Made by a program: the position numbers and the translations under genes. The notes beneath the pieces were generated by a model. That model was given only the letters and a program-made list of their open reading frames with translations. It searched no databases and had not been told where the DNA came from. A DNA stretch of 44,614 nucleotides from a virus, in IMG/VR virus record IMGVR_UViG_3300007236_000007, positions 1-44,614 of that record, one strand, 5' to 3'. Shown here in pieces: positions 1 to 44,614 of the stretch. Position 1 is the first letter of the stretch. Each line of letters begins with the position of its first letter.

Positions 1-1353
1 CTTACCTGCCACCTTCCATACTTTAAAGATGGTTCTTCCAACGCTCATGCAATCACAGTATACGGTAACACCTCAACAAAACCATTCGGCCCTTACGATT
101 ATTACAATGTATACTCAGCAAGTGATAACGGCGGGTCTGTCTCAATGCCAAATGACAATGAGTATCTATATGTTCCTCATTCCAGCACACTAAAACCATC
201 AGGCACAGATCCATTCTGTGTTTCATTTTGGTATTATCCAACCACATCTCCAGGCACTGATAGACAACTTGTTGGTGACTTTCAAGTTGTTTCGTATCCA
301 TCAAATTGCCCTGGCTGGGATATATTATATCAAACAAGTGGCGCTATTAATGCAAGATGGGGATATCCAAATTATGCTGATACTGGATCTGGAATAACAA
401 ATAATATTCCTATAATAAATGCTTGGAATCATATCGTATTCTGTAGAAGTGGTGGAAATTTATCTTTATTTTTAAATGGCAAAAGATGTAACACTTTTAC
501 ATCTAATATTAGTATATCTGCATCTGGTTTAGCTAATTTTTATGTGGGGTATGCTGGAGAAGCGTCAGGAAGTGCAATGAATACAGCAATGGGAACTATT
601 GCAGATTTTAAGTATGAAGTCGGCACGAGTCAGTTTGATGCTACAGCTTCTACTATTACTGTACCTACAGCACCACAGAGCACTACAAATTCTGTATTAC
701 ATGTTAAAGGAACAGATGCTTCTATTATTGATAAGTCCCAAAGTAGTAATCTAAAACTTTTTGGAAACACTACTGGTTCAACAACCCAGATTAAGTTTGC
801 AGACACTAAGTCAATGTATTTTGATGGAACAGGAGATTATATTCGAATCGGGAATAATAAAGATACCTTAGATGGTTTTATTAACAATAACGAAATTATG
901 ACTGTAGAGGGGTGGGTGTATCCAACTTTAAGTCGAGCAGGATCAAATATATATCAATCACCATGTATATTAAATATCGGAAGTACATATTTTCATCTAG
1001 GATTAAATAATCTTACACCATTCTTCTATTGGTGGACAGGAGCTGCAAATTCGTTTTCCGCAAGCAATCCAATAACTTTAAATGCATGGTCTCATATAGC
1101 ATTAGTTTTAGATGCCAATACAGGTTCAAATAATCTAAAATTGTATGTAAATGGTAATTTAGATGGACAAGGAACATTCGGCGGAATATCTTGGGCATCT
1201 TCTTCACAAGGTGATGAAGTGAGAATTGGTATTGGAAATAATGCGGATGCAAATTCATATTTTCCTGGCTACATCCAAGACCTAAGAATCACTAAAGGTT
1301 TAGCAAGATACACTGGAAACTTTACACCACCAACAATACCACTAAAAGGATAA
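1..1353 (+). CDS. LamG/concanavalin A-like structural protein, 5' end outside window
   Basis: The frame is open from the first base, so only the C-terminal 450 residues are seen. Two LamG-like (ConA-type beta-sandwich) units lie in tandem. Each has an entry such as NEYLYVP or SMYFDGTGDYIRIG, a W-(N/S)-H-I-(V/A) strand (AWNHIVFCR, AWSHIALVL) and an L-F/Y-(L/V)-N-G strand. The protein ends in DLRITKGLARYTGNFTPP, typical of LamG repeats in phage tail and adhesion proteins. It lies just upstream of the neck genes. I infer a virion surface or fibre protein that binds glycans; the specific role is unknown because the N-terminus is missing. Confidence 0.75.
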   Translation, partial: LTCHLPYFKDGSSNAHAITVYGNTSTKPFGPYDYYNVYSASDNGGSVSMPNDNEYLYVPHSSTLKPSGTDPFCVSFWYYPTTSPGTDRQLVGDFQVVSYPSNCPGWDILYQTSGAINARWGYPNYADTGSGITNNIPIINAWNHIVFCRSGGNLSLFLNGKRCNTFTSNISISASGLANFYVGYAGEASGSAMNTAMGTIADFKYEVGTSQFDATASTITVPTAPQSTTNSVLHVKGTDASIIDKSQSSNLKLFGNTTGSTTQIKFADTKSMYFDGTGDYIRIGNNKDTLDGFINNNEIMTVEGWVYPTLSRAGSNIYQSPCILNIGSTYFHLGLNNLTPFFYWWTGAANSFSASNPITLNAWSHIALVLDANTGSNNLKLYVNGNLDGQGTFGGISWASSSQGDEVRIGIGNNADANSYFPGYIQDLRITKGLARYTGNFTPPTIPLKG

Positions 1354-1364
1354 ACTCAAAAACA

Positions 1365-1372
1365 TATAAATA
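1365..1372 (+). promoter_or_regulatory. T4-type late promoter box before gp13
   Basis: Exact TATAAATA octamer 24 bases before the gp13 start. This is the known -10 element recognised by the gp55 sigma factor, which is encoded in this window. Confidence 0.75.
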
Positions 1373-1395
1373 GTCATATCAAAGAGAGGTATGAC

Positions 1396-2142
1396 ATGGC
1401 CGTAGTTACATCCAGAACAGAATTCAAATCTTATTGTCTAAGAAAATTGGGTTCTCCCGTAATTCAAATAAATGTAGCAGATGAACAGGTAGAAGATAGA
1501 ATTGATGATGCATTGGAGTATTATCAAGATTATCACTATGATGCAGTTGAAGATACATATCTTGCACATCAAATTACTCAGACAGATATGGATAATAAAT
1601 ACATTCCTATCAATAATAATATTATTGGTATCAAACAAGTAATTCCTTTATTTCAATCGGAAAATAGTTCAACAAATATGTTTGATATTAGATATCAACT
1701 TTTCTTGAATGATGTTTATGATTTACAAAGTGCAGAAATGTTGACTTATCAACTAACACAAGATCATCTTCAAATGGTAAATGAAATCATTACTGGAAGA
1801 GTTCCAATTCGTTATAATAGACATGTGAATAAATTATATCTTGATATTGATTGGACTGCTGCTGTTAGTGTAGGAGAAAATATTATCATAGAAGCAACAA
1901 GAGTTATAGATCCAGATACATATACTGATGTATGGAATGATAGATGGCTTAAAAGGTATGCAACTGCTCTTATTAAAAAACAGTGGGGAGAAAATTTAAC
2001 AAAATACGAAGGTGTTCAATTGCCTGGCGGAATTACTTTCAATGGTAGTAGAATTTTAGATGAAGCAAATCAAGAAATTGAAAAGTTGGAACAGGAAATG
2101 TCTTTAAGTTACGAGCTTCCAGTAGATATCATGGTAGGATAA
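1396..2142 (+). CDS. 13: Neck protein gp13 (head completion)
   Basis: 248-residue homolog of the T4 neck protein gp13 (T4 protein about 309 aa), which with gp14 closes the filled head and forms the tail attachment site. The assignment rests on the cyanophage-type sequence (early segment DDALEYYQDYHYDAVEDTY, later WNDRWLKRYATALIKKQWGENL) and on its place directly before gp14 and gp15. A purine-rich AGAGAGG precedes the ATG, and a late promoter box lies 24 bases upstream. The stop is one base from the gp14 start, so the two are probably translationally coupled. Confidence 0.85.
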   Translation: MAVVTSRTEFKSYCLRKLGSPVIQINVADEQVEDRIDDALEYYQDYHYDAVEDTYLAHQITQTDMDNKYIPINNNIIGIKQVIPLFQSENSSTNMFDIRYQLFLNDVYDLQSAEMLTYQLTQDHLQMVNEIITGRVPIRYNRHVNKLYLDIDWTAAVSVGENIIIEATRVIDPDTYTDVWNDRWLKRYATALIKKQWGENLTKYEGVQLPGGITFNGSRILDEANQEIEKLEQEMSLSYELPVDIMVG

Positions 2143-2143
2143 G

Positions 2144-2794
2144 ATGACAACTAATCCTTATATAAACACTATCAACTTTACGGCTGAACAGGATTTGATT
2201 GGAAATCTAGTAATAGAATCGATTCAAATGCATGGACAAGATTTTATATATGTTCCAAGACAGATTGTAAATGAAGATACAATATTTAATGAAGATACAT
2301 TGAGTTCGTTCACTGAAACACATACTATAGAAATGCATATAGAGAGTGTTGATGGGTTTGAAGGTGAGGGTGATATGTTATCTAAATTTGGATTGGAAGT
2401 TAGAGATCAGCTAATTACAACTGTTTCAATAAGTAGATTTACTGAAGTCACATCAACTGAAAGACCAAAAGTTGGAGATTTATTATATTTTCCCATAACA
2501 GATAAAGTTTTTGAAATTAAGTTTGTCGAAGATGAGGTTCCATTTTTTCAACTTGGAAAAATGCATGTATATCAATTAACATGTGAATTATTCTCATGGG
2601 CAAGAGAAACAATCAATACTGGAATAAACGAAATTGATAATAACTTTATTGCGCCCGTACAACCGGCAGCTGCGGTTGATAGTACAGTAGATAATTCACC
2701 AGATCCAGACACGCAACTTATTCCATTGTCTCCACAAACAGTCGATGGTGTCATTGACTTTACGAAAACAAATCCATTTAGTGAGGATTACTAA
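2144..2794 (+). CDS. 14: Neck protein gp14
   Basis: 216 residues, similar to T4 gp14 (256 aa). The segment ESIQMHGQDFIYVPR followed by an IFxED motif matches T4 (ESIQM.G...YYVPR ... IFGED). The GDLxYFP strand and the final NPFSEDY also have T4 counterparts. With gp13 it forms the neck joining the packaged head to the tail. The gene abuts gp13, and its last base is the first base of the gp15 start codon. The Pro/Asp/Val-rich stretch around residues 165-195 looks like a flexible linker. Confidence 0.88.
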   Translation: MTTNPYINTINFTAEQDLIGNLVIESIQMHGQDFIYVPRQIVNEDTIFNEDTLSSFTETHTIEMHIESVDGFEGEGDMLSKFGLEVRDQLITTVSISRFTEVTSTERPKVGDLLYFPITDKVFEIKFVEDEVPFFQLGKMHVYQLTCELFSWARETINTGINEIDNNFIAPVQPAAAVDSTVDNSPDPDTQLIPLSPQTVDGVIDFTKTNPFSEDY

Positions 2795-3558
2795 TGTTAG
2801 GTAATGCACATTTTTATAGAAGCACAATTAGAAATTATGTGATTGCATTTGGTTCTATATTCAACGATATAGATATAGAAAAAACTGACGCGAATGGAAA
2901 TGTTTTACAAGTTATTAGAGTTCCTATCTCATATGGGCCGACAGAAAAATATCTTTCAAGAATTAATAAAGTAACTGCAACTGGAGATGCAGCAATTGTT
3001 CTACCAAGAATGAGTTTTGAAATTTCTGGTTTTAATTATGCAGCGGATAGAAAATTACCAAAAACTAAAAAATTATCAAAACAAAATTCCTCTGATGCAG
3101 ATAAGAAGAATCTTGTGTATCAACCAGTTCCATATGATATTGGATTTACACTTTCTATTATGACAAAAAATGCGGATGACGCAATGCAAATTGTGGAACA
3201 AATTCTTCCATATTTTACTCCATCATTTATTATTCCAATTAAAGAAGCAAATGAACTAGGTATCGTAAGAGATACAGCTCTTACATTAGAGTCTGTAGAT
3301 TATTCTGATGATTATGAAGGCGACTATATATCTAGAAGAGCTCTCATTTGGACATTAGGATTTAATATGTCTGGTTATCTATATGGATTACCAAGAGAAC
3401 AAAAAATTATTAGAACTGCAACTACAAATGTAAAAGGATTACCAGATCAGACTACACAGTTTTCTAAAAGTACAATTACTACAGACCCAATTGATGCGCG
3501 GAGTACAGACAATTATACTTTCATAGAAACTTATGATGATTACTTTGGGGATGAATAA
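2794..3558 (+). CDS. 15: Tail sheath terminator/stabiliser gp15
   Basis: 254 residues, homologous to T4 gp15 (272 aa), the hexameric protein that caps the tail and stabilises the sheath before head joining. Recognisable segments are the N-terminal FYRSTIRNYVIAFGSIFNDI, RVPISYGPTEKYLSRINK, LPRMSFEISGFNYAADRK and QIVEQILPYFTPSF, the last nearly identical to T4. The ATG overlaps the gp14 stop and the gene is directly followed by gp16. Confidence 0.9.
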   Translation: MLGNAHFYRSTIRNYVIAFGSIFNDIDIEKTDANGNVLQVIRVPISYGPTEKYLSRINKVTATGDAAIVLPRMSFEISGFNYAADRKLPKTKKLSKQNSSDADKKNLVYQPVPYDIGFTLSIMTKNADDAMQIVEQILPYFTPSFIIPIKEANELGIVRDTALTLESVDYSDDYEGDYISRRALIWTLGFNMSGYLYGLPREQKIIRTATTNVKGLPDQTTQFSKSTITTDPIDARSTDNYTFIETYDDYFGDE

Positions 3559-4016
3559 TGAAAAAGACATTGAATGATAAATTGAGTGATTATTTAGAAA
3601 TAGAAAATAAAATTGAAGAACAATCTAAAGAAATAATCGAAAAACAAAAAAATAATATTGAACAATATTCTACAAGAGATCAAAGAAGTCAGGATTTGTT
3701 TGATGATTATAACGATCATAGAGATACATTGAAAGACTTGGTTTCTATGGGACAGGAGAGTTTAGCCAGTTTGATTCAATTAGCAAAAGAGAGCGAACAT
3801 CCAAGAGCATATGAGGTTGCGGGACAACTGATGAAAACAACTGGCGAGTTAACAAAAGACTTGATCGAATTACAACTCACTATGAATAAAATTGAAAACA
3901 CAAAAGATGGCGGGAAACCTGCCAAAGTCACAAACAATGCTATTTTTGTTGGAAACACAAACGACTTGTTAGAGACTCTAAGAGGAAAAAATAGAGAAGA
4001 AAAATCTGATGAGTAG
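3558..4016 (+). CDS. 16: Small terminase subunit gp16
   Basis: 152 residues, close to the T4 gp16 length (164 aa). It is highly charged and helical, with predicted coiled-coil segments (residues about 10-35 and 50-110), including the cyanophage-type core RDTLKDLVSMGQESL followed by AKESEHPRAYEVAGQLMKTT. Small terminases form rings that recognise DNA and regulate the gp17 motor. It overlaps gp17 by 8 bases, which supports joint translation of the packaging pair. Confidence 0.88.
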   Translation: MKKTLNDKLSDYLEIENKIEEQSKEIIEKQKNNIEQYSTRDQRSQDLFDDYNDHRDTLKDLVSMGQESLASLIQLAKESEHPRAYEVAGQLMKTTGELTKDLIELQLTMNKIENTKDGGKPAKVTNNAIFVGNTNDLLETLRGKNREEKSDE

Positions 4017-5637
4017 TGACATTTATTTAAACAATCCAAATTTAAAGGCTGTTGGAGTAGAAATAGATTGGAGTGAAGAACAGGCAGCAGAATATGTAAA
4101 ATGTATGGAAGATCCTGTGCATTTTGTAAAAACATATATGAAAATTGTGAATGTTGATAAAGGACTTGTAAATTTTGAGTTATATCCATTCCAAGAAAAA
4201 ATGATACGTTCTTTTAATGAAAACCGTTTTACTATCTGTAAGATTGGTAGACAGTCTGGAAAATCAATTACATGTATTGCATTTTTCTTACACTATATTC
4301 TTTTTAATAAAGATGTGTCGGTTGCATTGCTTGCAAACAAATTGGCTACTGCAAGGGAATTGTTGAGTAGACTGCAAAGAGCATATGAAAATTTACCTCA
4401 TTGGTTGCAACAGGGAGTGATGGTTTGGAACAAGGGCTCTATTGAATTAGAAAATGGAGCAAAGGTTTTGGCAGCTGCCACATCTTCAAGTGCAATTCGG
4501 GGTGGTTCGTATAACATTCTTTTCTTAGACGAATTCGCATTTGTTCCAAATGAAATTGCCGAAGAGTTTTTTAATTCTGTGTATCCTACAATTTCATCTG
4601 GACAATCTACAAAGGTTATTATTGTTTCTACTCCACAAGGAATGAATCACTTTTATAAATTATGGGTAGACGCAGAAGAAGGAAGAAATACATATAATCC
4701 AATATCTGTTCATTGGAGTGAAGTTCCTGGCCGAGATGAAAAGTGGAAACAAACTACAATTAAAAATACAAGTCCAGAACAGTTTAGACAAGAATTTGAT
4801 ACGGAATTTTTAGGCAGCACAAACACATTAATAAATGTGACGAAATTGAAAAATATGCCATATAAAAATCCAAGAAAAGTTGGAGAAAATGGAAACTTAA
4901 AAATATATGGATTTCCGAAAGAAGGAAAAACTTATTTTTGTACAGTTGATGTTTCGAGAGGAAAGGGTGGTGATTATTCTGCATTTTCTATTTTTGATGC
5001 TTCCGAAGTTCCATATACACAGGTTGTAACTTATAGATCTAATAATGTCCCTCCATTAGTTTATCCAACTATTATAAGAAGAGTTGCTCAAATGTATAAT
5101 GAGGCTTATATATTAATAGAGGTAAATGATGTTGGCCAACAAGTGAGTGACATCTTATATCACGATATGGAATATGAGAATCTAATAAGTATTAACAGCG
5201 ATACAAGAAAAGGACAAAGTATAAGTTCTGGATTTTCAGGAAGAACAACAACTATGGGAATTCGCACAACCAAGGCTACAAAGAAAATTGGTTGTATGAA
5301 TATGAAAAGTTTAATAGAAGAAGATAAATTAATCATAAAAGATTTTGATACTATCAATGAATTGACATCTTTTGTTTCTAAAGGTCATAAATATGAAGCA
5401 GAGACAGGAAAATTTGATGATTTGGTAGACACCTTAATTTTGTTTTCGTGGATGACAACCGATAGTTTTTTCAAAGAACTATGTGACTTAGATACTAGAC
5501 AAGAAATATACGAAGAAAGATTAAGACACTTAGAAGAGAATATGTTACCATTTGGATTTATTTCATCATCAAATTCCGCTGATATTTTTGTGGATGATGA
5601 TGGAGATGTATGGACTACAGATGGCATGAATGTGTAA
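4009..5637 (+). CDS. 17: Large terminase subunit gp17 (packaging ATPase/nuclease)
   Basis: 542 residues (T4 gp17 is 610). The N-terminal ATPase shows an atypical Walker A, GRQSGKS (about residue 78), and a Walker B, YNILFLDEF, where the E is catalytic. The C-terminal nuclease begins with TVDVSRGKGGDYSAF (about residue 309), the Asp-centred first strand of the RNase H-like fold. A conserved GKFDDLVDTLIL follows near residue 465. The enzyme cuts concatemers and pumps DNA into proheads at the portal. It ends 70 bases before gp18, a gap that contains a late promoter box. Confidence 0.95.
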   Translation: MSSDIYLNNPNLKAVGVEIDWSEEQAAEYVKCMEDPVHFVKTYMKIVNVDKGLVNFELYPFQEKMIRSFNENRFTICKIGRQSGKSITCIAFFLHYILFNKDVSVALLANKLATARELLSRLQRAYENLPHWLQQGVMVWNKGSIELENGAKVLAAATSSSAIRGGSYNILFLDEFAFVPNEIAEEFFNSVYPTISSGQSTKVIIVSTPQGMNHFYKLWVDAEEGRNTYNPISVHWSEVPGRDEKWKQTTIKNTSPEQFRQEFDTEFLGSTNTLINVTKLKNMPYKNPRKVGENGNLKIYGFPKEGKTYFCTVDVSRGKGGDYSAFSIFDASEVPYTQVVTYRSNNVPPLVYPTIIRRVAQMYNEAYILIEVNDVGQQVSDILYHDMEYENLISINSDTRKGQSISSGFSGRTTTMGIRTTKATKKIGCMNMKSLIEEDKLIIKDFDTINELTSFVSKGHKYEAETGKFDDLVDTLILFSWMTTDSFFKELCDLDTRQEIYEERLRHLEENMLPFGFISSSNSADIFVDDDGDVWTTDGMNV

Positions 5638-5658
5638 TTATGGTGAGTTTAATGTTTT

Positions 5659-5666
5659 TATAAATA
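5659..5666 (+). promoter_or_regulatory. T4-type late promoter box before gp18
   Basis: TATAAATA 42 bases before the gp18 start. It is followed by a strong ribosome-binding site, AAAGGAG, suiting a highly expressed virion protein. Confidence 0.75.
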
Positions 5667-5707
5667 AATAGAAAATAACTTTATAATTTAATCAAAGGAG
5701 ATAAAAA

Positions 5708-8700
5708 ATGGCATTCCAAGTAAGTCCTGGCGTTAACATTTCTGAAATTGATGCATCTACTAGCGTTCCGGCCTTAGTTACTAACATTGGTGCTATGGTT
5801 GGGAGATTTTCTAAAGGACCTGTTGGTCAAATCACAGAAGTCTCCAGCGAAGAAGAACTGGTGACAATTTTTGGCAAACCAAATAACGCAAATTATAAAT
5901 CATGGTTTACGGCTGCGAATTTCTTAGCATACTCAAACTCTCTAAAAATCGTCAGAGTTGCAAATGATTCAGCAGTAGCACAAGCTAATAAAGCTTTAAA
6001 CGCAGTATCAGGTAAAGTTACAGTTTCTTCTGCGACAGCAGGAACACAAACAGCAACAGGTACAGCAGAGTCATCAACTACAATATATGGTTCATCTGCA
6101 CAAACATTTACTGCTGCAATCACAGGTTCAGTTCAGTCATTTGACCTTTTTGATGGGGTAAATGATGGTACTAACGATCAATATTTACTTCCTCGTTTGG
6201 ATAATACAAGCGCATTGGTTACTGCAAATGGCTCTGCGGCAGGTACAGATAGCAATGTAAGAGACTTGGTTGCGTCTGATGTAACTGTTTCTGTTAGAGG
6301 TGTTGGAGAAACATCTGGTGGTTTGGTTCCAGCATCAAGATATGCTTTAGCTACTGGTACAAATTCTGGTGATGTTACTAAAATCACACTTCAGGAAGTT
6401 ATTGGTGATAGTTCTAACTCCGGCCCTTGGTATATTCATGCTCAAGCAAATGCAGCATGGAAAACAGATGGAACAGGATATGCAACAGGTGGGTTCTTCT
6501 ATCCACTATATACAAGAATGACTGATGCAAACGCAGCTGATTCTGCAGCGGGCGGTACTGGTTCTTCACACGGCCATTACTTCTCAAAATATGCTAGTGC
6601 GTTTGACTCAAGTTCAATTGCAGCTAACACTATCACACTAACAAATGCAAATCATGGATTTGTACAAGGAGATGTTGTAATCTTTAAAGAAGGTACAGCA
6701 GGTGATACTTTAGGACTTACAGATGGAACATCATATTATGTTGCAAGTGTAAGTGGTGCTGATGTAACATTATCTGAAACATACACATATTCTACTAATA
6801 CAGCTGGTGCTGCAGTGACACTTTCGACTGGTGCTCAGACAGACCATATGTTACATAAAGTATTTTATATGCCAGACCTTTCTACTTTGGCTGTACATGA
6901 AGGAGCAGCTGCACCAGCAGACACAAATATTCTTCTTTGGGCAAACAAGAATGACGAAGTAGTTATTACTGTAGCACTACAACAATCACATTTGATGGAT
7001 ACAGCGCCTGGTTCACATGCAGTTCAAAATGGACTCGTAACAGCAACTAACAGTGTTGATGGTGCATATTCGGCATCTGACTTTACAGTTTCAGCAAATA
7101 GTACGACTATTACATTTACATCAAATGCACCAGCAACTGGAGAAACAGTAACAGTTGTAGTCCCTGCGCGAAGATCGTTTCCATTGTCTCCAGCAGTCGA
7201 TTCAACTGCCGGACAAACTTTAGAAGTTGATGTTGCTGGAACTGCACAAGTTTCTGGAACCGATTTCACACTATCAGCTGATGGTGCAACGGTAACTTTC
7301 TCAACCGCCCCAGCAGATGCGGCCGCTATTAGTTTCACAATCAGAAATGCAGCTGCCAATTCTTTCTCATATACTTCAGCAACCCTTTATATCAAAAATG
7401 ATGATGATTTTGATAATAATTTTGGGTTTGGTGCAGCAGTTGCAAATGGACATGAATTTGCAGCAAAGCATCCAGGCATATGGGCAAATAATATGAAAGT
7501 GTATCTTGTAGATGAAACTACATATTCAAACTTTAAAACCACACATCCTGCAATTGCCTCTGCACTCAAAGGTGTACCAAGAGCAAATGACATGACAATT
7601 GATTTGACAGCATCAAATCCAGTGGGAACCCCAGACAACGAAAAACTCACACAAGGCCTTTCGTTGGTTGTAACAATGACTGACCCACAAACTGGAACTG
7701 AAAGAGTTGTTGAAACTATTGAAGAAATGTCAAAGGCAGCAAATGGTAAAACAGAAGTTGGCGAAAATCGTTACTATGTAAATGTTATCAACTCCTCATC
7801 AAATTGGGTAAAAATTCTTAATCATCCAATTGCAAATGGTGATTGGGGTGGAGATATTGTTGTAAGTAATGGTGGTAGTGTTGCTTCTAAGAGATCATTT
7901 GCAACATTGGCGACTTCTGGAAACACAGACGGAACTGAACTGTTTATTTCGCGTCCATTTGGTGGTGGACAAGATGGTATTACTCCAACTGTTCAACAGT
8001 TTCAGGCTGGATATGACATGTATGCAGACGCGGAAAATGTAGACGTAGGTTTCATTTTACAAGGCGAAATGGCAGATGTGGCAGATAGTTTGGCTGCAGC
8101 ACAAGGTGCAGTCGGGCATATCATTGATATTGCAATCTCAAGAAAAGATGCAATTGCATGTATTTCTCCTAGAGAAGCAGATGTTGCCGCTGATAGAGAT
8201 GCGATGTCTAGTGATAATACTATTGCATTTTTCCAAGGTGTTAAATCAAGCAACTATGCATTCGCAGACTCAAACTACAAATATATGAGTGATAAATTTA
8301 ATAATACATATAGATATGTTCCATTCAATGGAGATACTGCTGGATTGATGGTTAGAAGTGAATTGGAAAGAGATGCTTGGTATTCTCCAGCTGGATTTAA
8401 TCGCGGTGTATATAGAGGCGTAGTAAAAACTATGCAAAATCAAACAAAAGCAGACAGAGATGCGCTTTATTCAGCAGCAATTAACCCTGTTGTTAGTTTT
8501 GCTGGACAAGGAACTGTTCTGTTTGGTGACAAAACCTTCACACAAAAACCATCTGCATTTAGTAGAATTAATGTTAGAAGATTGTTTATTGTTCTTGAGA
8601 AATCTATTGCAACTGCTGCTAAGTTCACTCTATTCGAATTCAACGATGAATTCACAAGATCTCAGTTTACATCTCTTATCGAACCATTCTTGAGAGATGT

Positions 8701-8893
8701 ACAAGGTCGCCGTGGAATTTATGATTTTAAAGTTGTCTGTGACGCAACAAACAACACAAGTGAAGTGATAGATAGAAACGAATTTATTGGAGACATCTTT
8801 ATTCAGCCTGCAAGATCAATCAACTTTATCCAACTCAACTTTGTTGCAGTTAGGACAGGCGTTGATTTCAATGAAATTGTTGGTGCAGTTTAA
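5708..8893 (+). CDS. 18: Tail sheath protein gp18, enlarged
   Basis: 1061 residues, against 659 in T4. The N-terminus (SPGVNISEID, then GAMVGRFSKGPVGQ) and C-terminus (RGIYDFKVVCDATNN, then FIQPARSINFIQLNFVAVR) are the conserved sheath core that contracts around the tube. The middle, roughly residues 95-560, is an expansion rich in Ala, Thr, Ser and Gly. It contains an NHGFVQGD...GLTDGTSYYV module (about 315-380) of the kind found in many phage surface proteins. Two related Ig-like units follow, with cores DFTVSANSTTITF (about 455) and DFTLSADGATVTF (about 517). These are probably displayed on the outside of the sheath. Confidence 0.93.
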   Translation: MAFQVSPGVNISEIDASTSVPALVTNIGAMVGRFSKGPVGQITEVSSEEELVTIFGKPNNANYKSWFTAANFLAYSNSLKIVRVANDSAVAQANKALNAVSGKVTVSSATAGTQTATGTAESSTTIYGSSAQTFTAAITGSVQSFDLFDGVNDGTNDQYLLPRLDNTSALVTANGSAAGTDSNVRDLVASDVTVSVRGVGETSGGLVPASRYALATGTNSGDVTKITLQEVIGDSSNSGPWYIHAQANAAWKTDGTGYATGGFFYPLYTRMTDANAADSAAGGTGSSHGHYFSKYASAFDSSSIAANTITLTNANHGFVQGDVVIFKEGTAGDTLGLTDGTSYYVASVSGADVTLSETYTYSTNTAGAAVTLSTGAQTDHMLHKVFYMPDLSTLAVHEGAAAPADTNILLWANKNDEVVITVALQQSHLMDTAPGSHAVQNGLVTATNSVDGAYSASDFTVSANSTTITFTSNAPATGETVTVVVPARRSFPLSPAVDSTAGQTLEVDVAGTAQVSGTDFTLSADGATVTFSTAPADAAAISFTIRNAAANSFSYTSATLYIKNDDDFDNNFGFGAAVANGHEFAAKHPGIWANNMKVYLVDETTYSNFKTTHPAIASALKGVPRANDMTIDLTASNPVGTPDNEKLTQGLSLVVTMTDPQTGTERVVETIEEMSKAANGKTEVGENRYYVNVINSSSNWVKILNHPIANGDWGGDIVVSNGGSVASKRSFATLATSGNTDGTELFISRPFGGGQDGITPTVQQFQAGYDMYADAENVDVGFILQGEMADVADSLAAAQGAVGHIIDIAISRKDAIACISPREADVAADRDAMSSDNTIAFFQGVKSSNYAFADSNYKYMSDKFNNTYRYVPFNGDTAGLMVRSELERDAWYSPAGFNRGVYRGVVKTMQNQTKADRDALYSAAINPVVSFAGQGTVLFGDKTFTQKPSAFSRINVRRLFIVLEKSIATAAKFTLFEFNDEFTRSQFTSLIEPFLRDVQGRRGIYDFKVVCDATNNTSEVIDRNEFIGDIFIQPARSINFIQLNFVAVRTGVDFNEIVGAV

Positions 8894-8901
8894 TATAAAT
8901 A
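8894..8901 (+). promoter_or_regulatory. T4-type late promoter box before gp19
   Basis: TATAAATA begins directly after the gp18 stop codon, 22 bases before the gp19 ATG. Confidence 0.72.
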
Positions 8902-8922
8902 GATTAAAATAGGAGATAATAA

Positions 8923-9459
8923 ATGGCATTCAACATAGAAACATTCAAATCAAATTTTGGGGATGGTGGTGCAAGACCCAATCTATTCAGAGTACAGCTT
9001 ACTATGCCAACTGGCATAACACCATTACCAGACAATGCCGCGTTTCTTGTTCGTTCCGCACAAGTTCCTTCGTCCACCATTGCACAGGTGGACGTGCCAT
9101 ACTATGGTAGACAGGTAAGAGTGGCTGGAAATAGAACTTTCGAACCGTGGACGGTGACAATTCTAAATAGAGAAGATTTCAATGTAAGAAATCGTCTTGA
9201 ACAGTGGATGAACAATATCAATTCACATAATGAAAACACAACCTCATTCGCTGGCCAGGGATATAAAAGTGATGCTATTGTAGAACACTTTGGTAAAGCT
9301 GGAGAAGGTGACATTATTGCAAGATATGAATTTAGAGGTTTATTCCCAACAGAATTATCATCAATTGAATTATCATGGGATACAAATGATGTTGTAGAAG
9401 AATTTACATGTACTTTTGCCTACGATTATTGGCAACACAGCGGCGTAGTAAGTTCTTAA
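8923..9459 (+). CDS. 19: Tail tube protein gp19
   Basis: 178 residues (T4 gp19 is 163). It has the typical tube-family start (MAFNIETFKSNFGDGGARPN followed by LFRVQLTMP), the segment SAQVPSSTIAQVDVPYYGRQ, and NREDFNVRNRLEQWMNNINSH, the conserved helix of phage tube proteins. It stacks as hexameric rings to form the DNA conduit inside the sheath. It has its own late promoter box and an AGGAG site, and sits between sheath and portal as in all T4-like genomes. Confidence 0.93.
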   Translation: MAFNIETFKSNFGDGGARPNLFRVQLTMPTGITPLPDNAAFLVRSAQVPSSTIAQVDVPYYGRQVRVAGNRTFEPWTVTILNREDFNVRNRLEQWMNNINSHNENTTSFAGQGYKSDAIVEHFGKAGEGDIIARYEFRGLFPTELSSIELSWDTNDVVEEFTCTFAYDYWQHSGVVSS

Positions 9460-9487
9460 GCAACTCAACTAGTTATTGGAATATAGT

Positions 9488-10984
9488 ATGGAAGTGAAAT
9501 TATTTGGGTTTACCCTATTAAAAACAGCAGAGCAATCAAAAGAATCTAAGTCATTCATACCCCCAGAGAGTATGAATGACGATGGTTCTTTGCATGTTTC
9601 TACAAATTTTTATACAACTACATATAATTTGGAAAATAATGCAAAAAGTGACGCAGAATTAATCGATAGATATAGAGATATGTCTATCCATCCTGAAGTT
9701 GAAATTGCAATTGATGATATTGTATCAGAAGCAATTGTCAATGAAGCAGATCAAAATCCAGTAAAATTATTAACTAAAAATGTAAATCAACCAGCTTCTG
9801 TTAAGAAAGCCCTTGTCGAAGAATTTGACAATGTTCTTTCTTTATTAAATTTCAACAGAGCTGGTTATGATATTTTTAGAAATTGGTATATTGATGGTAG
9901 AATTTATTTTCATATAATTATCAATCAATCTAAACCAAAAGATGGTATTATAGAACTCAGAAAAATTGATCCTAGAAAGATCAAAAAAGTAAAACATATA
10001 GAAAAAGACGAAAAAACTCAAGGAAAATTAGTTAAATCTGTCTCAGAATACTATATTTACAACGAAAAAGGCCTTTCTAACGGCGATAAAACTACTGGAA
10101 TTCCTATTTCCCCAGACTCAATAGCACATGTAAACTCTGGTTTAAGAGATGCCAGACGACAATATGTTATTGGACATTTACACAAAGCAATCAAAGCCCT
10201 CAATCAATTACAAATGGTGGAAGATTCTGTAGTAATTTACAGATGGACGCGAGCACCAGAAAGAAGAGTTTTCTATATTGATGTAGGAAATCTTCCAAAA
10301 GTGAAGGCTGAACAATATATTGCAGACATTATGAATCGTTATAAAACTAAAGTTGCATATGATGCTGCAACTGGTGAAGTAAAAGACGATAGACGCCATA
10401 TGTCTATGCTTGAAGATTTTTGGTTCCCGCGCAGAGAGGGTGGTAGAGGTACAGAGATCGAAACTTTACCTGGCGGTTCTAATTTAGGTGAAATGGATGA
10501 TGTTGTCTATTTTCAGAAAAAACTTTATAAATCTCTAAATGTTCCTATTTCTAGATTAGAACCAGAACAGTCTCTTGCATTGGGTCGTGCAACAGAAATA
10601 AATAGAGATGAATACAAATTTAATAGATTTATTGTAAGATTAAGAAACCAGTTCAGTGAACTATTTCTTGACCTTTTGAAAAAACAAATGATATTGAAAG
10701 GTATTGTTACTCCAGAAGAATGGAAAGCAATATCTCAACAAGTTATCTTTGACTTTACACAAGACTCTTATTATTCAGAAATTAAAAATACTGAAATGAT
10801 AAGAGACAGAGTTGCTTTGTTATCCGAAATGACAGATTATATGGGTAAATATTACTCTCATACTTGGGTACAAAGAAATATTCTAAAGTTTAGTGATGAT
10901 GAAATAAATAATATGAGAAAAGAAATTCTTGCTGAGCAAGAAGATGAAATTTTTGGAAAAACTGAAAACGAAGAGGGCTTTTAA
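9488..10984 (+). CDS. 20: Portal vertex protein gp20
   Basis: 498 residues from this start (T4 gp20 is 524). The ATG at 9488 is preferred over an in-frame TTG 12 bases upstream because TTGGA lies at a proper distance. Conserved segments include YRDMSIHPEVEIAIDDIVSE, IDPRKIKKVKHIEK, YRWTRAPERRVFYIDVGNLP, FWFPRREGGRGTEIETLPGG and VPISRLEPEQSLALGRATEI. It forms the dodecameric portal that nucleates prohead assembly and carries the terminase. The prohead core genes follow directly. Confidence 0.95.
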   Translation: MEVKLFGFTLLKTAEQSKESKSFIPPESMNDDGSLHVSTNFYTTTYNLENNAKSDAELIDRYRDMSIHPEVEIAIDDIVSEAIVNEADQNPVKLLTKNVNQPASVKKALVEEFDNVLSLLNFNRAGYDIFRNWYIDGRIYFHIIINQSKPKDGIIELRKIDPRKIKKVKHIEKDEKTQGKLVKSVSEYYIYNEKGLSNGDKTTGIPISPDSIAHVNSGLRDARRQYVIGHLHKAIKALNQLQMVEDSVVIYRWTRAPERRVFYIDVGNLPKVKAEQYIADIMNRYKTKVAYDAATGEVKDDRRHMSMLEDFWFPRREGGRGTEIETLPGGSNLGEMDDVVYFQKKLYKSLNVPISRLEPEQSLALGRATEINRDEYKFNRFIVRLRNQFSELFLDLLKKQMILKGIVTPEEWKAISQQVIFDFTQDSYYSEIKNTEMIRDRVALLSEMTDYMGKYYSHTWVQRNILKFSDDEINNMRKEILAEQEDEIFGKTENEEGF

Positions 10985-10986
10985 AA

Positions 10987-11226
10987 ATGAGTGAAGAAAA
11001 TATAAATAATAAATATCTAGATATAGTAGACAATTCTATTTTAGGAAATGGTGCTGCAGCAGCAGATGCAATCAATTCTATTTTGAAGGACAAAATTGCC
11101 ACAGAAATAGATGATTATAAAAAAGAGTTTGCAAACACCATGTTTAATGGAGAACAAGAAACTGATGTTGATTCGGAAGAAGAAGTAGAAGCCGAAACAC
11201 CAGAAGAAGAAACAGAAGAGGCGTAG
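10987..11226 (+). CDS. 67: Prohead core protein, gp67-like
   Basis: 79 residues, as short and acidic as T4 gp67 (80 aa), and in the same place between gp20 and gp21. The N-terminal half is helical (NKYLDIVDNSILGNGAAAAD), and the last 25 residues are almost all Glu, Asp, Thr and Ala. The gp67 family forms part of the scaffold core and is degraded by the gp21 protease. Sequence similarity to T4 is weak, so the call rests on size, acidity and synteny. Confidence 0.7.
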   Translation: MSEENINNKYLDIVDNSILGNGAAAADAINSILKDKIATEIDDYKKEFANTMFNGEQETDVDSEEEVEAETPEEETEEA

Positions 11227-11230
11227 AAAA

Positions 11231-11497
11231 ATGTTAAGTTTTGAAGAATATCTTTCACAAGACCTTGATGAAGCAATCAAGAGAAAGGTTGTAGTTCGTG
11301 GTGGCAAAAGAAAGATTAAATTCAAAACTGACAGAGATGGCTATAAAGTCGTGGGAAACAAAGAAATAAGAATTAGTCCTACGGACGCTAAAAAAATGAG
11401 TATTAGAAATACTAGATCTGCAAGAAAAAGAAAAGGTAAAGTAAATATCTCTAATATTCGTAGAGCAAGATCAATGACAAAAAGGACGGGTCTATGA
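11231..11497 (+). CDS. 68: Prohead core protein, gp68-like
   Basis: 88 residues, very basic in the C-terminal half (RNTRSARKRKGK and RRARSMTKR). The position between gp67 and gp21 fits T4 gp68, a minor core protein. The N-terminus, MLSFEEYLSQDLDEA, has the shape of T4 internal-protein leaders. It ends in L-D-E-A, a good site for the gp21 protease, so the peptide is probably cleaved off during maturation and the basic remainder kept with the DNA. The stop overlaps the gp21 start. Confidence 0.65.
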   Translation: MLSFEEYLSQDLDEAIKRKVVVRGGKRKIKFKTDRDGYKVVGNKEIRISPTDAKKMSIRNTRSARKRKGKVNISNIRRARSMTKRTGL

Positions 11498-12132
11498 TGA
11501 AACTCATAACAGAAGTAGTAGAAGAAATCTTAGTAGAACAAAAAGGAAAAGACCTTTTTATCGAAGGCGTATTCCTTCAATCAAATATAAAAAATAGAAA
11601 TGGTAGAGAATACCCTTCCGAAGTCATGGATAGAGAAGTTGCAAGATATAATGAAAAATATATTGCAAAAAATAGAGCCTTTGGTGAATTAGGACATCCA
11701 GAAGGCCCTACAATTAATTTAGAGAGAGTTTCGCACATGATAAAATCTCTTACCAAAGAAGGCAATAACTATGTTGGTAAGGCAAAAATCATGACTGAAA
11801 CTCCATATGGTGCTATTGTGTCAAACCTAATTAAAGAGGGTGCATCATTAGGTGTTTCTTCTAGGGGTATGGGTAGTGTTAAGCAATCAGGTGGAAGGAA
11901 TATAGTACAAGACGATTTTTATTTGGCCACAGCAGCCGATATTGTTGCGGACCCAAGCGCTCCAGATGCGTTTGTGAACGGTATCATGGAAGGAAAAGAG
12001 TGGGTCTGGAATAACGGAGTTGTTCAAGAAAAATCAATTGCTGAGTATCATAGAAAGATGCAAGAGGCAAAACAAAGAGAGCTCGAAGAAGTAAAAATCA
12101 ACTTGTTTAAAAATTTCATGTCAAAATTGTAA
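11494..12132 (+). CDS. 21: Prohead core protease gp21
   Basis: 212 residues, the same length as T4 gp21. This serine protease of the herpesvirus-assemblin-like fold shows the expected FIEGVFLQSNIKNRNGREYP opening, the active-site His in ELGHPEGPTINLERVSHMIKSL and the active-site Ser in GVSSRGMGSV. The DPSAPDAFVNGI segment is also conserved. It cleaves scaffold, core and capsid proteins after L/I-x-E-type sites. The ATG at 11494 follows AAAGGA at good spacing and overlaps the gp68 stop. An ATG three bases later is possible but less well placed. Confidence 0.93.
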   Translation: MMKLITEVVEEILVEQKGKDLFIEGVFLQSNIKNRNGREYPSEVMDREVARYNEKYIAKNRAFGELGHPEGPTINLERVSHMIKSLTKEGNNYVGKAKIMTETPYGAIVSNLIKEGASLGVSSRGMGSVKQSGGRNIVQDDFYLATAADIVADPSAPDAFVNGIMEGKEWVWNNGVVQEKSIAEYHRKMQEAKQRELEEVKINLFKNFMSKL

Positions 12133-12136
12133 TTAT

Positions 12137-12144
12137 TATAAATA
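12137..12144 (+). promoter_or_regulatory. T4-type late promoter box before gp22
   Basis: TATAAATA 5 bases after the gp21 stop and 32 bases before the gp22 ATG. A TAGGAG ribosome-binding site follows. Confidence 0.75.
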
Positions 12145-12175
12145 AATATAAATTAAACTCGTAGGAGAATCAAAA

Positions 12176-13240
12176 ATGGAAAATTTAGAAAATAAAGAGA
12201 TTGTTGACGAAACGAAAGTTGAAGAAACAATCGAAGAAAAAGTTGAAGTTGTTGAAGAAGAAGCAATTGAAAAAATTGCCGAGGAAACAACTGATGAAGT
12301 AGAAGTTTCTGAAGAGTCTGAAGAGTCTGAAGAAACAAGTGAAGCTCCATTGGAAGAAATGGACCACAGCAAAAAGAAAAAAATGAACGCTTCTAAAGAT
12401 ATGGAAGATGATGAAGATGATGAAGATGATGACGAAGAAGAAGTGGTAGAAAAAAAGAAAAAAATGAATGCTTCTTATAAAGTTAAAGCAGAAGATGTTG
12501 ATGTTAAAGAGGACGTCGATGCAATGCTACAGGGACAAGACCTTTCTGAAGAGTTTCAGAATCAAGTAACAACAATCTTTGAGGCCGCCGTAGTTTCAAA
12601 AGTCAACGAAAAGTTGGAAGAAATTTATGCAGACTACGAAACTGAGCTTCAGGAAAATGTTGCAGAAATTAGACAAGAACTGTCTGAAAAAGTTGATGAG
12701 TATCTTTCATATGTCGCAAAAGAGTATGTTGCTGAAAACAAACTTGCGGTAGAAAATAAACTCAAGCTTGAGATTATGGAAAATTTCATGAGTGGTCTGA
12801 AAAAGGTCTTTGAGGAAAATTATGTTGATGTTCCAGAAGAAAAAGTCGATCTTTACGGTGAAGCTTTGGAAACTTTGGAAGAAAAAGATCAAAAATTGAA
12901 TGAGCAATTTGAAAAGAATATCAAGTTGTCTAAAAAACTTGAAGATCTTGAAAAAGAAATTATCTTGAAAGATGTAACTGAAGGACTTACTGTTTCTCAA
13001 GCAGAAAAAGTACGTTCTTTAAGCGAAAGCCTTGAATTCACAACCAAGGAAGATATGATGGAAAAAGTTACATTGATCAAGGACAATTATTTTCCATCTG
13101 AAACAATTGTAGAAAGCGCAGTATTAGATGAAAGTGCATTAGAAACTTCAGTTGAAGATTCTCCAGTGGTTCAAGAGGAAAATAAATTTCAATCTGTGAT
13201 GGATGTTTATGCTAGAGCACTAAATAGACCTAAAGATTAA
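12176..13240 (+). CDS. 22: Prohead scaffold protein gp22
   Basis: 354 residues (T4 gp22 is 269). It is extremely acidic and coiled-coil-like. Residues about 1-60 are a Glu/Val/Ser low-complexity stretch with repeated EESEE units, followed by two KKKKMNAS units about 35 residues apart (about 63 and 98). Residues 110-300 are long amphipathic helices. As in T4, it should assemble the prohead core and be chopped by gp21. It has its own late promoter box and lies between protease and capsid genes. The enlarged acidic N-terminal region is an addition relative to T4. Confidence 0.88.
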   Translation: MENLENKEIVDETKVEETIEEKVEVVEEEAIEKIAEETTDEVEVSEESEESEETSEAPLEEMDHSKKKKMNASKDMEDDEDDEDDDEEEVVEKKKKMNASYKVKAEDVDVKEDVDAMLQGQDLSEEFQNQVTTIFEAAVVSKVNEKLEEIYADYETELQENVAEIRQELSEKVDEYLSYVAKEYVAENKLAVENKLKLEIMENFMSGLKKVFEENYVDVPEEKVDLYGEALETLEEKDQKLNEQFEKNIKLSKKLEDLEKEIILKDVTEGLTVSQAEKVRSLSESLEFTTKEDMMEKVTLIKDNYFPSETIVESAVLDESALETSVEDSPVVQEENKFQSVMDVYARALNRPKD

Positions 13241-13245
13241 AATTT

Positions 13246-13253
13246 TATAAATA
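13246..13253 (+). promoter_or_regulatory. T4-type late promoter box before gp23
   Basis: TATAAATA 41 bases before the capsid gene ATG. A strong AAGGAG ribosome-binding site follows. Confidence 0.78.
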
Positions 13254-13293
13254 TAATATAGTATAGCAAATAAAATCTACTAAGGAGAAAAAA

Positions 13294-14685
13294 ATGCACG
13301 ACTTTAATGCAATCCAAATTCAGGAGTTGAAAGAAAAGTGGAAGCCTGTGCTTGAGCATCCTGATCAAGCTGAAATTAAGGATCCATATAGAAAAGCGGT
13401 TACTGCCGTTCTTCTCGAAAATACAGAAAGAGCTACAAGAGAAGAAAACGCTCTTGGAACACAAACCATGGCGGCTCTCAACGAGACTAACGTGGCTCCT
13501 ACTGCGCCAGACAGCGGAAACCTAACATATTCTGACCCAGTAATCATTTCTATGATTCGCAGAACTATGCCAAACCTTATGGCATATGACCTTGTAGGTG
13601 TTCAGCCAATGACAGGCCCAACAGGTTTGATTTTCGCAATGAAATCGCGTTATACAAATCAGACTGGAACAGAAGCTCTCTTCGATGAAGCTGACACAAC
13701 ATTTTCTGGAACAGGCACACACGCCGGTACAGACCCATTCGCAGGTTCTTCACTTGGTGTAAACGCAGGCGGAGAAGCATTTGTAGAATCAGCAACTGGT
13801 TCACAAACAGGTGCAGCTGGTTCAACAGCAGCTGGTGAAGGCCTTGGAAGAGGTGTTGATCAGGGAATGGGCACTAACGGACATTTCAACGAAATGGCAT
13901 TCTCAATCGATAGAGTATCGGTAACTGCGAAAACCAGAGCGTTGAAAGCAGAGTACACAACTGAACTCTCACAAGACTTGAGAGCGGTACACGGTCTTGA
14001 CGCAGAGTCAGAACTCTCAACAATTCTCTCTACAGAGATTACTGCTGAGATTAACCGTGAAGTACTTAGAAATCTTTACGACCAAGCAAAATTGGGTTGT
14101 GCGGCACAAACAACAAATAAAGGTATCTTTGATTTGACAACTGATGCTGATGGCCGTTGGAGTGTTGAGAACTTTAAAGCTCTTATGTTCCAAATCGAAA
14201 AAGAAGCAAACGTAATTGCAAAAGAAACACGTAGAGGAAAAGGTAACGTAATCGTATGTTCTTCTGATGTTGCTTCTGCTCTTGCAATGTCTGGTCTTCT
14301 TGACTATAACCCACAAATGGACACAGCACTTACTGTTGATGACACAGGACAAACATTCGCCGGCGTACTCAACAAAAAGTTCAAAGTGTACATTGACCCA
14401 TACTTCTCATCCGCTGGTGCATATGACTTCGCAATGGTTGGATACAGAGGTTCTTCACCATTTGATGCTGGTTACTTCTATTGCCCATACGTTCCAATGC
14501 AAATGGTTCGTGCAGTTGGTGAGAATACATTCCAGCCAAAAATCGGGTTCAAAACTCGTTATGGAATGGTTAAAAACCCATTTGCTGGTGCGGCTCGTAC
14601 TCCTGCTGCGGATGGCGCTTTCCCAACAGACGGCAACCAGTACTACAGATTGTTCCGCGTGGACAACATCAACTCTGCTGCTTAA
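13294..14685 (+). CDS. 23: Major capsid protein gp23
   Basis: 463 residues (T4 gp23 is 521). Diagnostic segments are SMIRRTMPNLMAYDLVGVQP, MTGPTGLIFAMKSRY, EMAFSIDRVSVTAKTRALKA, EYTTELSQDLRAVHGLDAE and the C-terminal FQPKIGFKTRYGMVKNPF. The N-terminal 64 residues form the removable delta domain. LNE at residues 62-64 is a fitting gp21 cleavage site, matching the T4 cut after residue 65. Codon use leans more to C-ending codons (CTC, AAC, TTC) than in neighbouring genes, as expected for the most abundant phage protein. Confidence 0.97.
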   Translation: MHDFNAIQIQELKEKWKPVLEHPDQAEIKDPYRKAVTAVLLENTERATREENALGTQTMAALNETNVAPTAPDSGNLTYSDPVIISMIRRTMPNLMAYDLVGVQPMTGPTGLIFAMKSRYTNQTGTEALFDEADTTFSGTGTHAGTDPFAGSSLGVNAGGEAFVESATGSQTGAAGSTAAGEGLGRGVDQGMGTNGHFNEMAFSIDRVSVTAKTRALKAEYTTELSQDLRAVHGLDAESELSTILSTEITAEINREVLRNLYDQAKLGCAAQTTNKGIFDLTTDADGRWSVENFKALMFQIEKEANVIAKETRRGKGNVIVCSSDVASALAMSGLLDYNPQMDTALTVDDTGQTFAGVLNKKFKVYIDPYFSSAGAYDFAMVGYRGSSPFDAGYFYCPYVPMQMVRAVGENTFQPKIGFKTRYGMVKNPFAGAARTPAADGAFPTDGNQYYRLFRVDNINSAA

Positions 14686-14716
14686 TAAAAACAATAAAAA
14701 AAGAAAAGCAGAATAT

Positions 14717-14741
14717 GGGGGGCTCAATGCCCCCCTTTTTT
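14717..14741 (+). terminator. Rho-independent terminator after gp23
   Basis: Perfect 7-bp stem GGGGGGC/GCCCCCC with loop TCAAT, followed by TTTTTA. It closes the capsid transcription unit, 32 bases after the gp23 stop. Confidence 0.92.
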
Positions 14742-14744
14742 ATT

Positions 14745-14752
14745 CCTAAATA
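14745..14752 (+). promoter_or_regulatory. Degenerate late promoter box
   Basis: CCTAAATA differs from the TATAAATA consensus at the first two positions. It sits between the gp23 terminator and the next gene, 25 bases before its GTG. That spacing matches the other late promoters, and the gene would otherwise lie behind a terminator. Confidence 0.45.
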
Positions 14753-14776
14753 GTAAGATAATAAGGAGATTTCGCA

Positions 14777-15292
14777 GTGGATGTAGATACTCAAAATGTA
14801 AATTACCTCAACACACAGAACTTTAGTTTTTCTACAAATATGTGTCCATCACTAGAGGACTATGTTCAATCTGTAAGTATTCCTGGCGTGACTTTAGGCG
14901 AAGCAGTAGTGGAAACGCCATTTATTAAACGTCCAGAGCCTGGAGATAAATTAATTTTCTCTGTTCTGTCAATTGGATTTTTAGTAGACGAAGAAATGAA
15001 AAATTGGAAAGAAGTTTATAATTGGTTACTTGCATTAGGATTTCCAGACAATTTTCAACAGTATGGAAACTTTACTAATGCAAGAAGATTAGAACTTGGA
15101 AAATCTGTTTTTTCAGATTTAGTATTAATTGTTTATAACAACCAAAATACACCAGTTTTAAAGTTCACATTCAAAGATGCATTTCCTATAGCCATAGGAG
15201 ATATTCCACTATCTTCTACAGAAACAGCAAGTATTGCGCCTCTGACAACAGCAGATTTTATGTTTAGGAGTTATTCGGTAGAAAACTTATAA
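14777..15292 (+). CDS. 3: Tail tube-family protein, probable tail completion protein gp3
   Basis: 171 residues with a GTG start after an AAGGAG site; no in-frame ATG fits. The pattern SVSIPGVTLGEAVVETPF followed by LSIGFLVDEEMKNWKEVYNW, a GFPD turn and VLKFTFKDAFP is that of the phage tail-tube fold shared by tube, tube-initiator and tube-terminator proteins. In marine T4-like phages the gene directly after gp23 is annotated gp3, the tube terminator, which fits the size (T4 gp3 is 176 aa). I cannot align it confidently to T4 gp3, so a second tube-like protein is possible. Confidence 0.6.
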   Translation: MDVDTQNVNYLNTQNFSFSTNMCPSLEDYVQSVSIPGVTLGEAVVETPFIKRPEPGDKLIFSVLSIGFLVDEEMKNWKEVYNWLLALGFPDNFQQYGNFTNARRLELGKSVFSDLVLIVYNNQNTPVLKFTFKDAFPIAIGDIPLSSTETASIAPLTTADFMFRSYSVENL

Positions 15293-15309
15293 TATTATTG
15301 GAGAACATT

Positions 15310-15765
15310 ATGGAAGAAAAATATTCAGTGAAATTGGCTGAGTTGACACAGGAATCCGAAAAAGATATAAAAATAGATTACCTGAAATTAGCAGATGAAA
15401 TTGTTCACAATCAGAATTTGATTGGGAAGTGGATGACTCATCAACAAGTATACGAAATAAAATATCAGTTTTTAGAGATAGAACACAAAAAGCTTTTGGC
15501 AATAAAGACAAAGTACTATACAGGAAAAATGTCGGAAGATGAAATTGTGGCAAGAGGATGGGAAATTGAAGGAACAAAAATATTAAAATCTGATTTGAAT
15601 ATCTGGATAGATGATGACGAAGAAATTATTAAATCTAAAAAAAATCTATTGATATTAAAACAGATAATAACTTTGATTGATAAAACCATTGATATTTTGA
15701 TAGATCAAAAGAAATGGACTATCAAAAATTTTATTGATTATAAGAAATGGTTAGAAGGTAATTAA
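15310..15765 (+). CDS. uvsY: Recombination mediator UvsY
   Basis: 151 residues (T4 UvsY is 137). The layout matches T4: DYLKLADEIVHNQNLIGKWM near the N-terminus, a central KKLLAIKTKYYTGKMSEDE that parallels the T4 K..LD.YSG, a D-x-x-L-x-(I/V)-D segment, and a C-terminal KKWTIKNFIDYKKW. UvsY loads UvsX onto gp32-coated single-stranded DNA. The ATG at 15310 follows TTGGAG; an in-frame TTG 12 bases earlier lies inside that ribosome-binding site and is rejected. The stop overlaps the uvsW start. Confidence 0.88.
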   Translation: MEEKYSVKLAELTQESEKDIKIDYLKLADEIVHNQNLIGKWMTHQQVYEIKYQFLEIEHKKLLAIKTKYYTGKMSEDEIVARGWEIEGTKILKSDLNIWIDDDEEIIKSKKNLLILKQIITLIDKTIDILIDQKKWTIKNFIDYKKWLEGN

Positions 15766-17255
15766 TGAGCAAGTTTTATGTTCATAAACTAAACGAAGTG
15801 CATGTTCAAGTAGATTCCCCAGAACTTTTTATGTTGAAAGAACTGGTGGACTACTTTACCTTTAAGGTGCCTGGCGCTGAGTTTATGCCCGCATATAAGA
15901 ATAAGTATTGGGATGGAAAGATAAGACTTTTCAATCCTACTAATTGTAAGTTATACTTAGGCCTTGTTGAACAACTAAAATATTTTTGCGAAAAAAATGA
16001 TTATGAAATAGAATATGATGAAGATTTACAAGATCAAAATTTTTCACCAAAAGATTTGGAAGCACTTGCAAAATTCATTAATCCACATAGTCAAGGAAAA
16101 AAAATTGAATATAGAGATTATCAGTTAGATGCAATCTATCATGCAATCAAAAAAAATAGAACATTACTTCTTTCCCCGACAGCTTCTGGTAAATCACTCA
16201 TCATTTATACTTTGGTAAGATTCTATAACATGCACCCAGAAGTAAAAGGAAAAAAAATTCTAATCATAGTTCCAACCACTTCACTAGTTTCGCAGATGTA
16301 TGGTGATTTTGCCGATTATGGATGGGATGTAAATAAGTATTGTCATAAGATATTTGCTGGCCAAGAAAAATATACAGATAAAAAGGTAGTGATATCTACT
16401 TGGCAATCGATATACAAAATGCCAAGAGATTATTGGGATCAATTTGGAGTAGTGATTGGCGATGAATGTCACTTATTTAAAGCAAACTCTCTTAACAAAA
16501 TCATGGATAGACTAACAGAGTGTAGATTTAGATTTGGAACAACAGGAACATTAGATGGAACAAAAACTCATAAACTTATTCTTACAGGAATGTTTGGAGA
16601 TGCAAAACAAGTCACATCTACAAGAAAGCTAATTGATAACAAAACTCTCGCAGATTTTAAAATACAATGTCTGGTACTAAAATATCCTATGGAGACATGT
16701 AAAGAAATCAAAAAACTGAAATATGCTGATGAAGTAGAATGGATTGTAACAAATCCTAGAAGAAATGAATTTATAAAAGACTTGACATTAAATCTAAAAG
16801 GCAATACACTAGTTCTTTACAATTTTGTAGAAAAACATGGAATACCTATGTACAAATTAATAAAGAATTCTGTAGAAGAAAATAGAAAAGTATTTTTTGT
16901 TTCTGGCTCAGTAGATGCAGAAATAAGAGAACAAATAAGAGCAACCACAGAAAAAGAAGATAATGCAATTATTATTGCATCTTATGGTACATTCTCTACT
17001 GGTGTAAACATTCGTAATTTGCACAATGTTGTTTTCACATCTCCGTCAAAGAGTAGAATACGAAACTTGCAGTCTATAGGAAGAGGCCTCAGAAAAGGAA
17101 ATAATAAAACATCAGCAGTTTTATATGATATAGCTGATGACTTGCGTTATAAGAATTATATGAATTTTGCAATACGCCACTTTTACGAACGTATAAATAT
17201 CTATAATGAAGAAAAGTTTTCATTTAAAATAAATGAAATCAAATTATTTGGTTAG
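15765..17255 (+). CDS. uvsW: DNA/RNA helicase UvsW
   Basis: 496 residues (T4 UvsW is 503). This superfamily 2 helicase has motif I SPTASGKS (about residue 137), motif II GDECH (about 233), motif III GTTGTL, motif V TGVNIRNLHNVVF and motif VI QSIGRGLRKGN. The N-terminal domain with PAYKNKYWDGKIRLFNP is the UvsW-specific DNA-binding region. In T4 it is late-expressed, unwinds R-loops and branched DNA, and switches replication from origin to recombination mode. It is coupled to uvsY by a TAATG overlap. Confidence 0.95.
   Translation: MSKFYVHKLNEVHVQVDSPELFMLKELVDYFTFKVPGAEFMPAYKNKYWDGKIRLFNPTNCKLYLGLVEQLKYFCEKNDYEIEYDEDLQDQNFSPKDLEALAKFINPHSQGKKIEYRDYQLDAIYHAIKKNRTLLLSPTASGKSLIIYTLVRFYNMHPEVKGKKILIIVPTTSLVSQMYGDFADYGWDVNKYCHKIFAGQEKYTDKKVVISTWQSIYKMPRDYWDQFGVVIGDECHLFKANSLNKIMDRLTECRFRFGTTGTLDGTKTHKLILTGMFGDAKQVTSTRKLIDNKTLADFKIQCLVLKYPMETCKEIKKLKYADEVEWIVTNPRRNEFIKDLTLNLKGNTLVLYNFVEKHGIPMYKLIKNSVEENRKVFFVSGSVDAEIREQIRATTEKEDNAIIIASYGTFSTGVNIRNLHNVVFTSPSKSRIRNLQSIGRGLRKGNNKTSAVLYDIADDLRYKNYMNFAIRHFYERINIYNEEKFSFKINEIKLFG
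17192..17199 (+). promoter_or_regulatory. Possible late promoter box inside uvsW
   Basis: Exact TATAAATA within the 3' end of uvsW, 64 bases before the next gene. It could give that gene extra late expression, or it may be a chance match in AT-rich coding sequence. Confidence 0.35.
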
Positions 17256-17262
17256 GAAACTC

Positions 17263-17664
17263 ATGCACGATTTCAAAATAGTCAGGCTATCAACAAAAGA
17301 AGTAATTATTTGTAAGACAAATTCTAAAAATGCGTCTGCAAGTTCAATTATTTTGGAAGATCCGTTTGAAATAAAATCGTTCATGAATCCTCAAACTGGA
17401 GACTTTAATTCAACTCTCATAGATTGGTTACAATATAGTGATGATACTATAGTAGAAGTTGCCGCGTACAATGTCATTGCAATGAATACACCTTCCCCAG
17501 AAATTATTGACCATTATGAAATGATTTTAAGAAGAAAGGCTGCAGCTGCAAATTCTGAACTCAATGAAACTGAAGGGCCTGGATTAGAAGATGTTGATGA
17601 AGAACATGAACATACTATTGAAGAACTTATGAGAATGATAAACGGTAATAAAGTCTATCATTAA
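17263..17664 (+). CDS. Sm-like-fold hypothetical protein, conserved after uvsW
   Basis: 133 residues from the ATG at 17263, which follows TTAGGAAAC. A longer in-frame start at 17233 would lie inside uvsW and lacks a ribosome-binding site. The opening FKIVRLSTKEVIICK, then LIDWLQYSDDTIVEVAAYNVIAM, resembles the Sm1/Sm2 strand pattern of LSM-type RNA-binding proteins. The tail after residue 100 is acidic (GLEDVDEEHEHTIEEL). It shares this pattern with the protein at 34230-34577, so the two may be paralogs. Function is not known. Confidence 0.7.
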   Translation: MHDFKIVRLSTKEVIICKTNSKNASASSIILEDPFEIKSFMNPQTGDFNSTLIDWLQYSDDTIVEVAAYNVIAMNTPSPEIIDHYEMILRRKAAAANSELNETEGPGLEDVDEEHEHTIEELMRMINGNKVYH

Positions 17665-17678
17665 GGGTCTACATACCC

Positions 17679-17707
17679 AGTATAACAGTAGAATCAACTT
17701 GTGTCAA
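17679..17707 (-). promoter_or_regulatory. Candidate antisense sigma70-type promoter
   Basis: Reading leftwards, TTGACA (complement of TGTCAA at 17702-17707) is separated by 17 bases from TATACT (complement of AGTATA at 17679-17684). A transcript from here would run antisense into the Sm-like gene and uvsW. No minus-strand gene is visible downstream. Confidence 0.45.
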
Positions 17708-17736
17708 TAGAAAAAAAAATTTATTTTCTATTGACA
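17702..17736. repeat. Perfect 13-bp inverted repeat overlapping two -35 boxes
   Basis: Left arm 17702-17714 (TGTCAATAGAAAA) and right arm 17724-17736 (its exact complement) are separated by 9 bases. Each arm ends in a TTGACA -35 hexamer, in opposite orientation. It could be an operator, a weak AT-rich terminator for the uvsW operon, or a cruciform or origin-like site. Confidence 0.85.
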
Positions 17737-17760
17737 AGAAACACTTTTTTGTGGTATTAT
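17731..17760 (+). promoter_or_regulatory. Early sigma70-type promoter of gp55
   Basis: TTGACA, 18-base spacer, TATTAT, 30 bases before the gp55 ATG. It resembles the host housekeeping consensus closely and should place the late sigma factor under host-polymerase control early in infection. Confidence 0.8.
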
Positions 17761-17789
17761 CTTTGTAATTGTATAAGGAATTATTATGT

Positions 17790-18341
17790 ATGGCTAAGAA
17801 AAGCACTAGAAATCATTATGTAGACAACAAAAAGTTGTTGGAAGAGATGACAAAATATAAGGATGCCGTCAACCTTGCCGCTGAGCAGGACACAGAGCGC
17901 CCAAGAGTTCCAAATTATATTGGTGAGTGTATTATGAAGATTGCACAGCATCTCTCTTATAAACCCAATTTTATCAACTATACATATAAAGAAGAAATGA
18001 TATCAGATGGTATTGAAAATTGTCTATTGTATATTGATAATTTTAATCCAGAAAAATCAAAAAATCCATTCGCATATTTTACTCAGATTATTTACTATGC
18101 TTTCATTCGAAGGATTCAAAAAGAAAAGAAACAGACTTATGTAAAATATAAGGCATTGGAAAATCAAGAATTGATTGATGAAATTATGCAAGGACCAAAT
18201 GGTAGTCCTATGAAAAATAATTTCTTAGAATTTATTCACAATAATATGGATGATTTTCTTGCAGACTTTGAAGAAACCCAAAGAAAGAAAAAGCAAAAAG
18301 CCAAGGAAAAGAGAGAAGGTAAGGAATCTGAAACTTCATGA
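17790..18341 (+). CDS. 55: Late-transcription sigma factor gp55
   Basis: 183 residues, nearly the T4 gp55 length (185 aa). The gene is the divergent sigma factor that directs host RNA polymerase to TATAAATA promoters together with the sliding clamp. The conserved core is EEMISDGIENCLLYIDNFNP followed by KNPFAYFTQIIYYAFIRRIQ, a region-2-like segment that holds the -10 recognition helix. The C-terminus is very rich in Lys, Arg and Glu. The ATG at 17790 follows AAGGA; an in-frame TTG upstream is rejected. The stop overlaps the gp47 start. Confidence 0.93.
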   Translation: MAKKSTRNHYVDNKKLLEEMTKYKDAVNLAAEQDTERPRVPNYIGECIMKIAQHLSYKPNFINYTYKEEMISDGIENCLLYIDNFNPEKSKNPFAYFTQIIYYAFIRRIQKEKKQTYVKYKALENQELIDEIMQGPNGSPMKNNFLEFIHNNMDDFLADFEETQRKKKQKAKEKREGKESETS

Positions 18342-19360
18342 AAATTGCACTGATTACGGACACTCACTTCGGCGCTAGAGGTGACTCCACACTTTTCCAT
18401 GACTATTTTATGGAATTTTATGATAATGTATTTTTTCCTTACTTGGAAAAGAATAATATTAAGACTGTAATTCATCTTGGAGATGTTACAGACCGAAGAA
18501 AGTTTATCAACTATAATATTCTTGATGGCTTACGAAGTGGATTTATAAAGAAGATTAAAGACTATGACTCTTATTTTATTATTGGTAATCATGATGTGTA
18601 TTATAAAAACACAAATCGTATTAACTCTATGGGACAACTTTTCGGGGATGATTTCAAGACTTATACAACGGCCACTACTCTTAATTTTGATGGGACTGAC
18701 ATTTGTTTTATTCCTTGGATAAATTCTGAGAATTATGATGAAACTCTAAAACACATAAAGAAAACCAAAGCAAAAATTGCGTTAGGACATTTAGAACTGA
18801 ATGGTTTTGAAATGATGCGTGGTATCAAGTGTGAAGCTGGTATGTCTATTGAACACTTTAAAAAATTTGATTTGACTTGTTCTGGACATTTTCATCACAA
18901 AAGCAATCAAGGAGAAATTCATTATTTGGGAGCCCCATATGAATTATTTTGGAATGATTGTGATGATCCTAAAGGATTTCATATTTTAGATACGGGCTCA
19001 ATGGAATTGCAGTTTGTTCAAAACCCACATCAAATGTTTCATAAGATTTATTATGATGAAAATAAAAAATATGATTTGTCAAAATATGAAAACAAATATG
19101 TAAAAATTATTGTTAAGAATAAAAGATCTCAATATAAGTTCGATACATTTGTTGACTCTTTATATAAGAAAGATGTTGCTGATTTATCTATTGTCGATGA
19201 AACAGATTTTGAGTTTGAAGAACAAAGTGATGTAGACACTACAAAAGACACTATGTCTCTTCTTACAAGTTATATCGATAATTATGAGATTGATGTTGAC
19301 AAGAACAAACTAAAACAGATTATGCAAGATTTATATGTCTCTGCTTTGAGAGGTGATTGA
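18338..19360 (+). CDS. 47: Recombination nuclease subunit gp47 (SbcD/Mre11-like)
   Basis: 340 residues (T4 gp47 is 339). Calcineurin-type phosphoesterase motifs are in order: DTHFGARGD (residue 8), HLGDVTDRR (about 47), IIGNHDVYYK (about 82), GHLELNG (about 149) and SGHFHHKS (about 184). With gp46 it resects DNA ends for recombination-dependent replication and degrades host DNA. It starts inside the gp55 stop and its own stop overlaps the gp46 start, so 55-47-46 form one coupled unit. Confidence 0.95.
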   Translation: MKIALITDTHFGARGDSTLFHDYFMEFYDNVFFPYLEKNNIKTVIHLGDVTDRRKFINYNILDGLRSGFIKKIKDYDSYFIIGNHDVYYKNTNRINSMGQLFGDDFKTYTTATTLNFDGTDICFIPWINSENYDETLKHIKKTKAKIALGHLELNGFEMMRGIKCEAGMSIEHFKKFDLTCSGHFHHKSNQGEIHYLGAPYELFWNDCDDPKGFHILDTGSMELQFVQNPHQMFHKIYYDENKKYDLSKYENKYVKIIVKNKRSQYKFDTFVDSLYKKDVADLSIVDETDFEFEEQSDVDTTKDTMSLLTSYIDNYEIDVDKNKLKQIMQDLYVSALRGD

Positions 19361-21075
19361 TGATTGAGTTTAAAACTATTAAATGGAAGAACTTTCTTTC
19401 CACTGGTAATTATTTTACAGAAGTGCAACTAAATCGCTCATCTTCTACTCTTATTGTTGGTGAGAATGGAGCAGGAAAATCTACCATTTTGGATGCATTG
19501 ACATTTGGTTTGTTTGGAAAATCTTTTAGAAAAATTAATAAACCACAGCTTATAAACTCTATAAACAATAAAGATGCTCTGATTGAGATTACCTTTAAAA
19601 TTGGTAAGAATGATTACTTGGTGCGCCGCGGTATCAAACCCAATATTTTTGAAATATGGGTAAATGGTAAAATGTTAGACCAAGATTCAAAAATTCGTGA
19701 TAGCCAGATTTATTTGGAAGAAAACATTCTCAAACTGAATTATAAGTCATTTACTCAAACTGTTATTTTGGGTAGTGCTACTTTTGTTCCTTTCATGCAA
19801 CTTTCTGCAATCGATAGAAGAGAAATTATTGAAGATATTTTGGATATAAAAATCTTTTCTGCAATGAATGAAATTCTAAAAGCAAAAATGGCTGCATTGA
19901 AAGAAACAATGACAGAAAATGAAAAAAACCGTGAAGTCCAAGATTATAAGATTGAACTTCAAGAAAGAAATATTGAAGATGCAAAGACGACAAAGAAAAC
20001 TGCGATTAATACTTTTAAGAAAAAGATAAAAGAAAAGAAGGCTGAACAGAAACAGTGTATTGACAAAAATACAGAATTGCATGAACAAATATCAAATTTA
20101 TTGGAAAAGATTATACATGAAAGTAAAATATCTGATAGAAAGAAAAAACTTGAACGTCTAGAAACTAAACTCTCAAATAATGCAGAAAAAATACAAAACG
20201 ACATCTCATGGTTTGAAGGCAATGATGTTTGTCCATCATGCCAACAAGATATTAATGAAAATCATAAGAATTGTATTGTGGAAGAGAAGGATAAGAAAAA
20301 GGAAGAAGTTTTGACAGCTGTTCAATCTTTGTCTGACGAATTGATTGAGATTGATTCTGAATTACATTATATTGAAGAAATCAAAACATCTATCACAAAT
20401 CTTAATAATGTAGTTAGTTCTAATAATGATAAACATCAATATCTACAAAAAAGTATTGATGAACTTGAGGCTGAAATAGAAGATGCGGAAAATAATAATA
20501 CAAGTGTTTCTAAATTAGAAAAGGAATTAAAAGAGTTTAAAAAGATTTCCAAAGAGTTGGACAATGAACGCAAAACTCTTTCCGAAACAAAAAACTATCA
20601 TGTGGTTGCATCACAGTTTTTGAAGGACACTGGTGTAAAAACTTCTATTATAAAATATTATTTGCCAATAATGAACAAGTTAGTAAATAAGTATCTACAA
20701 GAAATGGATTTCTATATTAACTTCACAATGGATGAAAAGTTTAATGAGAATATTAAATCCAGAGGCAGAGAAGGATTTACATATAGTTCTTTTAGTGAAG
20801 GAGAAAAGATGAGAATTGACCTTGCTCTCTTGTTTACTTGGAGAGAAATTGCTCGAATGAAGAACAGTGTCAACACAAATCTTCTGATTCTTGATGAAGT
20901 GTTTGATAGTTCTTTAGATGCGACTGGAACAGATGAGTTTTTGAAGTTGTTAAACACTCTTGGCGGAAACAATGTATTTGTGATTTCACATAAAGGAGAT
21001 ATTCTATATGATAAGTTCCACAGTGTGATTAAATTTGAAAAAGTAAAAAACTTTAGCCAAATTGAAAAAAATTGA
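19360..21075 (+). CDS. 46: Recombination nuclease subunit gp46 (SbcC/Rad50-like)
   Basis: 571 residues (T4 gp46 is 560). An SMC-type ATPase: Walker A VGENGAGKST at about residue 34, two coiled-coil arms (about 175-280 and 320-420) flanking a zinc-hook CPSC at about residue 290, signature motif FSEGEKMRIDLAL, and Walker B LLILDEVFDSSLD. The partner is gp47. The ATG at 19360 is chosen over an in-frame TTG three bases earlier because of the TGATG overlap with gp47. The gene ends just before the promoter of the modification operon. Confidence 0.95.
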   Translation: MIEFKTIKWKNFLSTGNYFTEVQLNRSSSTLIVGENGAGKSTILDALTFGLFGKSFRKINKPQLINSINNKDALIEITFKIGKNDYLVRRGIKPNIFEIWVNGKMLDQDSKIRDSQIYLEENILKLNYKSFTQTVILGSATFVPFMQLSAIDRREIIEDILDIKIFSAMNEILKAKMAALKETMTENEKNREVQDYKIELQERNIEDAKTTKKTAINTFKKKIKEKKAEQKQCIDKNTELHEQISNLLEKIIHESKISDRKKKLERLETKLSNNAEKIQNDISWFEGNDVCPSCQQDINENHKNCIVEEKDKKKEEVLTAVQSLSDELIEIDSELHYIEEIKTSITNLNNVVSSNNDKHQYLQKSIDELEAEIEDAENNNTSVSKLEKELKEFKKISKELDNERKTLSETKNYHVVASQFLKDTGVKTSIIKYYLPIMNKLVNKYLQEMDFYINFTMDEKFNENIKSRGREGFTYSSFSEGEKMRIDLALLFTWREIARMKNSVNTNLLILDEVFDSSLDATGTDEFLKLLNTLGGNNVFVISHKGDILYDKFHSVIKFEKVKNFSQIEKN

Positions 21076-21085
21076 AAAAAAACTA

Positions 21086-21115
21086 TTGACGAACTATGGT
21101 AAAATAGTATATACT
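21086..21115 (+). promoter_or_regulatory. Sigma70-type promoter of the modification operon
   Basis: TTGACG, 18-base spacer, TATACT, starting 11 bases after the gp46 stop. The leader contains a 6-bp hairpin, ATTAGG/CCTAAT (21126-21144), and an AGAGGAGA ribosome-binding site before the ATG at 21183. The operon therefore has its own, probably early, start site. Confidence 0.75.
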
Positions 21116-21182
21116 GAGATCATAGATTAGGAACAACACCTAATTTAATGTTTCAAACACCATGAATCAGAGGAGAATAGAC

Positions 21183-22394
21183 ATGGCAAAGAAAGTAGAA
21201 TCAGTTGATGTAGTAGACGTAAACGCATTTTTTGGATTTGAAGAAAAACATTTACTTCAATATCAACGACATTATGAAGATTTTTGGAAAACTCATATGC
21301 CAAAAATCTTTGGAAAAAATTTATCCAGATATTTAAATTTTGTAGGATTTGAGCTTATAGAAACTGCGCTCGATTATGCACAAAAAATTGGACGGGCCTC
21401 TTCAAGAAGTAGCGATCTTCGCGCAGTAGGGCGATCTTTAGATGAAAATGGTTGGGAAATGAAACATGTTCCACCTATTGCGTTTAGATTTAAAGATGGA
21501 AGAATTCTAGTAATTACTGGAAATTCTCGTGGAGAAAATTTAAAAGACAGGGGCGTTGATAAAATGCCTGTGGCAATGTTTGAATCTTCTGAACTAGATA
21601 ATTCATTTCACTTGAAAGAAGCGCTAATTTACATGGCGCAACAAACTCAAGAAAAAAATGGAAACTTTGTTCCGGCGACTTCTCATGATATTCAAAAAGC
21701 ACTCCGAGATCTAATTACTCTTTTTTCAGAATCATCTGGTGACGCTGGTGTAGACCCACACAATATTGTTGCATATGAAGCAGCCGTTAAATCATTGTGG
21801 GATGGTGCAACAGAACAGCAAGTTGCTAGAGTTGTCCAAAAAGTTTGGAATGATCATAATCCACATAATGTAATAATCTCATATAAAAGAGAAGAGGGTT
21901 TAGCAAAACTTGAAGAATTTAATTTCAATACTGATCCTTGTGATATTTCTGGAGTCATTTATGTTATGTTTGGTTGGGAAACTTCTCAGCGGGGATTTAC
22001 ATCTGCATACGAATTGGCGATGGAAAACCCAGAAATGGAAATTAGAATTGTGATAAATCCTGGCACATTAAATCCAAGCAAATCTTCAACATTCGAACAT
22101 GAATATGAGAAGCGGATAAAACAATTTGTATCCGAATTTGATAAACACAAAGGCGCACAAATTTTTGTTTCTTCACAAAACTTGGAAAAAGATGCTAAAC
22201 TTCAAGTTAAAATTAATCATCAAAGAGTATATGTCTATGCTGCTCTTCCATCGATTGGAAAAGAACATGATTTGAGTCGTCCAGTTTTCTTTCACAATAA
22301 AGGACAATATTTTTATCAAAGAGATAATGGATATCAAGTGTGGATGAGTCACGAAGATGAGTTTGAAAATACTGAATATGATATGGCTGCATGA
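21183..22394 (+). CDS. ParB-like domain protein in DNA-modification operon
   Basis: 403 residues from the ATG at 21183, which follows GAGGAGA; a further in-frame ATG at 21162 would swallow that site. Residues about 78-135 (LRAVGRSLDENGWE, VPPIAFRFKDGRILVITGNS, then RGENLKDRGVDKMPVAMFE) resemble the ParB/sulfiredoxin-like fold, where the usual GxxR loop appears as GNSRGENL. Residues 140-260 are mainly helical. The C-terminal 150 residues are not recognised (VIYVMFGWETSQRGF, RIVINPG). It is the first gene of a four-gene coupled operon, and ParB-like proteins recur in phage base-modification clusters. Its role (sequence recognition, nucleotide binding or regulation) is unknown. Confidence 0.6.
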   Translation: MAKKVESVDVVDVNAFFGFEEKHLLQYQRHYEDFWKTHMPKIFGKNLSRYLNFVGFELIETALDYAQKIGRASSRSSDLRAVGRSLDENGWEMKHVPPIAFRFKDGRILVITGNSRGENLKDRGVDKMPVAMFESSELDNSFHLKEALIYMAQQTQEKNGNFVPATSHDIQKALRDLITLFSESSGDAGVDPHNIVAYEAAVKSLWDGATEQQVARVVQKVWNDHNPHNVIISYKREEGLAKLEEFNFNTDPCDISGVIYVMFGWETSQRGFTSAYELAMENPEMEIRIVINPGTLNPSKSSTFEHEYEKRIKQFVSEFDKHKGAQIFVSSQNLEKDAKLQVKINHQRVYVYAALPSIGKEHDLSRPVFFHNKGQYFYQRDNGYQVWMSHEDEFENTEYDMAA

Positions 22395-23209
22395 TAAAAA
22401 GTATATTATGTGAAGTTGTCGAAAGACGATCAAAAGATAATGAAGTTGCTGTGCTGCTGAGTGGGGGTGTTGACTCCCTCTCAGTGGCATTTGCTGCATC
22501 TGATGTGGGTAAAAAAATTCATGCATATAGTTTTCATTTAGATACTCATGTTTCTTATGATTTTCAAAAGGCAAAAGAAGTATCAGAAATATTTGGTTGG
22601 AAATTTACTGGAATTTCTATACCCACTAAAAATATAGTTTCAGATTTTAAAAAACTTTCTATGCTTGGTTGTAAAAAGAAAACCGCATATGAATGCACAT
22701 ATCCGTTTCTTTATGTATATCCAGAAATAGAACAAACCGAAGTTCTTTCTGGTTGGGCCGCAGATGGATATTACGGAATTTCTAAAAAGGCAATGATTCA
22801 CTATCGACATACTCAAGAGTTGTTTGATGAATTTAGAGAAGACTATTTTCGTCCAGACAAATGTGCGAATTATCCTTGGCACAAAGCAGTTTCTATGCAA
22901 CATGATAAAAAACTTATTGTTCCATATCTAGATCAATCTGTAAAGGCATTTTTCTATATGCATACTTGGGAGCAATTGAACAAACCCTCTGAGAAACACC
23001 ATGTTCGAAACGCTTTCGAACAATTTAAATTGATAGGAAATGTAAAAAAACACTTGAACTTACAGATAAATTCTGGTATAATAGAGCTATTCGAATCATT
23101 AATCGATAACAATGAGATTAATTTTAGAAATAGGACAAGAGTTATGGACATTTGCCGTGATTGGTATGTGCTAAATAGTACACCATCACTAGAAGGATAT
23201 TTGAAATGA
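22391..23209 (+). CDS. Asparagine synthetase-type PP-loop amidotransferase
   Basis: 272 residues. The PP-loop SGGVDS (residues 24-29) sits in AVLLSGGVDSLSVAFA, followed by the asparagine-synthetase landmarks SGWAADGYYG (118-127, in place of GEGADE.FGG), VPYLDQSVKAFF (175-186) and a K..(H)R pair (K200, R204). Family members adenylate a carboxylate with ATP and let an amine attack it. The usual N-terminal glutaminase domain is absent, so ammonia or another amine must come from elsewhere. It overlaps the genes on both sides (ATGA). In context it most likely amidates a carboxymethyl group made by the next two enzymes. Confidence 0.8.
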   Translation: MIKSILCEVVERRSKDNEVAVLLSGGVDSLSVAFAASDVGKKIHAYSFHLDTHVSYDFQKAKEVSEIFGWKFTGISIPTKNIVSDFKKLSMLGCKKKTAYECTYPFLYVYPEIEQTEVLSGWAADGYYGISKKAMIHYRHTQELFDEFREDYFRPDKCANYPWHKAVSMQHDKKLIVPYLDQSVKAFFYMHTWEQLNKPSEKHHVRNAFEQFKLIGNVKKHLNLQINSGIIELFESLIDNNEINFRNRTRVMDICRDWYVLNSTPSLEGYLK

Positions 23210-24402
23210 GTTATACACCATATAATTTACAAGATGTTTATGATGCATCTGAACAGAACAAATTTAAAGTAATTTCAACATTTGCCGGCGGGGGAGGATC
23301 TTCCACTGGATATCGTCTTGCTGGTGGTAAAATTCTGGCTATAAATGAATTTGTAGAAGAGGCGTGTAATACCTATCGTGAAAATTATCCAGAGACACCT
23401 ATTCTGCCCGGCGATATTAAAGAATTGACTGGCCAACATTTCTTGGATGCAGCTGGAGTAAAAGTTGGGGAGATAGATATTCTGGATGGTTCTCCGCCAT
23501 GTTCTGCGTTTTCTGTGGCAGGCAAACTATCTCATAATAGTATTGAAACTGAATACTTAGATTTTGATGGTAATGTTATGACACGCAAAGAAAGTGGTAA
23601 ACATTCTGATGGATGGGGTCAAACTAAAAAGTATTCTGATGGAAAGATAGTTGAAAATATTGAAGATTTGTTTTTTGATTTTTTGCGTATTGCAGATGAT
23701 ATTCGCCCTAAAGTAATTATTGCAGAAAATGTAAAAGGATTGACTGTTGGAGAAGCAAAAAACTACCTTAATAAAATACTCAACAGATTCGAGGAAATTG
23801 GATATAATATTTCGTATCAAGTTTTGGATAGTAGATATTTTGGAGTTTCGCAGACTCGAACCAGATGTATTTTTATTGGAGTAAGACAGGACATTGCCGA
23901 TCAAGTTGGCTTGAACTTTATGACAATTCAAAATGTTTTTCCAACTCCAGATTTGAAAACAATTCCTCTGAAAGATGCTTTGATTGGTTTAGAATATGAT
24001 GATGAAGAAATTTCTTATCTTACTGAAAAGTTTTCTAATACTGCATATTGGAAACAAACTGGTAGTATAATGCCCGTTGATCCAGATAAAGTTCTAACAG
24101 GAGGCGATTATCACCCGAAAGGACACCACTTTAACTTGAAAAGAGTATCACAGTATGCTCCAGCACCGACCTTAACCGCTATGGGGAGTGCTGATACTAC
24201 TGCTGGTGCATTCCACTGGGCAGAACCTAGAAAGTTGACCCTCGGCGAGCTGAAGCGCATTATGTCACTTCCAGATGACTTTAAACTTACTGGAAAATGG
24301 AATCAAAAAGCAGAAAGAATTGGAAGGATGGTTCCGCCACTGATGATGAAAAGAATTGCAGAATCTGTATATAAAAATGTTTTGGAGAAATATAATGGCT
24401 GA
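23206..24402 (+). CDS. C5-cytosine DNA methyltransferase family, predicted carboxymethyltransferase
   Basis: 398 residues with a complete catalytic set: motif I STFAGGGGSSTGYRLAGG (24-41), motif IV SPPCSAFS with nucleophile C99, motif VI ENV (174-176), motif VIII QTRTR (216-220), motif IX R-x(7)-PTLTAMG (about 313-327) and motif X at 372-378. The target recognition region between VIII and IX is short. Motif X reads IGRMVPP, so the nearly invariant Asn that contacts the cofactor is Arg374. In M.MpeI, changing the equivalent Asn374 to a basic residue allows use of carboxy-SAM. A carboxy-SAM synthase homolog follows with an 8-base overlap. I infer transfer of a carboxymethyl group to C5 of cytosine in DNA; plain methylation is the alternative. 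No restriction enzyme is adjacent. Confidence 0.85.
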   Translation: MSYTPYNLQDVYDASEQNKFKVISTFAGGGGSSTGYRLAGGKILAINEFVEEACNTYRENYPETPILPGDIKELTGQHFLDAAGVKVGEIDILDGSPPCSAFSVAGKLSHNSIETEYLDFDGNVMTRKESGKHSDGWGQTKKYSDGKIVENIEDLFFDFLRIADDIRPKVIIAENVKGLTVGEAKNYLNKILNRFEEIGYNISYQVLDSRYFGVSQTRTRCIFIGVRQDIADQVGLNFMTIQNVFPTPDLKTIPLKDALIGLEYDDEEISYLTEKFSNTAYWKQTGSIMPVDPDKVLTGGDYHPKGHHFNLKRVSQYAPAPTLTAMGSADTTAGAFHWAEPRKLTLGELKRIMSLPDDFKLTGKWNQKAERIGRMVPPLMMKRIAESVYKNVLEKYNG

Positions 24403-25093
24403 TTTCACATTTGCACACCGCGAAGAAGGTTTTGATGAACATATTGATAAAAGTATTAGAGGTTATGGAGATTTGTTGGATGATGTAATTTCTCTATCAA
24501 GATACTTTGTGGAAGATGGTACTAATGTTTATGATATTGGATGTTCAACTGGTAAACTGACTCAACGAATGTTAGAGGCAAATCAGGATTTTTGCTATGA
24601 TGCAAACTATATTGGAGTTGAAGTCGCAGATGGATTTTATGATGATATGATAAAAAGACAGGAGCATATCAGAACAATACACCCTTGGGTTAGTGTTGAT
24701 TTTAGACATGAAGATGTAAGAGACACCGAATTTGAAAATGCCTCTTTAATTACTTCAATATTTACTTTGCAGTTTATGTCAAAAATTGATCGGCGATTTA
24801 CTATTCAAAGAATTCATGATGGATTGAATGAAGGCGGTGGTTTTATTTTTGCAGAAAAAACTATTTGTCAAAATGCAAATTTTCAAGACATGCTCACATT
24901 TAATTATTATGATTTCAAAAGAAAATCTTTTGATACAGAAGATATTATGAATAAAGAAAGAACTCTTAGAAACATGTTGAAACCAAACACTTGGCAAGAA
25001 ATAAATGAAATGATGTGGGACGCAGGTTTTGAAGATGTCCAACCTTTCTGGAGAAATCATATGTTTGTTGGAGCAATTGCCATAAAAAAATAA
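24395..25093 (+). CDS. cmoA-like: CmoA-like carboxy-S-adenosylmethionine synthase
   Basis: 232 residues (E. coli CmoA is 247) and similar along the whole length. It has an FDEHIDKSIRGYGDLL opening (CmoA: F.....RSVPGYS.I), motif I VYDIGCSTG (45-53), an E-V-A cofactor segment, ENASLITSIFTLQF (114-127; CmoA ENASMVVLNFTLQF), NEGGGFIFAEK, YYDFKR (171-176; CmoA HHDFKR) and AGFEDVQPFWRNHMFVGAIAIK. An Arg at 189 lies within one position of the CmoA Arg199 implicated in binding the extra carboxylate. CmoA converts SAM and prephenate to carboxy-SAM. No CmoB partner for tRNA modification is present; the partner here is the DNA methyltransferase overlapping it. The start at 24395 follows TTGGAG. Confidence 0.85.
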   Translation: MADFTFAHREEGFDEHIDKSIRGYGDLLDDVISLSRYFVEDGTNVYDIGCSTGKLTQRMLEANQDFCYDANYIGVEVADGFYDDMIKRQEHIRTIHPWVSVDFRHEDVRDTEFENASLITSIFTLQFMSKIDRRFTIQRIHDGLNEGGGFIFAEKTICQNANFQDMLTFNYYDFKRKSFDTEDIMNKERTLRNMLKPNTWQEINEMMWDAGFEDVQPFWRNHMFVGAIAIKK

Positions 25094-25101
25094 AAAGGCC
25101 C

Positions 25102-25130
25102 TTGACAAAACTGATTCGTTCCTGTAGCAT
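25102..25130 (+). promoter_or_regulatory. Sigma70-type promoter of the VWA/peptidase gene
   Basis: TTGACA, 17-base spacer, TAGCAT. After 11 bases comes TGATGATTC (25142-25150), a string found at the same distance behind the promoter at 27562. A 5-bp hairpin, TTCCT/AGGAA (25148-25161), involves the AGGA ribosome-binding site. Confidence 0.75.
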
Positions 25131-25168
25131 GTAAATATAAGTGATGATTCCTATGAAGGAAATATGTG

Positions 25169-27547
25169 ATGTCAAATGTTCTATTTACAAAGAACTCCAA
25201 AAGTCTCCTAGCCAAACTGATGGCAGAAGAAGACCTTACGGTTCAACATCGTAAAGTTGAAACCGCGTTTTTTGACGTTGAAAAACGTCTATTAGTTGTA
25301 CCAATTTGGAAAGATATGTCCGATAACCTTTATGACTTGTTTATGGGTCATGAAGTCGGACATGCTTTATATACTCCAGCGGATACAGAAGTTCTCCAAG
25401 AAGCAATCGGCCGTTCCAACAAAGACTTTGTAAACGTAGTCGAAGATGCTCGTATTGAGAAAATGATGAAAATAAAATTCCCTGGCTTGCGGGCTCCTTT
25501 CTACAAAGGATATCAAGAGTTAAATGAGCGGGATTTCTTTGGGACAAATAATAAAGAAATTTCTACCTTTTCTTTCATTGACCGTATCAATCTGTTTTAC
25601 AAATCTTCAATGAATGATTTTGATTTTAACATGATATTTTCAGAAGAAGAAAAACCTCTTGTGAAGAAAGTTGGAAAAACAGAAACTTTCGAAGAAGTTG
25701 CAGCTGTTGCAGAAGAGATTTACAATTTCATCAAAGATAAAGTTCAAAATCGTCAAGAACAGAATTCCCAACAAAGTGGTGGTGAAGGTTCTGGTGAACA
25801 ATCTCAAAATTCAGAAATGTCAGAACTAAAAGATGACAATTCACACTCTTCTTCATCTTCTCAAACTGAAACTGAAAATGAAAATGAAGAAGAAAATCAA
25901 ACGGATGGTTCCGGCGATGGCGGTTCTTCTGATGATACAGGTGAAGATGAACAAAATTCACAAGAATCTGGTAGTTCTTCTAATTCTTCTGATGAAGAAT
26001 CTGATGGAGAAAATGGAAAATCTTATACATCAGCTGAAGAAGAACAAAATGCAAATGATGTTGCATCATTGGGCGGTGGAAGTGGTTTCTCTGACCCTGA
26101 TGAATTTTCCTCTAAAACTGACAATTCAATGTCAGAAAATATGTCACAAATGATTGATCGTATGGCAGATAATATTGAATATTACACATTATCTGATTTA
26201 AATCTGAAAGATCATGTGATAAGTCATGATATGATTCATGATGCAATCGATGCGGCCAAAACTTATTTTTACAATAACTCAGATTGGACTAGTTTTGCAA
26301 AAAATAATGTAGACAAGATTTCTCTTTACAAAAAAGTATTGAGTGATAATAACGCTACTATAAACTATCTTGTAAAAGAATTTGAAATGAAAAAATCTGC
26401 ACAAGAATATGCAGCGAGTTATGAAACAAAATCTGGAAATCTGAATACCAGCAAAATTTGGAGTTACAAACTAAATGATGATATCTTCAAACGTAAATCG
26501 ATTACTCCAGAAGGCAAAAATCATGGCATGGTAATGATGGTCGATTGGTCGGGTTCTATGCACTCTATGCTATATAAGACCGTTGTTCAAACTGTTGTCC
26601 TTGCCACATTTTGTAAACGTGTTGGAATTCCTTTTGATGTTTACAATTTTTCTGATCAAAACCGAGATTATGATGATGGTAAAAAGTTGTTTGCCGATCA
26701 AAAGAACGGTGTTTATAACAATCGGACATTTATCCATAATAATGTTAAACTTCATCATGTTCTCAGCAGTTCAATGAAAAAATCAGAATTTATCAGGGCA
26801 TGTAACAACTATCTGTTTTTGGCTTGGGGATTGAACAATTGTTATGGATTGATGCGTTCCAGCAAATTGCCTCATAATGTCGATCTTCAGCTTGGTGGAA
26901 CTCCTCTAAATCAAAGTTTGATGATTCTTGACAAAGTTGTTCATGAATTCAAACGGAAACATTCTGTAGAAAAAATGAACTTTGTTGTTTTGAGTGATGG
27001 TGCTGCCGGCGATACAATTGAGATAGTTGATGAAAATTCTGGTTGGCATCGTTCAGTTGCAGCAACTTGGCGGCATCATCCCAAAACTTCTGTGGTTTAT
27101 CATGAGCGTTCAAAAAAGACTTTCGTTCATCAACAAGGTTATCGTTCTAAAAATAAAAATGCAAAAAATCCTACTGAGTTTCTTGTCGAAACAATGAAAG
27201 AAGTTCATGGTGCAAAATCGATTGGATTTTACATTATAGACCGTACTTATGATCTAAATAACGCAATTCGGGCATATGTATTTCGGGATCGTGATGGATA
27301 CCATATGTATAATAACGAACTTTCAAAAGTTCGTTCAGAGTGTCGCAAAAATGGGTTTTGTGCAGCAAAAGATTGTGGGTATGATGAATACTATATTCTT
27401 GATATGCGTACTCAAAATGAAGATAGTGAACTTGAAGTTGATGAAAATATGACAAAAGCAAAGATTGCCAAACAGTTTTCAAAATTCCAAGGTTCAAAGA
27501 AAACCAGTCGGCAAATGTTAAATAAATTTGTCGATATCGTGAAGTAA
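25169..27547 (+). CDS. Metallopeptidase-VWA protein (CobT-like), partner of CobS-like ATPase
   Basis: 792 residues. The N-terminal zinc-peptidase signature HEVGH (61-65) and downstream VVEDARIE with Glu92 are the expected metal ligands. Residues about 195-310 form a long Ser/Asp/Glu/Asn/Gln-rich acidic linker. The C-terminal half is a von Willebrand A domain with MIDAS motif DWSGS (about 458-462) and a conserved SDGAAGD further on. The layout resembles CobT-like proteins that act with MoxR/CobS ATPases, and such an ATPase is the next gene. It may be an ATPase-regulated protease or a chaperone rather than a cobalt chelatase. The ATG at 25169 is preferred to the GTG just before it. Confidence 0.8.
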   Translation: MSNVLFTKNSKSLLAKLMAEEDLTVQHRKVETAFFDVEKRLLVVPIWKDMSDNLYDLFMGHEVGHALYTPADTEVLQEAIGRSNKDFVNVVEDARIEKMMKIKFPGLRAPFYKGYQELNERDFFGTNNKEISTFSFIDRINLFYKSSMNDFDFNMIFSEEEKPLVKKVGKTETFEEVAAVAEEIYNFIKDKVQNRQEQNSQQSGGEGSGEQSQNSEMSELKDDNSHSSSSSQTETENENEEENQTDGSGDGGSSDDTGEDEQNSQESGSSSNSSDEESDGENGKSYTSAEEEQNANDVASLGGGSGFSDPDEFSSKTDNSMSENMSQMIDRMADNIEYYTLSDLNLKDHVISHDMIHDAIDAAKTYFYNNSDWTSFAKNNVDKISLYKKVLSDNNATINYLVKEFEMKKSAQEYAASYETKSGNLNTSKIWSYKLNDDIFKRKSITPEGKNHGMVMMVDWSGSMHSMLYKTVVQTVVLATFCKRVGIPFDVYNFSDQNRDYDDGKKLFADQKNGVYNNRTFIHNNVKLHHVLSSSMKKSEFIRACNNYLFLAWGLNNCYGLMRSSKLPHNVDLQLGGTPLNQSLMILDKVVHEFKRKHSVEKMNFVVLSDGAAGDTIEIVDENSGWHRSVAATWRHHPKTSVVYHERSKKTFVHQQGYRSKNKNAKNPTEFLVETMKEVHGAKSIGFYIIDRTYDLNNAIRAYVFRDRDGYHMYNNELSKVRSECRKNGFCAAKDCGYDEYYILDMRTQNEDSELEVDENMTKAKIAKQFSKFQGSKKTSRQMLNKFVDIVK

Positions 27548-27556
27548 AAAATGAAA

Positions 27557-27575
27557 AGCCCTTGACAAAAGGGCT
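27557..27575 (+). repeat. Hairpin around the -35 box of the cobS promoter
   Basis: 7-bp stem AGCCCTT/AAGGGCT with a 5-base loop that includes part of TTGACA. A second palindrome, CTATCA-TT-TGATAG (27574-27587), fills the spacer. They may be operators, or the first may end transcription from the gene upstream. Confidence 0.65.
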
Positions 27576-27590
27576 ATCATTTGATAGCAT
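27562..27590 (+). promoter_or_regulatory. Sigma70-type promoter of cobS-like gene
   Basis: TTGACA, 17-base spacer, TAGCAT, identical in both boxes and spacer length to the promoter at 25102. TGATGATTC again follows after 11 bases (27602-27610). Confidence 0.75.
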
Positions 27591-27638
27591 AATAATGTAA
27601 TTGATGATTCGTGAAACCTTCCAAGTGGAGAATATATA

Positions 27639-28799
27639 ATGTGGAATAAAACGAAAAAAATTGAGTTTCTTACGAAACTCATGGCAGAAAGTGGTTCTAT
27701 TGTTTCCAAACAAGAAATCAAGTCAGCGGCTTCCGCTTTTGGTGAATCAAGTCCACAATGGATGTGGAAACCAGAATTTCGCGCCGGACATGGTAAATAT
27801 GATGTTTCAAAATATGCAATGAAACTCACTGGTAATGTAGTCCAGATGAAACCAGTTGCACAAACAATGACTGCTGTTCCTACTACAGTAGTTTTGCCTG
27901 AACGTCATATCGATTCTCTCGTTCCAGAGAAAGATCCTAACTTTGTGAAATTTGGATTTTACAATGATTTGAAAACTATCCTTCAATCAAAAATGTTCTA
28001 TCCTGTTTTCATTACTGGTTTGTCTGGTAACGGTAAAACTTATGGAACACAACAACTTTGTGCCCAACTAAATCGTGAATGTATCACGGTTCCTATTACA
28101 ATAGAAACTGATGAATCTGACCTTCTTGGCGACAAAACTCTTGTTGATGGTAATGTTCTGTTTTCTCAGGGCCCTGTAATTGACGCAATGGAACGTGGCG
28201 CAGTTCTTATTCTTGATGAAGTTGACCTTGCATCAAATAAAATTATGTGTTTGCAATCCATTATTGATGGTAAAGGTGTTTACCTCAAAAAAGATAATCG
28301 GTTTGTAAAACCAGCTCCCGGCTTTACTGTGATTGCTACAGCAAACACAAAAGGTAAAGGTTCTGATGATGGACGTTTCATTGGTACTAATGTAATGAAC
28401 GAGGCGTTTCTTGAGCGTTTCAAAATTACATTTGAACAAGAATATCCCAATCAATCAGTTGAGAAAAAAATTCTCAGCAACCATCTGCAATCTTGCAAAG
28501 GTTCTGTTACTGATGAAGATGTGTCGGTGATTGAAAATCTTACGGTTTGGGCATCTGCCATTCGTAAAACCTTTGAAGAGGGTGGGATTGATGAAATCAT
28601 TTCGACTCGGCGTTTGGTTCACATTGTAGAAACATTCTCTATCTTTGGAAATGTTTTGAAGGCTGTTGAACTTTGTACAAATCGTTTTGATGATGATACG
28701 AAAGCATCATTTGTAGATCTATTTTCCAAAATTTATGGCGGAGAAGAAATCAATGAAACTGAAACTGAAGAAACATATGAAGAGGAAGTACCCTTTTGA
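27639..28799 (+). CDS. cobS: CobS/MoxR-type AAA+ ATPase
   Basis: 386 residues. Walker A GLSGNGKT (about 127-134), the MoxR-type ETDESDLLGD segment, Walker B AVLILDEVDLA, sensor region TVIATANTKGKGSDDGRF, and arginine-bearing STRRLVH near residue 325. It is related to CobS, the ATPase of aerobic cobaltochelatase, and is common in marine T4-like phages. The first 100 residues are a separate helical domain. The adjacent VWA/peptidase gene with a matching promoter makes this a MoxR-VWA type pair. A direct role in cobalamin synthesis is possible but unproven. The C-terminus is acidic and overlaps the next start. Confidence 0.9.
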   Translation: MWNKTKKIEFLTKLMAESGSIVSKQEIKSAASAFGESSPQWMWKPEFRAGHGKYDVSKYAMKLTGNVVQMKPVAQTMTAVPTTVVLPERHIDSLVPEKDPNFVKFGFYNDLKTILQSKMFYPVFITGLSGNGKTYGTQQLCAQLNRECITVPITIETDESDLLGDKTLVDGNVLFSQGPVIDAMERGAVLILDEVDLASNKIMCLQSIIDGKGVYLKKDNRFVKPAPGFTVIATANTKGKGSDDGRFIGTNVMNEAFLERFKITFEQEYPNQSVEKKILSNHLQSCKGSVTDEDVSVIENLTVWASAIRKTFEEGGIDEIISTRRLVHIVETFSIFGNVLKAVELCTNRFDDDTKASFVDLFSKIYGGEEINETETEETYEEEVPF

Positions 28800-29101
28800 T
28801 AGACTATAAATTCAATGAAGATGTATTGCTCGAAGAAGTTCGAGCATACATTGATAAGACCTACGAAGGTCATTATTCTAAAAACACATACCAATCAACT
28901 GAAGTAATCATGGGCAGAGGACATGGTGAAGGTTTTTGTATGGGCAATATAGACAAATACTCTAATCGATATGGTAAAAAAGGTTCCACAGAAGATTGGA
29001 GAAAAGACTTGCTTAAAATCATTCATTATGGTATACTGGCTTTATATAATCATGATATGACTTATGGAGAAAATGATGAGCATCAATCTGAAACATTCTG
29101 A
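28796..29101 (+). CDS. DUF3310-like small protein
   Basis: 101 residues. The best start is TTG at 28796, overlapping the cobS stop and preceded by AGAGGAAG at good spacing; no suitable ATG exists until mid-protein. The sequence (EVRAYIDKTYEGHY, RGHGEGFCMGNIDKYSNRYGK, LLKIIHYGILALY) matches the small phage DUF3310/SaV family, found next to replication genes and sometimes labelled nucleotide kinase without firm evidence. The conserved N-x-x-K-Y-x-x-R-Y/F-G core is present. Confidence 0.7.
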   Translation: MIDYKFNEDVLLEEVRAYIDKTYEGHYSKNTYQSTEVIMGRGHGEGFCMGNIDKYSNRYGKKGSTEDWRKDLLKIIHYGILALYNHDMTYGENDEHQSETF

Positions 29102-29237
29102 TAACTTGGATCGAGACTATAAAAAACTCAGCAAGGGCAGAAAAGAATATGTCAAAAAAATGGCATCAAAACAAAAACAAACTATTTCTAATTACTTGAA
29201 TTCTAAATATGGAGAAATTGAAAATGAAATTGAGTGA
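29076..29237 (+). CDS. Small basic protein, overlapping both neighbours
   Basis: 53 residues starting MSINLKHSDNLDRDYKKL, with a TATGGAGA ribosome-binding site just upstream. It overlaps the previous gene by 26 bases and the clamp gene by 14. It is Lys-rich in the middle and looks helical. T4 also has small genes (45.2, rpbA) between 46 and 45, but I see no similarity. Coding status rests on the ribosome-binding site, an open frame filling an otherwise 120-base gap, and the overlap style of the genome. Confidence 0.5.
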   Translation: MSINLKHSDNLDRDYKKLSKGRKEYVKKMASKQKQTISNYLNSKYGEIENEIE

Positions 29238-29922
29238 GCAAACGCAAAATATATTGAAGAATTATTCGACTATTAATCAGTCAATTTACTTGAAAAAAGG
29301 AAGTCGATTATCCACTATTTCTGTTATGAGAAACATTTTATCAGCAACTGATGTAAGTGAAGAATTTCCAGTAGATTTTTGCATTTATGATTTGGGAAAA
29401 TTTCTAAATCTTTTGAAGATTTATCCAGAACTAGATTTTCATGATAAGTTTGTCATGATGAGCAATGGAGCAAAGACATATAAATTTATGGCTGCCGAAC
29501 CATCTATTATTGTCTATGTTGAGAATACTTTTGCATTAGAAGGTAGTGATAACAATCCAGAAGGATCGAAACCTTCGCCGGATTGGGATATTAATGTAAA
29601 GCTTCCAAATTCTACACTACATACTATCAATCAAGTGGCATCCATTTCTGGACTTCCTGATTATTCATTGTCAACAAAAGACGATGGAGTTGTTTATTTT
29701 TGTGCATTGGATAAAAAAGATGATACATCCAATGTTGCTGAAGAACCAGTTGGTGAATCAAATGCAACATTTAATATGTACTTCCGTTCAGAAAACCTAA
29801 AGCTAATCGAAGGTGATTATGATGTAGGGATTTCTAAAAATAAAATCTCAACTTTCCGACACCAGAAATTGCCAATTCAATATTGGATTACACTTGAACA
29901 AGATTCGACTTATGGGGAGTAA
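29224..29922 (+). CDS. 45: Sliding clamp gp45
   Basis: 232 residues (T4 gp45 is 228). The opening MKLSEQTQNILKNYSTINQS matches T4 (MKLSKDTTALLKNFATINSG) and fixes the start at 29224, with GGAGA upstream, rather than an in-frame ATG 15 bases earlier. Other family segments are FPVDFCIYDLGKFLNLL, MYFRSENLKLIEGDYDVGIS and WITLEQDSTYG. It is the trimeric clamp that gives polymerase processivity and activates late transcription with gp55. gp44 follows immediately. Confidence 0.92.
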   Translation: MKLSEQTQNILKNYSTINQSIYLKKGSRLSTISVMRNILSATDVSEEFPVDFCIYDLGKFLNLLKIYPELDFHDKFVMMSNGAKTYKFMAAEPSIIVYVENTFALEGSDNNPEGSKPSPDWDINVKLPNSTLHTINQVASISGLPDYSLSTKDDGVVYFCALDKKDDTSNVAEEPVGESNATFNMYFRSENLKLIEGDYDVGISKNKISTFRHQKLPIQYWITLEQDSTYGE

Positions 29923-29924
29923 GT

Positions 29925-30875
29925 ATGGACAATTTTTTATGGGTAGAAAAATATCGTCCATCCGATATCGATAATTGTATTCTAACTGATGAACTAAAAT
30001 CAACATTCAAAGAGTTTGTTGATACAGGAAGTTTACCCAATCTCCTATTGTCTGGCGGGCCAGGTGTTGGTAAAACAACTCTGGCTCGTGCCTTGTGCAA
30101 TGAGATGAAAATGGACTATATCTTAATCAACGGTTCCGAAGATAGTGGTATTGATGTTCTAAGAAATAAGATTCGAAACTATGCATCAACTGTAAGTTTT
30201 GATACTGGAAATAGTAAAGAATTTGGAAAGGTTATCATTTTAGACGAAGCGGATTATCTAAATCCACAATCAACTCAGCCCGCTCTGCGTGGATTCATTG
30301 AAGAGTTTTCTGGTAATTGTAGATTTATTCTTACATGCAATTTCAAGAATCGTATCATTGAACCACTGCATAGTAGATGTTCTCTTGTAGAATTTAAAAT
30401 CAAAAAATCTGACAAACCAAAATTGGCAGGAACTTTTTTCAATAGAGTAAAAACTATTCTTGATAAAGAAAATATTTCTTATAAAGAAAAGGTGGTTGTG
30501 GAACTTGTAATGAAACATTTTCCAGATTGGAGAAGAGTCTTAAATGAACTCCAGAGATATTCTGTTGGTGGTGAAATAGATGAAGGCCTTCTAACTGATG
30601 TGGGAGAGGTAAATATAAACAAACTCACATCGGCGATGAAGGATAAGAATTTCACAGAGATTAGAGGATGGACAACTCAGAACTTGGATAATGATCCAAA
30701 TACTTTATATAGAAAAATCTATGATGGACTGTATGAACACGCAGAACCATCTTCAATTCCTCAAGCAGTTGTGACTATTGCAGACTATTCATACAAGTCT
30801 GCATTTGTTGCCGATCAAGAAATAAATCTTGTGGCGTGTTTGACAGAGTTGATGATGGAGTGTGATTGGAAATGA
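29925..30875 (+). CDS. 44: Clamp loader large subunit gp44
   Basis: 316 residues (T4 gp44 is 319). AAA+ ATPase with the opening FLWVEKYRPSDIDNCIL, Walker A SGGPGVGKTT (about 44-53), Walker B KVIILDEAD (about 103-111), sensor-1 RFILTCNFKNRI and the SRC motif (HSRCSLVEF) with the arginine finger. It forms the clamp loader with gp62 and opens gp45 rings at primer ends. Its stop overlaps the next start. Confidence 0.95.
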   Translation: MDNFLWVEKYRPSDIDNCILTDELKSTFKEFVDTGSLPNLLLSGGPGVGKTTLARALCNEMKMDYILINGSEDSGIDVLRNKIRNYASTVSFDTGNSKEFGKVIILDEADYLNPQSTQPALRGFIEEFSGNCRFILTCNFKNRIIEPLHSRCSLVEFKIKKSDKPKLAGTFFNRVKTILDKENISYKEKVVVELVMKHFPDWRRVLNELQRYSVGGEIDEGLLTDVGEVNINKLTSAMKDKNFTEIRGWTTQNLDNDPNTLYRKIYDGLYEHAEPSSIPQAVVTIADYSYKSAFVADQEINLVACLTELMMECDWK

Positions 30876-31093
30876 TAAAACCAAATACAACATTCTATTT
30901 AAATGTGAGAGACATTGAAATTATTGAACAAGCTCTCAGGGCAAAAGCAGGCCGAAGAGGCCTTGCTATCGCTCAGGGAGAAACAAGCGATAAACTTAGA
31001 GAAGAGATGCATGAAATTCAAGATTTATTAGGAAGAATTCATGAACAAAAAACATGGTATCGGCCTCAAAAAGATATATATGTGAGTGGATAA
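30872..31093 (+). CDS. Conserved small hypothetical protein after gp44
   Basis: 73 residues from the ATG at 30872, which overlaps the gp44 stop. NVRDIEIIEQALRAKAGRR followed by EIQDLLGRIHEQKTWYRP resembles a short helical protein that recurs in this position in marine T4-like phages. Function is unknown. The pattern of two amphipathic helices suggests a small binding partner of the replication complex, but nothing proves it. Confidence 0.7.
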   Translation: MIKPNTTFYLNVRDIEIIEQALRAKAGRRGLAIAQGETSDKLREEMHEIQDLLGRIHEQKTWYRPQKDIYVSG

Positions 31094-31114
31094 TGATAAA
31101 AAAGGAATTATATA

Positions 31115-31657
31115 ATGGAAAGAGTAAAAGAATATGCATTAACTGCATTTAATTCTATGCGGGCAAATGCGAATAGATGGAATAAAAATATCGGCGATGG
31201 AGAGAGATCAATATCAAGAATATTTTACGACCAAGTTTTTTCTTCAGGTGAAAAACCTAGCGGATTATCTACAGTTCCTAAAATAGATCAAGCGAATGAG
31301 AAAATGTGTCATGATCATTATCTTAAACCACAATCAGTTGCTAAATTTATAATGGACACTAAATTTCATTTAGAAGATTTTGATTCATTTTTTCAAATTT
31401 TTGAAATGTGTAGATCTACACATTTCATAACAAAAAAACAAAATGAAATATTAAAAAAATCTACAAAAAATGGAACTATTCTTACAAAATATACATATAC
31501 TGAAAATAAATTTATTTTATATAAGGAAAATGTTTTAGTTGATAACCATCCTATATTGGAAGTTCCAGAATATTACTCCGATTGGGAAATAAAATATAGA
31601 GAAAATGGTTTTACAGCTTTATGTTCTCCAAAAATAACTTTGGATAATTTCTTATGA
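31115..31657 (+). CDS. Hypothetical protein between gp44 and gp62
   Basis: 180 residues behind an AAGGAATT ribosome-binding site. Not assigned to a known function. A DHYLKPQSVAKFIMD segment (about 67-81), then DFDSFFQIFEMCRSTHFITKKQNE, resembles hypothetical proteins scattered in marine phages. The codons are more A/T-rich and the Lys content higher than in the flanking replication genes, and it interrupts the usual 44-62 pair, so it may be a late insertion. Its last 4 bases overlap the gp62 start. Confidence 0.65.
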   Translation: MERVKEYALTAFNSMRANANRWNKNIGDGERSISRIFYDQVFSSGEKPSGLSTVPKIDQANEKMCHDHYLKPQSVAKFIMDTKFHLEDFDSFFQIFEMCRSTHFITKKQNEILKKSTKNGTILTKYTYTENKFILYKENVLVDNHPILEVPEYYSDWEIKYRENGFTALCSPKITLDNFL

Positions 31658-32040
31658 GTTACGATTTATTTAAAGATTATGTGCCAGCAATTTCTCATAC
31701 TAAAAAGAGATTGATGGATTCTTTGGACGAAGAATGGGAAAAGAAGTATCAATCATTTTTGGTAAATAGAAACTTTTCTAATTATCACGATACTATTATG
31801 TATGCAAATGAAATGAATATGCGTCCTCATATGGACAAAAAAATGCAATTTGATTATTTACTAAATAGTATACGTCCAAGGAAAAGATTTTCGCCTTGGC
31901 ATAAAAAGTCTATTCATAATGATTTTAATCATGTAAAAGAATATTATGGATATAATAATAAAAAAACAGAGGAAGCTCTTAATATCCTCTCAAGCGAACA
32001 GATTGATGAAATTAAGAGCAAACTGAATAAAGGCGGATAA
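31654..32040 (+). CDS. 62: Clamp loader small subunit gp62
   Basis: 128 residues, the short form usual in marine T4-like phages (T4 gp62 is 187). Conserved segments are YVPAISHTKKRLMDS, FLVNRNFSNYHDTIMYANEM, HMDKKMQFDYLLNSIRPRKRFSPW and EYYGYNNKKTEEALNIL. It completes the gp44/gp62 clamp loader. It starts within the stop of the preceding gene (ATGA overlap) and is followed by regA. Confidence 0.88.
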   Translation: MSYDLFKDYVPAISHTKKRLMDSLDEEWEKKYQSFLVNRNFSNYHDTIMYANEMNMRPHMDKKMQFDYLLNSIRPRKRFSPWHKKSIHNDFNHVKEYYGYNNKKTEEALNILSSEQIDEIKSKLNKGG

Positions 32041-32042
32041 TT

Positions 32043-32432
32043 ATGTCGATTTTAGAATCACTAGTAGAAGTCACTCTTAGCGATCAAGAGGACTTCTTAA
32101 AAATAAGAGAAACACTCACTAGAATTGGTGTTGCATCTAAAAAAGATAAAAAACTTTATCAATCTTGTCACATTCTTCACAAACAGGGTAAATACTACAT
32201 TGTTCATTTCAAAGAGCTATTTAAGCTTGATGGAAAATCATCTGATTTTTCAGAAAATGATAGAGCAAGAAGAAATACAATCGTTAACCTTTTAAAAGAA
32301 TGGGGATTGATTAATATTATCAAAGAAGATGAACATGTTGATGCACCAATTTCACAGATAAAAATTCTCTCTCATAAAGAAAAAGATGATTGGGAATTAG
32401 TACCTAAATATAATATTGGAAGAAAGAAATAA
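32043..32432 (+). CDS. regA: Translational repressor RegA
   Basis: 129 residues (T4 RegA is 122). It is strongly conserved: FLKIRETLTRIGVASKKDKK, LYQSCHILHKQGKYYIVHFK, LLKEWGLINII and WELVPKYNIG. RegA binds AU-rich translation start sites of early phage mRNAs and shuts down their synthesis, including the clamp and clamp-loader genes just upstream and often its own. Its last base is the first base of the next ATG. Confidence 0.95.
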   Translation: MSILESLVEVTLSDQEDFLKIRETLTRIGVASKKDKKLYQSCHILHKQGKYYIVHFKELFKLDGKSSDFSENDRARRNTIVNLLKEWGLINIIKEDEHVDAPISQIKILSHKEKDDWELVPKYNIGRKK

Positions 32433-32806
32433 TGACTAACTTCGAAAAAGTGAAAGAATTTATGGAAACATACGGGCAAGAAGTGTTAACTGATGCTCGT
32501 TTTCCAGATGCAAATACTATCGCACTTAGAAATGAGTTGATAGAAGAAGAACTAAATGAACTGAAACAAGCCTCGCTTGAGGATGAAGAATTGGTTGATG
32601 TTGCAGATGCACTAACTGACTTATTATATGTCGTTTATGGAGCTGGACATGCATATGGAATTGATTTAGATAGATGTTTTGAAGAAGTACATCGTTCTAA
32701 CATGTCTAAATTAGGCGAAGATGGAAAGCCAATTTACAGAGAAGATGGAAAAGTACTCAAGGGCCCAAATTTTTTTGACCCTGACTTGAGAAAAATTGTT
32801 TTTTGA
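32432..32806 (+). CDS. mazG: MazG-like nucleotide pyrophosphohydrolase
   Basis: 124 residues of the all-alpha NTP pyrophosphatase superfamily. The metal-binding ExxE...ExxD pattern is present: LIEEELNELKQA near residues 36-47 and ELVDVADALTDLLYVVYGAG near 52-72. The C-terminus (SNMSKLGEDGKPIYREDGKV, LKGPNFFDPDL) is the phosphoribosyl-ATP-pyrophosphatase-like form often seen in phages. It probably hydrolyses a noncanonical or regulatory nucleotide; the substrate cannot be read from sequence. It is coupled to regA by a one-base overlap. Confidence 0.88.
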   Translation: MTNFEKVKEFMETYGQEVLTDARFPDANTIALRNELIEEELNELKQASLEDEELVDVADALTDLLYVVYGAGHAYGIDLDRCFEEVHRSNMSKLGEDGKPIYREDGKVLKGPNFFDPDLRKIVF

Positions 32807-32813
32807 TTATATA
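32786..32813 (+). promoter_or_regulatory. Weak candidate promoter of hsp20
   Basis: TTGAGA, 16-base spacer, TATATA at the end of the mazG gene. An AT-rich run makes the -10 placement uncertain, but a start site here would give the structured 90-base leader described below. Confidence 0.35.
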
Positions 32814-32825
32814 TAGTATAGGATC

Positions 32826-32904
32826 GTGGATTCCTTCACGCTTTGCGGTAAAATCCACTTGGTGCTCATTAGAGGCCAATTTCAAAACCTTGCTTAATAG
32901 GAGG
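32826..32904 (+). promoter_or_regulatory. Structured hsp20 leader with ROSE-like RNA thermometer
   Basis: Three hairpins in the leader. First, GTGGATT/AATCCAC (32826-32858). Second, TTGG-CTC/GAG-CCAA (32859-32879). Third, CCTTGCT (32888-32894) pairing with the ribosome-binding site AGGAGG (32899-32904) across loop TAAT, leaving one bulged G. TTGCT against AGGA with a bulged G is the signature of ROSE thermometers, which control small heat-shock genes. The ATG follows 7 bases later. Confidence 0.6.
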
Positions 32905-32911
32905 AAAAAAC

Positions 32912-33370
32912 ATGGTTACGAAATTTAAAACTTTAGACCCTTTTATGCGTTATAGTGTCGGGTTCGATAGATTGTTTAATGAACTTGAGAATTTGTCTCA
33001 AACAACAACGCAAAACTATCCCCCATACAATGTAGTAAAAGTAAACGATTCTGATTATCGTATTGAAATTGCTGTATCGGGATTTTCTGAAGATGAACTT
33101 GATGTTGAAGTCAAAGAAGATACTCTTACAGTAACAGGTACAGTAACAGAACGCGAAGAATCTAACTACTTGCATAAGGGAATTTCGTCTAGAAATTTTG
33201 CTAGAACATTCACTCTCAATCCAGACATTGTTGTGAATGATGCGAAACTTTCTAATGGAATGCTTGTAATCGAATTGGAACATGTAATTCCAGAAGAAAA
33301 ACAGCCTAGAAAGATTGAGATTAATCGATCAATTGGCAAAAAGGGAAAGAAAACTCTTTTAGTTGAATAA
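32912..33370 (+). CDS. hsp20: Small heat-shock protein Hsp20
   Basis: 152 residues. The alpha-crystallin domain spans about 38-140: YNVVKVNDSDYRIEIAVSGF, DELDVEVKEDTLTVTG, GISSRNFARTFTLNPDI and LSNGMLVIELEHVIPE. The final KPR-type tail (EEKQPRKIEINR) is that of the IbpA/B class. Hsp20 is an ATP-independent holdase, and homologs are near universal in T4-like cyanophages. Translation may be temperature-controlled by the leader. A GC-rich hairpin follows the gene. Confidence 0.95.
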   Translation: MVTKFKTLDPFMRYSVGFDRLFNELENLSQTTTQNYPPYNVVKVNDSDYRIEIAVSGFSEDELDVEVKEDTLTVTGTVTEREESNYLHKGISSRNFARTFTLNPDIVVNDAKLSNGMLVIELEHVIPEEKQPRKIEINRSIGKKGKKTLLVE

Positions 33371-33379
33371 TAAATTATC

Positions 33380-33398
33380 GGGGAGCATTTTGCTCCCC
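33380..33398 (+). terminator. Hairpin after hsp20
   Basis: Perfect 8-bp stem GGGGAGCA/TGCTCCCC with loop TTT, 9 bases after the hsp20 stop. There is no T run after it, so it may stabilise the mRNA end or terminate weakly. Confidence 0.6.
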
Positions 33399-33418
33399 AA
33401 CTAACCAAGGATAGAAAA

Positions 33419-33604
33419 ATGGAAACTCATGATCAACTAACTATTGAATTGGAACAATATAAAATAGAAAACGAGAAGTTTAAAAATGGAAATAAATCTG
33501 CCGGAGTTCGGGCAAGAAAACATTTGAATGAACTTGTAAAACTTTGCAAAACACGCCGAATGGAAATTCAAGATGAAAAGGAATGGATTGTAAAGGGAAC
33601 ATAA
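33419..33604 (+). CDS. Histone H1/Hc1-like small basic protein
   Basis: 61 residues. FKNGNKSAGVRARKHLNELV followed by KLCKTRRMEIQDEK resembles the Hc1 histone-like motif (GNKAA..R.R.....L.K..K..RK.). The first third is helical and acidic-basic mixed. Members of this family bind nucleic acid without clear sequence preference. The start follows AAGGATAG. It stands 4 bases before the next gene. A role in compacting or coating DNA is an inference. Confidence 0.6.
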   Translation: METHDQLTIELEQYKIENEKFKNGNKSAGVRARKHLNELVKLCKTRRMEIQDEKEWIVKGT

Positions 33605-33607
33605 ATT

Positions 33608-33952
33608 ATGTCAGATAATGAAAATCAGGTGAATGAAGAACCTATCGAAGAGCCAATTCTATATCGGACTAGTTCAGATGGTAAAGATATTAGATTCAAT
33701 CCAGGCCTTCCGCACGATAAACTGATGCAAGAACTTTTAAACAATAGACAAATTGTAGAGGCAAGTCCTCATATTGTTCAGAAAGTTTTGAACATGGAAT
33801 GGAAATGGTTTGAACGCAGAGTAATTAAATGGTTAGGAGATACGGAGTATTCTAGAAAGTTGCAGCAATCTCTGAGAAACCATATTAAAAATGAGAAAAA
33901 ATGGGTTGAGCGTGGTGCAAAAGCCGAAGAAGTTCAAAAATATCAAGGATAA
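33608..33952 (+). CDS. Hypothetical protein
   Basis: 114 residues, not recognised. The N-terminal 17 residues are acidic and disordered. A compact helical part follows (LPHDKLMQELLNNRQIVEA, VQKVLNMEWKWFERRVIKWL). It lies in a cluster of small genes between hsp20 and DNA polymerase and has no membrane segment or signal peptide. Confidence 0.65.
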   Translation: MSDNENQVNEEPIEEPILYRTSSDGKDIRFNPGLPHDKLMQELLNNRQIVEASPHIVQKVLNMEWKWFERRVIKWLGDTEYSRKLQQSLRNHIKNEKKWVERGAKAEEVQKYQG

Positions 33953-33967
33953 CATAGGAGTGATATA

Positions 33968-34240
33968 ATGAAATTAGATTATACAAGCAGTTTAAAATTA
34001 CGAGCATTAATTCGTAAATATGAATTTGAAAGAGATGCAGCAATTGCAAATCTTCAAGTATATTTCGAAAATGGTGCTGGTGTAGGGGATCATGGAGATA
34101 CTATTGGATCTATGGATGATTTAGTTACGCAGTTGAACGAAGCGGAAACTAAACTAAAAACTATTATTGCTTATTTTGCAAATGTTCCACAACCAGCACC
34201 AGTTTCTACAGAAGAAGCACCATCAACAGATGGCGATTAA
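33968..34240 (+). CDS. Conserved small hypothetical protein
   Basis: 90 residues behind an ATAGGAG site. Residues 1-70 form two helices around a VYFENGAGVGDHGDTIGSMD loop; this helix-loop-helix layout with a glycine-rich G.H/DH turn recurs in marine T4-like phages. The C-terminal 20 residues are Pro/Ala/Glu-rich and disordered. Function is unknown. Its end overlaps the next gene by 11 bases. Confidence 0.65.
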   Translation: MKLDYTSSLKLRALIRKYEFERDAAIANLQVYFENGAGVGDHGDTIGSMDDLVTQLNEAETKLKTIIAYFANVPQPAPVSTEEAPSTDGD

Positions 34241-34577
34241 GGTAGTCAGACTTCTATCTGGCGAAGAATTGATGGGAGATATTGAAGATAAAGGCGAAGG
34301 TAAGTATTTCTTAAAAAATGCTTGTCAAATTGTCACTTCATATGCAGATACAACAACAGCAACAGCAAGAGTTGGTCTGTCTCCCTTCATGCCTTATACA
34401 AAATCGTCTGATGGAATAGAATTAGAAAAAGCATATATTGGATTTATTGTTGATCCTGTAAATGAACTAACTACGGAATATAATAAAGTATTTGGTAGTG
34501 GTTTAGTTCTTCCCCCAAGCAAACCAACACTTACTACATCTCCGCCCCGCGGCAATCATGGTTTTGTAAAAATATAA
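34230..34577 (+). CDS. Sm-like-fold hypothetical protein
   Basis: 115 residues from the ATG at 34230, inside the end of the previous gene; the longer frame upstream is only a shadow of that gene. IKVVRLLSGEELMGDIEDKG fits the Sm1 motif (an x-V-x-L-x-x-G-x-E-x-x-G pattern), and GLSPFMPYTKSSDGIELEKA followed by YIGFIVDPVNEL fits the later strands. The C-terminal 25 residues are Pro/Thr-rich. It resembles the protein at 17263-17664. RNA binding of the LSM/Hfq kind is possible. Confidence 0.7.
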   Translation: MAIKVVRLLSGEELMGDIEDKGEGKYFLKNACQIVTSYADTTTATARVGLSPFMPYTKSSDGIELEKAYIGFIVDPVNELTTEYNKVFGSGLVLPPSKPTLTTSPPRGNHGFVKI

Positions 34578-34582
34578 AAACC

Positions 34583-34611
34583 TTGACAATTTGAATTTTA
34601 TAGTGTATATT
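34583..34611 (+). promoter_or_regulatory. Sigma70-type promoter of DNA polymerase, near-leaderless
   Basis: TTGACA, 17-base spacer, TATATT. The -10 box ends only 10 bases before the gp43 ATG, so the transcript would start about 3-5 bases ahead of the start codon and lack a complete ribosome-binding site. Confidence 0.78.
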
Positions 34612-34621
34612 ATGAGGTATT

Positions 34622-37153
34622 ATGCGTTTTTATACTAATGTACAAAATATTGGAAACAAAATTCTTGTTAGAGAATATAACAATGGTGAACGAAAAAAAT
34701 TAAGGTTGGATTATAAGCCATCTTTATTTTTTGAAACAAAAGACAGAACATCAAAATATAAATCTCTTGATGGAAAAAATCTAAAAAAAGTAACATTTTC
34801 GACCATTAACGAAGCAAGAAGTAAGATGCGAGAAGTCGAAGGACTGTCTCCTATTTACGGAATGACGCCTTTTATCTATCCATTTATATCTGATGCTTAT
34901 AGTGATATGGAATTTGATATTGATAAAATCAATATCGCAACACTTGATATTGAGGTTGAATGTGAACAGGGATTCCCAGAACCGGCAGCTGCGGCTGAAC
35001 GAGTGAATGCTATTACTTTAAAATATAATGGACTTTATACAGTTCTTGGTCTTGGAGATTGGGAACATAAAACTCCAGAAGTCGAACATCTGAATATCAA
35101 ATATTACAAATGTACAAGTGAAATGGAACTTCTACGTTCATTTCTGAATTTGTGGGAGTCTGCTGATATTGATATTGTAACTGGATGGAATGTAAACTCT
35201 TTCGATATATTATATCTTGTAAATAGAATTACTAAAATCTTGGGCGAAGAACAGATGAAACGTCTGTCACCTTGGCGTTCTGTAAACAAAGTTCAAAAAA
35301 ATATTAGAGGACAACTTACAGAACATGTTCAGCTACTTGGATTAAACATTATTGATTATCTTGACTTGTATAGAAAATTTACATATGTCACCAGAGAATC
35401 TTATCGATTAGACCATATTGCATTTGTTGAACTTGGCCAAAGAAAACTTGACCACTCTGAATTTTCATCGATGCATCTATTTTATAAGATGGACTATCAG
35501 AAATATATAGATTATAACATCATTGATGTTGAACTTGTTGATAGACTTGAAGATAAACTAAAATTGTTGGAACTTCTCATTACTATTGCATATCAGGCAA
35601 TGGTTAATTATGATGAAGTTTTTTCTCCAATCAAAACATGGGACTCGATTGCGTTTAATCTTCTAAGACGAAACAAGATAGTAATTCCACCAAAAACAAT
35701 AAGTCAAAAGACTGAGGCCTATGCCGGTGCATATGTAAAAGATCCAATTGTTGGAATGCATGATTGGGTCATGTCTTTTGATTTGAATAGTTTGTATCCA
35801 CATCTTATCATGCAATATAATATCTCACCAGAAACATTAGTTGAAACGGACCGCGTTGATACAAACGTAAATACTTTGTTAGAAAAAGGAACGGATACAG
35901 AAGCATGTCAACAACATGGGTATTCCCTCACACCAAATGGCGTTCTTTATGACAATTCAAAAAAAGGATTTCTTCCAAAATTGATGCAAGGTATGTATGA
36001 TGACCGTGTACAGTATAAGAAAGAAATGTTAAAATGTAAACAGAGAAAAATTAATGGTGACGGCGATCCAGTGGAATTAGATAAGAAAATCGCCGCACTA
36101 AACAACAAACAAATGGCAGCAAAAATTCTTCTCAATTCAGCTTATGGTGCGTTAGGAAATCAATATTTTAGATATTTTGATATTAGACAGGCTGAGTCGA
36201 TTACTTTATCTGGTCAACTAAGTATTCGTTGGATTGAGAAAAAAGTAAACGAATACATGAACAAGGTATTAGGAAATGAAGAACAGAAAGAATATGTCAT
36301 TGCAAGCGATACAGATTCGATATATGTTGTTTTTGGTGACTTGGTACAAAGAGTGTTTGGAAAAGGAGATTCGATATCGGAGAGTGATGGTGGTATACAA
36401 ACCGAGCGAGTGGTATCATTTCTTGATAGAGTTGCTCAGGAGAAATTGGAACCTTTTATTGATAAGGCTTATAAAGAACTTGCTGAATATATGAATGCAT
36501 ATGATCAAAAGATGGTAATGGCTAGAGAGGTGATTGCATCAAAGGGTTTGTGGACTGCGAAGAAGAGATATATCTTGAATGTGCATGATAACGAAGGAGT
36601 CAGATATAAAACCCCAGAACTAAAAATTATGGGTATTGAGGCTGTTCGTTCTTCAACTCCGGCTGCGTGTAGAGATAAACTAAGAGAATCCTTTAAAGTT
36701 ATAATGAAGGGTGATAATGATGAGTTGATTGAGTTTATTGATAAATTTAGAGAAGAATTTAAAACAATGGATGTACCAGACATTTCTTTTCCAAGAAGTG
36801 TTAATGGCCTAAAGAAATACTTTGATTCGAAAGATTTATATACAAAAGGCACACCAATTCATGTGAAAGGTGTGATTCATTATAATAATTTGGTGCAAAA
36901 ACATAAACTTGGAATGTCTTATCCTTTAATTAAGGAAGGCGAAAAGATTAAGTTTGTATATTTGAAAGAACCAAATCCGATAGGAAACAATACAATTGCA
37001 ATTCAAGATTCTTTACCAGAAGAATTTGACTTGCATCGATATATTGACTACAACAAACAATTTGAAAAGGCGTTTCTTGACCCTATTCAAACTATCACAG
37101 ACACAATTGGTTGGAAAACTGAAAAAATATTTACAATTGATGACTTTTTTTAA
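34622..37153 (+). CDS. 43: DNA polymerase gp43 (family B)
   Basis: 843 residues (T4 gp43 is 898). The 3'-5' exonuclease motifs are Exo I TLDIEVE (about 109), Exo II WNVNSFDILYLV (about 192) and Exo III YNIIDVELVDRL (about 304). The polymerase motifs are A FDLNSLYPHLI (about 387), B KILLNSAYGALGNQ (about 503) and C ASDTDSIYV (about 562). The C-terminal IGWKTEKIFTIDDFF holds the peptide that docks on the gp45 clamp. The replicative enzyme is intact. Confidence 0.97.
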   Translation: MRFYTNVQNIGNKILVREYNNGERKKLRLDYKPSLFFETKDRTSKYKSLDGKNLKKVTFSTINEARSKMREVEGLSPIYGMTPFIYPFISDAYSDMEFDIDKINIATLDIEVECEQGFPEPAAAAERVNAITLKYNGLYTVLGLGDWEHKTPEVEHLNIKYYKCTSEMELLRSFLNLWESADIDIVTGWNVNSFDILYLVNRITKILGEEQMKRLSPWRSVNKVQKNIRGQLTEHVQLLGLNIIDYLDLYRKFTYVTRESYRLDHIAFVELGQRKLDHSEFSSMHLFYKMDYQKYIDYNIIDVELVDRLEDKLKLLELLITIAYQAMVNYDEVFSPIKTWDSIAFNLLRRNKIVIPPKTISQKTEAYAGAYVKDPIVGMHDWVMSFDLNSLYPHLIMQYNISPETLVETDRVDTNVNTLLEKGTDTEACQQHGYSLTPNGVLYDNSKKGFLPKLMQGMYDDRVQYKKEMLKCKQRKINGDGDPVELDKKIAALNNKQMAAKILLNSAYGALGNQYFRYFDIRQAESITLSGQLSIRWIEKKVNEYMNKVLGNEEQKEYVIASDTDSIYVVFGDLVQRVFGKGDSISESDGGIQTERVVSFLDRVAQEKLEPFIDKAYKELAEYMNAYDQKMVMAREVIASKGLWTAKKRYILNVHDNEGVRYKTPELKIMGIEAVRSSTPAACRDKLRESFKVIMKGDNDELIEFIDKFREEFKTMDVPDISFPRSVNGLKKYFDSKDLYTKGTPIHVKGVIHYNNLVQKHKLGMSYPLIKEGEKIKFVYLKEPNPIGNNTIAIQDSLPEEFDLHRYIDYNKQFEKAFLDPIQTITDTIGWKTEKIFTIDDFF

Positions 37154-37165
37154 TAGGAGAATAAT

Positions 37166-38185
37166 ATGACATCTGGACTAATGAGTAAGTTAAGAAAGAA
37201 TACGTCTTTCAAAGATGGCAGAGTTAATACTTTATCAGAATCGCCGTTTTTACATGAAAAGGATAATATTCCTACAAATATTCCAGCAATGAATGTTGCA
37301 TTTTCTGGATCACTGGAAAAAGGATTTACTTCTGGTTTGACAATGATTGCAGGTCCAAGTAAACACTTTAAAACAGCATTTGGTTTGATTATGATGAAAT
37401 CGTATCTAGACAAATATCCAGATGCGGTTGCTCTTTTTTATGACAGTGAATTTGGAACTCCACAGAACTATTTTGATGTATTTGAAATTGATACCACAAG
37501 AGTAGTTCACATTCCAGTTACTGATTTGGAAGAATTGAAATTTGATATGGTTTCTCAGCTAAAAGAAATAGAAACAGAAGATAAACTTTTTATCATGGTT
37601 GATTCTGTAGGAAACCTTGCATCGAAAAAAGAAGTAGAAGATGCGGAGAATCAAAAGTCTGCCGCTGATATGACAAGAGCAAAACAATTCAAATCTTTGT
37701 TTAGAATGGTAACACCACATCTAACAATGAAAGATATTCCAATGGTTGCAATTAACCACACATATGACTCACAGGGGTTATATCCAACTAAGGTTGTATC
37801 TGGTGGCACTGGAATGTATTATAGTGCTGATACTATTTGGATTATTGGTAGACAACAAGACAAGGTTGGTACAGAAATTCAAGGATATCATTTCGTAATC
37901 AATGTAGAGAAATCTAGATTTGTAAAAGAAAAATCTAAAATTCCAATTTCAGTTTCATGGGAAAATGGTGTAGATAAAACTTCAGGTCTTCTTGACATGG
38001 CGGTAGATTATGGTGTAATATCCAAATCAGGTGGATGGTATCAGATGGTTGATCCAGAAACTGGAGAAGTAGACGATAAAAAGTTTCGTGAAAAAGAAAC
38101 ACATAATATGGAATTTTGGGAAACTTTATTACAAGATTCTAAATTTGATGGATTTTTGAAAAAGAAATATAGAGTAGGTAACTAA
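37166..38185 (+). CDS. uvsX: RecA-like recombinase UvsX
   Basis: 339 residues (T4 UvsX is 391). The T4-style Walker A is AGPSKHFKTAFGL (about 69-76 core), with Walker B KLFIMVDSVGNLASKKEVED and the conserved VAINHTYDSQGLYPTKVVSG, then GGTGMYYSADTIWIIG, for DNA-binding loops and sensor. It forms filaments on single-stranded DNA with help from UvsY, encoded at 15310. It starts 12 bases after gp43 behind AGGAG and overlaps the next start by one base. Confidence 0.95.
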   Translation: MTSGLMSKLRKNTSFKDGRVNTLSESPFLHEKDNIPTNIPAMNVAFSGSLEKGFTSGLTMIAGPSKHFKTAFGLIMMKSYLDKYPDAVALFYDSEFGTPQNYFDVFEIDTTRVVHIPVTDLEELKFDMVSQLKEIETEDKLFIMVDSVGNLASKKEVEDAENQKSAADMTRAKQFKSLFRMVTPHLTMKDIPMVAINHTYDSQGLYPTKVVSGGTGMYYSADTIWIIGRQQDKVGTEIQGYHFVINVEKSRFVKEKSKIPISVSWENGVDKTSGLLDMAVDYGVISKSGGWYQMVDPETGEVDDKKFREKETHNMEFWETLLQDSKFDGFLKKKYRVGN

Positions 38186-38511
38186 TGGCAATTTGGGCTT
38201 CTGATTTTATATATCAACAGAGAATGCAGATTTGTAATTCTTGTGAAGAGTTTGTAAAAACATTAAAGGTATGTAAATCTTGTGGATGTTTTATGCCCGC
38301 CAAAGCTAAAATTGCTAATCTAAGATGTCCAAAAGATAAATGGACAGAAGTTTATGGAACAGAAGATCAAGAACCAAAAACTTTGTCTTTGCATAAAGGT
38401 TCAGATGATATAGAGAAAAAGAAAGAGTCTTTATTAAGACAGGCACAACATTTAAAAGATGAGTCCGATAGGTTGTTTAGAGAGGCTAAAAAATTAGATG
38501 GAACTAACTGA
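38185..38511 (+). CDS. Zinc-ribbon protein between uvsX and gp41
   Basis: 108 residues. Cys pairs ICNSCEEF and VCKSCGCFMPAKAKI plus a further Cys (LRCPKDKW) suggest one zinc site. The rest is a charged helix (KKKESLLRQAQHLKDESDRL). Proteins of this kind occur between uvsX and 41 in marine T4-like phages with no known function. Its end overlaps the gp41 gene by 14 bases. A role in helicase loading would fit the place but is unsupported. Confidence 0.75.
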   Translation: MAIWASDFIYQQRMQICNSCEEFVKTLKVCKSCGCFMPAKAKIANLRCPKDKWTEVYGTEDQEPKTLSLHKGSDDIEKKKESLLRQAQHLKDESDRLFREAKKLDGTN

Positions 38512-39883
38512 ACAAGTTGTTATGAATTGTTTGTTTTCGGATGATGCTTATGTAAGAAAGGCATTGCCGTTTATAGAACGAGAATATTTTCAAACCGAAT
38601 CCAATAAAATTATTTTTGATATGATTAAGAATCATATCGAAAAATATAATGATTTGCCTACCAAAGAATCTTTATTGATTTCTTTAGACGATATAAATGT
38701 TTCTGAAAATATTTACACAGAATGTTCTCAGTTTATAAATTATCTCCATAATCAAAGAGATGAACATAGAAATAGTGAATGGCAATTGGATGCAACTGAA
38801 AAGTGGTGTCAAGATAGAGCTATATATAATGCGGTGATGAAATCTATCAATATCATTAATGAAGATTCTCCAGAAAAAGGAAACATGCCAAAGATTTTGA
38901 GTGAGGCTCTTGCAGTTTCATTTGATAGTAATATTGGTCATGATTTTATTGATGATTGGGAAGAACGATTTGACTTTTATCAGAGAGTTGAAGAAAAAAT
39001 TCCATTTCATCTTGATATGTTAAATCGTATCACGAAGGGTGGACTTCCAAAGAAAACATTGAATGTTGCACTTGCTGGAACTGGTGTTGGTAAATCTCTG
39101 TTTATGTGTGATTGTGCAGCAAACCATCTTCTAATGGGATATGATGTTTTGTATATTACATGTGAAATGGCAGAAGAAAAGATTGCAGAAAGAATTGATG
39201 CAAATCTTTTAAACACCAGCATTCAAGATGTTTCTGCAATGGCAAGAGGTACATTTGATAAAAAGATTGATCGAATCAAGAAAAAGACAACTGGTAAAAT
39301 GATTATCAAAGAGTATCCAACAGCTGTCGCAAATGCAAATCATTTCAGACATTTGTTGAATGAGTTATCTTTGAAGAAGAATTTTAGACCAAAAGTTATC
39401 TATATTGATTACCTAAATATATGTGCATCTGCAAGAATTAAACCTGGCGCTGGTGCAAACTCATATACATTGATAAAATCAATTGCAGAAGAACTAAGAG
39501 GTCTTGCTGTTGAAAATGATGTGCCTATTGTGACTGCAACACAGACGACCAGAGGTGGTTATGCAAACAGTGATGTTGATTTGACTGACACATCTGAGAG
39601 TTTTGGTTTGCCTGCTACAGCAGATTTGATGTTTGCTCTAATATCAACAGAAGAACTTGAAGATATGGGACAGATATTGATTAAACAATTGAAGAATCGA
39701 TATAATGATCCAAATGAAAATAAAAGATTTGTTGTTGGAATTGATAGACCAAAAATGAGGTTGTATGATGTTGAAGATGACGCACAGGATGAATTAATAC
39801 AGGAAAGAACTGATAATACTTATAGAGAAACATTCTCTAATAAATCTAGCAAAAAGATAGGAAAAGTGGAGATTAAACTATGA
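38498..39883 (+). CDS. 41: Replicative helicase gp41 (DnaB-type)
   Basis: 461 residues (T4 gp41 is 475). The N-terminal helical DnaB-like domain (MELTEQVVMNCLFSDDAYVR) is followed by a RecA-type core: Walker A ALAGTGVGKSLF (about 188-199), the catalytic Glu in TCEMAEEKIAERID, Walker B VIYIDYLNICASAR, and QTTRGGYANSDVDLTDTSES for the Gln/Arg sensors. It is the 5'-3' replication-fork helicase. The gene overlaps both neighbours. Confidence 0.93.
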   Translation: MELTEQVVMNCLFSDDAYVRKALPFIEREYFQTESNKIIFDMIKNHIEKYNDLPTKESLLISLDDINVSENIYTECSQFINYLHNQRDEHRNSEWQLDATEKWCQDRAIYNAVMKSINIINEDSPEKGNMPKILSEALAVSFDSNIGHDFIDDWEERFDFYQRVEEKIPFHLDMLNRITKGGLPKKTLNVALAGTGVGKSLFMCDCAANHLLMGYDVLYITCEMAEEKIAERIDANLLNTSIQDVSAMARGTFDKKIDRIKKKTTGKMIIKEYPTAVANANHFRHLLNELSLKKNFRPKVIYIDYLNICASARIKPGAGANSYTLIKSIAEELRGLAVENDVPIVTATQTTRGGYANSDVDLTDTSESFGLPATADLMFALISTEELEDMGQILIKQLKNRYNDPNENKRFVVGIDRPKMRLYDVEDDAQDELIQERTDNTYRETFSNKSSKKIGKVEIKL

Positions 39884-40512
39884 CGGACGAAAAAGAAGTA
39901 GTAAATTTTGAGGTAGACCAAGAAACTTTTAGAGTTAAACCACCAGATGGTAACATGGCTTGGATTTCTGTATGGGACAATGTTTTGTCAGCAGAAAAGT
40001 GTGAAGAAATTATTGAAGAGTTTGAAAAGGCTTCTGAATATCATAAGAAAACAGAACATCCAGAATATAGAAGTTTTACTGAATTGAATTTTTTTGATCC
40101 AGCACTTCTTTCTGCAAATCCGAAGTTTGAAGAACTATCAATGGAACTTTTAGGGAAAGTTTCTGAATATGTTGAGAGTTATAGACAACACAATAATATC
40201 GCATTTTTTCCTCAACAATGTCATAATGAAGAAGTGAGAATGAAAAAATATTTTGCTGGTTCTGAGGATGATTTCAAGTATCATGCGGATGTTGGTGATT
40301 ATGCTTCTGCTAGAAGATTTCTTGTGTGCTTCTTTTATCTCAATACTGTAGAGGAAGGAGGAGAGACCGTATTTCCTGATTACAATACAAGCATCTCACC
40401 AGTGCAGGGTAGACTTGCAGTGTTTCCGCCTTTTTGGACGCATCCACACCAAGCTCAGCCTGCTGTATCCAATGATAAGTACATTGTAGGTACATATCTA
40501 CACTACATGTAA
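39880..40512 (+). CDS. Prolyl 4-hydroxylase-like 2-oxoglutarate/Fe(II) oxygenase
   Basis: 210 residues. Double-stranded beta-helix oxygenase with iron ligands H-x-D in YHADVGDY (about 134-136) and the distal His in WTHPHQA (about 188-190). RFLVCFFYLNTVEEGGETVF and GRLAVFPPFW are typical of P4H family members. The final KYIVGTYLHYM supplies the usual basic residue near the oxoglutarate. The substrate is unknown; homologs are widespread in marine T4-like phages. It is the last gene before the late promoter at 40516 and is coupled to gp41 by an ATGA overlap. Confidence 0.88.
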   Translation: MTDEKEVVNFEVDQETFRVKPPDGNMAWISVWDNVLSAEKCEEIIEEFEKASEYHKKTEHPEYRSFTELNFFDPALLSANPKFEELSMELLGKVSEYVESYRQHNNIAFFPQQCHNEEVRMKKYFAGSEDDFKYHADVGDYASARRFLVCFFYLNTVEEGGETVFPDYNTSISPVQGRLAVFPPFWTHPHQAQPAVSNDKYIVGTYLHYM

Positions 40513-40515
40513 AAT

Positions 40516-40523
40516 TATAAATA
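40516..40523 (+). promoter_or_regulatory. T4-type late promoter box for the 3' gene run
   Basis: Exact TATAAATA 4 bases after the oxygenase stop and 39 bases before the next ATG. It implies late expression of the genes from 40562 to the end of the window. Confidence 0.72.
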
Positions 40524-40561
40524 GTGGTATTAACTCAATATATAAAGGGTAATTCCATTTC

Positions 40562-41890
40562 ATGGCTTATAATTATAGACCAAAATCATCCCAAGATATA
40601 AAAGATCTTGGGGTGGTAATGAGTAAAGAAAAAGTTTTGGTTTCATTATTCGAAGAAATGAAATCGAACTTTGGAAAATCTTTTGATGAATTTATTACAA
40701 TAGAGACAGGTAGCGCAGGATTCGGAAACGCAAAGATTCTTAATGATTTTAAGAATATGGTCGATATAAATTCATATAAGAAAAAATATATAGGAATATC
40801 TCTTAAATTTGGAAATGGATCTAATCCAAGTAGTAATGCTCCTACTACCCAACAACAAGAATTAATTACTCTTAAAATATTTGAAGAATTATTATCTAGT
40901 AAAACAAAAAATTACAAGAAATTCGACCAATTGCTTCCGACACTCTTAGAAATATATCCCAATCTTCCATATGAAAAGTCTTGGTATAATTCGTTTGAAT
41001 TGCAATTTAATCAAATCGAAAAAGAAACCAAACTACCTAATAGTACATTTGATGTTTATAATCGTGATGGTGGATTTATGGATTATATATCAAAATTAGT
41101 AAATAGTAAGTTTGATATTGCAAAGAAAGATTCGTGGAATCCTGCTGATATATGGCTTTTAAGGTCGTCTGCTTATAAAAAATATGAAGCGATGTTAGAC
41201 GAAGCGGTTAGTATTCAAGAGTGTAATTCCATATTAGTTTCTGCATATAATAATACAGACATTGTTGGTATTTCTTTGAAAAAGAATGACGGAAAAAAAT
41301 TAAATTATGATTTAGTAAATTTAAAATCTTCTACTAAAGAAAGTTCTGTAGACTATTCGAAGTTTCTTTTAAATATTCCATATAATGAAAAAACAAAGTC
41401 TTTTACTTCAGTTACTAGTCAATTAGAAGTAAAATACCAAAACAAAACTTATCGTATGGGAGTAAAAAGCAATCAGGCTCAAATTGGAAACATCACATAT
41501 GAGTTTGTTGGAACTGGAGCTGCTGCGTTTTTAGGAAAAGTTCCAAAAGATATGTTGAAACTTGAATTAAAAAAAGATGGATACTTGATGCCAGAACACA
41601 CTCATTATATGAAGTTTGATAGGAAAGATTTTGAAAATAAAATATCGGTTATAAAAAGAAATAAAACACTTTTTACAATTGATGGAAATTTAGATAAATT
41701 TGTAGACCAACTTGAAGAATCTTGGTCAAAAGGAAGAAGTAAAGATAATGTTGTTATATCTCAAATCGTATGTTTTGCATATATTATAGCAAATTTATCA
41801 TTATCTAGAAGAAAAGAGTTTATAAGGGATTTATTTTTTATGGCACAGAAAAAAGGCCCAATGTTCGGCCCATTTGGAAAGTTATACTAA
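40562..41890 (+). CDS. Hypothetical late protein, possible PD-(D/E)XK-like core
   Basis: 442 residues, not assigned. The middle contains KKDSWNPADIWLL (about 192-204) and DIVGISLKKNDG (about 232-243). An N-P-A-D-I strand followed by a G-I-S-L-K-K strand is seen in diverged PD-(D/E)XK nucleases, but the spacing (about 38 residues) is long and Ser stands in place of the acidic residue. The C-terminal part is beta-rich. It leads a late run and its stop codon is 9 bases from the ligase-like gene. A structural role is an equal alternative. Confidence 0.6.
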   Translation: MAYNYRPKSSQDIKDLGVVMSKEKVLVSLFEEMKSNFGKSFDEFITIETGSAGFGNAKILNDFKNMVDINSYKKKYIGISLKFGNGSNPSSNAPTTQQQELITLKIFEELLSSKTKNYKKFDQLLPTLLEIYPNLPYEKSWYNSFELQFNQIEKETKLPNSTFDVYNRDGGFMDYISKLVNSKFDIAKKDSWNPADIWLLRSSAYKKYEAMLDEAVSIQECNSILVSAYNNTDIVGISLKKNDGKKLNYDLVNLKSSTKESSVDYSKFLLNIPYNEKTKSFTSVTSQLEVKYQNKTYRMGVKSNQAQIGNITYEFVGTGAAAFLGKVPKDMLKLELKKDGYLMPEHTHYMKFDRKDFENKISVIKRNKTLFTIDGNLDKFVDQLEESWSKGRSKDNVVISQIVCFAYIIANLSLSRRKEFIRDLFFMAQKKGPMFGPFGKLY

Positions 41891-43146
41891 TGAAAAGTTT
41901 TAGAACACATTTAAACGAATCAAAAGAAGGTAAAAATTTACACCTAGAACATCTTGAAGATGAAATTATTAATAATGGTATTAATGGTGCAAGAGGCGCA
42001 GTAAACTTTTTAAGAGCCCTTAGAGACATGTTATCTGGTTCTGCGACTTCTAAGATCAATATGACTGTAAAGTGGGATGGAGCTCCAGCAATTTTTGCTG
42101 GTACTGATCCTTCTGATGGTAAGTTTTTTGTCGCAAAAAAGTCTGTATTTAATGCAGTGCCTTTGTTGTATAAAAGTATAGATGAAATTGAAACAACTTC
42201 CGACCTGTCGCCAAACCTAAAGTCAAAATTTAAAGTTGCATTTTCAGAGTTTTCCAAGTTGGGAATCAAAGATGTTATTCAGGGCGACCTGATGTATACT
42301 GATGAAAGAGAAGAAAAAACTTTGGATGGCAAAACTTATATTACATTTCAACCAAATACATTAGTATATGCTGTTCAAAAAGACTCTTCTATTGGAAAAG
42401 AAATTTCTGCATCTAAGGTTGGTGTTGTTTGGCATACAACATATAAAGGAAAAGATTTGCAAGGAATGACAGCTTCATTTGGAGTTAATATTTCTGGGCT
42501 CAAGAAAACATCTTCAGTTTGGATGGATGATGCAACATTTAAAGATGTTTCTGGGACTGCTAAGTTTACTGCATCTGAATTGAAAACTCTTAATGGACAA
42601 CTCTCATCTGTCGGTAGAAAATTCAAAAAAATCAAAGCAAATGAATTTAATTCATTTTTAGAAATTCAGAATAAAACATTGGTGAAAGGATTGTCTGGTG
42701 CAAGTTTCAAAACTTTCTTGAATGCATACATCAGAGAAGGAAAGAATATTTCGACAAAAAATTTGAAAAACTTTGATTATTCAATGTATGTCAAAAATTA
42801 TTTTGATAATAAGATAATTTCCAAATTGAAAACAGAAAAGTCACGTCAAATAAAAGAAGAATTAAGAGATGAATTGGTCAAAAAACTCATCAAGTTAGAT
42901 TCGGTTGTATATGCGATAGTTGACTTTATGGAAGAAATGATTGCAGCTAAAACTCTAATCGTAAATAAACTAAATAGTATTAAACAAATGACGGATATTT
43001 TTGTTAGAACTGATAATGGTTATAAAGTAACAAATCCAGAGGGATACGTTGCAATTGACCACACTGGAACTAATGCTGTGAAACTTGTAGATAGAATGGA
43101 ATTTAGTTATAACAACTTTACCGCAGCAAAGGCATGGGACAAGTAA
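41890..43146 (+). CDS. Nucleotidyltransferase/ligase-like protein with capsid-targeting N-terminus
   Basis: 418 residues, related to conserved hypothetical proteins of marine T4-like phages. TVKWDGAPAIF (59-69) contains K-x-D-G (K61, D63, G64), the lysine motif of the DNA/RNA ligase and capping-enzyme superfamily. DVIQGDLMY (128-136) could be motif III/IIIa, and VGVVWHTTYKGK (177-188) could be motif IV. These appear in the right order, but motif V is unclear. The first residues, MKSFRTHLNESKEG, resemble T4 internal-protein leaders and contain LNE-S, the same tripeptide as the gp23 cleavage site. I infer a late, possibly packaged, covalent nucleotidyltransferase; the activity is unproven. Confidence 0.6.
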   Translation: MKSFRTHLNESKEGKNLHLEHLEDEIINNGINGARGAVNFLRALRDMLSGSATSKINMTVKWDGAPAIFAGTDPSDGKFFVAKKSVFNAVPLLYKSIDEIETTSDLSPNLKSKFKVAFSEFSKLGIKDVIQGDLMYTDEREEKTLDGKTYITFQPNTLVYAVQKDSSIGKEISASKVGVVWHTTYKGKDLQGMTASFGVNISGLKKTSSVWMDDATFKDVSGTAKFTASELKTLNGQLSSVGRKFKKIKANEFNSFLEIQNKTLVKGLSGASFKTFLNAYIREGKNISTKNLKNFDYSMYVKNYFDNKIISKLKTEKSRQIKEELRDELVKKLIKLDSVVYAIVDFMEEMIAAKTLIVNKLNSIKQMTDIFVRTDNGYKVTNPEGYVAIDHTGTNAVKLVDRMEFSYNNFTAAKAWDK

Positions 43147-44250
43147 ATGGACATAATAAGAATTATAGAAAGACTTAGATTGGAAGAAGGTGTTAACGAT
43201 CCTTCTATTTTTAAAGCAGTATTTCTTGCCGGCGGGCCCGGTTCAGGAAAATCTTTTATTGTGGGAAAAACTGCACTTACTTCTCTTGGAATGAGAGTTG
43301 TAAATTCAGATCCAGCGTTTGAAAAGGCACTTGCAAAGGCTGGACTAGAAATGACTCCAGACGATATTTGGTCTGATGCCGGACAGACTGCCAGAGTTCA
43401 AGCAAAAAAAGTAACATCAAAACAGCAATCTCTTTATGTACAGGGTAGATTAGGATTGGTTATTGATGGTACGGGAAAAGATTATGAAAAGATTGCAAAA
43501 CAAAAAGCTCAGTTAGAAAAACTTGGTTATGAAACTGCAATGATTTTTGTAAACACAAATTTAGAAACAGCTGTTGCTAGAGATGCCGCGAGAAGCAGGA
43601 CGCTTGGTGCCGACGAAGTTGGTAAGATGTGGAAAGGAGTTCAAGATAACATTGGAAAGTTCCAGAGAGCATTCAAATCAAAAATGTTCATTGTTGATAA
43701 TTCTGATGGCGCAGATTTTGAAAGAGATGTTATGGCAACATATAGAGCAATTTCATCATGGGCAAAGAAAACTCCTGAAAATAAAGCTGCTCAAAAATGG
43801 ATTTCTGGACAAAAGGCAAAAAGAAATATTAAAGAAGAAACTTTAGAGGAACAAAAGTTTTCGGACAAAGAAATCAAAATGGCTATAGGCGTTGCATCTG
43901 ATAAGCGTTATAAAGATGGTAATATGACAGGCGCAGTTAAAGCAATTGATAAAATCAAAAAAGGTTTATCTGACCACCCACAAGTTAGGGCTGTTTTGCG
44001 GAGACAAAATGAAAATATTTCTGAAGAAAGAGATTTTGTGGGCGAGACTGCCGAAATGATGATGCGCGACATGATAATCATGCAAAACAAATTAGATGAA
44101 CTTATAGATGCAATGGAAGAAGAGATGGGAAGACCTCAGATAGAGGAATTTGAGATCGAACCTTGGATTGTATCTAAAATTACAAAAGCCAAAGATTACA
44201 TCGATTCCGTGTATGATTATAGTATAATGGATGATCTGGATTTTGAATGA
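43147..44250 (+). CDS. P-loop kinase (polynucleotide kinase/zeta toxin-like)
   Basis: 367 residues starting right after the ligase-like stop. Walker A LAGGPGSGKSFIVGK (about 28-42) is followed by a VNSDPAFE strand (about 52), GLVIDGTGKDYEKI (about 103) and VARDAARSRTLG, a lid with two arginines. This is the layout of small P-loop kinases such as polynucleotide kinase 5'-kinase and zeta toxins. The C-terminal 120 residues form a separate helical module with VGETAEMMMRDMIIMQNKLD and IEPWIVSKITKAKDYIDSV, a tail seen on several late proteins in marine T4-like phages. The N-terminus (MDIIRIIERLRLEEG) could also be a short cleavable leader. Confidence 0.75.
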   Translation: MDIIRIIERLRLEEGVNDPSIFKAVFLAGGPGSGKSFIVGKTALTSLGMRVVNSDPAFEKALAKAGLEMTPDDIWSDAGQTARVQAKKVTSKQQSLYVQGRLGLVIDGTGKDYEKIAKQKAQLEKLGYETAMIFVNTNLETAVARDAARSRTLGADEVGKMWKGVQDNIGKFQRAFKSKMFIVDNSDGADFERDVMATYRAISSWAKKTPENKAAQKWISGQKAKRNIKEETLEEQKFSDKEIKMAIGVASDKRYKDGNMTGAVKAIDKIKKGLSDHPQVRAVLRRQNENISEERDFVGETAEMMMRDMIIMQNKLDELIDAMEEEMGRPQIEEFEIEPWIVSKITKAKDYIDSVYDYSIMDDLDFE

Positions 44251-44543
44251 TGCAAAGCTTTGCTCAATTTTTGGACGAAGGAATTAAATTCAAGTTAATC
44301 CGTGGCAAAGACATGGATGTTTTAAAGATGTGGAATAAAGGCGATAACAAATGGGTAGAATTAAGAGGCAAGCCTGGTTTTGAAACCAGATATGACCCTA
44401 AAGACCCATTACATAAAGCAATAACTGCGTTAGGAAAATCTGCTAACATATCAGATTTTATGAATGGAGATGAAGTAAGTATTAATCCAAAACATCCAGA
44501 CGCTAAGAAGGCGTTGAAAACAATACAGGGTTTGATGAAATGA
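44250..44543 (+). CDS. Small late protein with capsid-targeting-like N-terminus
   Basis: 97 residues from the ATG at 44250 (a second ATG lies three bases earlier; both overlap the kinase stop). MQSFAQFLDEGIKFK has the same form as MKSFRTHLNES and T4 internal-protein leaders, with L-D-E-G as a possible gp21 site. The remainder is small, basic and soluble (KLIRGKDMDVLKMWNKGDNK, INPKHPDAKKALKTIQGLMK). Function is unknown. The stop overlaps the next start. Confidence 0.7.
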   Translation: MQSFAQFLDEGIKFKLIRGKDMDVLKMWNKGDNKWVELRGKPGFETRYDPKDPLHKAITALGKSANISDFMNGDEVSINPKHPDAKKALKTIQGLMK

Positions 44544-44614
44544 AAAGTTTTAGACAGTTTCAAAATATTGAAGAGATGGTAGAATATCATGTTATTAGTG
44601 AAATTCCATTAATA
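44540..44614 (+). CDS. Late protein, 3' end outside window
   Basis: Only 25 residues are present, opening MKSFRQFQNIEEMVEYHVIS. The MKSF opening is shared with the genes at 41890 and 44250. The ATG overlaps the stop of the preceding gene, which supports the start. The product cannot be identified from this fragment. Confidence 0.6.
   Translation, partial: MKSFRQFQNIEEMVEYHVISEIPLI

Follow-up and report, generated by a model that had tools for sequence, protein, structure and literature searches.

In the thymidine hypermodification phages M6 and ViI, the handle is 5-hydroxymethyl-dU on thymidine. In these systems, which PMC9599517 mentions, a handle on the base is tailored after its installation, an arrangement that resembles that of the operon reported here, which differs in its predicted carboxymethyl group on cytosine and its amide ligase. 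The closest described system is that of Synechococcus phage S-B43 (Yang et al., Nat Commun Dec 2025, PMC12783734; MN018232.1), in which CmoA yields carboxy-SAM, the C5-methyltransferase homolog CmoX produces 5-carboxymethylcytosine and CmoY joins glycine to this product. The same paper reports that SpCmoX accepts only Cx-SAM and that 5cxmC DNA resists HhaI, describes ligase clusters with other active-site residues, one of which carries a glutaminase domain, and calls the function of a ParB-like partner unknown; the core pathway idea is, then, already in the literature.

The present locus lies in a 44,614-nucleotide stretch of viral DNA (IMG/VR record IMGVR_UViG_3300007236_000007, the whole of which we term the window) and belongs to an uncultivated marine T4-like phage lineage; the window phage and S-B43 (Kyanoviridae) are both of the large cyanophage/T4-like kind. 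Its four ORFs lie on the plus strand with successive overlaps of 4, 4 and 8 bases, exactly as an initial annotation of this DNA had placed them, and the features of the region are as follows:

21086..21115, plus strand: TTGACG-18-TATACT, a tentative promoter-like site ahead of the operon
21125..23190, no strand assigned: swapped block with ORF1 and cmoY, for which L011, a 203-kb relative that is 99% identical on either flank, has a replacement
21183..22394, plus strand: ORF1, 403 aa; ParB/sulfiredoxin-fold-like core and C-terminal part
21324..21662, plus strand: ParB/Srx-like core of ORF1, approximately residues 48-160, from fold matches of a weak model
22391..23209, plus strand: cmoY homolog, 272 aa; predicted amide ligase, ATP-dependent, consisting of the synthetase domain of the asparagine-synthetase type, glutaminase domain absent
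22460..22477, plus strand: PP-loop SGGVDS, CmoY residues 24-29
23206..24402, plus strand: cmoX homolog, 398 aa; predicted DNA cytosine C5-carboxymethyltransferase
23500..23502, plus strand: codon of catalytic Cys99 (SPPC; equivalent to SpCmoX Cys98 and HhaI Cys81)
24325..24327, plus strand: codon of Arg374, the carboxylate-binding Arg (equivalent to SpCmoX Arg350 and HhaI Asn304)
24395..25093, plus strand: cmoA homolog, 232 aa; predicted carboxy-SAM synthase

A single promoter for the four genes is plausible from the sequence, but promoter-like sites of this type show no excess over chance (22 sites, compared with 18.6 in shuffles, sd 4.0). GAGGAG precedes the ORF1 start at 21183, and an alternative in-frame ATG lies upstream at 21162; for cmoA the longest frame opens at a TTG (24356), whilst the ATG at 24395 agrees with the starts of relatives.

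Taken as a whole, the operon is very probably a member of the tailed-phage CmoA-CmoX-CmoY DNA hypermodification system, which is its best explanation. As in S-B43, the three enzymes are encoded in one gene string, with CmoA, CmoX and CmoY 61, 62 and 47% identical, respectively, to their assayed S-B43 counterparts, and both systems have the catalytic Cys, the carboxylate-binding Arg and a glutaminase-free ligase. The two differ in gene order (cmoA-cmoY-cmoX in S-B43, ORF1-cmoY-cmoX-cmoA in the window), in 17 additional residues after the SPPC region of the window CmoX, and in ORF1, which matches nothing in the S-B43 record even with E-values of up to 1 allowed; action within a GC motif is known for the S-B43 enzyme only.

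The C5-methyltransferase, CmoA and PP-loop enzyme named in the initial annotation all gave family matches in database searches. CmoX belongs to Pfam DNA_methylase (E 2.6e-57), and its best PDB match is SpCmoX itself (8YF3; 476 bits, E 6.9e-142). Both features by which PMC12783734 recognises CmoX are present, namely an SPPC motif (residues 96-99) and an Arg (R374) at the position of SpCmoX R350, and the Cx-SAM contact residues taken from that paper (F25, E47, F48 and D69), together with C98 and R350, correspond to F26, E48, F49, D70, C99 and R374 in the window, all invariant (n=4 sequences). The engineered M.MpeI N374K (PMC12783734) likewise has a basic residue in place of the conserved-motif Asn and thereby uses carboxy-SAM, although the window enzyme is natural, has Arg rather than Lys, and comes with its own cofactor supply and a ligase. 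Among 96 full-length CmoX-like ORFs drawn from 102 contig clusters (among the matches listed; the full-length filter kept 96 of 100 CmoX clusters), 95 have Arg at the R374 position, and the lone Leu fits the Melnitz methylase, which adjoins a TET/JBP oxygenase. When 14 methyltransferases were compared directly, Arg was found in 10 of the 11 whose record also holds a CmoA-like gene (the window, nine clear matches and the weaker match Mcat8) and in none of the three whose record does not (Met, Asn and Leu instead); the exception is Staphylococcus phage vB-SscS-F1, with Gly despite its cmoA. That Moraxella phage Mcat8 might have the Arg but no cmoA, relying on host-supplied carboxy-SAM, was considered and rejected, as the gene right after its methyltransferase is CmoA-like (E 1.8e-6 with the window CmoA; TIGR00740 E 2.2e-17).

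CmoA matches TIGR00740 over residues 2-231 (E 9.7e-34) with 117 bits, against an NCBI equivalog cut-off of 193, and the assayed SpCmoA similarly falls below this cut-off with 116 bits; the window protein also matches phrog_4752 (E 4e-61). Arg199 of E. coli CmoA was considered as a test site and set aside: the window protein has a residue other than Arg at the aligned position, as does, by alignment, SpCmoA, and since the latter is active the position does not discriminate. A search for CmoB, the absence of which the initial annotation had remarked on, gave no match in any of five records (the window, which is a genome fragment, L011, two relatives known from shorter contigs, and S-B43).

CmoY falls in Pfam Asn_synthase (E 2.8e-15), in keeping with the carboxylate-activating type proposed for it, and has both SGGVDS and K202, the invariant Lys of the family, as expected of an asparagine-synthetase-type PP-loop enzyme. 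Its predicted structure (pLDDT 91.5) matches human ASNS (Z 23.4) and beta-lactam synthetase (Z 23.3), and by Pfam scan and fold comparison its 272 residues comprise the synthetase domain only, the glutamine-hydrolysing glutaminase domain being absent. Against the glycine ligase SpCmoY, tblastn gave E 3e-72, inside the 1e-56 threshold of the glycine cluster in PMC12783734, although the E-values are not strictly comparable. Judged from these sequence relationships, the amine joined by CmoY is most likely glycine.

In the pathway we propose, CmoA would convert SAM to carboxy-SAM, with prephenate as for known CmoA. CmoX would then flip cytosine out for attack by Cys99 on C6 and move the carboxymethyl group from carboxy-SAM to C5, with Arg374 gripping the carboxylate, to leave 5-carboxymethylcytosine in DNA; CmoY would adenylate the carboxylate with ATP and couple the amine, most likely giving 5-glycylcarboxymethylcytosine. 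This product would probably shield the genome, and evasion of host restriction in this way is plausible by analogy. The three enzymatic steps were established by experiment in S-B43; the present sequences show homology, conserved residues, co-occurrence and the swap described below, and we infer the activities of the window's CmoA, CmoX and CmoY proteins, the use of glycine and the role of ORF1. Such a pathway would carry a DNA chemistry assayed in a single phage over to an uncultivated lineage of marine T4-like phages.

The initial annotation had set co-occurrence in related phages beforehand as a test that could refute its pathway. Among the matches listed, CmoX was accompanied by CmoA at 40/40 flank-complete loci, which argues against a chance association, and CmoA by CmoX at 39/39, whilst CmoY occurred with both at 31/31 and was missing from 11 of the 40 CmoX loci and 17 of the 39 CmoA loci. 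The flank filter had kept 40 of 80 CmoX, 39 of 67 CmoA and 31 of 66 CmoY loci among the matches listed; these are the closest relatives among those matches, and the fractions do not represent population frequencies. Clusters unite contigs with any exact 400-mer in common, such that the window's copy (L006) and L011 form one cluster, and the 102 clusters, again among the matches listed, include five annotated phage records.

New relative to PMC12783734 is an exchange of the operon's tailoring half between phages that are nearly identical in other respects. L011 is 99% identical to the window on both flanks of the replaced block (21,125-23,190), and its CmoY is only 46% identical to that of the window over 98%-identical CmoX and CmoA; a second, more distant relative has most of the block in common at 95-99%. 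Among the matches listed, 30 groups with near-identical CmoX and CmoA were drawn from 142 loci (several groups being only overlapping loci of one contig), and within these the upstream gene differs in 10 and the ligase in six. The slot upstream of the ligase is hypervariable among these matches (20 of 102 clusters in the slot survey have no adjacent upstream ORF), and identical CmoY proteins were found also with other upstream genes, which weakens an obligate pairing of ORF1 with CmoY. It is this cassette swap around an unvarying writer core that is both new and open to testing: exchange of the ligase and ParB-like gene provides natural, nearly isogenic phage pairs, with which one may ask whether recombination changes the chemical identity of phage DNA, and what the ParB-like partner does.

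The label "ParB-like" given initially to ORF1 stands in part. The profile of a 20-member family containing ORF1 (A8) matches Noc (E 1.6e-7), whilst a narrower profile (A7) finds solely SbnI, at E 1.8. The ORF1 model is weak (pLDDT 57 overall) and has ParB, Noc, Srx and SbnI as its best fold rows; VIA-align gave Z 8.1 for 5k5d (160 residues aligned, rmsd 4.0) and Z 7.8 for 6ryk (97 aligned, rmsd 2.8) with the core, these rows covering Foldseek-ranked entries only, so that other families could fit, and Foldseek itself gave no match at E <= 0.001. Pfam, on the other hand, finds no ParB: ORF1 has no match to PF02195 (ParB_N) at E up to 1 and was not filed there, and two of 20 aligned slot proteins match it weakly (best E 0.0061). 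Relative to Noc, ParB, Srx and SbnI, proteins of the ParB-CTPase fold surveyed in PMC12704722, ORF1 is alike in its predicted core fold and differs in having no recognised HTH or dimerisation domain, no PF02195 match and an extra C-terminal part. Gly113 is invariant and Arg116 nearly so across the 20 aligned slot proteins, and this pair may be the nucleotide motif of that fold. A DUF459 hit (E 0.0018, under the cut-off) was taken as chance, and likenesses of the C-terminal part to universal stress protein or dehydrogenase (Z ~5) were within noise. Against the phage collection, tblastn found no ORF1 match at 1e-5; seeded viral-contig scans gave five loci, four near-identical and one (L062) of 21% overall identity, and relatives occur in 3 of 102 contig clusters among the matches listed, whence ORF1 is not an obligatory part. 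As ORF1 and CmoY can be exchanged as a pair between phages, ORF1 is most likely a ParB/Srx-fold-like accessory protein working with the ligase or on modified DNA.

Alternative readings differ in which of these components they reinterpret. Bacterial CmoA supplies CmoB, and C5-methyltransferases are frequent in phages (364 phage records match), so the methyltransferase might be an ordinary 5mC enzyme with CmoA feeding tRNA cmo5U through a host CmoB; we regard this as extremely improbable given Arg, not Asn, at the HhaI N304 position, the exclusive use of Cx-SAM by SpCmoX with the same residues (PMC12783734), the CmoX-CmoA linkage among the matches listed, the five records without a CmoB match, and the presence of a ligase partner. 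For the pathway we favour, the initial annotation had correctly anticipated carboxy-SAM, a carboxymethyl group on DNA cytosine and an amide formed by an asparagine-synthetase-like enzyme, as the S-B43 homologs and the retention of the named residues indicate. Its end product, the primary amide 5-carbamoylmethylcytosine, is not favoured, because CmoY has no glutaminase domain and is akin to the glycine ligase. That CmoY nevertheless couples ammonia, or another amine or amino acid, within an unchanged pathway is unlikely: the published ligase clusters with differing active-site residues, and the divergent L011 ligase, understandable if the two enzymes couple different amines, speak for it, as does a neighbouring gene in Streptomyces phage TurkishDelight that is annotated with a glutamine amidotransferase domain and whose C-terminal part aligns with CmoY, but the similarity to SpCmoY already given and, in relative L204, a glycine-making serine hydroxymethyltransferase gene two genes upstream of CmoY point to glycine.

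ORF1 and its replacements could instead be nucleases or selfish, homing-type genes, forming a phage-borne restriction-like half or driving the ligase swap by gene conversion, a reading that we consider possible but doubtful. Besides the hypervariability of the slot, it draws on one slot family (n=8 members) with Pfam HNH in 3/8 when members were scanned singly (best E 8.9e-8), HNH_5 in 4/8 and a weak DndB in 1/8, the profile of which matches PDB HNH (E 2.5e-7), and on the L019 slot, occupied by a type II restriction enzyme (E 3.3e-15) and a methyltransferase (E 4.4e-43). A by-eye reading of the L011/L025 slot families as GIY-YIG-like and ParB-like (alignment A10) was unsupported by Pfam, gave no match in a PDB profile search and was set aside. 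More speculative, and decidedly improbable, is a hypermodification-restriction system carried by the phage and directed at the DNA of hosts or rivals. In this reading, swapping of the ParB-fold partner and ligase over a fixed CmoX-CmoA writer would let near-identical phages bear differing amides at identical cytosines, and the slot proteins, with their HNH family and the L019 restriction-modification pair, would form a reading or cutting half suited to that mark. Against a nuclease or selfish slot, domain scans found no nuclease domain in ORF1 and none in the majority of the other slot proteins covered, and ParB-annotated genes adjoin the methyltransferase in the distant phages PaBG, TurkishDelight, Yoloswag, AD1 and Y3, which suggests a lasting partnership.

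Four plus-strand genes lie at 21183-25093 of the window and overlap successively by 4, 4 and 8 bases, an arrangement that the initial annotation had described correctly. In order these are:

ORF1, + strand, 403 aa, first of the four operon genes
CmoY, + strand, 272 aa, PP-loop amide-ligase-like protein
CmoX, + strand, 398 aa, DNA cytosine C5-methyltransferase
CmoA-like protein, + strand, 232 aa

The 44.6-kb viral record comes from a T4-like phage, with domains of portal gp20, capsid gp23, tail sheath, UvsW, UvsX and clamp-loader proteins. In the phage collection, 13 records match the window DNA over short stretches; the best 10 of them cover 2-4% of the query, and 9 of these are cyanophage records that match in the gp41 helicase region. 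A gp46-like gene for an AAA_23-type ATPase lies upstream of the operon, and a 793-aa protein and an AAA ATPase are encoded downstream. Elsewhere, the window carries a 2OG-Fe(II) oxygenase gene (39880-40512) and encodes a protein with a Zeta-toxin/AAA_33-like domain (43147-44250).

The operon very probably belongs to a known pathway, the chemistry of which is already published. As reported for Synechococcus phage S-B43 (Yang et al. 2025, PMC12783734), phage CmoA produces carboxy-SAM, CmoX moves the carboxymethyl group onto DNA cytosine to give 5-carboxymethylcytosine (5cxmC), and CmoY ligates glycine to 5cxmC, the glycyl amide being present in phage DNA; the same report counts 5,615 CmoX candidates and mentions a ParBc-domain protein of unknown function on many contigs. 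The cytosine hypermodification route first proposed for this operon was right in outline, but not new. The window proteins are 61% (CmoA) and 47% (CmoY) identical to those of S-B43 (prefix Sp), and SpCmoX (8YF3) is the top match of window CmoX among solved structures, at 476 bits over residues 4-395, the next reaching 74 bits. Cys99 and Arg374 of window CmoX align with Cys98 and Arg350 of SpCmoX, and the remaining cofactor contacts named for SpCmoX are likewise conserved. The general CmoA model matches window CmoA end to end at 117 bits, under its cut-off of 193; the assayed SpCmoA (116 bits) likewise scores under it.

The expected co-occurrence of CmoA homologs with C5-methyltransferases in related phages was borne out. 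At loci with enough flank, CmoX is accompanied by CmoA in 40/40 cases and by CmoY in 29/40, CmoA by CmoX in 39/39 and by CmoY in 22/39, and CmoY by both CmoX and CmoA in 31/31; since the sample comprises the closest relatives, overlapping loci included, these counts demonstrate linkage, not frequency. Across 102 clusters of relatives (contigs merged by shared exact 400-mers), the Arg374 position is Arg in 95 and Leu in one of 96 readable CmoX-like ORFs; Leu is the residue of the Methylophilales phage Melnitz methylase, which adjoins a TET/JBP oxygenase. Fourteen methyltransferases, hand-picked from the hit list, were compared directly. Arg is found in 10 of the 11 from records with a CmoA-like gene (window, S-B43, RN05-S, S-CRM01, vB-SscS-F1, PaBG, Yoloswag, AD1, TurkishDelight, Y3 and Mcat8), the exception being the Staphylococcus phage vB-SscS-F1 (L231), which has Gly there despite the presence of cmoA and a cmoY-like gene immediately before the methyltransferase. 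The three others, from LoVEphage, CL131 and Melnitz, have Met, Asn and Leu, respectively, and their records give no CmoA match at E 0.01. The weaker CmoA match directly downstream of the methyltransferase in Moraxella phage Mcat8 makes the link between Arg and CmoA slightly stronger.

Individual loci show further arrangements. The 40-kb phage Mcat8 (L234 2941-4648) has the pair in minimal form, a methyltransferase that bears the CmoX-type Arg and, next to it downstream, a diverged CmoA-like gene whose sole annotation is 'hypothetical'. In Melnitz-2 (L005 4010-6194), which gives no CmoA match, a CmoX-like methylase carrying Leu at the key position stands beside a TET/JBP oxygenase. In another relative (L047 1435-3203), cmoX and cmoA are separated by UDP-glucose dehydrogenase-like and epimerase-like genes, which perhaps point to sugar-based tailoring.

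The end product is where the initial annotation, which favoured an amide such as 5-carbamoylmethylcytosine, requires revision, a glycyl amide being most likely. In the AlphaFold2 model of CmoY (mean pLDDT 91.5), 254 residues align with the synthetase domain of asparagine synthetase at Z 23.4 and rmsd 2.6 and, again over 254 residues, with that of beta-lactam synthetase at Z 23.3 and rmsd 3.5; both are covered from residues about 225-233 on, leaving out their N-terminal domains. A second ligase cluster described in PMC12783734 includes a glutaminase domain, ammonia presumably being the amine that it couples; window CmoY has no glutaminase domain, and its resemblance to the glycine ligase passes the cluster threshold of that paper. 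Provided that the pathway runs, glycine is probably the amine that window CmoY joins. In one relative a gene for serine hydroxymethyltransferase (L204 3687-4871, E 2.3e-142), an enzyme that would supply glycine, is the second gene before cmoY, with a ParB-like gene between them; another has tandem ligases, a second asparagine-synthetase-like gene immediately preceding cmoY (L193 361-1377).

Window DNA is 99% identical to a 203-kb relative (L011) over 17405 to 21124 and 23191 to 30405, whilst 21125-23190, containing ORF1 and nearly all of CmoY, has no blastn match there; L011 instead carries a 501-aa ORF of a different family and a CmoY of 46% protein identity. A more distant relative (L018), compared in 150-base windows, is 60-84% identical in 18000-20849 and 65-93% from 23250 on, against 95-99% in 10 of the 14 windows of 21150-23249 and 88-93% in the other four. 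Exchanged between phages whose flanking DNA is 99% identical, and for the most part shared with a more distant phage, the ORF1-cmoY block is a recombining cassette. Gene exchange is not discussed in the main text of PMC12783734, where 'recombination' refers only to strain construction and neither 'cassette' nor 'horizontal' occurs, and no other paper on exchange of these genes is among the matches listed in a search whose coverage stops short of preprints and most subscription journals.

The place directly upstream of the ligase (the slot) is variable in its own right. Identical CmoY occurs with ORF1, with another ParB-like gene, and with a type II restriction enzyme and methyltransferase; such a restriction pair replaces ORF1 at L019 3682-5167, beside a CmoY 96% identical to that of the window. 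Among 30 groups of at least two loci, linked by CmoX (at least 97%) and CmoA (at least 95%) identity, slot contents vary in 10 and CmoY (below 80% identical, or absent) in six, all of which also differ in slot; in four the slot changes while CmoY remains at least 80% identical. DNA polymerase lies directly upstream of CmoY/CmoX in 24 of 82 clusters, the slot therefore being empty, and in the others the upstream gene comes from some 20 other ORF families, which include a few ordinary neighbours (gp46-like ATPase, clamp-loader subunit, cmoA itself) and one family with an HNH nuclease domain. This C-terminal HNH nuclease family (L039 2424-3794; 8 members) is matched by individual Pfam models in up to 4/8 members, the L039 protein scanned on its own giving no Pfam HNH match, and one of the eight has weak DndB similarity.

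In the mechanism that we consider most likely, CmoA would produce carboxy-SAM, CmoX would write 5cxmC, CmoY would cap it, most likely with glycine, and the finished mark would block host nucleases. That the ligase and slot gene are replaced time and again while the core stays constant suggests selection for changes in the final mark or the partner, as an arms race would lead one to expect. The swap may alter the amide, and it is this cassette that deserves follow-up.

The ParB-like assignment of the first gene held in part. Pfam does not recognise ORF1 as ParB, and a narrower three-member ORF1 profile finds only SbnI (E 1.8); a profile built from ORF1 and 19 same-place proteins of related operons gives a match to Noc, a protein with the ParB fold (E 1.6e-7). 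Those 19 proteins, the near-identical L008 apart, share 10-19% identity with ORF1. The ORF1 model is poor (pLDDT 57), with no Foldseek match reaching E 0.001 (best 0.0036); for residues about 48-160 of this model, ParB, Noc, sulfiredoxin and SbnI top the lists of two programs. Gly113 is invariant and Arg116 nearly so in the 20 aligned slot proteins, and Arg116 may be equivalent to the P-motif Arg that a ParB survey (PMC12704722) describes as required for NTP binding. Possible roles for such a protein are to recruit the ligase to DNA or clamp it there, or to read the mark. ORFs matching the 20-member profile at E 1e-3 occur in 29/102 clusters, a count including the profile's own members, which match by construction, and ORF1's own relatives in 3/102; ParB-annotated genes also stand beside the methyltransferase in phages PaBG, TurkishDelight, Yoloswag, AD1 and Y3.
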